Source: Nitrospira sp. MA-1 (GTDB taxonomy: Bacteria > Nitrospirota > Nitrospiria > Nitrospirales > UBA8639). Taken from it: a stretch of DNA of 64,000 nucleotides. The notes beneath the pieces are model-generated. The model ran no database searches and was not told the origin of the DNA. It was given only the letters and a program-made list of their open reading frames with translations. Below are positions 1-64,000 of the stretch, one piece after another (position 1 is the first letter of the stretch; every line of letters starts with the position of its first letter). Where the stretch lies: NCBI GenBank assembly GCA_032139905.1, contig JAQJDB010000006.1, positions 1,116,001 to 1,180,000 of the forward strand, given 5' to 3'. Made by a program: the position numbers and the translations under genes.

Positions 1-1248
1 GAAATCAAGCTGACGGAATCGCTCGCGGCCCCACTTCTCGAAGCCACGAAGCGGGACTTCGATCGACGATTGGCTCAAAAAGATGCGGATGCCGCCAAGC
101 GGGAAGCGGCTCTGCGCGAGCGCGAAGCTGCCTTGGCCAAATCTCAGGAAACGTTGGACGCGCAAGTCGCCGACAAACTGAAATTCGAACGCGGCAAAAT
201 TGTGGCGGAAGAAGCCAGAAAAGCCAGGCTGGCTCTCTCAAACGATCTGGACCAGAAGTCCAAAGAAATTCTTGAGATTCAGGGGATACTTAAACAAAAG
301 GATGAAAAGCTGGCGGAAGCCCAAAAAGTCCAAGCCGATCTGCTCCGAAAGCAACGGGAGCTGGATGACGCCAAACGCGAGTTGGATCTCACCATAGAAA
401 AGCGCGTACAGGAAGGACTCACCGTCACGCGGGATCAGGCAAAAAAAGAAGCCGAAGAAGCGCTCAAGTTTAAAGTCATGGAGAAAGAGCAGACGATTAC
501 TTCCATGCAAAAACAAATTGAAGAACTTAAGCGTCGTGCCGAACAGGGGTCCCAGCAACTTCAGGGCGAAGTGCAGGAGCTTGAACTCGAAGCGATGCTC
601 ACATCAAAATTCCCCCTGGATCAGATTCAACCCGTGGCAAAAGGCGAGCATGGGGGCGATGTGCTGCACCGGGTATCCAGCTCAATCGGCCAAGCCTGCG
701 GAACCATCTTGTGGGAATCAAAGAGAACCAAAAACTGGAGTGATGGCTGGCTCATCAAGTTACGCGAGGATCAGCGGCAGGCCAAGGCTGAAATCGCGAT
801 CATCGTCAGCCAAGCCCTGCCCAAAGAAGTGGAAACATTCGAATTTATCGACGGCGTCTGGGTCAGCCATCCCAAGGTCGCTCTTCCCCTGGCCATTGCC
901 ATGCGTAATACCCTCATGGAGGTAGCTGGTGCCCGCCAAGCCTCGGAAGGGCAGCAAACCAAAATGGAAATGGTGTATCAATATTTGATGGGTCCGCGCT
1001 TCCGTCAACGGGTGCAAGCGATCGTAGAGGGGTTTTCCTCGATGAAGGGGGACCTTGATAAGGAGCGGAAAGTCATCATGAAGCAATGGGCTAAGCGTGA
1101 AGAACAAATTGATCGGGTCATGATGGCGACGGTGGGCATGTATGGGGACCTTCAAGGCATCGCTGGAAAAACCATGCAGGAAATTGAAGGGCTGGAACTT
1201 CAAGCCTTAGATGCACCCAAGGACGAATCCGACGGAAAATTGTTGTAA
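1..1248 (+). CDS. DUF2130 domain-containing protein, 5' truncated by window edge
   Basis: The reading frame is open from base 1 and stops at 1246-1248, giving 415 visible codons; the true start lies before the window. The first roughly 170 residues are a charged K/E/A/Q-rich coiled coil with repeated stretches such as KREAALREREAALAKSQ. The later part carries the globular DUF2130 features: a SKFPLDQI-like entry, a G-DV-H-V segment, and GTILWESKRTKNWSDGWL, followed by a PKEVETFEFIDGVWV stretch. DUF2130 proteins are widespread and their biochemical role is unsettled; a restriction-endonuclease-like core has been suggested. The family is recognised from general sequence character, not from a search. 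No partner gene is visible because the next 500 bases hold no convincing ORF. Confidence 0.8.
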   Translation, partial: EIKLTESLAAPLLEATKRDFDRRLAQKDADAAKREAALREREAALAKSQETLDAQVADKLKFERGKIVAEEARKARLALSNDLDQKSKEILEIQGILKQKDEKLAEAQKVQADLLRKQRELDDAKRELDLTIEKRVQEGLTVTRDQAKKEAEEALKFKVMEKEQTITSMQKQIEELKRRAEQGSQQLQGEVQELELEAMLTSKFPLDQIQPVAKGEHGGDVLHRVSSSIGQACGTILWESKRTKNWSDGWLIKLREDQRQAKAEIAIIVSQALPKEVETFEFIDGVWVSHPKVALPLAIAMRNTLMEVAGARQASEGQQTKMEMVYQYLMGPRFRQRVQAIVEGFSSMKGDLDKERKVIMKQWAKREEQIDRVMMATVGMYGDLQGIAGKTMQEIEGLELQALDAPKDESDGKLL

Positions 1249-1758
1249 GAACTCCCGCCTCTGCTTTCGCCAATAAAAGCAAAGGTTTGGTCTTCGCACG
1301 ATCATGCCCGTATCGACTCATTCTCCCTAATCTTGCCGCCACGTGCCACAATTCTCCTGAGTCATTGTGGTATCTAGCAACATTTCTCATCTTTACTTTA
1401 ACCTCTGGTTCCCGGCCTTCTCTGGTTTTTGCCTTCGGTTCCGGGGGACTAGCCTTTCCGGTAATAGGTTTGTCCTGTACAGCCAAGTCGCTTCCTTTAA
1501 AAAATGATCATTGCTGGAAGGATGGGAGAGGTTCCTTTTCAGTGTCGTGTGGATTGGGGCCTCACAGCACACGACACCGGTTTGGGGAAATTTGTCCATC
1601 TGCATCCTCTAGCGAGTGAGGCAAATAGCCTCATTTCCATGATTGAAAAATGAAAACAGTAGAAAAAACTCACGTTAATATTGGCACGCAATTTGGAAAG
1701 ACTTATCGAAGGAGAGGCAAGAGCCGAGTCTATATCACAAAAGAAGGAGACAGTTCTG
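1249..1758. other. Intergenic region, no gene seen
   Basis: About 510 bases between the DUF2130 gene and the first cytochrome. ORFs on both strands exist but lack a ribosome binding site and have non-protein-like composition. The sequence becomes AT-rich from about 1620, where the promoter of the cytochrome cluster would be expected, but no clear -35/-10 pair can be assigned. Confidence 0.5.
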
Positions 1759-2223
1759 ATGAAAATATTGAAGCAAAAGATTCAATCGAAAACCTGGATC
1801 ATCGTCGCAATGGTTTCCTTCGCCTGTGCTTCGGTGTGGGCGGGAAGTGCCGGGGATCTTCAGCCCCGGGTCCCATCCGATCGCATAGAACAGGCTCTGT
1901 CCTTTACCAATCCCTTCACCCCCACAGAGGAATTTATTGCGAGCGGAAAAAAATTATATGAAGGCAAGGGCTGGTGCGCCTACTGCCATGGCTGGGAGGG
2001 CACAGGGGCACCGACCGAGGGTCGAACCTTTCCTCCTGATATCAAGATGCCAACCAATTTTGCGGATGCCGCCTGGCAGGCAGCCAGAAGTGATGGGGAG
2101 CTTTTCTGGGTTCTGATTCATGGGAGTCATGGTACGGATATGGTGGCGTATATGCCGCAGTATATTACGGATAAGGAGGCCTGGCAGATCATTGCCTATC
2201 TCCGAACTTTTGGAAGAACCTAA
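1759..2223 (+). CDS. Exported monohaem c-type cytochrome
   Basis: The 154-residue protein starts at the ATG at 1759, which follows an AAGGAG-type ribosome binding site; an upstream TTG at 1681 has none. An N-terminal signal peptide (residues about 1-29, hydrophobic WIIVAMVSFACASVWA) precedes one haem-binding CAYCH motif at residues 73-77 and a C-terminal class I cytochrome c helix (ITDKEAWQIIAYLRTF). A methionine in MVAYMPQY could be the distal ligand. It should act as a soluble or membrane-tethered periplasmic electron carrier. The region PRVPSDRIEQA to YEGKGWCAYCHG parallels the cytochrome at 3010-3525, so the two are paralogues. It opens a same-strand cluster with a superoxide dismutase and four more cytochromes; the electron-transfer partner cannot be read from sequence. 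Confidence 0.88.
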   Translation: MKILKQKIQSKTWIIVAMVSFACASVWAGSAGDLQPRVPSDRIEQALSFTNPFTPTEEFIASGKKLYEGKGWCAYCHGWEGTGAPTEGRTFPPDIKMPTNFADAAWQAARSDGELFWVLIHGSHGTDMVAYMPQYITDKEAWQIIAYLRTFGRT

Positions 2224-2314
2224 TGGCGCATCTATGTTTATAAGAAGACAGGCGATCGGGTGAACGGGCATCATTTCTTTTTCATATAGAGAGAGATATG
2301 TAGGGAGGGACATC

Positions 2315-2911
2315 ATGCAAAAAAACCACTTCAGAATATGTCAGATGACAGGGGTTGCCGCTCTGATGGTGGCTGTCCTGTCAGGTTGTAGTCACTATGG
2401 GAGTCACAACATATCGAAAACGGCGAACGCGACGATTCAAGGCTGTACGGACCCGGCCATTACGGGAACCGCCACTCTCAAAGAATTTGAATCTGAAGAA
2501 GGGATTAAAAAACTGTATGTCCAGATGGAGGTGAACGGATTAAAGGATGGCAAGCATGCCGTCCATATCCATGAGGTCGCAAGCTGTCAACCATGCGGGG
2601 CTGCAAAAGGCCATCATGATCCAGGGCCTTTTGGCAAGTCTACACCTGACGCACCGGACTTCAATCATCCCTTTCACATGGGTGATCTGGTCAATATGAC
2701 GGTCGTCAACGGAGTCGGAACACTCCATGCGGTGACCACCAGGGTTGCCTTATCGGATGGCCGGTTAAGTGTGTTTGATCATGATGGCAGTGCGTTCATT
2801 ATTCACACGAACGAAGATCTCTATTGCGATCAAGATAGCGAACTCAATCCGGGATGTGCCGGAGGCGCCCGTGATGCCTGTGGAATCATTGAACCGGTAT
2901 CATTGATGTAG
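2315..2911 (+). CDS. sodC: Cu/Zn superoxide dismutase family lipoprotein
   Basis: The ATG at 2315 is preceded by an AGGGAGGGA ribosome binding site. The 198-residue protein begins with a lipoprotein-type signal ending in VLSGC. The Cu/Zn SOD signatures are present in order: HAVHIHEVASC (two Cu ligands and the first disulphide Cys), GHHDPGPFG (bridging and Zn ligands), HPFHMGDL, FIIHTNEDLYC (the last Cu-ligand His) and GGARDACGII (second disulphide Cys). Family members convert superoxide to peroxide and oxygen in the periplasm. The lipobox suggests membrane anchoring facing the periplasm. Its place between two cytochrome genes suggests protection of an exported electron-transfer chain from leaked superoxide; that role is inferred. 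The segment between the Cu-site and Zn-site motifs differs from classic SodC, so activity should not be assumed. Confidence 0.88.
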   Translation: MQKNHFRICQMTGVAALMVAVLSGCSHYGSHNISKTANATIQGCTDPAITGTATLKEFESEEGIKKLYVQMEVNGLKDGKHAVHIHEVASCQPCGAAKGHHDPGPFGKSTPDAPDFNHPFHMGDLVNMTVVNGVGTLHAVTTRVALSDGRLSVFDHDGSAFIIHTNEDLYCDQDSELNPGCAGGARDACGIIEPVSLM

Positions 2912-3009
2912 GCAGAGCAGCCTCGATTTGACCGGGGGGCAAATGAAGGCGTTGGCACATTCCGCGTGCGGTTGCAGGATACCCAGAAGGAAAGACAGAA
3001 GGAGGCATG

Positions 3010-3525
3010 ATGAGACAGACATTTCAATGGACAAGTGGAGTTATCCTGGCGCTGGCGGTGAGTGGATCCCCGGTGGCGGCCCAGGAACATGGTCATCAAC
3101 AGATGATGATGCCACGCGTCCCGGCGGATAAGCTGGCTGAAGCCAAATCCCTGAAGAGCCCGTTGCCGTCCTCACCGGAAATCGTCGAAAAAGGCAAGGC
3201 GATCTATGAGGGCAAGGGCACGTGTATCAATTGTCACGGTGTCAGTGGACGCGGCGATGGCCCGGGTGCCGCGACCCTCAATCCCCCGCCTCGGGTGTTT
3301 CGGTCACATGGCTTTTGGAAGCATCGGTCTGAAGGGGAAATTTTTTGGGTGATCAAATATGGATCGCCGGGGACCGGGATGATTCCATTTGGTGGAATGC
3401 TTTCGGATGAAGAGATCTGGACAGTGATGCAATATGAGCAAAGTTTTTCCGGAGGATCACATGGCGGAGGGAGAGGTCCTCAGGGAGGCCAAGGGCACCA
3501 GGGTCGGGGGATGATGAAGCACTGA
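3010..3525 (+). CDS. Exported monohaem c-type cytochrome
   Basis: The start is placed at the second of two in-frame ATGs (3007 and 3010) because the AAGGAGG site at 2999-3005 is then about 4 bases away. The 171-residue protein has a signal peptide ending near SPVAAQE, the single haem motif CINCH, and the PRVPADKLAEAKS and YEGKGTCINCHG blocks shared with the cytochrome at 1759-2223. It ends in a Gly/His-rich tail (SGGSHGGGRGPQGGQGHQGRG) absent from that paralogue. The role is periplasmic electron transfer; the glycine-histidine tail could bind metal, but that is speculation. The next gene begins 28 bases downstream, consistent with one transcript. Confidence 0.88.
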   Translation: MRQTFQWTSGVILALAVSGSPVAAQEHGHQQMMMPRVPADKLAEAKSLKSPLPSSPEIVEKGKAIYEGKGTCINCHGVSGRGDGPGAATLNPPPRVFRSHGFWKHRSEGEIFWVIKYGSPGTGMIPFGGMLSDEEIWTVMQYEQSFSGGSHGGGRGPQGGQGHQGRGMMKH

Positions 3526-3553
3526 ATTGTTCGGTGTAGAAGAAAGGCAGGTG

Positions 3554-4252
3554 ATGGGATTGAATGTTGCTGGGATAGGTTGTCGAACAGCATGCGGATT
3601 TATCAAAGGAACCCTTCTTCTTGCCTGGATGCTTGCAGGCTTGTTCGTCCCAGCAGGAGCGGCTGACCTCACGAATGAGGGAGAAGGCATCGTACAGTCC
3701 ACCTGTGTTGGTTGCCACCGAATTCATGGCGCGCCAATGCCGCGCTCCACAAAACAGGCGCCGGACTTGATCTGGGCTGGTAATAAATATCAACGGGACT
3801 GGTTAGTGGCCTGGCTCCAAAATCCAAAGGAAAAACTCTATCCGGTCGGTTACGATTTTAAGTTCAAGCGCAAGGGGCGGCATCTTGCGCTCTTACCCGG
3901 AGAAGCGGAAAAGGTGGCCGATTTCTTGAGCACCCTGAAGGATGTGAGAATCACCGAAGGCATGATGAAACCGGGCACATCGGCAGAACTGGCCAGGGGG
4001 GAGCAACTTTACCGCGAGCATGTCTGTCAAAATTGCCATTGGACGCCAGCGGACAATCGCCGTGGCTATACGGGTGGGACGTCCAGTACGTCTTTCGTCA
4101 ATATGGGGAATCGTCTCCAGGCGGATTGGGTCTATCGCTTCAATTTGAACCCTGATGACTTTGTTCCAGGAAGTGGAGCCTATATTCCCAAGCCTTCCCT
4201 ACCGGAGACGGATATCTACGCGATCACGGCGTACATGATGACCTTCAGATAA
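3554..4252 (+). CDS. Exported dihaem c-type cytochrome
   Basis: The ATG at 3554 is preceded by a purine-rich AAAGGCAGG. The 232-residue product has a long hydrophobic signal segment (GTLLLAWMLAGLFVPAGA) and two haem motifs: CVGCH at residues 51-55 and CQNCH around residues 158-162. Each motif belongs to a separate cytochrome c-like domain, the first containing DLIWAGNKYQRDWLVAWL and the second ADWVYRFNLNP; the two halves show a loose internal duplication. It resembles the diheme subunits that accompany periplasmic oxidoreductases, but no catalytic subunit is in the window. It sits in the middle of the cytochrome cluster. Only the c-type, exported, dihaem nature is read directly from sequence. 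Confidence 0.87.
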   Translation: MGLNVAGIGCRTACGFIKGTLLLAWMLAGLFVPAGAADLTNEGEGIVQSTCVGCHRIHGAPMPRSTKQAPDLIWAGNKYQRDWLVAWLQNPKEKLYPVGYDFKFKRKGRHLALLPGEAEKVADFLSTLKDVRITEGMMKPGTSAELARGEQLYREHVCQNCHWTPADNRRGYTGGTSSTSFVNMGNRLQADWVYRFNLNPDDFVPGSGAYIPKPSLPETDIYAITAYMMTFR

Positions 4253-4282
4253 CCATAATAGACATCCACAAGAGAGTGACAG

Positions 4283-4666
4283 ATGCACCGGTGCTTCAGT
4301 TGGATGAAACATAAAAACCATATGAGGAATTTTTCGATAGTGGTCCTGGGGCTAGCGTTAATACTGGTCATGACAAGCCCGGCTCTTGCCGGTGGGGGGG
4401 ATGTCGAAAAAGGTCAAACGTTGTTTCGAAAAACTTGCGGGCATTGTCATGGATTAAACGGGAAGGGTGATGGTGCCATGGCCGGATACACCAACCCTCC
4501 TCCCGCCAATTTAACCAGTCAGAAAACTCAGTTTAAGTCAGACGATGAACTCAAAGATGTGATCAAGAATGGTCGACCGGGCACCTCCATGGTCAGCTTT
4601 AAAGATGCCATAGCGGAAGAACAATTAAACGATCTTCTTGCTTATCTCCGTTCCCTGAAACCGTAA
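4283..4666 (+). CDS. Small exported cytochrome c, class I
   Basis: A 127-residue protein with one haem motif, CGHCHG, then GKGDGAMAGYTNPPPANL and a C-terminal ligand region PGTSMVSFKDAI followed by the last helix LNDLLAYLRSL. This is the usual layout of a short cytochrome c (CccA or cytochrome c6-like). The start at 4283 has a weak GAGAG upstream; a later ATG at 4322 would give a more standard signal peptide (MRNFSIVVLGLALILV, cleaved near ALAGG). The mature protein is the same either way. It is a likely mobile periplasmic carrier for the neighbouring multi-domain cytochromes. Confidence 0.87.
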   Translation: MHRCFSWMKHKNHMRNFSIVVLGLALILVMTSPALAGGGDVEKGQTLFRKTCGHCHGLNGKGDGAMAGYTNPPPANLTSQKTQFKSDDELKDVIKNGRPGTSMVSFKDAIAEEQLNDLLAYLRSLKP

Positions 4667-4851
4667 AAGTTGATTCTCAAGATAATGGATTCTCTTCTGA
4701 TTCAATCCTCAGAATGGCAACAATAAAAACCTTTTCATCATTCTACGGACTATCAAGACGGGGACCTGCGTGAGACAGTCAGCTTAGGCCGACCTATTTG
4801 CTAAGCCGAATGGTTTTGGCCAAATGCCGTCGCATGAAAAAGGAGAGAGGC

Positions 4852-5346
4852 ATGAAACCGGGAAAGGTCTGGGCTGGAATGACCCTTGGTGCGTTAATGT
4901 TATGGTGGAACGTTGGTTTCTCTATCGCGGAGCCCGAACATTCTGCCGCACACAGGCTGGAACATGAGATGCCGAAGGCCTCGTTGCCAAAGCGTATGGC
5001 ATTGGATCTTCCCCAGGCCGCACAAGAGGGTCTCAAGTTGACGATGCGAGAGCATCTTGAAGCCCTTGAAGCCATCGTTGGCGCTTTAGCGCGAGAAGAC
5101 TTTGCCAAGGCCGCTATCCTGACAAATGAGGAACTGGGTTTCCCGAAACACCATGTGGCCATGCAGCGTGAGCAGGGTGCCATATTCCCGCCTGAATACC
5201 ATGAGCTGGCTATGGCGCATCATCAAGCTGCAGAAGCCATGGGCGAAATGATCCCGACCAAAGACCTCAAGCAGATTCTCCCTCATCTCGAGCAGACCAT
5301 CCACGCCTGCGTGAAATGCCATCAAGTCTTTCGCTTGCAGGATTGA
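4852..5346 (+). CDS. Cytochrome c'-like exported protein, C-terminal haem motif
   Basis: The ATG at 4852 follows GGAGAGAGG; an upstream TTG lacks such a site. The 164-residue protein has a signal peptide (MTLGALMLWWNVGFSIA), a largely helical middle with several His and Met residues, and its only haem motif, CVKCH, close to the C-terminus (IHACVKCHQVF). A C-terminal CxxCH on an all-helical protein is the pattern of the cytochrome c' and c-556 four-helix-bundle families. Such proteins bind haem with an open or Met-ligated axial site and are linked to NO handling or electron transfer. It ends the cytochrome cluster; which of these roles applies is not visible. Confidence 0.78.
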   Translation: MKPGKVWAGMTLGALMLWWNVGFSIAEPEHSAAHRLEHEMPKASLPKRMALDLPQAAQEGLKLTMREHLEALEAIVGALAREDFAKAAILTNEELGFPKHHVAMQREQGAIFPPEYHELAMAHHQAAEAMGEMIPTKDLKQILPHLEQTIHACVKCHQVFRLQD

Positions 5347-5717
5347 ATTGTGAAAATTTGATAATACTCTCCCAACAGTGGACGAACTCTGTGTGCTTGT
5401 AGTAGCCCCTAACCGGTTTGTCATTCGGAACCCATGGCGAAGAATCTGTGCCTAGGTTGAGAAGCCCCAAGTATCAGCGAGCTTATTCCGTATACTCAGG
5501 ATGACATTGCCTTTCAGGTTTTGTTTATGAACAGCATAGAGTTTATTGTGAATTGTCTGGCAAATATAGATCAGATTTTTACAATTCAGGCAAGAAATTC
5601 CCATAATTATTGTTTCTCTTGAGTGTTAGGATTAGAATCCTCTCCTTATTGTGTTATGCCTGCCGAATATTGACAGGTATCTTTTTCCAAGCCTTCCACA
5701 AATACGCAGATTTCCTG
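5347..5717. other. Intergenic region with an 8-bp inverted repeat
   Basis: About 370 bases, AT-rich after 5500. An 8-base inverted repeat (TGAATTGT at 5549-5556, ACAATTCA at 5581-5588) lies upstream of the ZIP gene and could be an operator, although this is weak. No convincing ORF and no terminator are seen. Confidence 0.35.
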
Positions 5718-6443
5718 ATGAATAGCCACTACGGATATGCCATCCTGGCCAGTCTTCTTGCGGCCGGGGTCACGACCACAGGTCTCTATGTCATTCGTCG
5801 GTTTGGAGCATGGGGACAACATAATGCCTCCTATTTTTCCTGTTTCGCAGCCGGGGTACTGATCTCGGTGGCCTTTCTCCATATCATTCCTCAAGCCCTC
5901 CACATGAATGAGCAGGCTCCGGTATATTTGCTGGGAGGCTATCTGGCCTTCCATCTGCTCAACCGATTCATTCATGCCTATGTCTGCGATAGCACTCCCG
6001 ACACAGCCATTGGACTGATTCCTCTGCTCGGGATTGGCCTGCATTCGACATTGGATGGGGTGGTGTATGCCATCACGTTTAGCGTCAGTGTCTTAACCGG
6101 AACGTTAGCGGGTATTGGAATGGTCCTGCATGAGTTTCCGGAAGGAATCGTCACCTATGTATTGTTACTTCGCAGCGGGTTCACTCCGAAAAAGTCATGG
6201 CTGTTGGCCTTTCTGGCTGCGGCTCTTACCACACCGATTGGGACATTGTTGGCAATCCCCATCATTCATCAAATCAATGAGTCCATTCTTGGCGCGCTGC
6301 TGGCGGTTTCAGCTGGGGCATTTGTCTATGTCGGAGCCACGCATCTATTGCCCTTAGCCGAGCGGGAAGACCGTCCCTACAGTCTGGCCGCCATGGGAGC
6401 CGGCGTTCTAGTCGCCCTGGGCATCATTCTCACTCACGGGTAA
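5718..6443 (+). CDS. ZIP family divalent metal transporter
   Basis: Starting at the ATG at 5718, the protein is 241 residues with about seven to eight hydrophobic segments. ZIP-family signatures are clear: SCFAAGVLISVAFLHIIPQ in an early helix, GLHSTLDGVVYAI (the HS-x-x-DG helix 4 motif) and MVLHEFPEGIVTY (the HExPEG helix 5 motif), which form the binuclear metal site. ZIP proteins move Zn, Fe or related divalent ions into the cytoplasm. A longer frame opens at a TTG at 5610, but the extra residues do not fit the family and the chosen start has no strong ribosome binding site, so the start is uncertain. It lies directly before a TonB-dependent receptor, suggesting linked metal acquisition. 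Confidence 0.85.
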   Translation: MNSHYGYAILASLLAAGVTTTGLYVIRRFGAWGQHNASYFSCFAAGVLISVAFLHIIPQALHMNEQAPVYLLGGYLAFHLLNRFIHAYVCDSTPDTAIGLIPLLGIGLHSTLDGVVYAITFSVSVLTGTLAGIGMVLHEFPEGIVTYVLLLRSGFTPKKSWLLAFLAAALTTPIGTLLAIPIIHQINESILGALLAVSAGAFVYVGATHLLPLAEREDRPYSLAAMGAGVLVALGIILTHG

Positions 6444-6716
6444 TTTAATAAAATTCTCACGAGACTCGGCCCGGAAATTGTCCAGCCGGCTCGGTCGCCA
6501 GCCTAATCTATACTTTATTCAATGCCTTGGTTAGGATTTGTTTCAAAGAGGAAAAAAGGGGAGGGATGAGAATGGGTTAGCGAGTAATTTTTTCGGGGAT
6601 TAGGATAGGAGTTTTTCTGCGCATAGTTAGGTTTTTTACCAGATGCATACGAAAAGACTTCTCGGAAGCCAGACTCGGTATACATCCTGAACTAGGGATT
6701 GCCAGAGGCTTACAGC

Positions 6717-8756
6717 ATGGGTGTCGAGATAAGCAAATCGGCGCATTTTCTGTGGGCCCCATTGTTTGTGTTAAATCTGTCTGTTCTTGCACAGGCTGAG
6801 GCACCGCTTGCCAAGATCTCAGAAATTGACGGAACAGCCCACCTCATTGACGCCCTTGAATTCTTGAAAGAAGAGGAAAGTGTCAGTATTGCTTCCCGCT
6901 ACGAACAGCCAATCTCAGAAGCTCCGTCCAATGTGTATGTGATTACTGATGAGGACATTCGTCACTCGGGCGCCATTGATCTGCCCACCATCCTCCGCCG
7001 TATTCCCGGTATGGAGGTCATGCAGGTGACCGGTGCAGATTTCAATGTGAGTGCTCGGGGCGACAACCAATTGCAAGCCAATAAGATGCTAGTGATGGTG
7101 GATGGACGGGTCATTTATAACGATGCTCTAGGCATTGTGTTCTGGAAATCTATTCCCGTCGTCCTCCCTGAGATACGGCGTATTGAGGTGCTGAAGGGAC
7201 CGGTTTCCGCCGTATATGGATTTAACGCCTTTGACGGGGTGATCAACATCATCACGAAGTCGGCTGAGGAACTTCGGGGAACCATCGCCCAGTTTGGGGG
7301 AGGGGAACTTGGAACTATCAGCAGTGCGGTAGTCCACGCTGGCATTATCGGGAAATTTGATTATCGCCTTTCATTCGGGCGTGACCAAACCCAAGAATGG
7401 AGAGATCGGGATCACCTGGCCTTCCGATCGAACAAATTTAATGCCCAGACTCATTACATATTTCCGGACATTTCCCAACTTACGATTTCAGGCGGGTTGG
7501 TCGATACCAACCGGTTTGATGGAACCCTATTCGACGCGGACCTCCAAAAGGGCAGGCCCAAACTCGGATATGCTCAAGCTATCTATGAGAAGGGTAATTT
7601 TCTTCTTCGTGGTTTTTGGAACATTATAAATGACTCCGTTGGAAGCTCGAATGTTCCGCTCCAACAAGGAGTTCTGGTGCAACTCGCCGATCCGAACGGC
7701 AAGGTCAATAATATTCCGATTACCTCGAATACCTACAACTTCGATGCTCAGCATGCGGTGGAATTGATTCTGAACCACCGGGTAACCTATGGGATTAATT
7801 TCCGCCATATCACCCTGTCGAGTCCAGCATTCAACGGATTCAACAGGGAGAATCGGTTGGGATTGTACGTCCAGGACGAATGGAAAATCATCCACAATCT
7901 TACAACTGTCGTGGGAGTGCGGTATGACATGGATAATCAGATTCATCCCACAGTCAGTCCACGGATGGCCTTGATGTACACGATTCTTCCGGGTCATACC
8001 CTTCGAGCCGGAGTAAGCCTGGCCTATCGACCTCCTCCGCTCGTGCAAAGCCATGCTTCGGCATTGGTCGTGGTCACTCCGCCTCCGCCATCCCCGGCAC
8101 CTACGCCGGTTCCCTTTGACGGGTCAGGTAATCTCAAGCCGGAAAAGATCGTGTCGTATGAAGTTGAATATCAAGGATGGTACTTTAATCATCGCTTACG
8201 AGCCCGATCTGCGCTTTTTTTTAACCATATCTCTCAATTGATCAGTCCAGAGTCCACTGCCACATTCGCAACATTTGGTAATGCTTCAGGACATGCCGAT
8301 ATTTATGGTGGTGAGGTTGGGTTTGAATTTCTCGCCACACAGTGGTTGTCAGGATTTGTCAATTATGCCTACGAGCGAATCGACCAGTCGTTCACCGGTC
8401 TGACCCGTCGCTCAGTTCCCCGATCAAAGGTGAATGTTGGGGTGCGGGGTGAGTGGAATAACGGGCTCAACGGTGAGGCCTCCTTTCACTTTGTCAGTGA
8501 GGCCACCTATCCGATTACCACATTTTCCCCGGGTTTACCAGCAGGCACAACCATCCCCGTGAGTGTGGGAAGCTATAACCTACTCAACCTAAGGGCCGGC
8601 TATAAGTTTTGGCGCCAAAGACCTCCAACGGAATACCTTCGGGAAGCGGAAGCGAGCATCTCTGTGTTTAATGCCCTCAATGACAAACATAAGGAACATC
8701 CGTTGGGTGATACCATTCGCAGCCGTGTGATGGGATGGATCACGCTCAATTTCTGA
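6717..8756 (+). CDS. TonB-dependent outer-membrane receptor
   Basis: A 679-residue protein starting at the ATG at 6717 behind an AGAGG site. The signal peptide ends near VLAQAEA. The plug domain (residues about 55-175) contains NVYVITDEDIRHSGA, LRRIPGMEVMQV, VMVDGRVIY and RIEVLKGPVSAVYG, typical of TonB-dependent receptors. The remaining 500 residues are alternating beta strands of a 22-strand barrel, ending in the C-terminal aromatic residue (MGWITLNF) used in outer-membrane assembly. It would import a chelate or other large ligand using TonB energy; no TonB/ExbBD genes are in the window. The ligand is unknown, though the upstream ZIP transporter makes a metal chelate a reasonable guess. A Pro-rich loop (VVVTPPPPSPAPTPVPF) interrupts the barrel. 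Confidence 0.9.
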   Translation: MGVEISKSAHFLWAPLFVLNLSVLAQAEAPLAKISEIDGTAHLIDALEFLKEEESVSIASRYEQPISEAPSNVYVITDEDIRHSGAIDLPTILRRIPGMEVMQVTGADFNVSARGDNQLQANKMLVMVDGRVIYNDALGIVFWKSIPVVLPEIRRIEVLKGPVSAVYGFNAFDGVINIITKSAEELRGTIAQFGGGELGTISSAVVHAGIIGKFDYRLSFGRDQTQEWRDRDHLAFRSNKFNAQTHYIFPDISQLTISGGLVDTNRFDGTLFDADLQKGRPKLGYAQAIYEKGNFLLRGFWNIINDSVGSSNVPLQQGVLVQLADPNGKVNNIPITSNTYNFDAQHAVELILNHRVTYGINFRHITLSSPAFNGFNRENRLGLYVQDEWKIIHNLTTVVGVRYDMDNQIHPTVSPRMALMYTILPGHTLRAGVSLAYRPPPLVQSHASALVVVTPPPPSPAPTPVPFDGSGNLKPEKIVSYEVEYQGWYFNHRLRARSALFFNHISQLISPESTATFATFGNASGHADIYGGEVGFEFLATQWLSGFVNYAYERIDQSFTGLTRRSVPRSKVNVGVRGEWNNGLNGEASFHFVSEATYPITTFSPGLPAGTTIPVSVGSYNLLNLRAGYKFWRQRPPTEYLREAEASISVFNALNDKHKEHPLGDTIRSRVMGWITLNF

Positions 8757-9129
8757 AGGGGGACGTTAACCACTGCAGAAGGATATGCAGTGATGAATAG
8801 ACAACGGTGGTCCATTCCTGATGCTATAGGCGGAGGAAGTGAATTGTGGCCAATTCCGATTGGGTGGTATTGGATGAACCTGCCAACTGGTGGTTGAGGT
8901 TATGAGGGGAATCCCAGTGCTCAGGGGGACATATTATGAATAAATGTCCCAATCCCCAAAAAGTGACGAGTTTGCCTTAGTGGGGAATTCCCTTTAGCCC
9001 TGGGGATTGGAGTCCAATAATTCAATGGCTCTTCCTCATTGCCTCGCTCGATCTGTGAGTAGGGCGTCATGGTAAACTTAATGCCAATGACGCCATTTCT
9101 TTTTCCTACGTTTATTAACGGCCACAATA
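8757..9129. other. Intergenic region between receptor and GDPD genes
   Basis: About 370 bases without a supported gene. It contains distant complementary 9-mers (CCAATCCCC at 8949-8957 and GGGGATTGG at 9002-9010) and a stronger hairpin listed separately at 9063-9094, so part of this RNA may be structured. Confidence 0.4.
9063..9094 (+). terminator. Hairpin followed by T-rich run upstream of GDPD gene
   Basis: A perfect 8-bp stem, GGCGTCAT (9063-9070) and ATGACGCC (9087-9094), encloses a 16-base loop and is followed by ATTTCTTTTT. This looks like an intrinsic terminator on the plus strand. It may end receptor transcription or, as it lies 35 bases before the next start codon, attenuate the GDPD gene. 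Confidence 0.45.
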
Positions 9130-9834
9130 ATGAGTTCACTGATGATCAATACACCACTTCATCCAGCTCATCCAATCCGTATCGGTCATCGGGGTGCGGC
9201 AGGCCATGCCCCGGAGAATACGCTGGCTTCTCTGAACCTGGCTATTAAATTGGGTGTCGACATGGTTGAGTTTGATGTCCGGCGGACGGCAGATGGAGCG
9301 CTGGTCCTCCTTCATGATGACTTGGTTGACCGGACGACAAACGGAAAGGGAACTGTCGAGAATTTGTCGCTCAGCGTACTTCGGGAATTGGATGCGGGCG
9401 GGGGCGAAAGGATTCCTCTCCTTGAAGAAGCGCTCGCCTGTCTCAGTGGACGGGCCGGTGCTATGATTGAGCTAAAGGTGAGGGGAATTGCTGCTGACGT
9501 CTGCGCTTTGGTGAAGGCGGCTGACTTTCAGGGGACAGTGATTTATGCCTCGTTTTTTCATGAGGAGCTGTTACCGGTAAAAAGGTTGATAGGAGATGCT
9601 TTCACATTGGCGTTAATCGAAGACCTGCCCATACCTTACACGGCCTTTGCCACCGCCGCTCAAGCGACCCATGTGGGAGTGGCGTGGGATACTGTGACGC
9701 CTCCGCTTGTAAAGGCGTTCCAGGAGCAAGGTTTTAAGGTGTTTGTCTATACGGTTAATGAGCCTGAAGATATTGGCCGAATGAAGCAAATGGGAGTCGA
9801 TGGGATTATTTCCAACTTTCCCGACCGGATCTAG
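9130..9834 (+). CDS. Glycerophosphodiester phosphodiesterase
   Basis: A 234-residue cytoplasmic protein without signal peptide. The GDPD catalytic core is present: IGHRGAAGHAPENTLAS (HRG and EN motifs), DMVEFDVRRTADG (metal-binding E and D) and LLHDDLVDRTTNG (the HDD general acid-base), then TIM-barrel strands ending in VYTVNEPEDIGRM and GVDGIISNFPDRI. The enzyme hydrolyses glycerophosphodiesters to glycerol-3-phosphate and an alcohol in phospholipid turnover; Mg or Ca is the usual cofactor. Length matches the short UgpQ-type class. The start could instead be the ATG at 9142; neither has a strong ribosome binding site. The next gene is convergent, 45 bases away. Confidence 0.9.
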   Translation: MSSLMINTPLHPAHPIRIGHRGAAGHAPENTLASLNLAIKLGVDMVEFDVRRTADGALVLLHDDLVDRTTNGKGTVENLSLSVLRELDAGGGERIPLLEEALACLSGRAGAMIELKVRGIAADVCALVKAADFQGTVIYASFFHEELLPVKRLIGDAFTLALIEDLPIPYTAFATAAQATHVGVAWDTVTPPLVKAFQEQGFKVFVYTVNEPEDIGRMKQMGVDGIISNFPDRI

Positions 9835-9879
9835 TCCAGCTTGCACCAAATTGCCTGTTCAGAAAAACTGTCTTGCCTA

Positions 9880-10689
9880 CTAGTTTGGAACTATAAAATC
9901 GTAACGCCCAACCAAACCATCCGACTTCTCCCCCGACGTATCGGGGGCATAGTCCACTATCACCCTCTCCAGGTCTATGGTTGTGAGCCCGGCATCCAGA
10001 ATGACCACATCCATTGGCAGTAATTTCTGGTTCAGTTCATTGTTGGGGATTTGGTCGCCACGGAAATAGAGCTGTGTGACCAGTTTCGGGTGCCCTGGAG
10101 GTACCAGTTGAAAGTGTAGGTGGGACGGGCGGTACAGGCCGGCTTGCAGGTCGATAGGATAAAAGCCGGGCACGATGGTTTTGAACCAATAGTCTCCCTG
10201 CTCATTGGTGACCGCTTGTCCCCAGTATTGAAAATACGCATCGTAGGTTCGGTGAATGATTTCTCCGGTCGTGGGATGGGGGAATTTCAACATGCCGTTA
10301 TCCTCTCTGTGGTTATACCGGCCGGAGGCCGAGGCGCTCCACATGATGATTGAGGTGTGAGGTATCGGCTTGCCGCTTTTTGCGCTCAGAACTTTTCCTT
10401 TCAAATAAATGACCTGCCCCTTGGCTTTTCCCCTGCGGCCTTTGACAAACGTGAGATCCTGATCGTTCGCCTGACTAATGGGAATGCCGATGGCGTGGTT
10501 TTCGCGAATGGCATCGATCGGATCTCCCTCGTCGGGGAAGAAGGGCCCCAGGGTTTGGCGTGGAGTGGGCTCCTTGAGTATTTCTGCAAGGCTGGAGGCG
10601 CCACTGAAACCTCCAGCTAATAAGCCGAAGATGCCCATTCCCCGCTTTAACAGGGTTCTTCTGGACAAGCGATGAGGTTCTATTGTCAT
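9880..10689 (-). CDS. Tat-exported intradiol ring-cleavage dioxygenase-like protein
   Basis: Reading leftward from the ATG at 10689, behind a GGAGAAGG site, gives 269 residues. The N-terminus has a twin-arginine signal, SRRTLLKRG, followed by a hydrophobic FGLLAGGFSGASSLA stretch, so the folded enzyme is probably exported. The rest matches the intradiol dioxygenase fold: LGPFFPDEGDP near the start, GKVLSAKSGKPIPHTSIIMW in the beta-sandwich, and GFYPIDLQAGLYRPSHLHFQL, which supplies Tyr and His ligands (RPSHLH) of the non-haem Fe(III). Classic members cleave catechol or protocatechuate between the hydroxyls. Tat-exported members are often uncharacterised and the substrate is unknown here. No other aromatic degradation gene is nearby. 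Confidence 0.83.
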   Translation of the reverse strand: MTIEPHRLSRRTLLKRGMGIFGLLAGGFSGASSLAEILKEPTPRQTLGPFFPDEGDPIDAIRENHAIGIPISQANDQDLTFVKGRRGKAKGQVIYLKGKVLSAKSGKPIPHTSIIMWSASASGRYNHREDNGMLKFPHPTTGEIIHRTYDAYFQYWGQAVTNEQGDYWFKTIVPGFYPIDLQAGLYRPSHLHFQLVPPGHPKLVTQLYFRGDQIPNNELNQKLLPMDVVILDAGLTTIDLERVIVDYAPDTSGEKSDGLVGRYDFIVPN

Positions 10690-10997
10690 ATGGATTCCTT
10701 CTCCACATAAGGAAGTGGCAACACGATGGAAGATGTACTGCTGATGGCAAACAGGTAACAACTCTGGAACGTCTCTGAATTGTTGGTTTCTATGGTCATT
10801 TTTTTACATATTCTCGACACATTCCAATATACCATGAAGAAAAATTAAGACTTTAACGGTGAAGGGAAGGTGCGGTATGTTGTCCCAGAATAGGAGAAAG
10901 TGTCATGAGTCAATTGGGTTCGTCTATTAACTGGTAGGTCTATAAAATCTTTTCTCTCTCATGGTGAATTCTTGATCCCCTCGCTTTTCGTATTGCC
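10690..10997. other. Divergent intergenic region
   Basis: About 308 bases between the divergently transcribed dioxygenase (minus) and HIT (plus) genes. The AT-rich stretch at 10790-10860 is a plausible promoter zone for both, but no defined promoter or structured RNA could be assigned. Confidence 0.4.
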
Positions 10998-11447
10998 GTG
11001 ACCGAGCCCTCTTGCAAAATATGTGTTGGAGCATGGCCGCTCAAGGATCATTTTCTTGTCGATTGTGGTCTGACCAGAGCGTTTGTGTTTGAGGACCAGT
11101 TTTTTGCCGGATGGACGGTGTTGGTGTTGAAGGAGCATGTTTCCGAACTGTTTGATTTATCCAGAGTGGCGCGCAGCATGTTGATGGAGGAAGTTAGCCA
11201 CGCGGCGCAGACACTGGCGCAGGTGTTTGACGCGAAGAAGATCAACTATGAATTGCTCGGTAATCAGGTTCCTCATATGCACTGGCATCTGATTCCAAGG
11301 CTCAAGACCGATCCCGATCTGTTAAAACCGGTGTGGTGTGTGCCGCATGAGCCCGTAGGGCTTCCCGCTGAACAACTGGCCGAACGGATTCACCTTCTTC
11401 GGTCGGCGTTGTGCATCGATCCCACACAATCCCCCTGGTCTTCTTAG
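10998..11447 (+). CDS. HIT family protein
   Basis: A 149-residue protein beginning with GTG. The histidine-triad motif HMHWHL (H-x-H-x-H-hydrophobic) sits in QVPHMHWHLIPR around residues 93-98, preceded by the NYELLGNQ strand; KICVGAWPLKDH at the N-terminus contains two Cys. HIT proteins are nucleotide hydrolases or transferases, and this one fits the bacterial diadenosine-polyphosphate hydrolase or Hint-like group by length. It is cytoplasmic. The start is uncertain because the region upstream lacks an obvious ribosome binding site. No operon partner is evident. Confidence 0.85.
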   Translation: MTEPSCKICVGAWPLKDHFLVDCGLTRAFVFEDQFFAGWTVLVLKEHVSELFDLSRVARSMLMEEVSHAAQTLAQVFDAKKINYELLGNQVPHMHWHLIPRLKTDPDLLKPVWCVPHEPVGLPAEQLAERIHLLRSALCIDPTQSPWSS

Positions 11448-11549
11448 CCTTCTCAGGCAAGTTTTCAGCTCATCTCACAGGGGTTTTCGTGATGCCCTGT
11501 TCTCCTTCCGCCCCTCCTGTCCGTTCGAAATCCTTGTTTTGGAAATAGG

Positions 11550-11867
11550 TTAGGAGGTTGCGGTTTCCGACTCCAGTGAATCGATAAGAAATTGCGGTCG
11601 CGCCGGCGGGCTGGTTTCGAGCTGTTTATATTGGCAGGGAGGGATGTCATCCTTCAACCGCCTCAGGAGCGTGGGAACTTTCATTTTGGGCGGGATATCG
11701 CACAACCAGACGTGCATGCCGGTTTCCAATTCTTCAAAGTGGCGTTTTAATGCAAATCCTGGTTTTTCCATGAAATAGGCAGAAAGAAATCCTGTGATGC
11801 CCTGTACGACCCAGGAATGTTCTTTCACATATCGATAACTGACCCGAATTTCTACCATTTCAAGCAT
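11550..11867 (-). CDS. Hypothetical protein, 105 aa
   Basis: I do not recognise this family. The product has sensible protein composition, beginning with a strand-like MVEIRVSYRYVKEHSW, then an aromatic and charged middle (AYFMEKPGFALKRHFEELE, HVWLCDIPPKMK) and a hydrophilic C-terminus. There is no signal peptide or membrane segment. A second in-frame ATG at 11858 may be the real start. The neighbours (HIT protein and Spy-like protein) give no functional hint. It could be a chance ORF, but base use by codon position looks coding. Confidence 0.5.
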   Translation of the reverse strand: MLEMVEIRVSYRYVKEHSWVVQGITGFLSAYFMEKPGFALKRHFEELETGMHVWLCDIPPKMKVPTLLRRLKDDIPPCQYKQLETSPPARPQFLIDSLESETATS

Positions 11868-12313
11868 GAATTGAGCCCCCTATACAGTGCGGTTCCTCCT
11901 GTGGATGGTTCTACCCTACCAATTATGTGGTCTATTAGGAAATTAAGGAAAATCATCAGGAATTCGTCCGCTTCTGTGTTGCCAGGCATTCTTGGATTTG
12001 TACCGGTTCGTTCCCACTATGTCCGGCGGGTGGTATCGGCCGGCCTTCATCTTGTTTTCTGTCTCTCCATAGGAGTCATTCCCTAGAAGCTAACGGCATC
12101 TATTCATAGATCCCTACTTACTCATGGCGGAGATGACAGAAGGCTATGCGTTATCACCATCGGTGAGGGCGATGGAGGATGGGACAGATTGATGTATGCT
12201 GAAACTTTTTCGAGAGCAGGATAAGAAGCAGGAGTAAGCCAAGGGGCTTGGGAGCGGGGGTCGGAGATAACCCGGATGACGAATTAATCCGACCCCCGTG
12301 GGTAGCCTAGGCG
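11868..12313. other. Intergenic region, no gene seen
   Basis: About 445 bases with only weak ORFs. It ends with the hairpin at 12255-12298. Nothing else could be supported. Confidence 0.4.
12255..12298 (-). terminator. Strong hairpin downstream of the Spy-like gene
   Basis: An 11-bp perfect inverted repeat (CGGGGGTCGGA at 12255-12265, TCCGACCCCCG at 12288-12298) with a 22-base loop lies 15 bases beyond the stop of the minus-strand gene at 12314. It is GC-rich and well placed for termination, but no T run follows on the minus strand, so it may act as an RNA-stabilising stem instead. Confidence 0.45.
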
Positions 12314-12760
12314 TTAATCGTCGTCTTCGTCCTTGCCATGCTTGCCTTTTTTGTCACATTCTTTTCCATGCTTTTCTTTGTATTCCTTCATCTTTTCCGC
12401 CCGTTTTTCTTGCATTTCCTTCCATTTTTCCTTTTGTTCAGGAGTGAGTTCAGCTTCAATTTTAGCCATGGCCTGTTGGCGCATGTCTTTCATTTGTTGG
12501 TGAAGTCCCTCCATCTTCTGGTGTTTTTCCTCAATGATGGGGAGGATCTTGTCTTGCTGTTCTTTCGTAAGATCCAGCTTCTTCGTGAGCTTCTCCAGTT
12601 TGGATTTTGGATCATGACTGTAACCATGACCGTCTCCATCGGCCCAGGCTGCTGCGCCAGACAGACTCAATGCGATGGTCAGCATGAAAAGCCCCATCAT
12701 GCGCGAAACTGTTTGGATGGTTCCCTCTTGGATCATGCGGCGTTGACTTGTCCGATTCAT
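12314..12760 (-). CDS. Spy/CpxP-like periplasmic LTXXQ protein
   Basis: A 148-residue protein with a strong AGGAGGT site just before the start codon at 12760. A signal peptide (MMGLFMLTIALSLSGAAAWADG) is followed by a highly charged helical domain carrying two LTxxQ-type motifs, LTKEQQDKILPII and LTPEQKEKWKEM, the hallmark of Spy/CpxP/ZraP periplasmic chaperones. The C-terminus is a Lys/Asp/His-rich tail (KHGKECDKKGKHGKDEDDD), possibly metal binding. Members buffer envelope stress by holding unfolded proteins or by binding metals. A second such gene lies at 20957-21556. No CpxAR-like regulator is adjacent. Confidence 0.8.
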   Translation of the reverse strand: MNRTSQRRMIQEGTIQTVSRMMGLFMLTIALSLSGAAAWADGDGHGYSHDPKSKLEKLTKKLDLTKEQQDKILPIIEEKHQKMEGLHQQMKDMRQQAMAKIEAELTPEQKEKWKEMQEKRAEKMKEYKEKHGKECDKKGKHGKDEDDD

Positions 12761-12956
12761 TCCTACCTCCTGTGTGAAAACCAGTAATTGAAAGGGTTAA
12801 TTTTCTAGTATATCAAATGAAAGAGTGTCTCTGCTTTGCCTGACCCTATAAAAAGTAAGGAGTAAGGGAAAATTCTTAACAATTGTTTTTCTAATTGGTT
12901 GCGTTGAATGCCCTCATTTGATGGTTGAAGATCTTTTTTGACGAAAAAAAGACGCT

Positions 12957-13394
12957 TTAAATGAAACGCCGGCAGTTTGTGGTCTGACACATACAGGGTA
13001 GTTCCCCGTTATGGTGTGAGTCGCCATAGTCGAGCGTGAGTTCGGTTCCGGCCTTGATCGGGTGTAAGGCATAAAACTCTGCCCGTTCACCTATAATGCG
13101 CATGAAGGTATTGGGTGTGCAGGAATGGTTAATGAACCGGAATCCTGTTGTCTCTTCTGCCCCATCAATTGACTTGCCATTATTTACTTCGACAATGGCA
13201 ATCCATTTTTGGATTTTCGCCCGTCTTCGTCCTTCCCGTTGGGTGATGCGTTCCCCTTCATACTCACCGATTTTTTGTCTGGGTCGCAATGTTACTTTGG
13301 TGAATAAGCCACGGCCCTCAATGGCGCTGAGTTTGACTTCCATCGGAACGGGCCATTTGGTTTTGCAGGCCGAAGCTCTATGAGTTGGAGGCAT
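12957..13394 (-). CDS. SET-domain protein (putative lysine methyltransferase)
   Basis: From the chosen ATG at 13394 the product is 145 residues. It contains the minimal SET fold: SAIEGRGLFTKV (GxG, cofactor binding), GEYEGERIT, TGFRFINHSCTPNT (the NHSCxPN catalytic and cofactor motif), GTELTLDYGD (catalytic Tyr region) and a C-terminal CMCQTTNCRRFI resembling the CxCx4C post-SET zinc motif. SET proteins transfer methyl groups from S-adenosylmethionine to protein lysines. Bacterial copies are sporadic and their targets mostly unknown. The start is uncertain: an upstream in-frame extension to 13517 looks non-coding and an internal ATG at 13343 is possible. It has no operon partner. Confidence 0.8.
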   Translation of the reverse strand: MPPTHRASACKTKWPVPMEVKLSAIEGRGLFTKVTLRPRQKIGEYEGERITQREGRRRAKIQKWIAIVEVNNGKSIDGAEETTGFRFINHSCTPNTFMRIIGERAEFYALHPIKAGTELTLDYGDSHHNGELPCMCQTTNCRRFI

Positions 13395-13612
13395 GGGCAG
13401 ATGACAACAATACGTTGGAAAATTTCTAGGGAAAGGACTTTCAGAAAACTGTACAAAATGCGAAGTTGGTGAGGCAAGGATGTAGAAGAGATGAAGCGAA
13501 AGAAGAGACAGCATCAATTTTCCGGCGATGCGGATTCACTGGATCGGACGGACCGGTCATAAGTCTAATCATTGGTAAAGCCACCGGCGGGTTCACAGAA
13601 AATGGATCAAGG

Positions 13613-14047
13613 TCAATCACCGCCCAGAAACGCATCCTCATCATGTTCCGGCATGAGATTCTCTTCTTCCTCGATGCCTAATCCGCCTTGAAACGATTCC
13701 CGGATGGCGACTACCTGTTGATGCGATGGGGTGCCTTCAATCTGCTTCCCGAATCGATCGAGGAACCGATCGCAGAGGTCCAGCCCAAGTTGAAAATATC
13801 GGGGCAGGGGGCCTTCGGTGACTTGCTGCCAGGTAATGTAAATGAGGAACTCCTGCAGGTGTCGAGCCTGTGGAAGCTGGGCTCCCAATTCCTGAAGGGT
13901 ATCAAATGCGCGCTTGGCCTGTGGTCCTTGATCGGTGGAAAATATCGCCTCCGCTTCTAAAACGTCCGATTCAAGATCGCCAAGTTCTCCTTGGTCCTCA
14001 GCTTGTTGAAGAGCTTGCAGTGCGGCGATGGCTGGATCAAAATTCAT
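13613..14047 (-). CDS. Hypothetical protein, 144 aa, acidic helical
   Basis: I do not recognise this family. From the ATG at 14047 the product begins MNFDPAIAALQALQQ and is rich in Glu, Leu and Gln with predicted helices (DLESDVLEAEAIF, AKRAFDTLQELGAQL). It contains an aromatic segment FLIYITWQQVTEGPLPRYF and an acidic C-terminus (EEEENLMPEHDEDAF). It has no signal peptide. An upstream extension to 14164 looks non-coding. The gene is divergent from the DUF2891 gene with about 180 bases between starts. The composition suggests a soluble cytoplasmic helical protein, possibly TPR-like, but no repeat could be confirmed. Confidence 0.55.
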   Translation of the reverse strand: MNFDPAIAALQALQQAEDQGELGDLESDVLEAEAIFSTDQGPQAKRAFDTLQELGAQLPQARHLQEFLIYITWQQVTEGPLPRYFQLGLDLCDRFLDRFGKQIEGTPSHQQVVAIRESFQGGLGIEEEENLMPEHDEDAFLGGD

Positions 14048-14226
14048 GGAAAAGGCCTTTGTCTGTGAAAATGAGATATCCGAACTTGGGAGAGTGTAGC
14101 AGATCCCTGATAAGTTTGCGTATCCAAAATCTGGCAAGGGGAAACGAAATTTTTCCAGGAACAAACCTCTTTACCGAAGGAATGATAGCGTGAGGTAGGG
14201 TACTATTCGAGGAGGGAATTGGCTTA

Positions 14227-15198
14227 ATGGTGAATGTACGATCCGATCAACACTATCAGTCTTGGAAGGCGTTCTGCGGGGCCAGGTTGGACTATGTACG
14301 GATTTTGGCTGAGACGGTGGAACAGAGTTTTCTCCGGCGGGACACCACTCATCCGATCTTCTGTGGGTGTATCGATTGGCATTCCAGTGTTCATGGCGCC
14401 TACGCGTTATTAACGGCTTCACGATTGACCGGACAACATCGCTGGGCTGAAATAGTCGATGCGGCACTCACGCCTGATTGTCTGGAGGCAGAGCTGGCCT
14501 CACTCAGGAACGGGGAACTTCATCATGAAATACCCTATGGTTTTTCTTGGTTTTTGAAACTGGCCATAGAACGGGAGCAGGGGTGGGGGAATAGAGACTT
14601 GTTACCGTTGGCGGCAGAAATTTCCACACAATTGGAACAATGGATTTTTTCTCTTCCCGCTGGAGAGGTTATTTGTCATTTGAAACAGAGGAACTATGGT
14701 AATTTGTCATGGGCCTTGCTGAATTTGTGGAATTGGAGTCAATGGAAGGCTGACCAAGTATTAATCGAAAAACTTCTTAGGTTTACACGAATGTGGGTTG
14801 TCCTTCTTGATGAGACCTTGCCTCCTTCATATGACAACGTGACGGATGAGTTTTTTGCGGCCTCTCTGCAACGGACCAGAACCATTTTTACGATTCTTCC
14901 CCAAGAAGAATCTTGGCGATGGTTTGAGTCATTTTGTCCAGAGGGCCTTTCTATGGAACCGATCCCCACAGCTTACACGCCACATTCCGCAGGGCTCAAC
15001 TTTAGCCGAGCTTGGGCATTCTGGACGCTCTTTCAATCCACTCAGGACCTGGCATTTCGTGACTTGTACGTCAATCATATTGTCACGCATATGGATTTGC
15101 CGCAGTACTGGCGGGATGACTATCGAAAGCACGGGCATTGGGTGCCCCAATTCGGTATTTATGCTATTGCGTTAAGCTTCGATGAAAGGCTGTTTTAA
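14227..15198 (+). CDS. DUF2891 family protein
   Basis: A 323-residue protein with a GGAGGG site before the ATG at 14227. The strongest family mark is THPIFCGCIDWHSSVHGAYA near residues 38-57, matching the conserved HPxFxGCxDWHSxVHG signature of DUF2891. Further conserved parts are RNYGNLSWALLNLWNW, a DEFFAASLQ segment, and HSAGLNFSRAWAFW. DUF2891 is predicted to form an alpha/alpha-toroid like glycoside hydrolases or lyases, but no activity is known. No signal peptide is visible, so it is probably cytoplasmic. Length is close to the family norm. Confidence 0.85.
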   Translation: MVNVRSDQHYQSWKAFCGARLDYVRILAETVEQSFLRRDTTHPIFCGCIDWHSSVHGAYALLTASRLTGQHRWAEIVDAALTPDCLEAELASLRNGELHHEIPYGFSWFLKLAIEREQGWGNRDLLPLAAEISTQLEQWIFSLPAGEVICHLKQRNYGNLSWALLNLWNWSQWKADQVLIEKLLRFTRMWVVLLDETLPPSYDNVTDEFFAASLQRTRTIFTILPQEESWRWFESFCPEGLSMEPIPTAYTPHSAGLNFSRAWAFWTLFQSTQDLAFRDLYVNHIVTHMDLPQYWRDDYRKHGHWVPQFGIYAIALSFDERLF

Positions 15199-15365
15199 AA
15201 CCGCAGCTTTCTCGTTAATAACAAGAAACCTACGGTGACAAGCCACAACCAATTTTTGCCAGTGATGATTCGGGAGGAATGAGGTTGCGGGAGGGGTCTC
15301 AGGTTTTCGGATTCATCCCATGGCGTGGCCGAGGAAAATGGGGGTATCGAAGATCGACACATTTC

Positions 15366-15554
15366 CTATTTGGCTGAAGGAACCCCTAAGTCCTTGCAAA
15401 TTTTTCTTGCCAAGTTTTCATTAATTTCAGTATGTCTTGGGATAGCTGATCGTTTGTTGAGGTTGGGATTATGCCACCATGAGTGTCGACCTCCTTCTCG
15501 TAAGAACTCACATCCCTGAGCGCGCAGGTATCGAAGGAGATCAGTTCTTTTCAT
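15366..15554 (-). CDS. hicA: HicA family toxin (mRNA interferase)
   Basis: A 62-residue protein with the HicA double-stranded-RNA-binding-like fold: LLRYLRAQGCEFLREGGRHSW carries the conserved GGxHxxW-type segment with the catalytic His, followed by SAIPRHTEINENLARKICKDLGV. HicA toxins cleave mRNA and tmRNA when free. The start codon overlaps the stop of the upstream antitoxin gene by four bases (15551-15554), so translation is coupled and the antitoxin is made first. Full length for the family; no damage seen. Confidence 0.88.
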   Translation of the reverse strand: MKRTDLLRYLRAQGCEFLREGGRHSWWHNPNLNKRSAIPRHTEINENLARKICKDLGVPSAK

Positions 15555-15763
15555 ACAGGAATTTTTTCTTCTTCAAAGTCGCTTCCCGCTGCTCCTAATG
15601 CTTCCTGACGATTAAATTCCACTGCCTCTTTTAAGGTAATTCGAAGGCTTTCGACAAGTTCCTTTCGAGAAGATTCCTGACAATTCACGCCAGGTACTTC
15701 TTCAATCCACCCGATCCACCATCCATTTTCTTGTTTGATAATCGCCGTATACGTTTGACTCAT
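15551..15763 (-). CDS. hicB: HicB family antitoxin
   Basis: A 70-residue protein beginning SQTYTAIIKQENGWWIGWIEEVPGVNCQ, the usual N-terminal partial RNase H fold of HicB (here with WWIGWIEEVPGV in place of the more common GYYVASCPELPG type). It is followed by helix SSRKELVESLRITLKEAVEFNRQEA. There is no C-terminal DNA-binding domain at this length, so it belongs to the short HicB class and autoregulation may need another factor. It precedes and overlaps hicA. A GGAGCAAG site sits upstream of the start. Confidence 0.87.
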   Translation of the reverse strand: MSQTYTAIIKQENGWWIGWIEEVPGVNCQESSRKELVESLRITLKEAVEFNRQEALGAAGSDFEEEKIPV

Positions 15764-15860
15764 GGACTTGCTCCTTTGAAGACGTTCAAAGTGGATGATA
15801 AATAGACATCCCTTCTAATCAGAGACTAGAGGCAGTTCCTTGCCTTGTCAATTCTTGTGA

Positions 15861-16745
15861 TTACAGACCAACGCCAATTTTGGACAAAGCCGACTTGGGA
15901 GAAATGAGATTGCGGTTTAGGCCGAGGCTCTTGATATCCAACCCCATGGCGAGGCCCAGCAGTTGTGGAAGATGGAGAATCGGAAGATCAATAGAAGTCT
16001 GTTCCTGACGGGCGGCATTGGTCTGCATGCCGTCGAGATTGAGATGGCAGAGCGGGCAAGGAGTGACCATGATATCCGCTCCGTGAGATTGAGCATCCCG
16101 CGTATGGGTGGCCACCATGGCGAGCGAGTTTTTTTCATTAATGGTCAATATGGGAAACCCGCAGCATCGGGTTTTCCCCGGGAAGTCTACAACCTCTGCT
16201 CCTAAAATTTCGATGATCCGTTCAAGAGATTTTCCCCGATCAGGATTCCGGTCGAATTCGAGCGCATCGGTCGGTCGTTGGATATAGCACCCATAAAACG
16301 GCGCGGCACGAAGACCGGATAAGGGACGGGTGATATGTTGCCGCAACGTCTCCTCGCCCACGTCTTCCAAGAGAATCCACAGGAAATGTTTGATTGTGGT
16401 TGTTCCCCGATAGGTTAATCCTTCTTCCCGGAGCAAGTCGTTCATTTCCTGGAGATAGTGTGGTCGAGTGGTGAGACGATGGTTGGCTTGGCTCATCACC
16501 CCCTGGCAGGTACTACAAATCGTCATGATGGGGAGGCCTTGTTGTTCCGCCAGCGCAAAGGTACGGGCGTTCAGCGCATCGCCCAGCCGCGGGTCTTTTT
16601 CCTGCAACACACCTGCACCGGTACAGGAGGCAGTTGTCATTTCTGCGAGTTCGATTCCCAATCTGGGATAGACCTGCATGACGGATTGATACAGCTCGGG
16701 GCAGGCCCCCTTTGAGACACAACCGGGAAAAAAGGCGTATTTCAT
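15861..16745 (-). CDS. HdrB-like subunit of type E succinate:quinone oxidoreductase (SdhE-like)
   Basis: A 294-residue protein of the CCG-domain family. Two cysteine-rich repeats are seen: the first has FPGCVSKG, SCTGAGVLQ and CSTCQGVM; the second has FYGCYIQR, RCCGFPILT and CPLCHLNL. In the second repeat the CCG motif is intact and would bind the non-cubane [4Fe-4S] cluster described for HdrB. In the first the paired Cys is Ser-Cys-Thr-Gly, a variant. Type E succinate dehydrogenases use this subunit in place of a haem b membrane anchor. The gene overlaps the SdhB stop by four bases (ATGA), and sdhA and citrate synthase lie upstream, supporting the assignment. A free-standing heterodisulphide reductase subunit is less likely. 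Confidence 0.85.
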   Translation of the reverse strand: MKYAFFPGCVSKGACPELYQSVMQVYPRLGIELAEMTTASCTGAGVLQEKDPRLGDALNARTFALAEQQGLPIMTICSTCQGVMSQANHRLTTRPHYLQEMNDLLREEGLTYRGTTTIKHFLWILLEDVGEETLRQHITRPLSGLRAAPFYGCYIQRPTDALEFDRNPDRGKSLERIIEILGAEVVDFPGKTRCCGFPILTINEKNSLAMVATHTRDAQSHGADIMVTPCPLCHLNLDGMQTNAARQEQTSIDLPILHLPQLLGLAMGLDIKSLGLNRNLISPKSALSKIGVGL

Positions 16746-17701
16746 CGTGTAATCCTGACCTGTTTAAAGAGCCGTTGAATGTGCTGAATGCCTGGGATCG
16801 GACGGTGAAGCGGACCTAATGGGGGGACTTTGCCTTTGAGTAGGGATTGGAGGACCATGGGAATCATGGCGAGTAATCTGCCAATATTTTTAAGGCCGAA
16901 GGTTCTGATCGCCAGCATAGGTTCGTCCAGAATGCCTTTATGTTTAATAATATCGGTAAAGACTTCGGCATGGCGGGAACCGCAGGTTGATGGAACTTTT
17001 TTCGCCAGGCCTTTTGCCCGCAACGCCATGATCCGGTCCATCGGTCCGACCCCTTTGGGGCAGACCTGAATACATTCCATACATCGGGTGCAATCCCACA
17101 TGCCACTGGGTTGGTTGAGGAAGTTCAGGCGTTGGGAAGTCGCGGCATCCCGTGGGTCGGCGACGAACCGATAGGCTTTCGCCAGGGCGGCAGGCCCGAC
17201 GAACGTCTTGTCGACCTCCAGGACAGTACAGTCAGAGACGCAGACGCCACACATGATACAGCTCATGACACCTGAGAGGTGATTCATGGACTCGGGTGAG
17301 GCGGTGTATTCGGCCGTGGGAGGCAGCCCTTGTGGTTGGAGCCACGGTTGTATCTGCCGAATCTTTGCCCAGAAAGGCGCCATGTCGGTGACCAGATCTT
17401 TAATGACCGGCATATTATTCATGGGTTCAACCTGAATCGTTTCACCTTCCGAGGCCATGGAAATCATTTTGGTTTTACAGGCCAGTGTGGCGTGTCCGTT
17501 AATGCGCATACCGCAAGATCCACAAATGGCCCCGCGACAGGAACAACGAAGTGTTAGGGAATCATCAATGGTTTCCCGAATTTTAATGAGTCCATCGAGG
17601 ACACTGTCGGAAGGATCGATTTCCAGATCATATTCCTGATAGTACGAGGAGGGATGATCGTGTTCCGGATTAAAGCGACGTATGCGAAGAGTGGTGTGCA
17701 T
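16742..17701 (-). CDS. sdhB: Succinate dehydrogenase/fumarate reductase iron-sulfur subunit
   Basis: A 319-residue protein with the ferredoxin-like [2Fe-2S] domain (CSCRGAICGSCGMRINGHA, then LAC) around residues 50-77 and a C-terminal domain with CIMCGVCVSDC and CTRCMECIQVCPKGV for the [4Fe-4S] and [3Fe-4S] clusters. It relays electrons between the flavoprotein SdhA and the quinone side. Residues after about 235 form an extension typical of type E enzymes and SdhB proteins longer than the 240-residue mitochondrial type. The 114-base gap to sdhA upstream and the four-base overlap with the HdrB-like gene downstream mark one operon. Direction (succinate oxidation or fumarate reduction) cannot be told from sequence. 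Confidence 0.92.
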   Translation of the reverse strand: MHTTLRIRRFNPEHDHPSSYYQEYDLEIDPSDSVLDGLIKIRETIDDSLTLRCSCRGAICGSCGMRINGHATLACKTKMISMASEGETIQVEPMNNMPVIKDLVTDMAPFWAKIRQIQPWLQPQGLPPTAEYTASPESMNHLSGVMSCIMCGVCVSDCTVLEVDKTFVGPAALAKAYRFVADPRDAATSQRLNFLNQPSGMWDCTRCMECIQVCPKGVGPMDRIMALRAKGLAKKVPSTCGSRHAEVFTDIIKHKGILDEPMLAIRTFGLKNIGRLLAMIPMVLQSLLKGKVPPLGPLHRPIPGIQHIQRLFKQVRITR

Positions 17702-17815
17702 CAGTGTGGGTAATTCCTCGGCTTGTGCTTACAGTATATCTCCTTTAAGCCGTTAGGGGGTGACTTGTCGTTCGTGCGCGATTCAATAAAAGACATGATC
17801 GGATTTTTGGCTCCA

Positions 17816-19534
17816 TTAATAGACGCGAATTTGAGGTTGCCATTGGGTGATGCGCACTGGTAGATACTCGACATGGGGAGGACTGTCTGGCCTATGATAC
17901 AGCAACACATGTTTGAGCCAGTGTTCGTCATCCCGGTCAAGAAAATCCGTCCGGAAATGGGCTCCACGGCTTTCCTGTCTGGTGAGGGCGCCCACGATAA
18001 TGGCTTCTGCACAGTCCAACATAAACCCCAGTTCCAGTGCGGCAATTAATCCGGTGTTAAACACCTGTCCCTTATCCTGGATAGTGATGTCTGGCCAACG
18101 TGTTTTGAGTGTGGTGATATGGTGAAGGGCCGTCTCCATGCCTTCCTCCTCACGAAAGACCGATACATGCCGGTTCATGGTGGTGCCCATCTCCAGGCGC
18201 AACGCCGCCGCTCGTTCCCCCGGTCCTTTCCGTGACACGATGTTAGCCACCAGATGTTTGTCTTTGTCCATGGCGCTATCCGGAATGGTGGGAGGAGGAT
18301 TCGTATTGGCATACTCTGCGGCACATGTTCCTGCCCGTCGGCCAAACACCACGGTGTCCAACAGAGAGTTCGCGCCAAGCCGGTTGCCCCCATGCAGGCT
18401 CACGCAGGCGGTTTCTCCTGCCGCGAAGAGGCCTGGCACGCCGGTCCATTGGCCTTGGACATCCCAACATCGGCCTTCGGTGTCGGTTTTGATGCCCCCC
18501 ATTTGGTAATGCATGCCTGGCCGGATGGGTAACGGCTCTTCGGCTAAATCGATATTGGCAAAGGTTTTGGCTTCGGCGTAGATTTGTCCGAGACGATCCT
18601 GAAGGAAGGCTCGTCCCAAGTGCCGGCAGTCGAGTAGGACGCAACCTTTGATGCCACGCCCTTCATTAATTTCAATTTGTTCCGCACGGGAGACGACATC
18701 CCGCGAAGCCAGTTCCAGCATATTGGGCGCATAACGCTCCATGAAACGCTCGCCCTTGCTGTTGAGAAGGTAGGCCCCTTCTCCCCTGGCGGCTTCCGTA
18801 ATTAAGAGGCCCTTCCCCTTTAGCGTTGTCGGGTGATATTGCACCATTTCCATATCCATTAAGGGGGCGCCAGCCCGATAGGCCACGGCCATCCCATCGC
18901 CCGTGCAAATCAAGGCATTGGTGCTGGGTTCGTACACACGGCCTAAGCCGCCTGTGGCCATGATCACGGATCTGGCTCGAAATAGTGCGAATGTTCCGGT
19001 GCGAATTTCAAAGGCCACCACTCCCGCACACCGTCCCTGGTCGTCTTTCACGAGAGAGGTCACAAACCATTCTTCGTAGACGGGAATTTTAGCCTGCATG
19101 GTTTGTTCATACAGTACGTGCAGCATAGCCTGCCCGGTAAAGTCGGACACGAAAAAGGTTCGTGCGCGTTTCTGTCCACCGAATCGGCGCGTACCGAGGT
19201 GCCCTTCTTCATTGCGGTTAAAGATCACTCCCATATGTTCCAAGGCGATAATATCCTGGCCGGCTTCTTGGGCGAGAACCTCAACGGCGTCCTGGTCGCT
19301 TAGATAATCACTGCCTTTCACTGTTTCGAAGGCATGGTCTTGCCACATGTCACCCCGGTCCGTCAGGGCGGCGTTAATACCGCCTTGTGCGGCATTGGAA
19401 TGACTGCGCACGGGGTGGACTTTGGTTAGAAGGGCGACAGAAGCCCCTTGGTTATGCGCGGCAATAGCGGCGCGCATGCCTGCCAGGCCGGCACCAATGA
19501 CGAGCACATCATAAGAAAAGGCAGAGTTCATCAT
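17816..19534 (-). CDS. sdhA: Succinate dehydrogenase/fumarate reductase flavoprotein subunit
   Basis: A 572-residue protein from the ATG at 19534; a TTG two codons upstream is a less likely start. The Rossmann FAD-binding motif VIGAGLAGMRAAIAA is at the N-terminus. KVHPVRSHSNAAQGGINAAL contains the His expected to carry FAD covalently. Active-site regions include QYHPTTLKGKGLLITEAARGEGAYL and MGGIKTDTEGRCWDVQ, and the C-terminal ESRGAHFRTDFLDRDDEHW is the usual capping end. It interconverts succinate and fumarate. The gene follows citrate synthase by 65 bases and precedes sdhB, fitting the TCA cycle or the reductive TCA cycle used by Nitrospirota for CO2 fixation. Confidence 0.93.
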   Translation of the reverse strand: MMNSAFSYDVLVIGAGLAGMRAAIAAHNQGASVALLTKVHPVRSHSNAAQGGINAALTDRGDMWQDHAFETVKGSDYLSDQDAVEVLAQEAGQDIIALEHMGVIFNRNEEGHLGTRRFGGQKRARTFFVSDFTGQAMLHVLYEQTMQAKIPVYEEWFVTSLVKDDQGRCAGVVAFEIRTGTFALFRARSVIMATGGLGRVYEPSTNALICTGDGMAVAYRAGAPLMDMEMVQYHPTTLKGKGLLITEAARGEGAYLLNSKGERFMERYAPNMLELASRDVVSRAEQIEINEGRGIKGCVLLDCRHLGRAFLQDRLGQIYAEAKTFANIDLAEEPLPIRPGMHYQMGGIKTDTEGRCWDVQGQWTGVPGLFAAGETACVSLHGGNRLGANSLLDTVVFGRRAGTCAAEYANTNPPPTIPDSAMDKDKHLVANIVSRKGPGERAAALRLEMGTTMNRHVSVFREEEGMETALHHITTLKTRWPDITIQDKGQVFNTGLIAALELGFMLDCAEAIIVGALTRQESRGAHFRTDFLDRDDEHWLKHVLLYHRPDSPPHVEYLPVRITQWQPQIRVY

Positions 19535-19599
19535 TCTCAAGTACTGATGCGTGGCACTTGGATCCCACAGCGATGACGACGGTCGGGTTCGTGACCCGA

Positions 19600-20745
19600 C
19601 TAGGTGGAAATATTCTCACGGGTCTCCACTGATTGATAAGAACGATGGCGGGGGCCTTCATAAATTTGATCAGGCCGGAACAAGTGATTATCCTGGTATT
19701 GTTCAAAACAGTGTGCTAACCACCCGGCCACCCTGGCCATCGCAAAGACAGGAGTAAATAAATCGGTATCGATGCCCATACGATGGTAAATGATGCCGGA
19801 GTAAAAATCCACGTTGGGCCGAATGCCTTTGGGTCCCACTCGTTTTTCCATTTCCTGTTCAACCGCCCTGGCTAGAGCAAATAAGGAATTGCCATCCGGT
19901 CGGTTATCCAATTGTTGTGCGAACTCTTGTAACACGTGAGCGCGGGGGTCCTTCACCTTATATATCCGATGACCGAACCCCATAATCTTTTGCTTTAACG
20001 AAAATTTGTGGTCCAGAAATGCCGGAATGGCTTCAATGGTCGCAATCTCCTCCAGCATGTGAATGACGGCTTCATTGGCGCCGCCATGCAACGGGCCTTC
20101 TAACGTGCCAATGGCTGAGGCGATTACCGTAAACGGATCAGCCAGCGTGGAGGCGGTCACCAGTCCACTAAATGTCGAGGCGTTCATTGTGTGTTCGGCA
20201 TGGAGAATCAAGCAGATATCAAACATCCTGGCCATGTCCGGGGCAGGGACTTTTTCGGTGAGCATGTACAAAAAGTTTTCGGCGAAGGAAAGGTCGTCAC
20301 GGGGTTGGATCTGCTCATCACCATGACGGAGACGGGCAAATGCTGCGACGATGGTGGGGAGTTTGGCGATGAGGCGGACGGCGGTCCAATACCGGGTGTT
20401 GTCATCCCGGACATCGGGTACCGGATAAAACATGCCCAGAGCGGCAACGGCCGCTTGCAAGGCATCCATCGGGTGGCCATGCTCTGGGAGGCATTTCAGG
20501 AGATCGGTGATGCGATACTTAATCCGGCGATGGTGAGTGAGGTCCTCGTGAAACCGGGCGAGTTCGGCTTGAGTGGGAAGCCGGTTGAATAATAATAAAA
20601 ATGCTGTTTCGGTGAAGCTGCTTCGGGTAGCAAGTTCCTCAATGGGGATACCACGATATTCCAGAATCCCCTGGACCCCATCCACATAACTAATAGTTGA
20701 TTTTGCCGCAGGAACCCCTGCTAGGCCTGGCAAATAATCTTGCAT
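19600..20745 (-). CDS. gltA: Citrate synthase
   Basis: A 381-residue protein preceded by GAAGGTGAC before the start at 20745. The citrate synthase catalytic set is present: LHAEHTMNASTFSG (His region), GPLHGGANEAVIHML (HGGANE), GFGHRIYKVKDPRA (catalytic His) and GIRPNVDFYSGII (catalytic Asp). Length fits the dimeric type I form common outside enterobacteria. It condenses acetyl-CoA and oxaloacetate to citrate, and some thermophiles run it backwards in a reversed oxidative TCA cycle. Here it leads an apparent operon with sdhA, sdhB and the HdrB-like gene. It could be a 2-methylcitrate synthase, but no propionate genes accompany it. Confidence 0.92.
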   Translation of the reverse strand: MQDYLPGLAGVPAAKSTISYVDGVQGILEYRGIPIEELATRSSFTETAFLLLFNRLPTQAELARFHEDLTHHRRIKYRITDLLKCLPEHGHPMDALQAAVAALGMFYPVPDVRDDNTRYWTAVRLIAKLPTIVAAFARLRHGDEQIQPRDDLSFAENFLYMLTEKVPAPDMARMFDICLILHAEHTMNASTFSGLVTASTLADPFTVIASAIGTLEGPLHGGANEAVIHMLEEIATIEAIPAFLDHKFSLKQKIMGFGHRIYKVKDPRAHVLQEFAQQLDNRPDGNSLFALARAVEQEMEKRVGPKGIRPNVDFYSGIIYHRMGIDTDLFTPVFAMARVAGWLAHCFEQYQDNHLFRPDQIYEGPRHRSYQSVETRENIST

Positions 20746-20956
20746 GTCACCTTCTCTCTCTCTCTTTGATGTTACATCCGTATACTTGCGAATAATTTAG
20801 TATACCGTGCCCGTGAACTCCACCCCAACTTTCCTGGTTAATTTGCTATACTTTTCCTGGAAAATCAGGATGACCCGAAGTAATAACCGTGAGAAAGACG
20901 AATATCATGAGTTCTCGTTTGGTGTAATCTTTAATTTCAAGAAAGGGGATTTGAGT

Positions 20957-21556
20957 ATGCAGGGTTTCAAAAACTTCATGATGGTCGTGGGATTGGTGGC
21001 TCTTGTCACGTGGGGGACGGGCAGCTTGGCTGGAGCTGACCCCGAGAGTGAGCACAATCCCCATGGGAAGCAGCCTCATGCGGGAATGGGGTATGGGAAT
21101 GGCGATCATGAGGGTATGGGTCGGCATGGCGGTCTTTCAACCTTGGCCATGAAGGAGCAGTTGGGTCTTTCCGATGAACAGGTGAATCAGTTGCGTCCGC
21201 TCGAGCTGGAGTATCGGAAGACCATGATTCAGAATGGGGCCGATTTACGGGTTGCCATGATGGATTTGGGGATGTTCACGGATGCGAAGAAAACGGACAG
21301 GGCCGCGATTGCCGGCAAGGTCGATGAAATTAGCCTGTTGCAAAAAAAGATGATGGTGTATCGTGTTGAGGTTCTTCTAAAAGTTAAAGAGGTGTTGTCT
21401 CCAGAGCAATATGAGCAATTCCGGTCACGGCTGCGTGTGCAAATGGAGGGGATGGCGCACCATGGAGGGGGAAAACAAGACGTAGAAGAACACCATGGCA
21501 AGTATCCAGGCAAATCTCATGGCCATGATGGTGAGATTGAGAAAAACCATCCCTGA
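20957..21556 (+). CDS. Spy/ZraP-like periplasmic protein
   Basis: A 199-residue protein from the ATG at 20957, preceded by AAAGGGGAT. A signal peptide (FMMVVGLVALVTWGTGSLAGA) leads into a His/Gly/Met-rich segment (HNPHGKQPHAGMGYGNGDHE) and a helical core with QLGLSDEQVNQLRPLELEYRK and VLSPEQYEQFRSRL, the two LSxEQ-type motifs of the Spy/ZraP family. The C-terminus is again His-rich (HHGKYPGKSHGHDGEIEKNHP). Such proteins are zinc-responsive periplasmic chaperones, and the two histidine-rich ends argue for metal binding. It is divergent from the citrate synthase operon with about 210 bases between starts. Confidence 0.8.
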   Translation: MQGFKNFMMVVGLVALVTWGTGSLAGADPESEHNPHGKQPHAGMGYGNGDHEGMGRHGGLSTLAMKEQLGLSDEQVNQLRPLELEYRKTMIQNGADLRVAMMDLGMFTDAKKTDRAAIAGKVDEISLLQKKMMVYRVEVLLKVKEVLSPEQYEQFRSRLRVQMEGMAHHGGGKQDVEEHHGKYPGKSHGHDGEIEKNHP

Positions 21557-21949
21557 ATAGAGGAGTGTTCCTCTTGATGAGATCTCCTTGGGTTTCTTAC
21601 GACCTGAGAGTGAGGATCGACGTTTGAGGTCATTGAGCAAGGCATTGATCACCTAGGTCCCTTCTTCCAATCGGAGAAGGGACCTGGCGTTATTTCAGAA
21701 TCCCCCAAGCTGCATTTATCTCCCTACAGGGTGTTAGGGAAAGTTGTAGGCGATTACCTGCACATCTTAATGCCAGACCTGATGCGGATTGCCACAGGAA
21801 GACTCCTAACCATTTGATGTTGTTCATGAATAAAAACATGGCATGGGAGGGAATGAGCCTTGCAATGTCTATATATTGAGTAAGGTCAGCAATGGCACAC
21901 GATACTGTACTTCGTCGCATTTTTTTATTGGTTGCGGAAGGAGGCTGTC
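21557..21949. other. Intergenic region containing a hairpin
   Basis: About 390 bases without a supported gene. The stem at 21655-21685 is the only clear structure. The stretch just before the next gene contains its ribosome binding site GGAAGGAGG. Confidence 0.4.
21655..21685 (+). terminator. Hairpin downstream of the Spy/ZraP-like gene
   Basis: A stem of AGGTCCCTTC plus TCC pairing with GGA plus GAAGGGACCT, with one bulged base and an AATC loop, 100 bases after the preceding stop codon. It is followed by GGCGTTATTT, only weakly T-rich, so terminator function is likely but not certain. Confidence 0.5.
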
Positions 21950-22291
21950 ATGAAATCATTGACTAAATTTAGCGTCTTGTTATTTGTGATGGGCTGCCAA
22001 GGAGTTGTGCCGGTTTTTGCGATGGAGGGGGAACCGATGGCTCAAACACCTGAGGTTCGACAGGAATTACAGACGAATTCGCCGACAACGACGGCACGGT
22101 ATAGGAATGTCGAAGGGAAGCTTCAGGCCATCCAGGGAGATATGTTTATCATCGAAGGGGCGTCAGCCGAACAACAGGTTAAAATCCAGGTGGGGAAAGA
22201 TACTGCCTTTCCCAATGGGCAAAAAGAAGTCGGGCAAGCCGTTAATGCCCTGGTCTCGGCCCAGGATGGACATGCGTTGATTATTCAATAA
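21950..22291 (+). CDS. Small exported protein of unknown function
   Basis: A 113-residue protein whose ATG at 21950 has a very good GGAAGGAGG site. The N-terminus is a signal peptide (SVLLFVMGCQGVVPVFAMEG); a Cys in MGCQG could be a lipobox, but the context does not match the consensus well. The mature part, from RNVEGKLQAIQGDMFIIEG to KIQVGKDTAFPNGQKEVGQ, looks like a small beta-barrel similar to periplasmic OB-fold or DUF5666-like proteins (a strand pattern of VEGKLQAIQGDMFIIEG). I cannot assign a function. It is likely monocistronic. Confidence 0.65.
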   Translation: MKSLTKFSVLLFVMGCQGVVPVFAMEGEPMAQTPEVRQELQTNSPTTTARYRNVEGKLQAIQGDMFIIEGASAEQQVKIQVGKDTAFPNGQKEVGQAVNALVSAQDGHALIIQ

Positions 22292-22530
22292 CAGACAGCT
22301 CGGGACTTCGCTGCCCTAGGCTGAAGGTATGAGGTAGAATTTTATGGGAAGAGAGCATCGGGTAGGGATTTAAATATTATCCTCGATGCCATGAATGCGG
22401 GAAGGGTGAACATTTCAGAATTATTCACTTTGTCACTTGGGGGAGTCACGGTGTGTGGTTCGAAGTGTTCGTCCTTCCGCTAATTTTACATTGATAGGTG
22501 CATGATAACAAATTATTGGAGAGAAGGCCA

Positions 22531-22698
22531 ATGATGAAATGTGACACGTGCTATCAAGAATATACTGCTTTTGATTTCGTCACTCTGCGGAACCTTTGCG
22601 AACATGTATATTTGGATTCCCTCGCCCAGAAGCAGAATCCATCTTTATTCAAGTCAGATAAGCCTGTTTCCCGGTTGAACATGCATCAACCGGTCTGA
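22531..22698 (+). CDS. Small protein with CxxC motif, 55 aa
   Basis: The ATG at 22531 (or the next codon at 22534) follows a GGAGAGAAGG ribosome binding site. The product starts MMKCDTCYQEYTAFDFVTLRN, with a CDTC pair that could be half of a metal site, and continues with CEHVYLDSLAQKQNPSLF. It has no signal peptide. I do not recognise the family; the good ribosome binding site and sensible composition are the main support. It converges with lipA. Confidence 0.5.
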   Translation: MMKCDTCYQEYTAFDFVTLRNLCEHVYLDSLAQKQNPSLFKSDKPVSRLNMHQPV

Positions 22699-22750
22699 CC
22701 GAGGCCTGCTGCGGCCCCGAAGATCAAAATGCTTGGGACCTAAGAGGGCA

Positions 22751-23665
22751 TTAGGGGCAGGATCTGCCGTGTGTTTGCTCTTCTGCGTGGTAAGAGCTTC
22801 GAACAAGCGGGCCGGATTCTACATGCTGAAATCCTAAGGCCATTCCTTCCTGTTTGAATTCTTCAAATTCCTCTGGAGTATAGTATCGCGAAACCGCCGC
22901 ATGCTGAAGAGTCGGCTGAAGGTATTGGCCGATGGTCAGAATGTCACAATCTACTTCCCGAAGATCCCGCATTACCTGCCGGATTTCATCGTTTGATTCC
23001 CCTAACCCTGCCATCAGTCCGGATTTAGTTCGCCCTCCCATGGTTTTGGCCCATTGAAGAATCCGGAGCGATCGCTGGTATTTCCCCTGTGGACGAATTG
23101 AAGGGAAGAGACGAGGGATGGTCTCAATATTATGGTTCAAAATATCCGGATTGGCCTGCATGACTCTTTCCAGATCAGTCTGCTCGCCCTGAAAATCAGG
23201 GATCAACACTTCCACGGTGCAGGCCGGATTGTCATGTCGGATTCGTTGAATGGTCTCCGCAAACAATGTGGCCCCTCCATCGGGGAGATCGTCCCGATTG
23301 ACCGAGGTTACCACTGCATGCCGGAGTTTTAGGAGTTTAACGGCATCCGCCACCCGCTGAGGCTCTTCCCGATCCACTGCGGACGGGCGTCCCGTGGTCA
23401 CCGAGCAGTAATGGCAACGCCTGGTGCAAATATCTCCAAGGATGAGAAACGTGGCCGTCCGATTATTCCAACATTCCCAAATATTCGGGCATCGTGCCTC
23501 TTCACAAATGGTATGCAGTCGATGCGTATCCATCAGTTGACGGATTTCCTGGTAATGGGGTCCAGGCCGGAAACGGACTTTGAACCAGGGAGGAAGGTTT
23601 CTTCTTCGGGAGGGCTTTGCGGAAGAAGAGACGGACGAAATTTCTGAAGTAGGGATGAATGTCAT
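22751..23665 (-). CDS. lipA: Lipoyl synthase
   Basis: A 304-residue radical-SAM enzyme. The auxiliary [4Fe-4S] cluster motif CEEARCPNIWECW and the radical-SAM motif CTRRCHYC are both complete, and the C-terminal LVRSSYHAEE supplies the RSSY serine ligand of the auxiliary cluster. It inserts two sulfur atoms into octanoyl groups on lipoyl domains of dehydrogenase or glycine-cleavage proteins in the cytoplasm. Length is normal. A CCAAGAGGC site precedes the start. No lipB or lplA gene is adjacent, so the gene stands alone here. Confidence 0.96.
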   Translation of the reverse strand: MTFIPTSEISSVSSSAKPSRRRNLPPWFKVRFRPGPHYQEIRQLMDTHRLHTICEEARCPNIWECWNNRTATFLILGDICTRRCHYCSVTTGRPSAVDREEPQRVADAVKLLKLRHAVVTSVNRDDLPDGGATLFAETIQRIRHDNPACTVEVLIPDFQGEQTDLERVMQANPDILNHNIETIPRLFPSIRPQGKYQRSLRILQWAKTMGGRTKSGLMAGLGESNDEIRQVMRDLREVDCDILTIGQYLQPTLQHAAVSRYYTPEEFEEFKQEGMALGFQHVESGPLVRSSYHAEEQTHGRSCP

Positions 23666-23881
23666 GAGCCTCTTGGAGTTTATGGTGACCTGTGAATGTG
23701 TCCTAAAGTGGCTTTGAGTAGGGGATGCATCCGACAGGTATGTCTCATTCTAACATGTGAGTATAAGGATGCCTACATTTTCCAAAAGATCTGCCGATTC
23801 TAAAGGAGCGCGGGGAATCTTGTACCCTATGGAGGGCTGAAGTCAGCGGAGGGGTAGCAGATGGGTGGCTTTGTCAAGATG

Positions 23882-25114
23882 TCAAGCTGGCTCAACAATC
23901 ATGGGAGAGAAGTGGTTTGCCCAATCAATGGCTTCCACATAGTATTCTCGAATCGCGCTAGGAGGGAGTTGGAGCTTTTTGAGTTCTAACCACTGGCCTT
24001 TCTCGTAGGCTTTCACGCTGCTCAATGCCGCTCCCATTGGTCCCTTCTCCAGGATTAAGGCTTCAAGAATGTCGTCCGGGAGGGGAAGGGTGCCGACCAG
24101 TTTTTCCATGGAAGATCCGTATAAGGCTTCTAAGACCGAAAGAAGGCCCATGGTGAAATATTTTTCCGGGGAATCGGCGCCAAGTTGCTGTCCTAGTCTC
24201 TCACACATTTTTGCTCGCACCAAGGCGATCACCAGCATTTCCATCGGTTGGTCTTTCCCTATGGCCATCACAATGAGAGAAGCCCAGGTGCGTATCCGGT
24301 CGATGCCTACCATACAGGCGGCTTGCTCAATGGACTCCACCCGCCTGGGAAGTCCGACAGAGGCCGAATTTACATATCGAAGAATCTTGTAGCTCAAAGA
24401 AAGGTCGTTTCGGATAAATTCGACCAGACATTCAAAGGAGATATTCGGGTCCTGAATTTTCCCTAATAATTCCAGAAGAGCTATACGATTTCCCGGAATT
24501 TCACGCCCTCGAATGATATCTGGGCGATAAAAGAAAAACCCTTGAAAATAAAACATCCCAAGCTGCTTGCAGGCCTCAAAGGCTTCTCGTGTCTCCACTT
24601 TTTCGGCGAGAAGACGCGCGCGGTAATCCCGGATTTGCCGAGTCTCTTGTTGTAATTGTTCGGAGCTTTTTCCTAAGACATCGATTTTTACAATATCGGC
24701 CAATTCCAGAAACGGTCGAAAGCGATCATGGAAGACAAAATCGTCCAAGGCAATGGTATAGCCCTGCTGAGAGAGGGATGCTATGGCTTCAATGACTTGC
24801 TGGGTGGGTTCCACTGTCTCCAAAATTTCCAAGACCACCCGGTTTTTTGGGAGAGCCTCACAGTATCTATCTAATAAAAATTGTTTGGGAATATTCAAAA
24901 AAGCCAGATGGGTTCCCACCACATGCTCCAGGCCAATATCGAGATAGGTATTTAAGAGGACCTGGGCGGTGGCGATTTCTTCATTATGGATAATGGCTGA
25001 GTCGGATTCACAGTTTCGATACAAGACCTCATAGCCAATGGTTTTCAGATTCGGGCCTAAAATTGGTTGGCGACCGACGAGAATATTCCCGTAATTGGCA
25101 ATGACGGTGTTCAT
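23882..25114 (-). CDS. EAL-HDOD signalling protein (YuxH/CdgJ type)
   Basis: A 410-residue protein with an N-terminal EAL-type domain (residues about 10-205) and a C-terminal HDOD domain (about 205-400). The EAL motif itself reads EVL (GYEVLYRN), and only part of the metal-binding set is seen, such as LDDFVFHD and KIDVLG, so catalysis is doubtful and the domain may act as a c-di-GMP or protein-binding module. The HDOD part is recognised by ISFECLVEFIRNDLSLSYKILRYVNSA, the usual start of that domain. Proteins with this architecture tune motility and biofilm traits. It lies about 400 bases downstream of the REC-GGDEF-EAL gene on the same strand and may act in the same pathway. Confidence 0.88.
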   Translation of the reverse strand: MNTVIANYGNILVGRQPILGPNLKTIGYEVLYRNCESDSAIIHNEEIATAQVLLNTYLDIGLEHVVGTHLAFLNIPKQFLLDRYCEALPKNRVVLEILETVEPTQQVIEAIASLSQQGYTIALDDFVFHDRFRPFLELADIVKIDVLGKSSEQLQQETRQIRDYRARLLAEKVETREAFEACKQLGMFYFQGFFFYRPDIIRGREIPGNRIALLELLGKIQDPNISFECLVEFIRNDLSLSYKILRYVNSASVGLPRRVESIEQAACMVGIDRIRTWASLIVMAIGKDQPMEMLVIALVRAKMCERLGQQLGADSPEKYFTMGLLSVLEALYGSSMEKLVGTLPLPDDILEALILEKGPMGAALSSVKAYEKGQWLELKKLQLPPSAIREYYVEAIDWANHFSPMIVEPA

Positions 25115-25509
25115 GGCTAGAGGCGAAGATTAGGGGCTTTGATGTGTATAGCGAAGGAAGGCATATCCGTGGTGATACCTATTATTCTCATTTGCAATTT
25201 CCAGGCTGATAGGGGTCTCCTCTCATTATTGTCGGCATTTCACAAGAAAGAATTGAGAAATCTTTGAAATTCATGGAAGTCCACGAAAGAAAGAGGAAGT
25301 AGCTTGTTGGATCCGGGAAATCTCATTTTCCTAGGTCGGGGGGCCCAGAATCCGGGGATTGTCGGTTCGTTAACAGCGTTGAACCTCCTGATATTCCAGC
25401 CAGTTTTTGTCAATTGTTTGCGAAATTTTGAAAGGTAACAAGAGGAGGTAGTGTCGGAGAGGAGGGGAGTCGATTGTGAGGGAAATTCGAATTATTGGGG
25501 AGGTGGGTT
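25115..25509. other. Intergenic region, no gene seen
   Basis: About 395 bases between two same-strand c-di-GMP signalling genes. It should hold the promoter of the EAL-HDOD gene. I looked for a c-di-GMP riboswitch-like core and did not find one; nothing else could be supported. Confidence 0.4.
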
Positions 25510-27342
25510 TTATGCCTTGACGGAAGGGCCTTCCACATGGAGCATCGGAGACAGAGCGTCAGGTCGGATAGGGCGGCTAAAGAAATAACCCTGGTATTGG
25601 TCGCAATTCAGAGTAGTGAGTAGATCAAGTTGCTCCTGATGCTCTACCCCTTCGGCAACAACCGTCAGGGAAAACTCATGCGCCAAATAAATCATCGCGG
25701 AGACCAAGGCCCGGGCTTCAGGGTTGTGGGTAATATCAGTCAGAAAGGAACGGTCGATCTTCAGCTCGTGAATGGGAAAACGTTTCAAATAACTGAGAGA
25801 GGAGTAGCCTGTCCCGAAGTCATCCATAGAGATCTTTGGTCCCAACGCCATCAGGTGGTTCAAGGTCTCCACGGCCTGCTCAGCATTTCCCATTAACAGG
25901 CTTTCCGTCAGCTCGAGTGTCAAATGCTTTGCATCGACCCCCTTGCTCTGTAAGGTCTCCCTTACCAAATCAACGAGATAGCCGTCATTGAATTGCTTGG
26001 CCGATACATTCACCGCGACCTGAATCCATATCCCCTGAGTCTGCCAGCGTGCCAATTGCGAACAGGCTTCCTTCAGCACCCATTCACCCAAAGGGATGAT
26101 CAGGCCGGTCTCTTCGGCTAAAGGAATGAATTGATCCGGAAAGATGAGGGTGCCGTCCGGTTTTTCCCATCGAACCAGCGCTTCGACTCCGATGATGTCC
26201 CCGCTTTTCACCTCAACCTTCGGCTGATAATACAACAGGAGTTGGTCTTCTTCGATGGCATGGCGCAAGTCTGCCTCCATTCGCAGGCGTTCCAGGCTAT
26301 GAGCATTGAGTTCGCTCGAATAAAAATTGAAACCTCCCTTTCCATGAAAGTTGGCCTGGGCGCTCGCCCCAACAGCGCATTGGATGAGGGTGGTCAAATC
26401 TTCGGCATCGGCAGGAAAACTTGCAATACCGATGCTTGGGGAAATGTAGACCTCGGTCCCATCGGCATTGAACGGAGATTCCATGACCTTCAGAATACGG
26501 GAGGCTAACTTCGTCGCATGTTCCGCATGAGCCATCGTCGGACACAATAAAGAGAATTCATCCCCATCCACGCGAAACAGGCTATCCAATTCACTTGAAT
26601 CGGGTATTCCTCGCCCAAATACATCCGATCGGCGCATGCATGAACTCATCCGCTCCGCGATCTGCGTGATGAGCTGATCCGAAATTTCCGGGCCGAAGGT
26701 ATTGGAGAGGCGCTTAAACTGATTGAGTGTGATATGCAACAACACCAGGTTCTCGTGATGGCGTTCCGCTCGCTGTATAAACCATGCCAAGCGGTCAAGA
26801 AACAAACTCCGGTTCGGCAATTTCGTCAAAGCATCATAGTAGGCAAGTTGGTTCTGATAGGCCCGGGCAGCCAGGGTGTTGCGAACCCGGAGTTTCAATT
26901 CACTGGGATCGACCGGCTTGGCCAGGAAATCTGTGGCACCCCGGTCGAGGGCCTGGAGCTTGGTCTCTGCGTCGGAGGAAGAGGTCAGGATAATGACAGG
27001 AAGATGTTTCAGCTTGGGATGGTCCCTCACCTGCCTCAGGATTTCGAATCCCGGGACGTTCGGCATCATCAGATCAAGCAACAGGATATCAGGTCTATGC
27101 TCTTCAATGAGTTTCATAGCCTGGGAAGAATCTTCCACGAGCACAAAATGCTGATAATCAGCATCCTCCAGGTACGCGCGCATGATGTCCATGGTCGTTG
27201 CCTCATCGTCGACCATCATGATCGTAGCCTGAGTCAGCGAGGTTTCATCGCATCCCAATTCATTAAGAACGGGTTTAGCCAAAAGTAGCCCGTCGCTATT
27301 TTCAGAATGTAGTGTTCTCTGATCTGCCTGTTTTGTATCCAT
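25510..27342 (-). CDS. Response regulator with REC, GGDEF and EAL domains
   Basis: A 610-residue cytoplasmic protein. The receiver domain (about 38-155) has the acidic pair in MMVDDEAT, the phospho-acceptor Asp90 in ILLLDLMMP, and Lys141 in FLAKPVD. The GGDEF domain (about 165-340) carries DGDEF at 258-262 instead of GGDEF, so cyclase activity is uncertain. The EAL domain (about 355-600) is well conserved (GVEALVRW at 384-391, DDFGTGYSSLSYLKRF, KIDRSF, EGVEH) and should hydrolyse c-di-GMP. It lies 230 bases downstream of the hybrid kinase, which ends in an HPt domain and so could phosphorylate this receiver. This places c-di-GMP turnover directly downstream of the giant surface protein. Confidence 0.92.
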   Translation of the reverse strand: MDTKQADQRTLHSENSDGLLLAKPVLNELGCDETSLTQATIMMVDDEATTMDIMRAYLEDADYQHFVLVEDSSQAMKLIEEHRPDILLLDLMMPNVPGFEILRQVRDHPKLKHLPVIILTSSSDAETKLQALDRGATDFLAKPVDPSELKLRVRNTLAARAYQNQLAYYDALTKLPNRSLFLDRLAWFIQRAERHHENLVLLHITLNQFKRLSNTFGPEISDQLITQIAERMSSCMRRSDVFGRGIPDSSELDSLFRVDGDEFSLLCPTMAHAEHATKLASRILKVMESPFNADGTEVYISPSIGIASFPADAEDLTTLIQCAVGASAQANFHGKGGFNFYSSELNAHSLERLRMEADLRHAIEEDQLLLYYQPKVEVKSGDIIGVEALVRWEKPDGTLIFPDQFIPLAEETGLIIPLGEWVLKEACSQLARWQTQGIWIQVAVNVSAKQFNDGYLVDLVRETLQSKGVDAKHLTLELTESLLMGNAEQAVETLNHLMALGPKISMDDFGTGYSSLSYLKRFPIHELKIDRSFLTDITHNPEARALVSAMIYLAHEFSLTVVAEGVEHQEQLDLLTTLNCDQYQGYFFSRPIRPDALSPMLHVEGPSVKA

Positions 27343-27571
27343 GTCGCGATAATTTCAAAGTTTGAAATCTCCGTATACCACTGTCAGTCCAAGACGCCTC
27401 TTAGGTTCCTTGAGAGACAGTTCGGTCGTTGCAAAGTGAAAATTAAGTGAATAAAGTGAAAACGAAAAAAAAGAGGCCGATTGTGAATGGACCCCTCGAA
27501 GCCACCTGACAATCGTTGAGCTGGACGGTCGGGAGGGCCGGTCCCATGCGATGGGATTGGCTGCCGTGGCC

Positions 27572-30112
27572 TTATCCGACAGGTTTGCCGGCAGAGGGCA
27601 CTCCCACTGCCACTGGCTTAAGGATGCCCCGATCCCCATGAGCTATGCGTGTCGCCAGATGGTGAAGGTGGTGAAGGTGCTGTTCAATGACTGCCAGGTC
27701 GGCAGCCTTGGCCGCAGCTTCCAGTTCAGCAGCCGGCTTGTTCAACACATCGAATCCCACGGTGCCACCCGCACCCTTCAGCCAATGAGCCAGCTTGGCC
27801 AAGGCCTCCATATCCCGGTTCGAGTAAGCAGCATCCATCGCCTGCAATTGTTCACTCAGCCGATTCACAAAACGGGCAATTACGTTGGCGAATTTCGGGT
27901 TGGTTGCCCCTAACTTGGAAACAATGGGTGAGAAATCCTCTATCGTTGAGGCTTGATGTTGCGAGGACTCCGGCAGGACCGATTGCCTGGACGATTCACC
28001 GACTGGTTGACCTTGGAGGAACTGAGCCAATTTAGCGAGGAACCGGTCGATGTCTATGGGTTTGGTGAGATAGTCGGAAAATCCGGCATCAAATAACTCT
28101 CGCTCGAAGCCTTTCATGGCGTTGGCGGTGAGCGAAATGATGGGGATCTGCAGGCCTCTGTCGCGTAACGTGCGAGTGGCGGTGAGCCCGTCTATCTCAG
28201 GCATCTGCATGTCCATGAGAATGATGTCATACTCGCTGGCCATAGCCATCTCCACTCCCATCAAACCATTTTCCGCTTCGTCGATGCTCAGACCATAACC
28301 CTCCAGGACCACCTTCACGAATTCGCGGTTTTCCGGCCCATCGTCTACGACCAGGATCCTGGCCGATGGAAAGATCCAGTTGGTGTGTTCCTGCATCATG
28401 CCCGAATCGTCGATCGTTAAGGCCTGCTCGGGTGTGACCCAGGCCACTTCCACCGCACTGCCGGCATCCAGTGTGATCTTGAATACACTGCCGACTCCCG
28501 GCTGACTGTCCACCGTAATATCCCCACCCAAGGCGCGTGCGAACTTGCGGCTGATAGCTAATCCAAGGCCGGTTCCACCAAATTTTCTGGTCACCGAGGC
28601 ATCGGCCTGGACAAAATCTTCAAAAATTCGCTGAGTGGCTTCCACATTCATGCCGATACCGGTATCTGCGACATCGATATGGAATTGGAGCATATCTCCG
28701 GCCACCTGATTGGCGTGCGCGGTCACCGTGACCGCGCCGCGCTCAGTGAATTTCACCGCGTTCCCCACGAGGTTGGTGACAATCTGACGTATCCTGCCCG
28801 GGTCGCCGATAATGGTCTCCGGCACGTCATCCGATATCTTGAGTTCGAGTTCAATGCCCTTTTCGTGAGCCCTTACCCCCAGGACCCTGACGACATCCAT
28901 GATCACGAGATAGGGATTGAATCGTACCCGTTCGATCTCCAGATGCCCCGACTCGACCTTTGAGAGATCCAAAATATCGTTTATGAGGTCAAGCAAATGT
29001 TTCCCACTGGAATGGATGATCTCGAGGTGTTTACGGGTTTCAATGGAGTCACGTCCGAAGCCACGTTTGAGCAGGTCTGTGAAACCCAGGATCGCATTCA
29101 TCGGCGTGCGGATCTCATGACTCATATTGGCCAGGAAGGCGCTCTTGGCCTGATTGGCCGCAACGGCCTCCTCTTTGGACTTCAGTAACTCGATTTCGGC
29201 TTCTTCTAATTGCGTCACGTCGTCAAAGCTGACCAGAACGCCGACATTTTTGGCTCCGCTGCCAAGGATAGGGGAGCAGTTAATCATGAAAGTCAGCCGT
29301 GTGTTGTCGGGCAGGGTCAATCGGACACGTTCGTTCTTTTGAGCCTCTCCCGAATTCAATGCGATATGCCAGGGGTGGGTCCCTGATGCCAACGGATGGC
29401 CTTCGATATCAGACCAGGGAAAATCCCCGACTTTGCGACCCAAGAGCGCCTCAGGGGTAGAGGTCAACAGGGTAGCGAAGGCCCGATTGGCCAGCATGAT
29501 TTGCCCTTTGTTGTCGAGCACCAGAAGTCCTTCAGCCATCGTGTCCAGAGCGGAGCGGACACGTTCAGGAACAGCCTGTGATGGATCGAGTTGCTTCAAC
29601 ATTTTTCCCAAATACAAATAAAAGCCGATGAAACACATCAGGGCCACGAACAGCAGAAGTTGTGTCTGTTGCCCGGTGATAAACCCTATCCAGCCTTCGT
29701 CACTTAACGGTCTGAATCGCAGTTCAACTTGACCCCATTTGTCCTCCCCTTCCCAAATAGCGACCGTCACCTGGGTATTAGAAGAATAGTCCGAATTGTC
29801 GTCCCGCCAATGTTGCTCATGGTCCCCAATCGTGACAAGCCGAAGCCCCGATTCCATTCGCAGTCCGGCAGACAATAGGTCTGCGTTTCGGTCCACGACC
29901 AATTGCAAAATTCCTTCCAAGCGGTCAACGTCTTCCTGAGTGATCAGTATTGAGCCGTTGGCGGCGATGGACTCGGCCAAGGCCGCACGTCCCTGGCGAA
30001 TTGCCTCGGTTCGGTCCGGCATCAAACCAAACAAGCTTGCTGTTAGCAACACACTGACCAGGAGACTGACCTGGCCGAAGGCCAGACGGGATTTTGTCGA
30101 AAGAATGTTCAT
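27572..30112 (-). CDS. Membrane hybrid histidine kinase (PAS-HisKA-HATPase-REC-HPt)
   Basis: An 846-residue protein. Two membrane segments (about 11-30, and 141-168 containing LLLFVALMCFIGFYLYL) bracket a roughly 110-residue periplasmic sensor region. Then follow a PAS domain (about 185-300), HisKA with the phospho-His332 in FLANMSHEIRTPMN, HATPase with the N box NLVGNAVKFT near 447-456 and the DTGIGM and GGTGLGLAI boxes, a receiver with Asp634 in ILMDMQMPE, and a C-terminal HPt with His776 in LAKLAHWLKGAGGT. This is a complete phosphorelay ending in a transferable HPt. Its start codon overlaps the stop of the upstream giant protein in an ATGA, so the two are co-translated; the kinase may sense the giant's state. 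Confidence 0.95.
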   Translation of the reverse strand: MNILSTKSRLAFGQVSLLVSVLLTASLFGLMPDRTEAIRQGRAALAESIAANGSILITQEDVDRLEGILQLVVDRNADLLSAGLRMESGLRLVTIGDHEQHWRDDNSDYSSNTQVTVAIWEGEDKWGQVELRFRPLSDEGWIGFITGQQTQLLLFVALMCFIGFYLYLGKMLKQLDPSQAVPERVRSALDTMAEGLLVLDNKGQIMLANRAFATLLTSTPEALLGRKVGDFPWSDIEGHPLASGTHPWHIALNSGEAQKNERVRLTLPDNTRLTFMINCSPILGSGAKNVGVLVSFDDVTQLEEAEIELLKSKEEAVAANQAKSAFLANMSHEIRTPMNAILGFTDLLKRGFGRDSIETRKHLEIIHSSGKHLLDLINDILDLSKVESGHLEIERVRFNPYLVIMDVVRVLGVRAHEKGIELELKISDDVPETIIGDPGRIRQIVTNLVGNAVKFTERGAVTVTAHANQVAGDMLQFHIDVADTGIGMNVEATQRIFEDFVQADASVTRKFGGTGLGLAISRKFARALGGDITVDSQPGVGSVFKITLDAGSAVEVAWVTPEQALTIDDSGMMQEHTNWIFPSARILVVDDGPENREFVKVVLEGYGLSIDEAENGLMGVEMAMASEYDIILMDMQMPEIDGLTATRTLRDRGLQIPIISLTANAMKGFERELFDAGFSDYLTKPIDIDRFLAKLAQFLQGQPVGESSRQSVLPESSQHQASTIEDFSPIVSKLGATNPKFANVIARFVNRLSEQLQAMDAAYSNRDMEALAKLAHWLKGAGGTVGFDVLNKPAAELEAAAKAADLAVIEQHLHHLHHLATRIAHGDRGILKPVAVGVPSAGKPVG

Positions 30113-33100
30113 CGCTTATTCCAATTGAACCACCGGGCTCGAGGGGCCCTAGCGGGGTCCCCGGTGGTCTCCTTAGCTATCTCGGCAGATGCGGTGGGTT
30201 TCTCAAACAGGGACTCCACCGAATCCCCTTCAACACCCTTCTGCCCCCTTTGTCGCTTTTTTTGCGCCGCCGCATCCAGCACCAACAGGGGGTTCACAAA
30301 CTGCCAGGCCGGCACCGACGAGAGCAGGGCAGTTAATAGCACCCCACTGCGCAGGAGCCAGACGACATAGCCGATCGACAGGCCGGTGGATACGGCAATG
30401 CTGGATGCCAAATAGGCTTGTTCGGTGGCGGCGACCTCCTGAACATCGTCGCGAACGCGATCCAGGTCCTGAAGGAATCCTGATCGGTGCAGCAATGACC
30501 GAATTTCATCCTTGAAGGCTGTGATATCAAGGGGCTTTCTGAGCAAACTCCACATGTCACTCACCATCCCCACCATCCCCGTGCGTTCTCCATCCTCTTG
30601 CTTAGCCGGCAATTCGTGTCGTCCCAGAGTATTCTCGGTAACCGAATTTTTGGCACCGGTGCTCGTGGAACCCTGGCCGCTATCAGGGATATTCCCTGGC
30701 GAGCCGGGATCAATACTGCCCCCATTTCCCGGCGCCTGGTCCTCCGAAGTCTCGTCGCCGGAATCTCTCGGCGGGGGATCTGATGAAGGCGCAGGGTCCT
30801 GTGGCGGGGGAATGAAAATTTGAGGCGGAACATTGGTTTGGGTCACCGTGACGGCAATGGCCTGTGTATCGACGGACGTGCCGTCGTAGGACTGGACGAT
30901 CACGTCATAGATGTTATCGGCCCCGACATCGCCAGGTGCCTGGAAATCGGGGGCCGTGATAAAGGTGAGGACCCCGGTCGCGGGATCGATAGTAAATAAC
31001 GCCGCATCGACACCGCCCACAATGCTGTAGGTCAGGGGATTGCCCTCCGCATCCGTGGCATGCACATCCGTCACGGCCCTGGTGCCGGTGGTAACGAAAA
31101 TATTGGCGGTGGCACCGCCCCCGTTCGAGGTGATGATCGGTGCATCGTTGACCGGTGTCACGGTCAAGTCCACCGTGACAATATTCGAGGTCGTGCCGGA
31201 GAGATCACGGATCGTATAGGTGAAACTGTCGGAGAGGGTTTCTGAGCCATCATGGGTGTAGGTTACCGTCCCATCGGGATTAATGCTGGTGATGGTGCCA
31301 TTGGTAGGGCCGGAGACAATGGTGATGCTGGTGAGATCCAATCCGTTATCCGGATCGGTATCATTGTTGGAAAGATGCAGCGTATTCGTGGATCCCTCGT
31401 TGACGGTGAAGCTGTCGGCTATTGCAGTAGGGGGATCGTTGACCGGGGTCACGGTCAAGTCCACCGTGACAGTATTCGAGGTGAGGCCGGAGAGATCACG
31501 GATCGTATAGGTAAAACTGTCGGAGAGGGTTTCTGAGCCATCATGGGTATAATCCACCGTTCCATCGGCATTTACGCTGGTGATAGTGCCATTGGTGGGG
31601 CCGGAGACAATGGTGATGCTAATCAGATCCAACCCGTCATCGGGATCGCTATCATTGTTGGAAAGGTTCAGCCGGGTAGTGGACCCTTCATTGACGATAA
31701 AACCGTCCCCCACGGCTACCGGGGGATCATTGACGGGATTGACATTGAATGTCGTACGTGCGGCGGCACTGTCTGCCGTGCCGTCGTTGACATACACGTC
31801 GATCAATCGATTTCCGTCGGTGGGGTTCGACGTATCCGTGTGCTGATACTGAATGGCCTTGAGCACCGTTTCCGTCTCGACCTCTGTAAACGTGCCCCCG
31901 CCTTGTTTGGTAATCGTGACAGTGGCTGTTCCGGCCCCGGTGGCAATCACAACGTGATAGTTCCCGCCGGTGGTGTCCTGTCCGGCCACGGCGGTCGCAA
32001 GAGTAAAGATATTGCCGTCGAGCACGAGCGTCTCGGCATTGCCGTTCAGCAGTCCGCTCACGCCCAGTTTCACATAGGCGAAGGTGGTGCTGTCCGCATC
32101 CAACAGATCCGTGTCACTATCGGCGATGCCAATCGGCCCGCCGCCTTCAGTGAACGTAACGGTATAGTCGTTGCCGGTGGCACCGGAACTGTCGTTGGTA
32201 TCCAGGTCCACGGTCGGCGGATCATTGACCCCATTGATGGTGACGGTAATGGATCCTGAATCGCCCCGCGCGCCGCCGCTGCCTTGTCCGCCCGAGTTGC
32301 CGTCGTTAATCACAAAATCAACCTGCACGCTACCCGGTGGGTTGCTGCTGCTATTGGCATACGTGATCTGCTGCAGGGCACTGTTGACCAATGCCGTGGT
32401 GGCGTTACTGTTGAAAGTGAGGACCAATGTCCCACCGCTGTTGGTGGTGACGGTGCCGATGGTTGTTCCGCCAACAATCAGGCTGCCGCCTTCGGTCAGG
32501 ATACTCAGTGTGCCGCTTTCAGCGAACACATCTTCCGCATTGGCTCCGCCGTTCCGGGCCAATGTGAGCGTGGCGCCGTTGTAATCATTGGCGGCATCAA
32601 GTTCAGGGTCGGCGATGGTGGCATTGCTGTCGAGCACAACTGCGGCGCTCCCCTCGGTAAAGGCGGGCGTGTTGTCCAGACCGCCGAAGACAGGCTGGTC
32701 ATTGGCGGGATCCACGTTAATGGTCGTGCGGGCGGCGGCACTGTCTGTGGTGCCATCGTTCACCCTTACCTCGATCAGCCGGTCACCATCTGAAGGTGCG
32801 TCCGTATCCATATGCTGGTATTGAATCGCCTTGAGGAGCGTTTCCGTTTCGATCTCACTAAATGTCCCGCCTCCCTGCTTGATGATCGTCACGATGGCCG
32901 TGCCGGCGGCCGTGGATACACGCACATGGTAGTTGCCGCCGGTGGTGTCCTGGCCCGGCGCGTCGGTGGCCAGAGAAAAGGTATCCATGTCGAGGATCAA
33001 GACTTCCGCATTGCCATCCAACAGGCCGCTGACGGACAGAGTCACGTAGGCGAAGGTCGTGCTATCCACATCCGTCAGGTCGGTATCGCTGTCGGCAATT

Positions 33101-36012
33101 GCCGTGGGGCCGTCGCCCTCGGTAAAGGTGAAAGCATAATCGTTGCCTGTGGCTCCGGAACTGTTGTTGGCATCCAAATCCAGAGTCGGTGCAGATGTTG
33201 CCCCGTACTGGCGTGCAAAAATATCGGTTTGCGCCCCGTCGCTGCCGGTCCATACCGCGACAAAGTTATCTCGGTCCAGCATGGCCACAGAGGCCCGGTC
33301 CTGCACGTTGGCGGTGGTTTGATTAATCAAAAACTCGACACCGATTTTTTGACCACTGGAGTTAAATTTCTGGCCAAAGACACCGGCGGTGTCATTCTGC
33401 CCAGGCTGATTTCCGGTCCCCTCCCATACAACGATGAACTCACCGATATCATCCATGGTGATCGAGGGATTTGTCTGAGTGGTTAAGAGACCTGAGGTAT
33501 TGGCAATTTTGGGGAGAAAGAGCGCATTTCCTGCTGCGTCGAATTGCCGGACATAGACCTCCACATCAAGGACTGTAGCGCGATAGGCCACGGTAAACCG
33601 CCCATCGCCACTCATACCCACAGCAGCTGCACCGGCACTGAGCTGTAAGAACACGTCAACCTGACCGCTATTTTGTAAAACCCCTCCGCTGTTGTAGAGC
33701 TGAAAGAACACGTCGGACCCGTTATCCCAGACGACCACAAAACCACCAGAATCCGAAATCCCTACCGAGGAATCTTTTGCCGCCGCTGCGGTGTTGACGG
33801 TGATGTCACTGCCGATCAACCCTCCGCCCATGCTCCCGCGTCGTACAAAGATTCCTTCGTTGCCGCCGCCGTCCCCTTCCCATGCGATCACGAAATCACC
33901 GGCGCCATTCATGTTCACGGAAGGATTTTGCTGAGTGTTAGACGTGCCGGTGTTGACGATCACGTCTCCGGCGTCGACGGCGGTGCCGTTAGCGAGAAAG
34001 CGTCGCATGAACACATCGTTTCCTTGAGTCCAGGTGACGAGAAAATTACCGCTGTCGTCGACGGCGACATCCGTCCATGCGTTCGTCCCACCTCCGATAT
34101 TGACTTGAAATTGTGCGACCTTCTGGTTGCCGCTGGCGTCTAAGACTTTGGCATACACTTGGTCGTTGGACGTGCCGTTCGTCCACACCACCACGTAGTC
34201 GCCATTCGGGGCGATATCAACTGCCCGCTCGGCCCCGCGTAGCGGGCCGCTGGTCATTTCGTTGTCTCCGGAAGGAGCGTTGACCATGAATTCATTCTTG
34301 GAGACAAAGGCGGAGGACTTATATTCATACGCGCCAATATCAGGCGCGGCATCACGGGTGAATCCCCGTTGATCGACGGCCGGCGCCCCAGTCGGTGTAC
34401 CCGCGTTAAGAGCCGGGCTGCCGGCCAGCAGCGCATGTGTCCAGGTCGGGCCGCCGTTGTCCGCCAGCACGTCGAGATTGGCGCTCACGCCGGTGATGTC
34501 GCTGCCAAAACCGGTCGCCGTGCCCACAACTTCAATCAAATTGAAGCCATTGCTGCTGAAACTGCCCCGGACATCCTTATTCGCCGTGGTGGCGGTATTG
34601 CCGCTGACAATGGTGTTTGACATGGTGACGGTTGCACTGTTGGAATAAATGGCTCCCGCGTCATTGGCATTGTTGAGTGTGAACGTGGAATTGATCACGG
34701 AGATGGGGGTATCGGTCCAGAGCCCGCCCCCTTCGTTGGTAGCGGTGTTGCCGCTGATGGTCACGTTGGTGAGGGTCCCTCCGCCTCCCCCGTGGAAGCC
34801 AATAGCACCACCAGTGTCCGCCGTGTTTCCGGACAAAAGCACGCGATTGAGATTCGCCGTTCCGTGAACGTGAATGGCTCCACCACTTCCAGCGTTTCCG
34901 GTTCCGCTGTTGTTGTTCCCAGAGAGTGTGGCGTCGGAGAGATTCAAGATGCTTGTATTATCCACAAATATTCCGCCGCCATTGTTCTCAACGCCGTTTT
35001 GAATTGTAATCCCGCTAATCGTTGCTGTAGTGGTACCTCTTAAGTGAAACACGCGATCGATTCCACCGCCGTCGATGATGGTGTTTCCGACGCCGTTTCC
35101 GATAATGATGAGATTGTCAGTAATATCAAGGTCACCCGTGGCTGCGGCATTTTCGCCAGCCCCGGTAATGGTGAGCAGATAGGTTCCGGACCCGACGAAC
35201 GTAATAGTGTCCGTGCCGGCATTCGCATTGGCGTCAATGATGGCTTGGCGGAGGGACCCGGCGCCCCCATCAGTTGTCGTAGTGACGGTGTAGGTGGCCA
35301 AGACTCCCTCCCAGGCATCCTGGGTGGCCTGGCCGATGACGACCGACGTTTCAATAAACCCGGTGGAGACTTCCAAATTCCAGTTGGCATATTCGCTGAC
35401 GTGCCCGGTCCGGTCCGTGCTCGCGGCGATATCCGCTCCCGTGAGGTCGGCTAAGTTTTGCATGGCGGATAAGCCGGCCTGACCGCGTCCAAAGTTACAG
35501 CCGTAGATCAGCAAGTCGGCCTCAGCAGACAAACTTTGTCCAATCTGACTGAACAGCGCCGCATAGTGATCGCTAATTGAATCATTGGTAAGAAAGGCCG
35601 TGCCCAAATGCAGTTCCGCCTCGGTGCCTTCGACAATAAGATGAATGGCGTCGATAGCACTCCGGCCCTTGAGCACCTCCGCAATTTGTTCAATTCCGTC
35701 CCGCCCCGCATCCAGAAGGATGACTTCAGCGCCAGGGTGAATGCCTTTCATGAGGGCCTGATAATCTTCAACCCGCGTGTCGATGAAGACAATTTCCCGA
35801 CGATCGGATGGAGTGGGGGCGGCAAGTGAAAAACTGGATGCCCAATTGGCCTCACTGTCAATGGTCATGTTGGCAGTGGAATTGATGTCTGCATGAGCAT
35901 CGGTACCCGGAGCTTGATTTTGAGCGGTCTGATCTTGAGCCACTTCTGCCCCCGTGGAAAGGGCGGCTCCATCAAAGAGAATTCTTGGTTCGAGAGCCAA
36001 TAGCGTTTTCAT
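30109..36012 (-). CDS. Giant surface protein 1 (LEPR/DUF4347, beta-helix, cadherin-like repeats)
   Basis: About 1967 residues from the ATG at 36012; an ATG at 36030 is possible, but 36012 overlaps the upstream small ORF as ATGA and matches giant 2. It opens with LEPRILFDGA (LEPR-XLL type) and has no signal peptide. DUF4347 spans about 69-238, with IYGCNFGRGQAG but VEG where SHG is expected. A beta-helix follows (about 245-555, GSLRQAI start), then seven FVVVW-type propeller-like repeats (33190-34260), about eight cadherin-like/tandem repeats with VNDPP ends, and a Pro/Ser-rich linker. The C-terminus has a hydrophobic segment around WLLRSGVLLTALLSSVPAW and a basic tail. It probably forms a cell-surface fibre held in the membrane at its C-terminus. 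The gene overlaps the downstream kinase. Confidence 0.9.
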   Translation of the reverse strand: MKTLLALEPRILFDGAALSTGAEVAQDQTAQNQAPGTDAHADINSTANMTIDSEANWASSFSLAAPTPSDRREIVFIDTRVEDYQALMKGIHPGAEVILLDAGRDGIEQIAEVLKGRSAIDAIHLIVEGTEAELHLGTAFLTNDSISDHYAALFSQIGQSLSAEADLLIYGCNFGRGQAGLSAMQNLADLTGADIAASTDRTGHVSEYANWNLEVSTGFIETSVVIGQATQDAWEGVLATYTVTTTTDGGAGSLRQAIIDANANAGTDTITFVGSGTYLLTITGAGENAAATGDLDITDNLIIIGNGVGNTIIDGGGIDRVFHLRGTTTATISGITIQNGVENNGGGIFVDNTSILNLSDATLSGNNNSGTGNAGSGGAIHVHGTANLNRVLLSGNTADTGGAIGFHGGGGGTLTNVTISGNTATNEGGGLWTDTPISVINSTFTLNNANDAGAIYSNSATVTMSNTIVSGNTATTANKDVRGSFSSNGFNLIEVVGTATGFGSDITGVSANLDVLADNGGPTWTHALLAGSPALNAGTPTGAPAVDQRGFTRDAAPDIGAYEYKSSAFVSKNEFMVNAPSGDNEMTSGPLRGAERAVDIAPNGDYVVVWTNGTSNDQVYAKVLDASGNQKVAQFQVNIGGGTNAWTDVAVDDSGNFLVTWTQGNDVFMRRFLANGTAVDAGDVIVNTGTSNTQQNPSVNMNGAGDFVIAWEGDGGGNEGIFVRRGSMGGGLIGSDITVNTAAAAKDSSVGISDSGGFVVVWDNGSDVFFQLYNSGGVLQNSGQVDVFLQLSAGAAAVGMSGDGRFTVAYRATVLDVEVYVRQFDAAGNALFLPKIANTSGLLTTQTNPSITMDDIGEFIVVWEGTGNQPGQNDTAGVFGQKFNSSGQKIGVEFLINQTTANVQDRASVAMLDRDNFVAVWTGSDGAQTDIFARQYGATSAPTLDLDANNSSGATGNDYAFTFTEGDGPTAIADSDTDLTDVDSTTFAYVTLSVSGLLDGNAEVLILDMDTFSLATDAPGQDTTGGNYHVRVSTAAGTAIVTIIKQGGGTFSEIETETLLKAIQYQHMDTDAPSDGDRLIEVRVNDGTTDSAAARTTINVDPANDQPVFGGLDNTPAFTEGSAAVVLDSNATIADPELDAANDYNGATLTLARNGGANAEDVFAESGTLSILTEGGSLIVGGTTIGTVTTNSGGTLVLTFNSNATTALVNSALQQITYANSSSNPPGSVQVDFVINDGNSGGQGSGGARGDSGSITVTINGVNDPPTVDLDTNDSSGATGNDYTVTFTEGGGPIGIADSDTDLLDADSTTFAYVKLGVSGLLNGNAETLVLDGNIFTLATAVAGQDTTGGNYHVVIATGAGTATVTITKQGGGTFTEVETETVLKAIQYQHTDTSNPTDGNRLIDVYVNDGTADSAAARTTFNVNPVNDPPVAVGDGFIVNEGSTTRLNLSNNDSDPDDGLDLISITIVSGPTNGTITSVNADGTVDYTHDGSETLSDSFTYTIRDLSGLTSNTVTVDLTVTPVNDPPTAIADSFTVNEGSTNTLHLSNNDTDPDNGLDLTSITIVSGPTNGTITSINPDGTVTYTHDGSETLSDSFTYTIRDLSGTTSNIVTVDLTVTPVNDAPIITSNGGGATANIFVTTGTRAVTDVHATDAEGNPLTYSIVGGVDAALFTIDPATGVLTFITAPDFQAPGDVGADNIYDVIVQSYDGTSVDTQAIAVTVTQTNVPPQIFIPPPQDPAPSSDPPPRDSGDETSEDQAPGNGGSIDPGSPGNIPDSGQGSTSTGAKNSVTENTLGRHELPAKQEDGERTGMVGMVSDMWSLLRKPLDITAFKDEIRSLLHRSGFLQDLDRVRDDVQEVAATEQAYLASSIAVSTGLSIGYVVWLLRSGVLLTALLSSVPAWQFVNPLLVLDAAAQKKRQRGQKGVEGDSVESLFEKPTASAEIAKETTGDPARAPRARWFNWNKR

Positions 36013-36233
36013 ACTGCTGGCTGCCTCCATCCCGTGTGCTTGGTCGCCCAGTTGTGTTGTTCCAAGTGCTTGAGTCGCAGTGGTTCTTCTTCACTTAAAA
36101 CACAAAACTTTTTTTTGCTTTTACACAGAGCTTTTGCCGGGAAGGCGGCAAATGTTGCCTGGTGCATTTTTTCTCCCTGTTTTATCTCTATACCCTCAAA
36201 ATCGAAGAAATCTTTCTCTTTCTTTTCGGCCAT
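36009..36233 (-). CDS. Small ORF coupled to giant 1, 74 aa
   Basis: I do not recognise this 74-residue protein. It is charged (MAEKKEKDFFDFEGIEIKQG) with two Cys and a C-terminal HLEQHNWATKHTGW segment, and has no signal or membrane segment. Its stop TGA (36009-36011) overlaps the ATG (36010-36012) of giant 1 as ATGA, the same arrangement seen between giant 1 and its kinase. That overlap and the lysine/glutamate-rich composition support a real gene. No clear ribosome binding site precedes the start at 36233. It could be a leader peptide that couples translation of the giant. Confidence 0.5.
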   Translation of the reverse strand: MAEKKEKDFFDFEGIEIKQGEKMHQATFAAFPAKALCKSKKKFCVLSEEEPLRLKHLEQHNWATKHTGWRQPAV

Positions 36234-36499
36234 TTACATGATTACTGGACAACATCAGGCAATATTTTCCCATTCCCTATTTTTCTTTATTCATGAACTG
36301 GAGGACTCTGGAGAAAAGGAGAGGGCAGAATCGGATGTGTGATTTTCAACCGACGTCTTGGAGGAGCGCTTTTGACTCAAGGTGAAAATAAGGAGGGAGT
36401 TGACCTTGAAATTTCGTGGGGGTTTTCAGCTTAGATTCGGTGACATGAAGAGATGGTCATGAAAGTTATTGGAGGTTGTTCTACGTCCGGATAGAGACC

Positions 36500-36577
36500 T
36501 CATGAAAAAAAGAATTCAACATTTAATGGGAATGACTGAAATAACGCCAGACGGAATTTCGTCGATAAGGTGTTCAT
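36500..36577 (-). pseudogene. Truncated start of a hybrid kinase gene behind giant 2
   Basis: The giant 2 stop overlaps an ATG (ATGA at 36574-36577). Reading on gives 25 codons whose beginning, MNTLSTKFRLALFQ, aligns with the kinase start behind giant 1 (MNILSTKSRLAFGQ). After about residue 14 similarity ends and a stop follows at 36500-36502. This is best explained as the surviving 5' end of a second kinase gene after deletion. A repeat boundary from duplication of giant 1 is the alternative. Confidence 0.7.
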
Positions 36578-39500
36578 CGCTTATTCCAATTGAACCAACG
36601 GGCTCGAGCGGTCTTTGCGGGGTCCCCGGTCTTTTCCCCAACTATTCCGGTAGACGCCATGGATTTCTCAAACAGAGACTCCACCGAATCGTTCTTCACA
36701 GCCTTCTGGCCCTTTTGACGCTTCTTCTTCGTGGCCGAATCGAGAACTAACAGCGGATTCACAAACTGCCAGGCCGGCACCGACGAGAGCAGGGCCGTCA
36801 ACAGGACACCACTTCGAAGGAGCCATATGACATAACCAATAGACATACCGGTGGACACGGCAATGCTGGAGGCTAAATAAGTTTTTTCGGATGCCGCGAC
36901 ATCTTGAATTCCGTCGCGCACACTATCCAGGTCCTGGAGGAATCCTGATCTGTGCAGCAATGACCGGATTTCATTCTTGAGGGTGGTAAGGTCCAATGGC
37001 CTATGAAAGGAACCCATGATGTCACTCATCTCATCCACAATCCTGGTGCGTTCTTCATCTGGTTGCTTGGCGCGCCCATCGTCCTGTGCCAGAGGATTCC
37101 CCGTGTTTGAATCTCGGATTCCAGTGGCGGTAGAGCCCTGGCCGTGATCGGGGATATTCCCAGGTGAGCCGGGATCAAAACTGCCCCAATTGCCTGGCGC
37201 CTGGTCCCCCGAAGTCTCTTCGCCGGCATCTCTCGGCGGGGGATCCGGTGAAGGCGGAGAGTCCGGCGGCGGTGGAATAAAAATTTGCGGCGGAACATTG
37301 GCTTGGGTCACGGTGACGGCAATGGCCTGCGTGTCGACGGCAGTGCCGTCGGAGGCTTGGACGGTCACGTCATAGATGTTGTCCCTACCCGCATCGCCTG
37401 GTGCCTGGAAATCGGGAGCCGTGATGAAGGTGAGGACGCCGGTGGTGGGATCAATGCGAAAGAGCGCCGCATCAGCCCCGCCGATAATACTGTAAGTCAG
37501 TGTAGCGCCTTCGGCATCGCTGGCATCGACATTTGTCACGGGAGTGTTGCCCGTGATGACCGAAATATTCGCGCTGGCCCCGCCCCCATTCGAGGTGATG
37601 ATCGGCACATCGTTGACCGGGGTCACGGTCAGGTTCACCGTTACGGTGTTGGACGTCGCTCCGCTCTGATCCCGGATGGTATAGCTGAAACTGTCGGCGA
37701 GGGTTTCGGAGCCATTGTGCGTGTAATCCACTGTCCCATCAGCATTGATGCTGGTGATAGTGCCATTGGCAGGGCCTGAGACAATGGTGATGCTGGTCAG
37801 ATCCAGTCCATCATCCGCATCGGTATCATTTCCGGCGAGATTCAGTATGGTAGTCGAGCTTTCGCTGACGATAAAGCTGTCGGCTACGGCGACCGGCGCA
37901 TCGTTCACCGGGGTGACGGTCAGGCTCACCGTCACAGTATTGGACGTCGCCCCGGATAGATCATTGATGGTGTAGGTAAAACTGTCGGCGAGGGTTTCGG
38001 AGCCATTGTGCGCGTATGTCACCGTTCCATTGGCATTGATACTCGCAATTGTGCCGTTGGTGGGCCCGGCCACAATGGTGATGCTGGCCGGATCGAGGCC
38101 GTCATCGAGATCGATGTCATTCATGGCCAGGTTGAGCGTTGTCGTTGTGCCCTCGTTGACGGTAAAACTGTCGGCCAGCGCGACAGGGGGCACGTTCAAC
38201 AGATTCACGGTCAGGCTCACGGTCACGGTGTTGGAGGTGGCGGCGGCCAGATCATCGATGGTGTAGGTAAAACTGTCGGTGACGGTGGCGGATCCATTGT
38301 GGTTGTACGTCACCGTCCCATCGGTATTGATGCTGTCGATGGTGCCGTTGGTTGGCCCGGTGACAATGGTGATACTGGTCAGGTCGAGGCCGTCATCGGC
38401 ATCGAGATCATTGCCGGCCAGGTTCAGGATGGCGGTTGAACCTTGGGTGACGGTAAAGGCGTCGGCCACGGCGACGGGAGGAATATTGGTGCCGTTGATG
38501 GTGACCGTGATCGAGCCGGTATCATTGAGCGCGCCGCCGCTGCCTTGGCCGCCGGCGTTGCCATCGTCAATGGTGAAATCAATTTGCACGCTAGCGGGTG
38601 GCGTGCCACTGCTATTGGCATAGGTGAGTTGCTGCAAGGCACTGTTGACTAACGCCGTGGTGGCGTTGCTATTGAAAGTCAGCACCAGCGTGCCCCCGCT
38701 GTTGGTGGTGACCGTGCCGATGGTGGTGGCTCCCACCATCAGGTTCCCGCTTTCCACCAGTGGAAGGAGCGTGCCGCTGCCGTTGAACAGGTCCTCGGCG
38801 TTGGCCCCGCCATTGCGAACCAAAGTCAGTGTGGCACCATTGTAATTATTGGCGGCATCCAGTTCGGGGTCGGTAATGGTGGCATTGTTATCGAGCACAA
38901 CCGCTCCGCCGCCTTGAATAAAGGTGGGAGTCTGGTTCAGGCCGTTAAAGGACGGAGGGTCGTTGATGGGGGCAACGACAATGGTCGCCGTATCCATGGC
39001 GGTGAGCGATCCGCCACCCGTGTTCCCCAGATCATCGACCATCAGCGTCAACAGATCAGTGCCGGCAAAATCAGGGTCAGGCTGGTACCTGAGCGTGGCC
39101 AATGCATTATTGAGATTGGTCATCGTTCCCGTCACGGTCATCGTCGCGCTATCGTTGGTGCTGCTGACGAATGTGAGACCCGTGGTGGTCACCAGTCTCA
39201 GGAGTCCGTTGTTTACCGACAAAGTGACGGACAGATCATTGGTCCCAGCATCGATATCTGAAACGCTCACGCCCGCTATGGGCCTGTACGTATCATCTTC
39301 GTTCACGCCGAAGGATGAGGCGATGATCGTTGCCGTTGGTGGATCGTTCCCGGGATTGACATTGATCGATGTGCGGGAGGCGGCACTGTCGGCCGTGCCG
39401 TCGTTGACGATGACGTCGATCAACCGGTTACCGTCGGTGGGGGTCGCCGTGTCGGTATGTTGATATTGGACCGTCTTGATCAGAGTTTCGGTTTCCGCCT

Positions 39501-42500
39501 CGCTGAAGGTGCCGCCGCCCTGCTTGGTAATGGTCAGGGTGGCGGTTCCGGCACCGGTGGCGAGCACCACATGATAGTTTCCGCCGGTCGTGTTCTGACC
39601 GGCCACCGCGCTTGCCAGGGTAAAGGTATCGCCGTCGAGTACAAGAGTCTCGGCATTGCCGTCCAGCAGGCCGCTCACGGCCAGTTTCACATACGTGAAT
39701 GTGGTGCTGTCGGGGTCGACTACATCCGTGTCGCTGTCGGCAATCCCGATTGGGCCGGCCCCCTCGGAAAACGTGGCCGCATAGTCGTTGCCCGTGGCGC
39801 CGGAACCGTCGTTGGCATCCAGATCTATGATCGGAGGGTCATTGATGGGGTTGATGGTGACGATGATTGATCCGGTATCGTAGAGTGCGCCACCGCTGCC
39901 TTGGCTGCCCGCATTACCATCGTTAATTGTGAAGTCGATCTGCACGGTGGCCGGCGGGGCACTGCTGCTATTGGCAAAGGTGATTTGCTGCAGGGTGCTA
40001 TTGACCCGGGCCGTCGTGGCATTCCCATTAAAGGTCAAGCTGAGCGTTCCGCCGCTGTTGGTGGTGACGGTGCCGATGGTCGTGCCGCCCACTACCAGGC
40101 TCCCGCTTTCCGTCAAGGCATTCAGGGTGCCGGTGTTGGCGAACACATCCTCGCTGTTGGCGCCCCCGTTGCGGACCAACGTGAGCGTGGCGCCGTTATA
40201 GTCGTTGGCGGCATCCAGTTCAGGGTCGGCGATCGTGGCATTGTTGTCGAGCACCACCGCCGCGCCGCCTTCGGTGAAGGTCGGCGTATTATCCAGACCG
40301 CTGAATAGCGGCTGGTCGTTTGCGGGACTGATGGTGATGGTGAACACACCTGTCGCAGGGGTGGAACCGTTCTCACCGCCGTCAGCCAGGGAAAAATTAA
40401 AGCTGTCGGTCGTGGTCTCACTGCCGTTATGATCGTAGGTCACCCTATTAGAATCGATATCGTCCTGGGTAAAGGTATCGTTCACACCGAGTGGCGTTCC
40501 GGAGAGTCGAAGAGTGCCGTTGGTTGTGACGGCCGTGACCGTATAGGTCAAACCGATGCCGGCATCATCGGGGTCGCCTTCGTTTAGCATGGCCGTGGTG
40601 ATGATATTGCCAGAGGAGGCTTCATTTACCGTGGCCCCCGTGTTTGTGGCGACCGTGGGAGAATCGTTGACCGGATTGACGTTGATCGTAACCACGACGG
40701 TATTCCCATCATCCGTTCCGTCATTGACTTTGTAGGTGAATGTGTCGGTGCCGGTAAAATTTGCGACAGGCGTGTAGGAGAAAGAACCATCCGCATTGAA
40801 GCTGAAGGATTGGGCGTTGGCGGGATCGGCGCTTACCTGGATGGCCGTCAACGGATCACCATCTGCGTCGGTGTCATTGGCCAGCACACCGCCTGGACCT
40901 TCACCCGTGCCGAACGTGACGAAGGCACCGGTCATCGAGAGGTATTGGGCCTTGATCCAATCCGCGGAACGAATCGTAGTTTCAAGCCGCGTTTCGTCCA
41001 GTATCCCCTGGAACGTGCGGTCCGTTGAACCGGATCGATTGCCGATCGCCAGATCAAGCCCCGCATCGGAATTGGCTGTTCCACTTGGTGTGTCCGATTC
41101 AGTGATACCGAGAGCCACGCCGTTTACATAGATTGTCGGGTCGTTTGTCGCGGAACTGCTATCGAAGACCACCGTGACGAGTTGCCATGTGTCCAGCGAG
41201 ATGGCATTGTCGGATGATCGCCACCGTCCCTCGGTGCCGGAAAATCCAAGTTCAAAAATCAGACGACTGCCGGTATTTTCAAGCTGAAGCGCCCAGCCGT
41301 TCGTAACTATGGCGGCATCCCCTTTATCCAGGATACGGCCATAGCCACCCTCGCCCCAGGCGCTCGGGTTGATCCAGGCCGACACCGTGGCTCCCCCGGT
41401 AAAAATATTATCGATGCCCGCACTTGACGGGATGTCAATCCGGTCATTCACGCCGTCGAAGAATTGACCGTCACCAATGGTGCCGTTGATATCTAGCGAA
41501 CCATTGTTGGACCCGTTGTGGGCGTTGCCGGTCGAGTCCGTGAAATCATCGTGAAGATGTGAGAGGGCCTCGAAGTTATTGGACCACACACCCGCGGCGT
41601 TTTGGTTATCAGTGGCACCGGCGTTGTCATAATACATCCAGATGTAATCCGTGCCGGACGACGCATCGATTTGCGGCACCTTGACCCAGACATAGGACGT
41701 GCCCGACTCATTCCAACTTTCAATTTCGTAGGCCAACTCGGTGCCATCGGGGTCGACATATCGGAGGTCTTCCCCGGCGTTTTGCACCTTGGTGTAATCG
41801 ATGTTCCCGGCATCCAACGTGATCAGCACCGGAAAATCCGTGAAGTTTTCGGCCTGAGCGGGGTTGTTGAACGTCAACTTCTGTCTGCTGAGCCACGCCT
41901 CATTAAACCAGGCCGGTTCGGTTGTCAGCGAGGTGTCTTCATCGACCGTGTAGTTGTCGGCTGTGGCGGTGGGCGTAGTGTTGGGATCGATCGTGACCAT
42001 GATTGATCCGGTATCGCTGAGCGCGCCACCGCTACCCTGGGCCCCGGCGTTGCCGTCGTTGATCGTAAAGTCGATCTGTACGTTTGCCGGCGGCGTACCA
42101 CTACTGTTGGCATAGGTGATCTGCTGTAAAGCACTGTTGACCCGGGCCGTTGTGGCATTCCCGTTAAAGGTAAAGACGAGTGTGCCGCCGCTGTTGGTGG
42201 TGACGGTGCCAATGGTCGTGCCGCCCACTACCAGGCTGCCGCTTTCGGTCAGGGTACTCAGCGTGCCGCTGCCGGCGAACACATCCTCGCCGTTGGCACC
42301 GCCGTTGCGGACCAACGTGAGCGAGGCGCCGCTATAGTCGTTGGCGGTATCCAGTTCGGGGTCGGCAATCGTGGCGTTGTTATCGAGCACCACCGCCGCG
42401 CCACCTTCGGTAAAGGTGGGGGTGTTGTCCAGACCACTGAATGCAGGACCCTCGTTGACCGCTCCGATGTTGATGGTGATGGTCGCGGTGTCGGATAGTC

Positions 42501-45195
42501 CAAGGTTGTCGGTGACTTGCACCGTCAGACCGAAGGAAGGGTTCGTTTCGTAGTCCAGAGCGGCGCTATTCACAACTGTGATTTCTCCACTCACGGCGTT
42601 GATGGCAAATGCGCCTCCTGTGTTACCCCCGATGATCGAAAAGGTTAAATTGCGCACCGCCGGCCCGATTGCCAGGCCGCTTGGCCAATCGCCGGTGGCT
42701 GTCACCGGTGGCAATGGCGATCCACCTAAACTCGCGCTTTCAATTCGGTCAGTGGTTGCGGCAGACCAATAGATTTTTCCTTGAACCAATTCCAGCGTGA
42801 GATCGCGCGGCTGGTTCGCTCCGGTGACAACGGTTTGGGCCGTTGCGCCGACCATCATATCCGCGCGCTGTATTTCATTTAACGTAGCCTCGCTCCAGTA
42901 GACCTTGCCGGCGGTCACATCCAAGGCGATACCCCACGGGTCGTTGAGTCCGCTCACGATTGTCTCAATAGTGCTTCCATTCAGGTTCGCGCGCTTGATC
43001 GTGCCGATTCCCTTGTCGGTCCAGTACAGTTTCCCGCCGGTGGAATCGACGGTGAGATCTTTGGAATCGGTGATGCCGGTAATCAACGAAGCAGAACTGC
43101 TGCCGTCCAGATTGGCGTGCCAGATGGCGGTCCCGGCGGTATCGACCCAATAGATTTTTCCCCCAGTCGGATCGACGGTGATCCCGAGTGGATTGTTAAG
43201 CCCGGTCAGAAGTTGCTCCGGGTTGCCGCCATCAAGATCGGCGCGCCAAAGAGAGTTGGTCGTGTTATTAGTCCAGTAAACCTTTCCGTTGACATCATCA
43301 ATCGTGACACCTCGTGGTCCTGTCCCGTTCATGCCGTCGAACTGCATGGCCAGTTGCTGGCTCCCGCTGCCATCCAGATTAATCCGTCGCACCTCGTCGG
43401 TAGCCGGATCCACCCAATACAATTTGCTGTAACCGGATTGTGGATCCCCATCTGTTCCCACCACGGTTCCCACACTCGTGCTGTTTGCGCTATTTTCTGC
43501 AACCGGGAAAACCTGGTTGTTGATCACCGGCGGGGCGTTGCTCCCTGCCTCAAACCCGCCGATATCGACGCTCGCGTCCCGAGTCGCTCCCCGCTGGTCG
43601 ACAGTAGGCGCACCGGTTGCCGTGCCCGCGTTGATGGCCGGACTTCCGGCTAGGAGGGCATGTGTTCTGGTTGGGCCTCCGTTGTCAGCCAGGCCTGCCA
43701 GCCTGGGGTCAATCGGCCCTCCAATACCGGCTGTGCCGTCACTGTCGATATTGAATCCCATCGAGGTTAAAGGAGTATTGGCGTTCGCCCCCACGTTGTC
43801 GAGAATCGAGTTTTTCAGTTGGGTAATAGCTGCCCCCCCTAACTGTGCGATGCCAGTGGAGTTGTCGGCGATGGTACTGTTGAGAATGGTAACAGTTGTG
43901 TTGGAATTATATAGCCCTCCGCCGTTAGCCGCACTATTGCTGCTGATTGTGACGTTCGTGAGAGTCCCACCAACACCTCCAGAAAAATAAATGCCACCAC
44001 CATTACCGGAAGCCGTATTGTTGGCAATCGTCACGCGGTCAAGGGTGAGCGTTGCGCTATTGAAAATCCCACCACCGTTGCCCGCGGAAAAGTTTTCACG
44101 CAACTCGACATCAATCAGATCCAGCGTCGTCCCTGACTGAGTTTCAATACCCGCACCGGTCACTCCAGAGCCACCCTTGATCGTCACGCCGGACATCGTC
44201 GTTATTCCGGTCCGTATGTCGAACACGCGATCCGGTGTGCCACCCAGACCTGAGGCATCAATTATGGTGCTCCCCGCACCGTTCCCGATAATGTTGAGGC
44301 TTTCGGTGATATCCAGGTCTCCCGTGGCTGCGGCATTTTCGCCCGTACCGGTGATGGTGAGTAGATAGGTCCCACTCCCCACGAAGGTAATGGTATCCGT
44401 GCCCGCGTTCGCATTGGCATTGATGATGGCCTGGCGGAGGGACCCGGCGCCCCCATCGGTGGTTGTCGTGACGGTGTAGGTGGCCAACACCCCTTCCCAT
44501 GCGTCTTGGGTGGCCTGGTCGATGACGATCGACGTTTCAATAAACCCGGTGGAGACTTCCAATTCCCAGTTGGCATATTCGCTGACGTGACCGGTGCGAT
44601 CGATGCTCGCGGCGATATCGGCTCCGGTAAGATCCGCTAACGTTTGAATGGCGGAGAGGCCGCTTTCTCCACGGCCAAAATTGCAGCCGTAGATCAAGAG
44701 ATCCGCGTCGGCAGACAGACTCTGCCCAATCTGACTGAACAGTTCGGCATATTTCCCGTGTATTGAATCTGTGGTGAGAAAGGCGGTACCCAAATGCAGT
44801 TCCGCCTCGGTACCTTCCCCGATGAGATGGATGGCCTCAACGTCCGTGCGTCCGGCCAAGACTGCGGCAATTTGTTCTACACCATCGTGCGTCGATTCCA
44901 GAAGAATAACTTCCGCGGCCGGATCGATCCCTTTTATGAGGGTCTGGTAATCCTCGACACGCGTATCAATGAAAACGATTTCCCGACGATCGGGTGGAGT
45001 GGCCAGTGAGAGACCTGAGGCCCATAAGGCTTCATTCTCAGTGGTGATGTTGGCGCCGGAACTCTTATCCGCATCAGCATCGGTGTCCGGAGTAGTTTGA
45101 TCCTGGGTCGTGGTGTCCTGAACCACTTCCGCTCCGGTGCTGAGGGCGGCTCCATCAAAGAGGATTCTGGGTTCAAGCGCTAAGAGTGTTTTCAT
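36574..45195 (-). CDS. Giant surface protein 2 (LEPR/DUF4347, YWTD propeller, LamG, cadherin-like repeats)
   Basis: A 2873-residue protein. Order of parts: LEPRILFDGA at residues 7-16; DUF4347 (about 65-240; IHLIGEG and IYGCNFGRGESG); a beta-helix starting GSLRQAI (about 245-570); six YWTD-type repeats (about 585-850); a cadherin-like domain; a DUF2341 plus LamG pair (about 1090-1430) set inside a tandem repeat; then around ten cadherin-like/tandem-95 repeats with VNDPP-type junctions. The C-terminus copies giant 1: Pro-rich linker, helical region, hydrophobic WLLRSGVLLTALLSSVPAW and a KKKRQKGQK tail. There is no signal peptide. The C-terminal coding sequence is very close to giant 1 at base level, so the two arose by recent duplication. 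Its kinase partner is reduced to a stump. Probable role: adhesin or surface fibre. Confidence 0.9.
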   Translation of the reverse strand: MKTLLALEPRILFDGAALSTGAEVVQDTTTQDQTTPDTDADADKSSGANITTENEALWASGLSLATPPDRREIVFIDTRVEDYQTLIKGIDPAAEVILLESTHDGVEQIAAVLAGRTDVEAIHLIGEGTEAELHLGTAFLTTDSIHGKYAELFSQIGQSLSADADLLIYGCNFGRGESGLSAIQTLADLTGADIAASIDRTGHVSEYANWELEVSTGFIETSIVIDQATQDAWEGVLATYTVTTTTDGGAGSLRQAIINANANAGTDTITFVGSGTYLLTITGTGENAAATGDLDITESLNIIGNGAGSTIIDASGLGGTPDRVFDIRTGITTMSGVTIKGGSGVTGAGIETQSGTTLDLIDVELRENFSAGNGGGIFNSATLTLDRVTIANNTASGNGGGIYFSGGVGGTLTNVTISSNSAANGGGLYNSNTTVTILNSTIADNSTGIAQLGGAAITQLKNSILDNVGANANTPLTSMGFNIDSDGTAGIGGPIDPRLAGLADNGGPTRTHALLAGSPAINAGTATGAPTVDQRGATRDASVDIGGFEAGSNAPPVINNQVFPVAENSANSTSVGTVVGTDGDPQSGYSKLYWVDPATDEVRRINLDGSGSQQLAMQFDGMNGTGPRGVTIDDVNGKVYWTNNTTNSLWRADLDGGNPEQLLTGLNNPLGITVDPTGGKIYWVDTAGTAIWHANLDGSSSASLITGITDSKDLTVDSTGGKLYWTDKGIGTIKRANLNGSTIETIVSGLNDPWGIALDVTAGKVYWSEATLNEIQRADMMVGATAQTVVTGANQPRDLTLELVQGKIYWSAATTDRIESASLGGSPLPPVTATGDWPSGLAIGPAVRNLTFSIIGGNTGGAFAINAVSGEITVVNSAALDYETNPSFGLTVQVTDNLGLSDTATITINIGAVNEGPAFSGLDNTPTFTEGGAAVVLDNNATIADPELDTANDYSGASLTLVRNGGANGEDVFAGSGTLSTLTESGSLVVGGTTIGTVTTNSGGTLVFTFNGNATTARVNSALQQITYANSSGTPPANVQIDFTINDGNAGAQGSGGALSDTGSIMVTIDPNTTPTATADNYTVDEDTSLTTEPAWFNEAWLSRQKLTFNNPAQAENFTDFPVLITLDAGNIDYTKVQNAGEDLRYVDPDGTELAYEIESWNESGTSYVWVKVPQIDASSGTDYIWMYYDNAGATDNQNAAGVWSNNFEALSHLHDDFTDSTGNAHNGSNNGSLDINGTIGDGQFFDGVNDRIDIPSSAGIDNIFTGGATVSAWINPSAWGEGGYGRILDKGDAAIVTNGWALQLENTGSRLIFELGFSGTEGRWRSSDNAISLDTWQLVTVVFDSSSATNDPTIYVNGVALGITESDTPSGTANSDAGLDLAIGNRSGSTDRTFQGILDETRLETTIRSADWIKAQYLSMTGAFVTFGTGEGPGGVLANDTDADGDPLTAIQVSADPANAQSFSFNADGSFSYTPVANFTGTDTFTYKVNDGTDDGNTVVVTINVNPVNDSPTVATNTGATVNEASSGNIITTAMLNEGDPDDAGIGLTYTVTAVTTNGTLRLSGTPLGVNDTFTQDDIDSNRVTYDHNGSETTTDSFNFSLADGGENGSTPATGVFTITISPANDQPLFSGLDNTPTFTEGGAAVVLDNNATIADPELDAANDYNGATLTLVRNGGANSEDVFANTGTLNALTESGSLVVGGTTIGTVTTNSGGTLSLTFNGNATTARVNSTLQQITFANSSSAPPATVQIDFTINDGNAGSQGSGGALYDTGSIIVTINPINDPPIIDLDANDGSGATGNDYAATFSEGAGPIGIADSDTDVVDPDSTTFTYVKLAVSGLLDGNAETLVLDGDTFTLASAVAGQNTTGGNYHVVLATGAGTATLTITKQGGGTFSEAETETLIKTVQYQHTDTATPTDGNRLIDVIVNDGTADSAASRTSINVNPGNDPPTATIIASSFGVNEDDTYRPIAGVSVSDIDAGTNDLSVTLSVNNGLLRLVTTTGLTFVSSTNDSATMTVTGTMTNLNNALATLRYQPDPDFAGTDLLTLMVDDLGNTGGGSLTAMDTATIVVAPINDPPSFNGLNQTPTFIQGGGAVVLDNNATITDPELDAANNYNGATLTLVRNGGANAEDLFNGSGTLLPLVESGNLMVGATTIGTVTTNSGGTLVLTFNSNATTALVNSALQQLTYANSSGTPPASVQIDFTIDDGNAGGQGSGGALNDTGSITVTINGTNIPPVAVADAFTVTQGSTAILNLAGNDLDADDGLDLTSITIVTGPTNGTIDSINTDGTVTYNHNGSATVTDSFTYTIDDLAAATSNTVTVSLTVNLLNVPPVALADSFTVNEGTTTTLNLAMNDIDLDDGLDPASITIVAGPTNGTIASINANGTVTYAHNGSETLADSFTYTINDLSGATSNTVTVSLTVTPVNDAPVAVADSFIVSESSTTILNLAGNDTDADDGLDLTSITIVSGPANGTITSINADGTVDYTHNGSETLADSFSYTIRDQSGATSNTVTVNLTVTPVNDVPIITSNGGGASANISVITGNTPVTNVDASDAEGATLTYSIIGGADAALFRIDPTTGVLTFITAPDFQAPGDAGRDNIYDVTVQASDGTAVDTQAIAVTVTQANVPPQIFIPPPPDSPPSPDPPPRDAGEETSGDQAPGNWGSFDPGSPGNIPDHGQGSTATGIRDSNTGNPLAQDDGRAKQPDEERTRIVDEMSDIMGSFHRPLDLTTLKNEIRSLLHRSGFLQDLDSVRDGIQDVAASEKTYLASSIAVSTGMSIGYVIWLLRSGVLLTALLSSVPAWQFVNPLLVLDSATKKKRQKGQKAVKNDSVESLFEKSMASTGIVGEKTGDPAKTARARWFNWNKR

Positions 45196-45208
45196 GCCAA
45201 TGCAATTC

Positions 45209-45391
45209 CTATTGCCGGTGAGGGCTGGCGTAGACGTTTCGTGTTTTAGTCATTCGCTCTGGTTGTGCGGCTTCTCCTGACATCGCGCACCTATCCTGAT
45301 GACGGGACTCTTCCTTTAGTTGTTCACCGGCAGGCATGATCCCAACCGATCTTCCATGGCACAACTGACATCTTGTTGTCTCTTTTGACAC
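45209..45391 (-). CDS. Possible small ORF ahead of giant 2, 60 aa
   Basis: A GTG-start ORF with a GGGTGG just upstream, ending 13 bases before the giant 2 ATG. The product has CQLCHG near the N-terminus and is otherwise hydrophilic. It occupies the same position as the small ORF ahead of giant 1, but sequence similarity between them is slight at best. It may instead be untranslated leader. Confidence 0.3.
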   Translation of the reverse strand: MSKETTRCQLCHGRSVGIMPAGEQLKEESRHQDRCAMSGEAAQPERMTKTRNVYASPHRQ

Positions 45392-45992
45392 ATTCCACCC
45401 GCATGAGATTGGCCCATCTCCTTATTCGGCCATTGCTTTTAATTACTGTATGCAATAAGGAAAAATTTTCCCATTTGGATTTTTAGGGGTTTGAGGGCGA
45501 AAACGGATTTAGGAACGGGAAGAGTTTGGATGATCGAACTGTATCGGGTCCTTGATTGCCAACAAACCGGGCGGGGTCTGGTTCATAAAGAAAAGGAAAA
45601 AAACTTGAGGGGAAAATGAGGCCAGCCTGAAAAATATTTTTGGGGGGTGCCATGGTGGTCACAATATGACGGTATAAGAAATTAGGAGAAGTTGTTGTGT
45701 ATTGTTTCACCGCTGGACAGGAATGAAATAAATAAAAAAATGTCCGAAACTTAATCTTGACAATAGAAAGGCCGAGAAACAGAACTGGAAGGTTCCAAAG
45801 GGGTAGTTCTGGTTTCTATTGTGCATAAAAATGCTCAAAAGACCAGGAAGGAAAGACGGACTTGAATTGCGGAGAATTCGGCGTGCGGGTCAACGCAGTC
45901 ATTCGGGTGGTGACTATCTCCAGGCAAGTTTTTGGATTCAGGGGATCTGTACACAAATAAATTTTATCGGTTGGATCGTTTATCCTTTTTCT
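45392..45992. other. Divergent control region between giant 2 and the export operon
   Basis: About 600 bases separating minus-strand and plus-strand transcription. It is AT-rich around 45420-45480 and 45600-45760, as expected for two promoters. No specific operator, riboswitch or convincing ORF was identified; an in-frame extension of the TolC gene to 45819 has no signal-peptide character. Confidence 0.4.
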
Positions 45993-47732
45993 ATGGCAGT
46001 CCACATTCAAAAATATCTGGTCGGTGTGGTGGTGATGGGCTTGGCCCTGATTGACTCGGGCTGTGCCGTCATGCCGACTCCACTCACCCAGGACGAAATT
46101 CAACAGCGGGTCCAAGAGGACCTGGCCCAACTCACACAATTTCAGGAACCCGTGGCTCGCCCCATCACGCTGTATGAAGCGATGGCGCGGGCGTTGAAAT
46201 ATAATTTGGAAACGCGGGTCCAGGGATTAAAGGAAATGGTCACGCATCGGCAACTGGATCTGGCGCATTACGATATGCTGCCAAAAGTGGTGGCTGATGC
46301 GGCCTATAATGGACGCAGTAATTTTGCGGGAGCGAGCAGTCAGTCGTTAGAAACGGGCCAGCAATCACTCGTGAGTTCCACCTCATCTGATAAAAATATT
46401 TACACGGCCAATTTAGCCTTAAGCTGGGATGTGCTGGATTTCGGATTGTCCTATGTGCGGGCCGAACAAGCTGCTGACGACGTGCTCATTGCGGAAGAAG
46501 ATAAGCGCCGAATTGCCAATCGGGTTATACAAGAGGTCCGTTCAGCCTTTTGGAAGGCCGTGGGAGCGGAACGGGCGTTGGGTCGCCTGGCGTTCCTTCA
46601 GGATTGGGTGACGCAAGCGCTGGGGGAAGTCCATCTGATCCGGGAACGAGCCTTGGCGGATCCACTCACTTCACTACAATATGAACGAGAACTTCTGAGC
46701 GCGCAACGGGAAATTCAACAGCTCTATCAGGAATTATCGCTATCCAGAATTCACCTGGCCGAACTCATGAACTTGAATCCAGGTGAGCCCTATGAACTGG
46801 CCGTGCCGGACCATCCGCCCCTTGTGTCGAAGGTCGATGAGAAACTGGAAGATTTGGAATACCGGGCACTCATGAATCGTCCGGAACTGCGAAAGGTCGA
46901 CTATCAAAAACGCATTAACGCCAAAGAAACCAAAGCCGCCATCCTGGAATTGCTCCCGAATCTCAATGTGTATATGGGGGGCAATTACGATAGCAACAAT
47001 TTTCTGTTTCATAACAATTGGCTGAATTACGGAGCCAAAGTCAGCTGGAATCTGTTGAATGTATTCCGGCATCCCGTCCGCTTGCAGGTGATTGACGCCC
47101 AGGAGAAGGTGTTGGACATGCAAAGTCTGGCGTTGACGATGGCTCTGATGAGTCAAGTCCATGTGTCGGTGGCGCAATATCATGCGGCGATGAAAGATGC
47201 TGCCACGGGGAAGCGCTACCTCGACACTCAAATGGCCATTGCCGACCAGGTCCAACGTGCCTGGTCCCTTAACCGGCTCAGTGAACATCTGGTCATCCGG
47301 GAAAAGATGCAAGGCCTGGTTGCCGAATTACGGTATGAATCGGCACTGGCCAAATTGGAAATGGCCTATGCCAATGTGTTAGCCGCGATCGGAGAAGACC
47401 CCTTCCCCACGAACATCACTGGAGACGGTGTCGAAGAATTGGCCGTGGCCTTGCAAGAACGTTGGGAATGGCTGGAACGCCCCGAGGTCTTTGCGCAGGT
47501 TCATCCAACTGACGCTCAACCCCAAGCAACAAACACTCAATCCCAAGGGGCCGAGCCTCAACCCCAAGAGACGGTCGGTCAATTTCAAGAGGCTGACGCG
47601 CTACCACCAGAGCCTGAGCCCCAACCCCAAGAGACTGGCGTGCAACCTCAAGAGACTAGCGTGCAACCTCAAGAGACTATCGCGCAATCCCAAGAGACAA
47701 CCACTCAACCCCAAGAGAGAGTTAATCCATGA
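45993..47732 (+). CDS. TolC-family outer-membrane efflux protein
   Basis: A 579-residue protein from the ATG at 45993. The hydrophobic leader (YLVGVVVMGLALIDSGC) ends in a Cys that may be lipidated, although the lipobox is not ideal. The body has the two-fold helical repeats of TolC proteins, seen in the heptad-rich YEAMARALKYNLETRVQGLK, QREIQQLYQELSLSRIHLAE and YRALMNRPELRKVDYQKRIN segments. Residues after about 500 form a Gln/Pro/Glu/Thr-rich tail of short PQET repeats, unusual for TolC. It would make the outer-membrane exit duct. The stop overlaps the next start as ATGA, so it is coupled to the adaptor gene. No ribosome binding site is obvious. Confidence 0.88.
   Translation: MAVHIQKYLVGVVVMGLALIDSGCAVMPTPLTQDEIQQRVQEDLAQLTQFQEPVARPITLYEAMARALKYNLETRVQGLKEMVTHRQLDLAHYDMLPKVVADAAYNGRSNFAGASSQSLETGQQSLVSSTSSDKNIYTANLALSWDVLDFGLSYVRAEQAADDVLIAEEDKRRIANRVIQEVRSAFWKAVGAERALGRLAFLQDWVTQALGEVHLIRERALADPLTSLQYERELLSAQREIQQLYQELSLSRIHLAELMNLNPGEPYELAVPDHPPLVSKVDEKLEDLEYRALMNRPELRKVDYQKRINAKETKAAILELLPNLNVYMGGNYDSNNFLFHNNWLNYGAKVSWNLLNVFRHPVRLQVIDAQEKVLDMQSLALTMALMSQVHVSVAQYHAAMKDAATGKRYLDTQMAIADQVQRAWSLNRLSEHLVIREKMQGLVAELRYESALAKLEMAYANVLAAIGEDPFPTNITGDGVEELAVALQERWEWLERPEVFAQVHPTDAQPQATNTQSQGAEPQPQETVGQFQEADALPPEPEPQPQETGVQPQETSVQPQETIAQSQETTTQPQERVNP
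47505..47729 (+). repeat. Short in-frame repeats encoding PQET-type units
   Basis: The 3' end of the TolC-family gene is built of 21-30 base units encoding variants of QPQET and QSQET. Two adjacent 21-base units around 47637-47680 are nearly identical. The tract is rich in CAA and CCC codons and looks prone to slippage. Confidence 0.7.
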
Positions 47733-48586
47733 TACATCGACACCCTATCACAATTCTGTATTTGGTCCTGAATCTGATCATGCTGACTTCAGGCGTCAGT
47801 CTGGCAAAAGGCGGAGGACGCAGTAGTTTGCCCTCATCGGATCTTCAGACGATTCGGGGCATCGTGAAACCTGTCGTTGAGGCGGTGCTTGCCAGTGAAA
47901 TCCAGGCGTTAGTGAAGCGGATGCCGTTTCGAGACGGAGACGGATTTCATAAGGGAGACCTCCTCGTTGAATTTGATTGTGCCAAATACCGGGCGGAATT
48001 GTCGGCGGCCCAAGCTGATTTAGATGCCAGACAAAAAACGGTCATCAATAACGAGGAGCTGGCCACTCTTCACGGGATTGGCCGGTTGGAAGTGGACATC
48101 TCGCAGGCCGAATTGAAAAAGGCCCAGGCGGTTCTCACAAGAGCACAAGTGATTGTTCAAGGTTGCCGGATTCCTGCCCCTTTTGCCGGACATGTGGTCA
48201 AGACCTTGGTCCACCCTTATGAAAGTGTGAATCCGTACGATGATCTCGTGAGTATTGTCAGTAATCAGGATCTGGATATTGAATTGATTCTCCCGTCGTC
48301 TTCGCTGCGGTGGATCGCCAAGAACAGTCCTTTTTCATTTAGTATCGATGAGACTCAAAAGGACTATCCGGCGGAAGTGGTGGAAATTGGTCCTCGTGTT
48401 GATCCTGTGAGTCAAACCATTCGGGTCTTTGGCCGATTTCACAAACATCCCACAGGTGTCTTAGCCGGTATGAGTGGAAGCGCAAAATTTCCGGAAGGCA
48501 CGTTTCCCACTCAATCAACATTTTCCCCAAGCACGAAGCCTGCAGCCTCACCGACATCCACGAGTAAACAGACTGCCAAACATTAA
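47729..48586 (+). CDS. HlyD-like periplasmic adaptor
   Basis: A 285-residue protein that overlaps the TolC-family stop by four bases. It has a signal or anchor segment (ITILYLVLNLIMLTSGVSLA). The rest is a membrane-fusion adaptor: half a lipoyl motif (FRDGDGFHKGDLLVEFDCAKY), a helical hairpin (AELSAAQADLDARQ to DISQAELKKAQAVLTRAQ), the second half-motif (RIPAPFAGHVVKTLVHPYESV) and a beta-barrel (IELILPSSSLRWIAKNS). The hairpin is short, as in RND-type adaptors. It would link an inner-membrane component to the TolC duct. No pump gene accompanies it; the following genes are further adaptor-like proteins. Confidence 0.88.
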   Translation: MIHRHPITILYLVLNLIMLTSGVSLAKGGGRSSLPSSDLQTIRGIVKPVVEAVLASEIQALVKRMPFRDGDGFHKGDLLVEFDCAKYRAELSAAQADLDARQKTVINNEELATLHGIGRLEVDISQAELKKAQAVLTRAQVIVQGCRIPAPFAGHVVKTLVHPYESVNPYDDLVSIVSNQDLDIELILPSSSLRWIAKNSPFSFSIDETQKDYPAEVVEIGPRVDPVSQTIRVFGRFHKHPTGVLAGMSGSAKFPEGTFPTQSTFSPSTKPAASPTSTSKQTAKH

Positions 48587-48634
48587 CTCCTTCCCGGATC
48601 GACCTCTCTGTTGATCCAAAGGAGGGAAACGAGC

Positions 48635-50080
48635 GTGGTGCAAACAGCAACCCAGACAGAGTCCCCTTCGCGAGGGAGCGGGAAGGAATTCAGACCCTCC
48701 TCCGGTCTGGCCGGCGCCCCTTCCATCGCTTCCAAAAACAAAACGGAAAAAGATTCCAGTATTTTTCTGGCGCTGCTTCAACTGGAAAGTCAGGTCCGCA
48801 AGGCTCAAACGGTAAAAGAACTCTGTTTTCTTCTGGCCAATGAGACCAGACGTCTCGTGGACTTTCGACAGGCCTGTATTTTTTCCATCACGCCGAAGGG
48901 GCGGATGCGGGGAAGGGTGGAAGCGGTGTCCAGTGTGGCCGTGGTTGACCGCAATGCGCCGATGATCACTTGGATTGAACGCGTCATTTCCGAATTATGG
49001 GGACAAGGAAGCCTCAAAGATCCCGGTCCTCTCTCCTTCACTCATTGTTCGACAGAACTCCAACGTGATTGGAAGTCCTTTGCATTTCCGCATGTCCTCT
49101 GGTGTCCCTTAATCTGCGCGGATCAGCAGGTGATTGGTGGTCTGTGGTTGACCAGGGAGATACCCTGGCAAGACGGGGAAGTGCAATTGATCCGGCGGTT
49201 TGCCGAAACGGTGGCTCATGCCTGGCAGGCGCTTGGGGGCACGAAACGGAGAGTGAAAAACTGGAAGGTTCTCAAGAACTGGCTATGGGGAGTGCTGGTG
49301 GTCGTGATGGCGGCCATGTGGCTGCCCGTGCGATTGTCCACGCTGGCTCCGGTGGAAGTGGTGCCGCGGGATCCCTCCGTGGTGACGGCCCCATTGGATG
49401 GGGTGCTGGGAGAAATCCTTGTCCATCCGAATACCCTGGTTCAGACGGGGCAAACCCTCTTTCGCTATGAGGACACCACATTCCGGAATCAATTTGAAGT
49501 GGCGGAAAAGAATCTGTCTGTCACCTGGATGGAGTATCGCAAAGTGTCGCAGGGTGCATTTGTCGACCATGACACCGGTGCGGGCATGCCCGTGCAAGCC
49601 TCGGAAGTCCGGCTGAAAGAAGCCGAGCGGGATTACGCCTGGGATATGTTACAGCAGGTGGAGGTCAAAGCTCCCCGGGCGGGCATTGTGATTTTCACGG
49701 ATAAATCCGAATGGATCGGCAAGCCGGTGGTGGTGGGCGAACGCATTATGGAAGTGGCCGATCCCCAGGAGTTTGAATTGAAAATTGATCTACCGGTGGA
49801 AGACGCGATCGTGTTACGGGAAGGCGCCCAGGTTGAGGTGTTTTTGAATGCCAATCCCTTACGAGCTATACCTGCCCAATTACTCCATGCCAGTTACCAT
49901 GCGAGTATTCTCCCGACCAATGTCCTGGCCTATCGGGTGGAAGCCGCGTTCATGGACCCGCCTGAAGATATTCGAATCGGCTGGCAAGGCACCGCCAAAA
50001 TCTATGGGGAACCGGTCACCCTCTTTTTCCATCTCTTCCGGCGTCCCCTCGGAGTTCTTCGACAAACGCTAGGTTTCTAA
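48635..50080 (+). CDS. GAF domain fused to HlyD-like adaptor
   Basis: A 481-residue protein; the GTG at 48635 is chosen because of the GGAGGG at 48621-48626. A low-complexity N-terminus is followed by a GAF-type domain (about 45-200: LLQLESQVRKAQTVKELCFLLANETRRLVDF to QVIGGLWLTREIPW and an end helix). A membrane span follows around residue 216-236 (WLWGVLVVVMAAMWLPV), then a periplasmic lipoyl/HlyD part (PLDGVLGEILVHPNTLVQTG, APRAGIVIFTDKSEW) and a short beta-barrel. The GAF domain lies on the cytoplasmic side, so the adaptor could respond to a cytoplasmic ligand. The next gene starts immediately after its stop. GAF-adaptor fusions are uncommon. Confidence 0.85.
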   Translation: MVQTATQTESPSRGSGKEFRPSSGLAGAPSIASKNKTEKDSSIFLALLQLESQVRKAQTVKELCFLLANETRRLVDFRQACIFSITPKGRMRGRVEAVSSVAVVDRNAPMITWIERVISELWGQGSLKDPGPLSFTHCSTELQRDWKSFAFPHVLWCPLICADQQVIGGLWLTREIPWQDGEVQLIRRFAETVAHAWQALGGTKRRVKNWKVLKNWLWGVLVVVMAAMWLPVRLSTLAPVEVVPRDPSVVTAPLDGVLGEILVHPNTLVQTGQTLFRYEDTTFRNQFEVAEKNLSVTWMEYRKVSQGAFVDHDTGAGMPVQASEVRLKEAERDYAWDMLQQVEVKAPRAGIVIFTDKSEWIGKPVVVGERIMEVADPQEFELKIDLPVEDAIVLREGAQVEVFLNANPLRAIPAQLLHASYHASILPTNVLAYRVEAAFMDPPEDIRIGWQGTAKIYGEPVTLFFHLFRRPLGVLRQTLGF

Positions 50081-52210
50081 ATGGGTCAGCCAAAGCCTCA
50101 AGAAGACGTTCCCCTTCCTCCCTTGCGCGAAGATCTTCAGATCCTGCCCGGTACCCCCACGCCGGATGGCGTCCCCACCTGGACGATCGTGGATACGGTT
50201 CGAAATCAATTTTTCCAAATTGAATGGTCCGCGTTCCAACTGCTTTCACATTGGCAGGCGGGAACGGCCCAGGGATTGGTGGATCTGGTGACCCGAACCA
50301 CCTCGGCCAAGGTCTCAACCGGAAATGTGATGGAGTTGGTCCAGTTTCTCTATCGAAACAATTTAACCCGGGATTCCTTAGCCGGTGGAAGTCAGGGGTT
50401 CTTGGGGCAGGCCGAACAGGCGAAACAACATTGGCTGCTGAGAGTGCTCCATAACTATTTATTTTTCAGAATTCCCCTATGTAATCCAAACCGGTTCTTA
50501 CGGACAACGCTTCCGTTCGTCACTCCGCTGTTTAGTCGCTGGGCCTTATGGGGTGTGGTCATCCTGGGTGTGATCGGGTGTGTGGGGGTCGTGCGGCAGT
50601 GGGAATCGTTTGCCAATGTGTTTTTATACTTTTTTACGTTTCAAGGGATGACCGGTTATATCATCGGGTTGGTGGCCATAAAAATATTGCATGAACTGGG
50701 GCATGCCTATACCGCCGTTCGATACGGGTGCCGGGTCCCCACGATGGGCCTCGGATTTCTCATTATGGTGCCTGTCCTCTATACCGACACGACCGATTCC
50801 TGGCGGCTCACGGTCCGGAAGCAACGCGCGGCCATTGCCGCGGCGGGAATGGTGGTTGAACTCAGTGTGGCGATGCTCGCGACCTTTTTGTGGAACTTCT
50901 GTCCTGATGGCATTGTCAAAAGTATGCTCTTTGTGTTGGCGACCACCAGTTGGGTGACCGGGCTGCTGATCAATTTGAATCCGCTGCTCCGGTTTGACGG
51001 CTACTATGTCCTCTCCGATTGGCTGGGCGTCCCGAATTTACAATCACGGTCCTTCGGGTTTGGTCGTTGGAAATTACGGGAATGGTTATTTGCCTGGGGA
51101 GATGCTCCTCCGGAACACATGCCCCCGCAACGGCAATCGGTGCTGATCGCCTATGCGTGGGCGGTGTGGGTCTACCGGGCCGTCGTGTTTGTCGGCATTG
51201 CGGTCCTGGTGTATTACTTTTTTTTCAAGGTTTTGGGGGTCATTCTCTTTCTCGTGGAAATAGGCTGGTTCCTGGCATGGCCGGTCTATGAGGAACTGCA
51301 GGTTTGGTGGACACGTCGAACCGCAGTCGTGAAATCCTGGCGGGGGCGGGGAGTGGGGGTCGTGCTCATGGGGTGTGTGCTGGTGAGTGTGATGCCCTTG
51401 GATACGACAGTGGAGATTCCGGCGATTCTTGAGGCTCCGGAACGTATGATTCTGTTTCCACCGGCTCCGGCAATGGTGGTGGAGGTGTTGGTTGAGGAGG
51501 GAGATCTGGTGGAACCCGGTCAAACGCTTTTGATCTTACAGTCGCCACAGGTGGAACATCAGATTGACATTATCGGACATCGCATTGCGGCGTTAGAATT
51601 GCGCGCAGAACGGGAAGTCGCCTATCAGGATGATCGTGATGATCATCTGGTAATTTGGGAGACGCTGGTGGGTGAACGAAAAGCGTTGGCCGGCCTGGTT
51701 ACGCTCCGGGAGCAATTGATCTTGCGTGCTCCGTTCTCCGGCGTGGTGACGGATCTGGCATCTTCACTCCATCCAGGGCTGTGGGTGAATACCGATATGG
51801 CGATGGCGCATGTGATTGGGGAACATCCATCCGTGATGCTGGCCCTCGCCACGGAAAAAGAAAAAGCCCGGCTCACGGTGGGGAATGAAGGATGGTTTTA
51901 TCCGGACGACCCTACGCGACATGTCCGACAGGGGCAGCTTCGGGACCTTCGTCATGTGGACGAATCGGAAATGGCGTTGCCGTATTTAGCCTCCACCTAT
52001 TCCGGAGGCGTTCCAGTGCGCCAGGATGCACGAGGCAGATTGATTCCCGAGCATTCCGTGTACCGGGTGGAACTGGATGTGACGGACAAGGAACCATCCT
52101 GGAATCAGGTTGTGCGAGGGGTGGTCCATGTGAGGGGAAATGGTCAAAGTGTGATGGGGCATCTTTGGGCACGTGCGGCATCCATTATCATTCGGGAAAG
52201 CGGGGCCTGA
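50081..52210 (+). CDS. M50 site-2-type zinc metalloprotease fused to HlyD-like domain
   Basis: A 709-residue protein starting one base after the previous stop. Residues about 12-110 form a winged, PqqD-like domain (PTWTIVDTVRNQFFQIEWSA). Multiple membrane segments follow, with the zinc motif HELGH at 204-208 and the third metal ligand Asp306 in NPLLRFDGYY, the M50 pattern. After a last span (about 425-445, GVGVVLMGCVLVSVMPL) comes a periplasmic HlyD/lipoyl part (PAPAMVVEVLVEEGDLVEPG, helical hairpin, LRAPFSGVVTDLASSL). This architecture resembles the uncharacterised group annotated as putative peptide zinc metalloproteases. It is the only membrane-embedded enzyme in the exporter-like operon, and there is no ABC or RND pump. 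It may process or move the giant protein encoded next. Confidence 0.9.
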   Translation: MGQPKPQEDVPLPPLREDLQILPGTPTPDGVPTWTIVDTVRNQFFQIEWSAFQLLSHWQAGTAQGLVDLVTRTTSAKVSTGNVMELVQFLYRNNLTRDSLAGGSQGFLGQAEQAKQHWLLRVLHNYLFFRIPLCNPNRFLRTTLPFVTPLFSRWALWGVVILGVIGCVGVVRQWESFANVFLYFFTFQGMTGYIIGLVAIKILHELGHAYTAVRYGCRVPTMGLGFLIMVPVLYTDTTDSWRLTVRKQRAAIAAAGMVVELSVAMLATFLWNFCPDGIVKSMLFVLATTSWVTGLLINLNPLLRFDGYYVLSDWLGVPNLQSRSFGFGRWKLREWLFAWGDAPPEHMPPQRQSVLIAYAWAVWVYRAVVFVGIAVLVYYFFFKVLGVILFLVEIGWFLAWPVYEELQVWWTRRTAVVKSWRGRGVGVVLMGCVLVSVMPLDTTVEIPAILEAPERMILFPPAPAMVVEVLVEEGDLVEPGQTLLILQSPQVEHQIDIIGHRIAALELRAEREVAYQDDRDDHLVIWETLVGERKALAGLVTLREQLILRAPFSGVVTDLASSLHPGLWVNTDMAMAHVIGEHPSVMLALATEKEKARLTVGNEGWFYPDDPTRHVRQGQLRDLRHVDESEMALPYLASTYSGGVPVRQDARGRLIPEHSVYRVELDVTDKEPSWNQVVRGVVHVRGNGQSVMGHLWARAASIIIRESGA

Positions 52211-52571
52211 TTCCCAACAGGTTTTACGGGAGCAGATATCGCATCGAGTACGGACCGGATCGGTCACGCCAGTGAATATGTCAACCGGGAACTAGAAGTC
52301 AGCGCATGCTTCAATAATCGTCCCCATTTCCCGTAACCCAACCTCCAGTATTATTTCGATATATAAAAGAACGTCCACCAACCTTCCGAAGCCGCGAAAT
52401 ATCCGGCTAAAACCTTTCTTAATCCGCATCAAGAGTCTTTCCCCAAGGTCCGACAAAGGATAGGGGAGCACCTCCTTTTGAGGAAACCACTCCGTTGATG
52501 AATGCCCTATGGGGTTTGAGGGCTTTTCGAACGGTTTGTGACCCGAGATTATTCGTCTTCAGATTTTTTGT
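52211..52571. other. Intergenic region upstream of giant 3
   Basis: About 360 bases between the M50 gene and giant 3. No ORF is supported and no terminator is clear. The giant 3 start has no obvious ribosome binding site, so leader structure or a different start (ATG at 52590) is possible. Confidence 0.4.
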
Positions 52572-55500
52572 ATGAATGAATATCGACACATGAAACATCT
52601 GCTCTGCAAGCCCGCAACACTGGAAGCCGGGACAGCCCCCAAGAAGGGGAACTCTGCCACGCACAAGAAGCGGAAGCTGACTCAACCCCCAACACCTCCC
52701 ACGGCGGGATTGACCGGGACTTTTATTGCCTTAGAGCCCCGGATCTTATTCGATGGAGCTGCCCTCGCCACGGGAGCGGAAGTCGTTCAAGACACTACCA
52801 CCCAGGATCAACCGGGTGTTCCCGACCCCCAGGGCGAAACATCCACGGATTCAACTCATACGGATTCTGCTGATCAGGACACCCTCTGGACGTCCGGTCT
52901 TTCCCCTTCTGCACCCTCCGATCGCAAAGAAATCGTCTTTATCGATACGCGTGTAGAACATTACCAGACGCTTATGGACGGTATTGATCCTGCCGCGGAA
53001 GTCATTCTTCTGGATGCGAGACGGGACGGGATCGAACAAATTGCGGAAGCACTTAAGGGCCGAAGTGATATCGATGCGGTCCATCTCATCGGGGAAGGCA
53101 CCGAGGCCGAGTTGTATTTGGGCACGGCCTTTCTCACGAACGATTCGATCAGCGATCAGTATGCGGCGCTGCTTAGTCAGATTGGCCAGAGTCTGTCTGC
53201 CGAGGCCGATCTGTTGATCTACGGCTGTAACTTTGGCCGCGGTCAGGCCGGCCTATCCGCGATGCAAGCCTTAGCCGACCTCACAGGAGCGGATATCGCC
53301 GCGAGCACGGACCGCACCGGGCACGTCAGCGAATATGCCAACTGGCAACTGGAAGTCTCTACGGGATTTATTGAAACGTCTATCATGATTGGTCAGGCCA
53401 CCCAGGACACCTGGGAGGGAGTCTTGGCTACCTATACCGTCACCAATACGAACAATTCCGGAGCGGGCTCTCTGCGCCAGGCGATTCTGGATGCCAATGG
53501 CAACCCGGGTACAGACACCATCTCATTCAATATCGCCCTGACTGACCCAAATCACTTGTACTACCGCGACAATGGGGTAGGCGGAACCTTTGGGGCGCCT
53601 GTGGCCACGACGCTCTCGGATGCGGCGATTACTGACTTCGATGCCGACTACATGGCTGGTACGGCGCGGTCCTGGTACCGCATCACGCTCAGCGGTTCCG
53701 ACCTCAACGTGACGCAGGGGGTCATCATTGACGGCAGTACGCAGGCGGGCTATGACGCCGCGAAGGGCCCCATCATCGAACTCAATGCCGCTGGCGTAGC
53801 CTCCGGGGATCCGAACGGGCTCACGCTGACGACCGGCGCCTCGACTGTGCGAGGCCTCGTCATCAACCTCGCGGGCGACGACGCCATCGAGATCGATGTC
53901 AACGCCGGGGGCTCGACCATCGTGGGCAACTACCTCGGCACGGACGTCAGTGGGTTGCAGACGACGTTCGGCAACCGCTACGGGATCACCGTCAAGAGCG
54001 ACGACAATACGATCGGTGGCACGACGGCTGCTGACCGCAACATCATCGCAGGGAACTCTACAGGCGGTGACAGTTTCGGAATTGGATTCTGGCAGAACGC
54101 CGATAGCAACGTCGTTCAAGGAAACTATATCGGCGTCGGTGCCGACGGCACGACGGCGATGGGTAATCGCCAGGGTATCACCTTTCAGAATACGGCCCAC
54201 GACAACATGATTGGTGGCGAGGGGATCGATGAGGGCAACATCATTGCCAATAATTCGATGAACGGCGTGGATGTGATCGCGGGCACCGGCAACGCGATTG
54301 TCCGCAACTCGATCTACTCGAACACGCTGCTGGGCATCAACCTGGGAACGGCGGGCATCACCGCAAATGACAGCGGTGACGGAGACAGTGGGGCGAACAA
54401 TCTGCAAAATTTTCCCGTACTGACCCGAGCAGTTACTGATAGCACGGGGATGATCTCAATTGATGGGACGCTCAATAGCACCGCCAGTACTAACTTCCGT
54501 ATCGAGTTTTTCAGAAACACGACTGGCGATGCCTCGGGGAATGGGGAAGGAGAGACCTATCTGGGCTTTACCGAGGTCACGACCAATGGAAGTGGTAATG
54601 CAACATTTAATGTCACGTTGAGTGCCATCGTATCTTCTGGAAATGCTATTTGTGCAACCGCCACGGTCAAGATAGGAGCCTCCACATACCGCGACACATC
54701 AGAATTCGCCCTCAACGTGGCCGCCACTGCCGGGACACTTACGGTCACCACGACGAATGATGTAAGCAATGGAGATACCTCATCTGTCGCAGCACTGATT
54801 GCCAGTGATGGCGGAGATGGAATCTCTCTGCGGGAGGCCATCACTGCTGCCAATAACACCGCTGGCACCGATACCATTGCATTTAATATTTCAGGTTCTG
54901 GCCCCCATACCATAAATGTACTGTCTGCGCTACCGACCATTTCCGATGCAGTCCTTATTGATGGCTGGAGCGAACCCGATTTTTCCGGCACACCGGTCAT
55001 TGAACTCAATGGCACCTCGGCCGGTGGTGGGGTACATGGGCTGACGATCTCCACGGGATCAGGCAGTACAATCCGTGGACTCGTGATCAACCGTTTTGGC
55101 AGTGATGCACTCAATATCGACGCGGACAACGTGACCATCGTCGGTAATTATCTCGGCACCGACGTGACTGGAACTGTGGACCTTGGTAATGGCGATGACG
55201 GCATTGATTACGACGGAAATAACGGAATCATCGGGGGTCTCACAGCGGTGGAGCGCAATATCATTTCTGGAAATACTGGAGACGGGATCAATTTTGGCGG
55301 AAGTTCAACTGGTTCAGTTGTTTGGGGAAACTACATCGGGACGGATGTGACGGGTACGCTCGGTGTGGGCAATACCGCGAATGGCATTCTCATCAGCGGG
55401 TCAAATAACACGATTGGCGGGGCAACGGCGTTCGCACGCAATATCATCTCCGGTAACGGAGGTCACGGGATTTATCTCAACGGTGCGGGAGCGGACGGCA

Positions 55501-58500
55501 ACACCATTTATGGAAACTACATCGGCACCAATTCTGGCGGCACGGCCGCACTTGGAAACACCGGAGACGGTATCCGCTTAGATACTGGCGCCAGTGCCAA
55601 CTTCATTGGTGATGGGGCCTCTGGTGTGGGTAACGTCATATCGGCTAACACAGGCTATGGTATCACTCTTATTGGAAGCACCACATCCGCCAATAGCATG
55701 ACGGCAAACCTGATAGGTCTGAACGCCGCGGGGACCTCGGTTACCGGTTTGTTGAACGGTGAAGATGGAATCTATATTTCTAGTGCTGCGGGTAACACCA
55801 TTGGCGGGTCAACGGTCAATGCGCGGAACATCATTAACGCGGCGTTTGGTAAAGCGGCAATTGATATCTCCGGTTCCCTTTCCGTTGGCACGATTGTTCG
55901 GGGCAATTTCATTGGTACCAATAGTGCCGGTACTACCCGATTGTCCGGTAGTTCGTTTGGTATTTCTGTTGGCTCGAATGCTGTGAATACGGTCATTGGG
56001 GGCACGTCCGCCAATGATGCAAATGTTGTGGCGGGCTATGCGGTGACTGGGATCTCTATCGGTGTGAGCAGCACGGGTACCACCATTCAGGGTAACTATA
56101 TTGGCACCGACGTGTCCGGCACGCTTGACCTCACCACAGGCCTGTATGGCATTTCTGTTCAGAACGGGTTAACCAATACATTGATTGGCGGCGTCGTCGC
56201 CGGGGCCGGGAATACCATTGCGTTCCAAGGGAGCAATGGTATTCATGCCTTTGCCTCCGCAGGGACTGGTATCGCGATTCTGGGCAATGAGATGTATGGG
56301 AATAACGGTCTCGGCATCGATCTGAATGCGGACGGGGTGACAGCGAACGATGTGGGTGATGGAGACACCGGCCCCAACAATCTTCAGAATTTCCCGGTCT
56401 TAACCTCGGCCAACACCGATGGGGCAGCGAACGTTTATGTGGCCGGCACACTCAATAGCACCGCCACCACTAACTATCGCATTGAATTTTTTGCCAGTAC
56501 CACACCAGATGGAAGCGGGTATGGAGAGGGTGAAGTCTATATTGGTTTTATCAACGTCACCACCGATGGCAGCGGGAATGTGAACTTTTTTCAAAATTTG
56601 ACTGCGGCCGTTTCAGCAGGTACGTCCATTACTGCCACCGCGACCGTGGATCTGGGCGGGGGCAACTATGGCGATACTTCAGAATTCGGAGCCAACATCA
56701 TCGCCTTGAATATGTCCACGTTGGTGGTTGATACGACGAGCGACGTGTTGGATGGAAACACCTCATCGATTTCTAACTTACTCTCTAATCGTGGAGCAGA
56801 TAACCAGATCTCGCTACGCGAAGCGATTACCGCTGTGAATAACACCGCGGGGACGGACACGATTCATTTCAATATTCTGGATGTCTTGGTCGGTGGCGCC
56901 CATACCATTCAAGTCGGTAATCCGGGGGATGGGAGTAACGGTGCACTGCCGGATATCACCGGTGTTGTCATCATCGATGGGACGGCGGAACCGGATTTTG
57001 GTAGTACGCCAATTATTGAACTGAATGGAACAAGTGCAGGTGCCGTCGATGGCTTGCGGCTCATCACCGGGAGTGATGGAAGTACGATTCGAGGGTTGGT
57101 GATTAATCAGTTTAGCTCACAAGGAATTGAAATTAATAATTCTGATGGCAACACGATTGCGGGCAATTATATTGGCACGGATGTGACCGGCACGGTGGAC
57201 CTGGGAAATGGTAGCGCGGGACTGTACATCTTCAGTGCGCAGAACACCATCATTGGTGGCACGATCGCGGCGGATCGCAATCTGATTTCCGGCAATCAAG
57301 GCAGTGGGATCTTGCGACAAGGATCGAATGGCGGCAATGTCATTCAAGGCAATTATATTGGCACCGATGCCACGGGGACCCTAGATTTAGGCAATACACA
57401 AAATGGGATTGCCTTTTCAGGGTCAGGGACTGACACCATCGGTGGGGCTTTGGCTGGCGCCGGAAATGTGATCTCCGGGAATACGATGACCGGCATCTCC
57501 ATTGGTGCGGGTGCCGACGGCGTCACAATCCAAGGCAATTTTATCGGTACCAATGCCGCCGGTACCGGAGCTCTTGCCAACAGCAGTGATGGGATTTCGG
57601 TCAATGCCAACAATACACAAATTGGTGGCTCCACCGTCCTTGCGCGGAATGTGATTTCTGGAAACACGAGTGACGGCATCGAACTCTCAGGTGATAACAA
57701 CATTGTGGAAGGAAATTATATTGGGTTGGATGGCACCGGCATGGTGGCTTTAGGAAATAGTGGCCATGGTGTGTGGATAACGAGCGGGGCGATTTCTAAT
57801 GTCGTTGGCGGCAATATGGCTGGTGCCAAGAACTACATTAGTGGCAATTCGGGATCAGGGGTCTTCATGGATGCGGGTGCGGGTTTCAATACTATTTCCG
57901 GGAACACGATCGGTTTAGCGGTCGATGGGCTAACAGATCGCGGGAACGTTGGGCACGGGGTATTCACAAACACCGGCAATAACACGATCGGTGGCACGAC
58001 AATCAATGAGCGTAATGTGATTGGTGGCAACGCGGGCGATGGAATCCATATTGCCACTGGTGGAGATACGAATACCATCATAGGAAATTACATTGGTCTC
58101 GATGAAGGCGGGACTCTCGATAGAGGTAATGATGGTGATGGCATTTACCTTGCGTCAGAAGACAACCTGATTGGTGGCACGACGACGGCGGAACGAAATG
58201 TCATCTCCGGCAATACCTTGGCTGGTGTGTACCTGACAGGGGCGACAGTCAGTCCAAACACCCTGAGTGGAAACTATATCGGTACCAACTGGGACGGTTC
58301 GGCTGCTGTCGCTAACTCCATAGGCATCACGGTCGAAAACGGTACCAACAACATCATTGGTGGTCTGGTCGCAGGTGCGGGAAATCTCATTTCTGGTAAT
58401 AACGTACATGGCATCTACCTGAATGGTGGAGGTACCACCGGTACCCAAATTTATCGCAACACTATCGGCACGAATGCTGCGGTTAATGCCAAGTTGGCCA

Positions 58501-61500
58501 ACGGATTCGACGGGATTCGAATTGAAGGTGGTGCGGGAACCGCCATGATTGGAGATGGTCTTGGCAATGGAAACGTAATTGCTGGAAATTCACAACGCGG
58601 AATCAGCCTCACCTCGGGCAACAGCAACAACATCATTCAAGGGAACTACATCGGCACAAATTTACTGGGCGCAAGCAATCTTGGCAATACCATGAGCGGT
58701 ATTGAAATTGGTAATTTCGTGTCATCTCATAACCTGGTGGGCGGCACCACTGCCGGCCAAGGAAATGTGATCGCTTATAACGATGACGGGATCATTGTGA
58801 TATCAGGGACCGGGGACTCCATTGGAAACTCTATCCTAGGCAATTCGATACACTCCAACTTAGGCCTCGGAGTTAATCTTGTTGATGCCGGTGACCTGAT
58901 TAACGGGATTACCGCCAATGATGTGGGAGACGGTGACACAGGTTCGAACAACCTTCAAAACTATCCGGTGTTGACAAGTGTGACGACAACGGGCACACAG
59001 GTCACGATCAACGGCACATTGAACAGTTCAGCAAGTACCACGTATCGAATAGAAATTTTTGCGAGTGTCATTGCCGATGGGACAGCCTATGGCGAAGCTG
59101 AACGCTATCTAGGCTCTGCCACGGTAACCACCGATGGCAGTGGCAATGGCACCATTAGTTCAGTGCTTCCGGCTGTGGTGGCTGGTGGCGAGTTTGTGAC
59201 CGCGACCGCGACGGTTATTGATAATGTCGGGCAGGTCGGCATTGACGATGCGCTGGCCTATGGAGATACCTCCGAGTTCGCGCAGAATGTGGTAGCTAAT
59301 ACGGCGCCGGTCAACACGGTGCCGGGGTCGCAGGTGGTGGACGAAGATACCGCGCTCACTATCACGGGCCTCTCAGTGACGGATGTGGACGGCAACTTGA
59401 GTACGGTGCAGTTGGCGGTGACGCAAGGGACGGTGACGGTGATGGTAAGTGGGGCGGCGACGATCAGTGCGGGGGCCAATGGCACGAGTACGCTGACGCT
59501 CTCGGGTAGCCAGACCGACATCAATGCGACCTTAGCCTCCGTGAGCTATCAAGGCAATTTGAACTACACCGGGGCGGACACGCTGACGGTGACCAGTACC
59601 GATGGGAACAGTGCGACGGATGTGGATGGGGTGGGCATTACGGTGACGGCGGTCAATGATGTGCCGGTCCTCACCAACTTGAGTGGCGACACGCTGGCAT
59701 ACACGGAAGGGGACGGGGCGCAAGTCATCGAGCAGGGGAGCAATGCGGCGGTGACGGATGTGGACTCGGCGGACTTGGACACGGGGACGTTGACGGTCTC
59801 CTTCCAAGCGGGCAGTGACAGTGCGGAGGATGTGCTGGCCATTCGCGATCAGGGCACGGGGGCGGGGCAGATTGGCGTCAGCGGCAGTACCGTCACCTAT
59901 CAAGGCGTGACCATCGGCACCGTGACCGGCGGCAGTGGGGGCACCGACCTGGTCATCACGTTGAATGCCAATGCCGAGGCGACGGCGGCGGGGGCGCTGG
60001 TGCAGAACATCACCTATGAGAACACGGACACGGCCAACCCGACATTGGGCAGCCGGACGGTGCGGTATGTGCTGACCGATGGCGATGGGGGCACGAGTGC
60101 CAACTACGACACGACGGTGACGATGGCCGCGGTCAATGATGTGCCGGTCCTCACCAACTTGAGTGGCGACACGCTGGCATACACGGAAGGGGACGGGGCG
60201 CAAGTCATCGAGCAGGGGAGCAATGCGGCGGTGACGGATGTGGACTCGGCGGACTTGGACACGGGGACGTTGACGGTCTCCTTCCAAGCGGGCAGTGACA
60301 GTGCGGAGGATGTGCTGGCCATTCGCGATCAGGGCACGGGGGCGGGGCAGATTGGCGTCAGCGGCAGTACCGTCACCTATCAAGGCGTGACCATCGGCAC
60401 CGTGACCGGCGGCAGTGGGGGCACCGACCTGGTCATCACGTTGAATGCCAATGCCGAGGCGACGGCGGCGGGGGCGCTGGTGCAGAACATCACCTATGAG
60501 AACACGGACACGGCCAACCCGACATTGGGCAGCCGGACGGTGCGGTATGTGCTGACCGATGGCGATGGGGGCACGAGTGCCAACTACGACACGACGGTGA
60601 CGATGGCCGCGGTCAATGATGTGCCGGTCCTCACCAACTTGAGTGGCGACACGCTGGCATACACGGAAGGGGACGGGGCGCAAGTCATCGAGCAGGGGAG
60701 CAATGCGGCGGTGACGGATGTGGACTCGGCGGACTTGGACACGGGGACGTTGACGGTCTCCTTCCAAGCGGGCAGTGACAGTGCGGAGGATGTGCTGGCC
60801 ATTCGCGATCAGGGCACGGGGGCGGGGCAGATTGGCGTCAGCGGCAGTACCGTCACCTATCAAGGCGTGACCATCGGCACCGTGACCGGCGGCAGTGGGG
60901 GCACCGACCTGGTCATCACGTTGAATGCCAATGCCGAGGCGACGGCGGCGGGGGCGCTGGTGCAGAACATCACCTATGAGAACACGGACACGGCCAACCC
61001 GACATTGGGCAGCCGGACGGTGCGGTATGTGCTGACCGATGGCGATGGGGGCACGAGTGCCAACTACGACACGACGGTGACGATGGCCGCGGTCAATGAT
61101 GTGCCGGTCCTCACCAACTTGAGTGGCGACACGCTGGCATACACGGAAGGGGACGGGGCGCAAGTCATCGAGCAGGGGAGCAATGCGGCGGTGACGGATG
61201 TGGACTCGGCGGACTTGGACACGGGGACGTTGACGGTCTCCTTCCAAGCGGGCAGTGACAGTGCGGAGGATGTGCTGGCCATTCGCGATCAGGGCACGGG
61301 GGCGGGGCAGATTGGCGTCAGCGGCAGTACCGTCACCTATCAAGGCGTGACCATCGGCACCGTGACCGGCGGCAGTGGGGGCACCGACCTGGTCATCACG
61401 TTGAATGCCAATGCCGAGGCGACGGCGGCGGGGGCGCTGGTGCAGAACATCACCTATGAGAACACGGACACGGCCAACCCGACATTGGGCAGCCGGACGG

Positions 61501-63752
61501 TGCGGTATGTGCTGACCGATGGCGATGGGGGCACGAGTGCCAACTACGACACGACGGTGACGATGGCCGCGGTCAATGATGTGCCGGTCCTCACCAACTT
61601 GAGTGGCGACACGCTGGCATACACGGAAGGGGACGGGGCGCAAGTCATCGAGCAGGGGAGCAATGCGGCGGTGACGGATGTGGACTCGGCGGACTTGGAC
61701 ACGGGGACGTTGACGGTCTCCTTCCAAGCGGGCAGTGACAGTGCGGAGGATGTGCTGGCCATTCGCGATCAGGGCACGGGGGCGGGGCAGATTGGCGTCA
61801 GCGGCAGTACCGTCACCTATCAAGGCGTGACCATCGGCACCGTGACCGGCGGCAGTGGGGGCACCGACCTGGTCATCACGTTGAATGCCAATGCCGAGGC
61901 GACGGCGGCGGGGGCGCTGGTGCAGAACATCACCTATGAGAACACGGACACGGCCAACCCGACATTGGGCAGCCGGACGGTGCGGTATGTGCTGACCGAT
62001 GGCGATGGGGGCACGAGTGCCAACTACGACACGACGGTGACGATGGCCGCGGTCAATGATGTGCCGGTGAATACGGTGCCGGGGGCGCAGGTGGTGGCCG
62101 AAGATACGGCGCTCACGATCACGGGCCTCTCGGTGACGGATGTGGACGGCAACTTGAGTGCGGTGCAGTTGGCGGTCGGGCAAGGGACGGTAACGGTGAG
62201 TGGGGCGGCGACGATCAGTGCGGGGGCCAATGGCACGAGTTCGCTGACCCTCTCGGGCAGTGAGGCCGACATCAATGCGACCTTGGCCTCGGTGAGCTAT
62301 CAAGGCAACCTCAACTATACGGGCGCGGACACGCTGACGGTGACGAGTACGGACGGCAACAGTGCGACGGACGTGGATATGGTGGGCATCACGGTGACGG
62401 GGGTCAATGATGCGCCGGTGCTTACCAGTGACGGGGGTGGGCCGACCGCGGCCGTCAATGCACCAGAAAACCAAACGGGCGTGACGACGGTGACCGCGAC
62501 CGATGTGGATCTGCCGGCGGACACCCTGACCTATACAATCACCGGCGGGGCGGATGCGGCGCGGTTCAGCCTCGATCCCACCAGCGGGGTGTTGACGTTC
62601 ATCGTCGCCCCCGACATTGATGCACCGACCGATGCGGGTGCCAATAACGTCTATGACGTGGTGGTACAGGTGAGTGACGGCAACGGCGGTGCGGATTCCC
62701 AAGCAATCGCCGTGACAGTGACGGATGCCAACGATGTCCCAATAATTACCAGTAACGGCGGGGGGGCGACGGCGGTGGTTAATGTGGCCGAAAACCAAAC
62801 CTCGGTGACGACGGTGACCGCGACCGATGTGGATGTGCCGGGGGATACATTGACCTTTACGATTTTAGGTGGGGCGGATGCGGCGCGGTTCAGCCTCGAT
62901 CCCACCAGCGGGGTGTTGACCTTCACGGTGCCCCCAGACTTTGAAACGCCGGCCGACGCCGACGCGAATAATGTCTATGAGGTCACCGTACAGGTGAGTG
63001 ATGGCAACGGCGGGGTGGATTCTCAAATGATTCAGGTGACCGTCACGGATGTTCAGGAAGGCCTGTCCCAACTGCCTCCACCGCAACCAGGTCCCACGCC
63101 CACGCCTGCACCCAGTCCTCCGCCAATTCCGGAGTCGCCACTTGATACCAATACTTCCCCCATGGGTACACCCCAAATCGAGTCTCCGGGTCCCTTTGCT
63201 GGTCAATCCTCACCGGGACGGGATCTTTCGCGTCATCCTCATCTTCAGCCGGCTCCAGACTGGAACAGAGTCTTGGAGATTGCCCCGTTCCTGCGCCCAG
63301 CGGCTTTTGAAACCACCTCGGAACAAATTCTATCGTACGCTCCGGCACCGGTGCTGCTCTCTCATATCGAACTGGGTCATGAATTTCTTCAACAGTTGAA
63401 TGCATTTTCCGATCAGTTAGCAGAGACCACCCAACAAACTATCGACGAACGGTCCTTGTTCGTCAAAATGATGGAATATACGGGGCTTGGTGTCTCGGGA
63501 GTCCTCGTGGCGTGGCTGGTGAGAAGTGGGACGCTGGTGGCGAGCATGTTGGCTGCGCTCCCGGCCTGGCGCAGCTTTGACCCTATTGCAATTCTGGATA
63601 TGGATAAACAGGGTCGAGAGAATTTGACGAAAAAGATGAAAGAAGCCGCAGAGAAAGAAGCCTGGGAGCATCAAGGATTGGATCGGATATTAGACCAGAA
63701 GAATATCAAATCTCCTCCACCTTTCTCGACTGTTCACCCAGGGTCCTCATGA
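52572..63752 (+). CDS. Giant surface protein 3 (LEPR/DUF4347, triple beta-helix, tandem repeats)
   Basis: A 3726-residue protein, 50 residues longer at the N-terminus than giants 1 and 2 before ALEPRILFDGA. DUF4347 (about 115-285) has VHLIGEG and IYGCNFGRGQAG. Next are three modules, each a SLRQAI/SLREAI entry, a beta-helix of NYIGTD-type coils, an NNLQNFPVL or NNLQNYPVL exit and an Ig-like cap (53430-54735, 54739-56715, 56720-59290). A cadherin-like domain, five identical 160-residue repeats (59651-62050), a second copy of the first domain, two DUF-type cadherin repeats and a Pro-rich linker follow. The C-terminus has a hydrophobic VAWLVRSGTLVASMLAALPAW and a basic helical tail. It overlaps the following sensor gene as ATGA. 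No signal peptide. Function: probable surface fibre. Confidence 0.9.
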   Translation: MNEYRHMKHLLCKPATLEAGTAPKKGNSATHKKRKLTQPPTPPTAGLTGTFIALEPRILFDGAALATGAEVVQDTTTQDQPGVPDPQGETSTDSTHTDSADQDTLWTSGLSPSAPSDRKEIVFIDTRVEHYQTLMDGIDPAAEVILLDARRDGIEQIAEALKGRSDIDAVHLIGEGTEAELYLGTAFLTNDSISDQYAALLSQIGQSLSAEADLLIYGCNFGRGQAGLSAMQALADLTGADIAASTDRTGHVSEYANWQLEVSTGFIETSIMIGQATQDTWEGVLATYTVTNTNNSGAGSLRQAILDANGNPGTDTISFNIALTDPNHLYYRDNGVGGTFGAPVATTLSDAAITDFDADYMAGTARSWYRITLSGSDLNVTQGVIIDGSTQAGYDAAKGPIIELNAAGVASGDPNGLTLTTGASTVRGLVINLAGDDAIEIDVNAGGSTIVGNYLGTDVSGLQTTFGNRYGITVKSDDNTIGGTTAADRNIIAGNSTGGDSFGIGFWQNADSNVVQGNYIGVGADGTTAMGNRQGITFQNTAHDNMIGGEGIDEGNIIANNSMNGVDVIAGTGNAIVRNSIYSNTLLGINLGTAGITANDSGDGDSGANNLQNFPVLTRAVTDSTGMISIDGTLNSTASTNFRIEFFRNTTGDASGNGEGETYLGFTEVTTNGSGNATFNVTLSAIVSSGNAICATATVKIGASTYRDTSEFALNVAATAGTLTVTTTNDVSNGDTSSVAALIASDGGDGISLREAITAANNTAGTDTIAFNISGSGPHTINVLSALPTISDAVLIDGWSEPDFSGTPVIELNGTSAGGGVHGLTISTGSGSTIRGLVINRFGSDALNIDADNVTIVGNYLGTDVTGTVDLGNGDDGIDYDGNNGIIGGLTAVERNIISGNTGDGINFGGSSTGSVVWGNYIGTDVTGTLGVGNTANGILISGSNNTIGGATAFARNIISGNGGHGIYLNGAGADGNTIYGNYIGTNSGGTAALGNTGDGIRLDTGASANFIGDGASGVGNVISANTGYGITLIGSTTSANSMTANLIGLNAAGTSVTGLLNGEDGIYISSAAGNTIGGSTVNARNIINAAFGKAAIDISGSLSVGTIVRGNFIGTNSAGTTRLSGSSFGISVGSNAVNTVIGGTSANDANVVAGYAVTGISIGVSSTGTTIQGNYIGTDVSGTLDLTTGLYGISVQNGLTNTLIGGVVAGAGNTIAFQGSNGIHAFASAGTGIAILGNEMYGNNGLGIDLNADGVTANDVGDGDTGPNNLQNFPVLTSANTDGAANVYVAGTLNSTATTNYRIEFFASTTPDGSGYGEGEVYIGFINVTTDGSGNVNFFQNLTAAVSAGTSITATATVDLGGGNYGDTSEFGANIIALNMSTLVVDTTSDVLDGNTSSISNLLSNRGADNQISLREAITAVNNTAGTDTIHFNILDVLVGGAHTIQVGNPGDGSNGALPDITGVVIIDGTAEPDFGSTPIIELNGTSAGAVDGLRLITGSDGSTIRGLVINQFSSQGIEINNSDGNTIAGNYIGTDVTGTVDLGNGSAGLYIFSAQNTIIGGTIAADRNLISGNQGSGILRQGSNGGNVIQGNYIGTDATGTLDLGNTQNGIAFSGSGTDTIGGALAGAGNVISGNTMTGISIGAGADGVTIQGNFIGTNAAGTGALANSSDGISVNANNTQIGGSTVLARNVISGNTSDGIELSGDNNIVEGNYIGLDGTGMVALGNSGHGVWITSGAISNVVGGNMAGAKNYISGNSGSGVFMDAGAGFNTISGNTIGLAVDGLTDRGNVGHGVFTNTGNNTIGGTTINERNVIGGNAGDGIHIATGGDTNTIIGNYIGLDEGGTLDRGNDGDGIYLASEDNLIGGTTTAERNVISGNTLAGVYLTGATVSPNTLSGNYIGTNWDGSAAVANSIGITVENGTNNIIGGLVAGAGNLISGNNVHGIYLNGGGTTGTQIYRNTIGTNAAVNAKLANGFDGIRIEGGAGTAMIGDGLGNGNVIAGNSQRGISLTSGNSNNIIQGNYIGTNLLGASNLGNTMSGIEIGNFVSSHNLVGGTTAGQGNVIAYNDDGIIVISGTGDSIGNSILGNSIHSNLGLGVNLVDAGDLINGITANDVGDGDTGSNNLQNYPVLTSVTTTGTQVTINGTLNSSASTTYRIEIFASVIADGTAYGEAERYLGSATVTTDGSGNGTISSVLPAVVAGGEFVTATATVIDNVGQVGIDDALAYGDTSEFAQNVVANTAPVNTVPGSQVVDEDTALTITGLSVTDVDGNLSTVQLAVTQGTVTVMVSGAATISAGANGTSTLTLSGSQTDINATLASVSYQGNLNYTGADTLTVTSTDGNSATDVDGVGITVTAVNDVPVLTNLSGDTLAYTEGDGAQVIEQGSNAAVTDVDSADLDTGTLTVSFQAGSDSAEDVLAIRDQGTGAGQIGVSGSTVTYQGVTIGTVTGGSGGTDLVITLNANAEATAAGALVQNITYENTDTANPTLGSRTVRYVLTDGDGGTSANYDTTVTMAAVNDVPVLTNLSGDTLAYTEGDGAQVIEQGSNAAVTDVDSADLDTGTLTVSFQAGSDSAEDVLAIRDQGTGAGQIGVSGSTVTYQGVTIGTVTGGSGGTDLVITLNANAEATAAGALVQNITYENTDTANPTLGSRTVRYVLTDGDGGTSANYDTTVTMAAVNDVPVLTNLSGDTLAYTEGDGAQVIEQGSNAAVTDVDSADLDTGTLTVSFQAGSDSAEDVLAIRDQGTGAGQIGVSGSTVTYQGVTIGTVTGGSGGTDLVITLNANAEATAAGALVQNITYENTDTANPTLGSRTVRYVLTDGDGGTSANYDTTVTMAAVNDVPVLTNLSGDTLAYTEGDGAQVIEQGSNAAVTDVDSADLDTGTLTVSFQAGSDSAEDVLAIRDQGTGAGQIGVSGSTVTYQGVTIGTVTGGSGGTDLVITLNANAEATAAGALVQNITYENTDTANPTLGSRTVRYVLTDGDGGTSANYDTTVTMAAVNDVPVLTNLSGDTLAYTEGDGAQVIEQGSNAAVTDVDSADLDTGTLTVSFQAGSDSAEDVLAIRDQGTGAGQIGVSGSTVTYQGVTIGTVTGGSGGTDLVITLNANAEATAAGALVQNITYENTDTANPTLGSRTVRYVLTDGDGGTSANYDTTVTMAAVNDVPVNTVPGAQVVAEDTALTITGLSVTDVDGNLSAVQLAVGQGTVTVSGAATISAGANGTSSLTLSGSEADINATLASVSYQGNLNYTGADTLTVTSTDGNSATDVDMVGITVTGVNDAPVLTSDGGGPTAAVNAPENQTGVTTVTATDVDLPADTLTYTITGGADAARFSLDPTSGVLTFIVAPDIDAPTDAGANNVYDVVVQVSDGNGGADSQAIAVTVTDANDVPIITSNGGGATAVVNVAENQTSVTTVTATDVDVPGDTLTFTILGGADAARFSLDPTSGVLTFTVPPDFETPADADANNVYEVTVQVSDGNGGVDSQMIQVTVTDVQEGLSQLPPPQPGPTPTPAPSPPPIPESPLDTNTSPMGTPQIESPGPFAGQSSPGRDLSRHPHLQPAPDWNRVLEIAPFLRPAAFETTSEQILSYAPAPVLLSHIELGHEFLQQLNAFSDQLAETTQQTIDERSLFVKMMEYTGLGVSGVLVAWLVRSGTLVASMLAALPAWRSFDPIAILDMDKQGRENLTKKMKEAAEKEAWEHQGLDRILDQKNIKSPPPFSTVHPGSS
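59305..59640 (+). repeat. Flanking domain copy A beside the 480-bp array
   Basis: Encodes a module starting APVNTVPGSQVVDEDTALT and containing ISAGANGTS and NYTGADTLTVTSTDGNSA. A close but not identical copy is found at 62051-62403, so the 480-bp array is bracketed by direct repeats. Confidence 0.85.
59651..62050 (+). repeat. Five tandem 480-bp perfect repeats
   Basis: Five consecutive 480-base units starting at 59651, 60131, 60611, 61091 and 61571 read identically by eye, each encoding the same 160-residue domain from VNDVPVLTNLSGDTLAYTEG to SANYDTTVTMAA. A sixth start at 62051 diverges after VNDVPV. The absence of even synonymous differences implies very recent amplification or ongoing gene conversion. 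Confidence 0.95.
62051..62403 (+). repeat. Flanking domain copy B beside the 480-bp array
   Basis: Second copy of the module at 59305-59640 (starts VPVNTVPGAQVVAEDTALT). Differences are scattered single bases plus a six-base deletion in the VTVMVSG region, so it is older than the identical array it borders. Confidence 0.85.
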
Positions 63753-64000
63753 AACGACTGACACCCATTTTTTGGATGAGTCTGGGTTTGGTATCCCTTA
63801 CTCTGAGTATCCTCTTAATCTGTGACCTGATGATCGGCCTCATTCCGGACCAAGCCGCTCAAATCTTTTCCTATCGGCAAAAGTATAGCGAAGCCATAGC
63901 CGTTCAGTATTCCATTCTGGCGCAGAGGGAGGATGACCAGGCCATCCAGCAGGCCTTGGATCTGTTAGTTGAACGGAATGCGGATATCCAATCAGTGGCC
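63749..64000 (+). CDS. Membrane sensor (probable histidine kinase), N-terminal fragment
   Basis: The ATG at 63749 overlaps the giant 3 stop as ATGA and the frame stays open to the window end (84 codons). The fragment starts with a membrane segment (FWMSLGLVSLTLSILLICDLMIGL) and continues with PDQAAQIFSYRQKYSEAIAV and LLVERNADIQSV. These match in spacing and sequence the N-terminus of the hybrid kinase behind giant 1 (GLMPD, ESIAANGSIL, LVVDRNADLLS). It is therefore most likely the start of the giant 3 partner kinase; the catalytic domains are beyond the window. Confidence 0.8.
   Translation, partial: MKRLTPIFWMSLGLVSLTLSILLICDLMIGLIPDQAAQIFSYRQKYSEAIAVQYSILAQREDDQAIQQALDLLVERNADIQSVA

Follow-up and report, generated by a model that had tools for sequence, protein, structure and literature searches.

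A predicted sensor diguanylate cyclase coupled by gene order to a giant, putative surface protein in Nitrospira sp. MA-1

What does the gene that begins at the very end of this window encode, and does its product read the giant protein whose gene it overlaps? The window—the whole 64,000-nucleotide stretch of Nitrospira sp. MA-1 DNA analysed here (C6:1116001-1180000)—closes on the first 252 bases, or 84 codons, of an open reading frame with an ATG start, which the first-pass annotation took for the N-terminus of a second kinase. We read this frame to its end in the contig, at C6:1181263 (1263 bases beyond the window), and it encodes a protein of 504 aa with the order TM-periplasmic domain-TM-PAS-GGDEF. 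Pfam places a PAS domain at about residues 185-301 and a GGDEF domain (PF00990) at residues 320-479 (E 7.9e-44), and finds no HisKA or HATPase in the 504-aa protein; a histidine kinase is thus ruled out by the full frame, while the broader claim of a related partner is untouched. The GGEEF signature at residue 399 is intact and an RxxD I-site (RPLD) is kept five residues ahead of it, as seen in RPLDIIGRYGGEEF. By its domain content the gene is predicted to encode a membrane-bound sensor diguanylate cyclase, and these two motifs suggest that the enzyme should be active and product-inhibited.

The features of the window are collected in Table 1. The exporter-like series on the plus strand closes with giant 3 and the cyclase, and giant 2, giant 1, the hybrid kinase and its response regulator lie on the opposite strand; exporter-like genes are linked to giants in relatives too. 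All three giants share the motif LEPRILFDGA, a DUF4347 domain at the start, repeat domains and a C-terminal tail segment. Both sensor genes overlap the stop codon of a giant by ATGA: four bases are shared by the stop of giant 3 and the start of the cyclase, and four by giant 1 and the start of the kinase.

Table 1. Coordinates of the giants, their predicted partners and the exporter-like genes (positions in the window).
Feature	Coordinates	Strand	Description
REC-GGDEF-EAL response regulator	25510..27342	-	adjoins kinase, same strand
Hybrid sensor kinase behind giant 1, 846 aa	27572..30112	-	sensor, then PAS-HisKA-HATPase-REC-Hpt
Kinase sensor region, residues 1-182	29567..30112	-	TM, extracytoplasmic PAS/sCache-like domain, TM (predicted; AlphaFold and fold matches)
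Giant 1, 1973 aa	30109..36030	-	DUF4347, repeats, K-type membrane tail
Giant 2, 2873 aa	36574..45195	-	DUF4347, repeats, K-type membrane tail; without own sensor gene
Exporter-like genes ahead of giant 3	45819..52210	+	TolC-like OEP, HlyD-type and M50 protease-HlyD genes
TolC-like OEP	45819-47732	+	
HlyD	47729-48586	+	
GAF-HlyD	48611-50080	+	
M50 protease-HlyD fusion	50081-52210	+	
Giant 3, 3726 aa	52572..63752	+	LEPRILFDGA, DUF4347, beta-helix/cadherin/Ig-like repeats, C-terminal membrane tail
Giant 3 membrane tail (D type)	63486..63554	+	around LVAWLVRSGTLVASMLAALPAW
Sensor diguanylate cyclase (predicted), first 84 codons	63749..64000	+	TM1 and start of periplasmic domain

The 84 visible codons do resemble the sensor at the N-terminus of the giant 1 kinase, as first noticed. 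Aligned alone, the two 84-residue parts score 120 (1000 shuffles: mean 25.8, maximum 47), and the first 180 residues of the two proteins score 264 (shuffled mean 30.3, maximum 50); the sensors are 36% identical over 201 residues, with a Z of about 50 against shuffles, and BLASTP of residues 1-318, which include the PAS domain, gives 35% identity (E 1e-57). The first hydrophobic segment occupies residues 10-28 in the one and 14-32 in the other, in agreement with the membrane-segment position first described, and the three elements listed as common (GL-PD, E-IA---SIL and V-RNAD) are found in both sensors as GLMPD/GLIPD, ESIAANGSIL/EAIAVQYSIL and VDRNAD/VERNAD. No more than two copies of the sensor exist in the whole genome, and the DUF4347 giants number just three, each of which lies within this window or starts in it; the first reading, which gave two of the three a related partner, is therefore correct.

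For the fold of the sensor we turned to an AlphaFold model of kinase residues 1-182, built on a 62-row alignment (pLDDT 81), in which two helices and four strands lie between two TM helices (H34-58, H62-75, E79-86, E91-95, E114-121 and E124-133). The predicted model shows the PAS/sCache layout, with two N-terminal helices packed on a four-stranded sheet. Foldseek ranks the LapD orthologue CdgS9 first, through its periplasmic domain (4u64, E 4e-3), ahead of Cache chemoreceptor domains, and VIA-align gives a Z of 12.2 to YycG/WalK (rmsd 3.1 over 108 residues) and of about 10 to CitA and LapD. Matches to the Pfam families CHASE8, sCache_4 and LapD_MoxY_N are confined to a few members and stay below the curated cut-offs (E 0.011, 0.023 and 0.018 at best), and searches of the sensor sequence against PDB chains return only chance matches, to fumarate reductase cytochrome b. 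As modelled, the sensor is an extracytoplasmic domain of PAS/sCache type, and no Pfam family covers it at curated cut-offs. Domains with these folds usually bind small ligands.

The other half of the pair is the tail of the giant, which among relatives takes the form LSxGYVxWLxRxGxLLxSLLSSLPAWxxxDPLPVL; its W, R, P-x-W and P are invariant in 24 to 46 relatives. AlphaFold predicts for the tail fragment of giant 3 (pLDDT 71) a long helix, a single 21-residue helix of membrane length (residues 75-95) and a further helix. No firm topology follows from the net charge on either side of the tail.

How constant is the pairing of tail and sensor? Within the family a tail-bearing giant lies directly before nearly every sensor gene that has a readable upstream gene, mostly with the ATGA overlap; one contig has an unrelated-looking short frame there instead, and three contigs end first. 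Across the order (147 genomes), a tail precedes 56 of the 69 sensors by 105-333 bases on the same strand, where about 0.01 would be expected by chance, and the presence of tail and of sensor agree (Fisher p 1e-23); eight of the 13 unpaired sensors are in genomes with a tail elsewhere. A scan of the genomes of 84,980 species found 79 loci, mainly in Nitrospirota, Gamma- and Betaproteobacteria, most of them with a tail-bearing giant directly upstream of the sensor. A further 22 genomes, most of them from Proteobacteria, hold other loci of that scan; pairing is seen there for 28 of 34 strong sensors (a count from reading two position lists side by side), and two of the six unpaired ones lie near contig ends. 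Giant and sensor are thus coupled. Some Nitrospira retain the kinase beside a decayed giant, and one Myxococcales MAG has the sensor and lacks the tail; both observations, like the small-ligand habit of PAS/sCache folds, run against a sensor that reads its giant, and adjacency would also follow from simple co-regulation.

The output joined to the sensor varies (GGDEF, GGDEF-EAL, hybrid kinase or plain kinase). Sensor and PAS of the cyclase return in the kinase behind giant 1, where Pfam places HisKA, HATPase, REC and Hpt after them, and the gene after it on the minus strand is the REC-GGDEF-EAL regulator; with a cyclase at giant 3 and this regulator at giant 1, both giants are linked to c-di-GMP enzymes. 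The same two arrangements recur as operon types—giant, hybrid kinase and REC-GGDEF-EAL in the one, giant and sensor-GGDEF(-EAL) in the other—and both include a c-di-GMP enzyme. A hybrid kinase followed by REC-GGDEF-EAL is found in Nitrospirota and in Beta- and Gammaproteobacteria (Aquabacterium, Leptothrix, Marinobacter, Thiobacillus and others), and in Nitrospira the sensor is also fused to a PAS-HATPase kinase of 636-641 aa. A Thiotrichales MAG carries both operon forms on opposite strands, like this window, and both occur together in several Aquabacterium genomes. Across phyla the middle repeats of the giants and the output module vary; the tail and the gene order are kept.

The sensory region of the partner had also been said to have co-evolved with the giants, and here inheritance and interface must be separated. 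Sensor and tail distances correlate strongly (Mantel r 0.91; maximum 0.14 in 2000 permutations), also inside groups (0.92-0.93), and the sensor tree and the tail tree each divide into the same two large groups. Tail type matches sensor type, K with the kinase form and D with the cyclase form in this genome, and the K tail of this genome has a mean identity of 48% to proteobacterial K tails versus 29% to the D tail encoded in the same genome. Giants and partners are co-inherited, and this part of the claim stands. Specific co-evolution of tail and sensor does not: the cytoplasmic part of the sensor protein correlates with the tail equally well, which speaks for co-inheritance and is no proof of an interface. 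With the cytoplasmic part controlled in partial Mantel tests, the sensor-tail partial r is -0.05 for the D type and 0.32 for hybrid K, below the tail-cytoplasmic value of 0.46, and 13 Nitrospira pairs are the only set in which it remains high (0.86); outside these pairs a co-evolving interface is unsupported by the partial Mantel tests.

Gene order, overlap, the joint conservation of tail and sensor and the matching types favour a link at the level of the membrane. We propose, with confidence evenly divided between yes and no, a sensor that reads what state its membrane-anchored giant is in and accordingly sets c-di-GMP, the common signal for attachment. Sensor cyclase and giant 3 would form a two-gene module in which the giant, presumably exported, is a surface protein held by its single conserved C-terminal transmembrane tail. 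The periplasmic PAS/sCache-like domain between the two TM helices would read, probably close to the tail and perhaps by physical contact, whether the giant is present, exported, tethered or under load; its state would switch the PAS-GGDEF output, and the resulting c-di-GMP would tune attachment. In the kinase of giant 1 the same sensor would drive a phosphorelay, with the neighbouring REC-GGDEF-EAL protein as its most likely recipient, and both giants would thereby lead to c-di-GMP. In a stronger form, which we consider tentative and rather doubtful, the membrane-embedded tail is itself the input, so that adhesion, export or pulling of a protein several thousand residues long is converted directly to c-di-GMP or a phosphorelay. 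A single plug-in sensor would then serve different outputs in two phyla, and the tail types would be its address.

Several known systems resemble parts of this arrangement. In adhesin control by LapD-LapG-LapA (and BrtA, Dvh-type), a large cadherin/VCBS-type surface protein is likewise encoded together with an inner-membrane partner whose periplasmic domain is PAS-like, and c-di-GMP is involved as well (PMC12805831, PMC13090378); in contrast, the genome here lacks a LapG match, the partner should make c-di-GMP or run a phosphorelay where LapD binds c-di-GMP, a membrane tail ends the giant, and the presumed direction is outside-in. Periplasmic-sensor diguanylate cyclases of the GcbC and DgcN/YfiN kind share the order TM-periplasmic sensor-TM-GGDEF; unlike them, the cyclase here has a giant surface protein as its gene partner, and its sensor is also fused to kinases. 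In Pseudomonas putida the hybrid histidine kinase CfcA is paired with the GGDEF/EAL response regulator CfcR (PMC6849547), and systems of this kind likewise join a multidomain membrane kinase to a GGDEF/EAL response regulator; however, the sensor here is a different one, and the gene ahead of it encodes a DUF4347 giant whose membrane tail is conserved. Closest overall are the GcbC/YfiN-kind sensor cyclases and the pairs of kinase and GGDEF-EAL regulator, to which a giant partner with a diagnostic membrane tail is added here. The open-access literature searched (DUF4347, LEPR-XLL, giant adhesin with hybrid kinase, Nitrospira adhesins) does not describe the pair, which is not proof of novelty.

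How surface contact is converted to c-di-GMP is an open question for most species; a review names three apparatuses, the type IV pilus and the flagellum among them (PMC8846402). The widespread, gene-coupled pair of giant and c-di-GMP sensor, with its interchangeable outputs, is a well-defined candidate, open to experimental test, for how adhesins could drive signalling in nitrifiers and in many Proteobacteria.

The main rival, less probable in our judgement but a serious contender, is that the sensor detects an environmental cue—a small molecule or the state of the envelope—and not the giant; its place in the operon would then make c-di-GMP rise wherever the giant is produced, and a need for attachment would prompt expression or export of the giant (inside-out control). 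In fold the sensor is like extracytoplasmic PAS/sCache domains that bind ligands, those of CitA, DcuS and Tlp3 among them; the cytoplasmic parts follow the tail no less closely than the sensor does, and the kinases kept beside decayed giants are compatible with such a cue. This last argument is weakened by the tails still present elsewhere in the genomes of eight of the 13 unpaired sensors, and an environmental cue accounts less readily for a partner that is tied to the last segment of the giant and to gene order across phyla, with types matched, while repeats and outputs vary. Plain co-transcription, in which the pair has spread horizontally as a block and the sensor is functionally unlinked to the giant, would explain the congruent trees; it is nonetheless highly improbable, given adjacency with overlapping genes over two phyla, the co-occurrence at genome level and the two tail/sensor types maintained side by side in several genomes. 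Least probable of all, despite the Foldseek match to CdgS9, is a Lap-like control of proteolytic release or retention of the giant by the periplasmic domain: membership of the Lap system is ruled out, as this genome has no match to LapG (Peptidase_C93, PF06035) in a search whose control finds matches in Caulobacter, and LapD is a degenerate GGDEF-EAL receptor, whereas the protein at 63749 has an intact GGEEF and no EAL and the kinase form has no c-di-GMP-binding module.

Giant 2 may share a sensor with another giant. Its tail is of K type, with no sensor gene behind it, and the extra giants of sister genomes have tails of one or other of the two types; both observations are compatible with several giants sharing one sensor.

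In Nitrospira, the giant (a DUF4347 surface-protein gene with a C-terminal membrane tail) that adjoins the sensor kinase is broken by frameshifts at loci L099, L104, L106, L110 and L097. At each of these the kinase gene is intact despite the frameshifted giant, and remnants of the membrane tail are still recognizable at most about 400 bases upstream of the sensor gene. Several Nitrospira genomes in which the kinase lacks a tail-bearing giant directly upstream carry an intact ORF with a giant tail elsewhere.

Giant 2 has a K-type tail, the kind that accompanies kinase partners, yet is not followed by a sensor gene. Extra giants of this sort, with tails of both the K-type and the cyclase-associated D-type, also occur in the sister genomes G029 and G030. 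In a Myxococcales MAG, a sensor cyclase gene sits behind an HlyD-like gene, and no giant tail is detectable in that genome.

Features and coordinates (window positions unless a locus is named)
Feature	Position	Strand
Giant 2	36574-45195	-
Exporter-like cluster (TolC-like, HlyD, GAF-HlyD, M50 protease-HlyD)	45819-52210	
Giant 3	52572-63752	+
Giant tail with conserved closing stretch	63270-63749	
Myxococcales sensor cyclase	L148:3250-4749	

The exporter-like cluster is linked to DUF4347 giants in Nitrospirota, and there is no ABC ATPase among its genes in the window; near proteobacterial giants, only its M50-HlyD protein is recognized.

A short conserved stretch, C-terminal to the membrane helix, closes the tails of the giants here and in aligned relatives (e.g., QGLDRIL, DSVESLF, ESLESMV)—possibly a docking motif. 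In the C-terminal third of giant 3 there are five repeats of roughly 160 residues (VPVLTNLSGDTLAYTEGDGAQVIEQGSNAAVTD...), near-identical to one another, which points to recent amplification.
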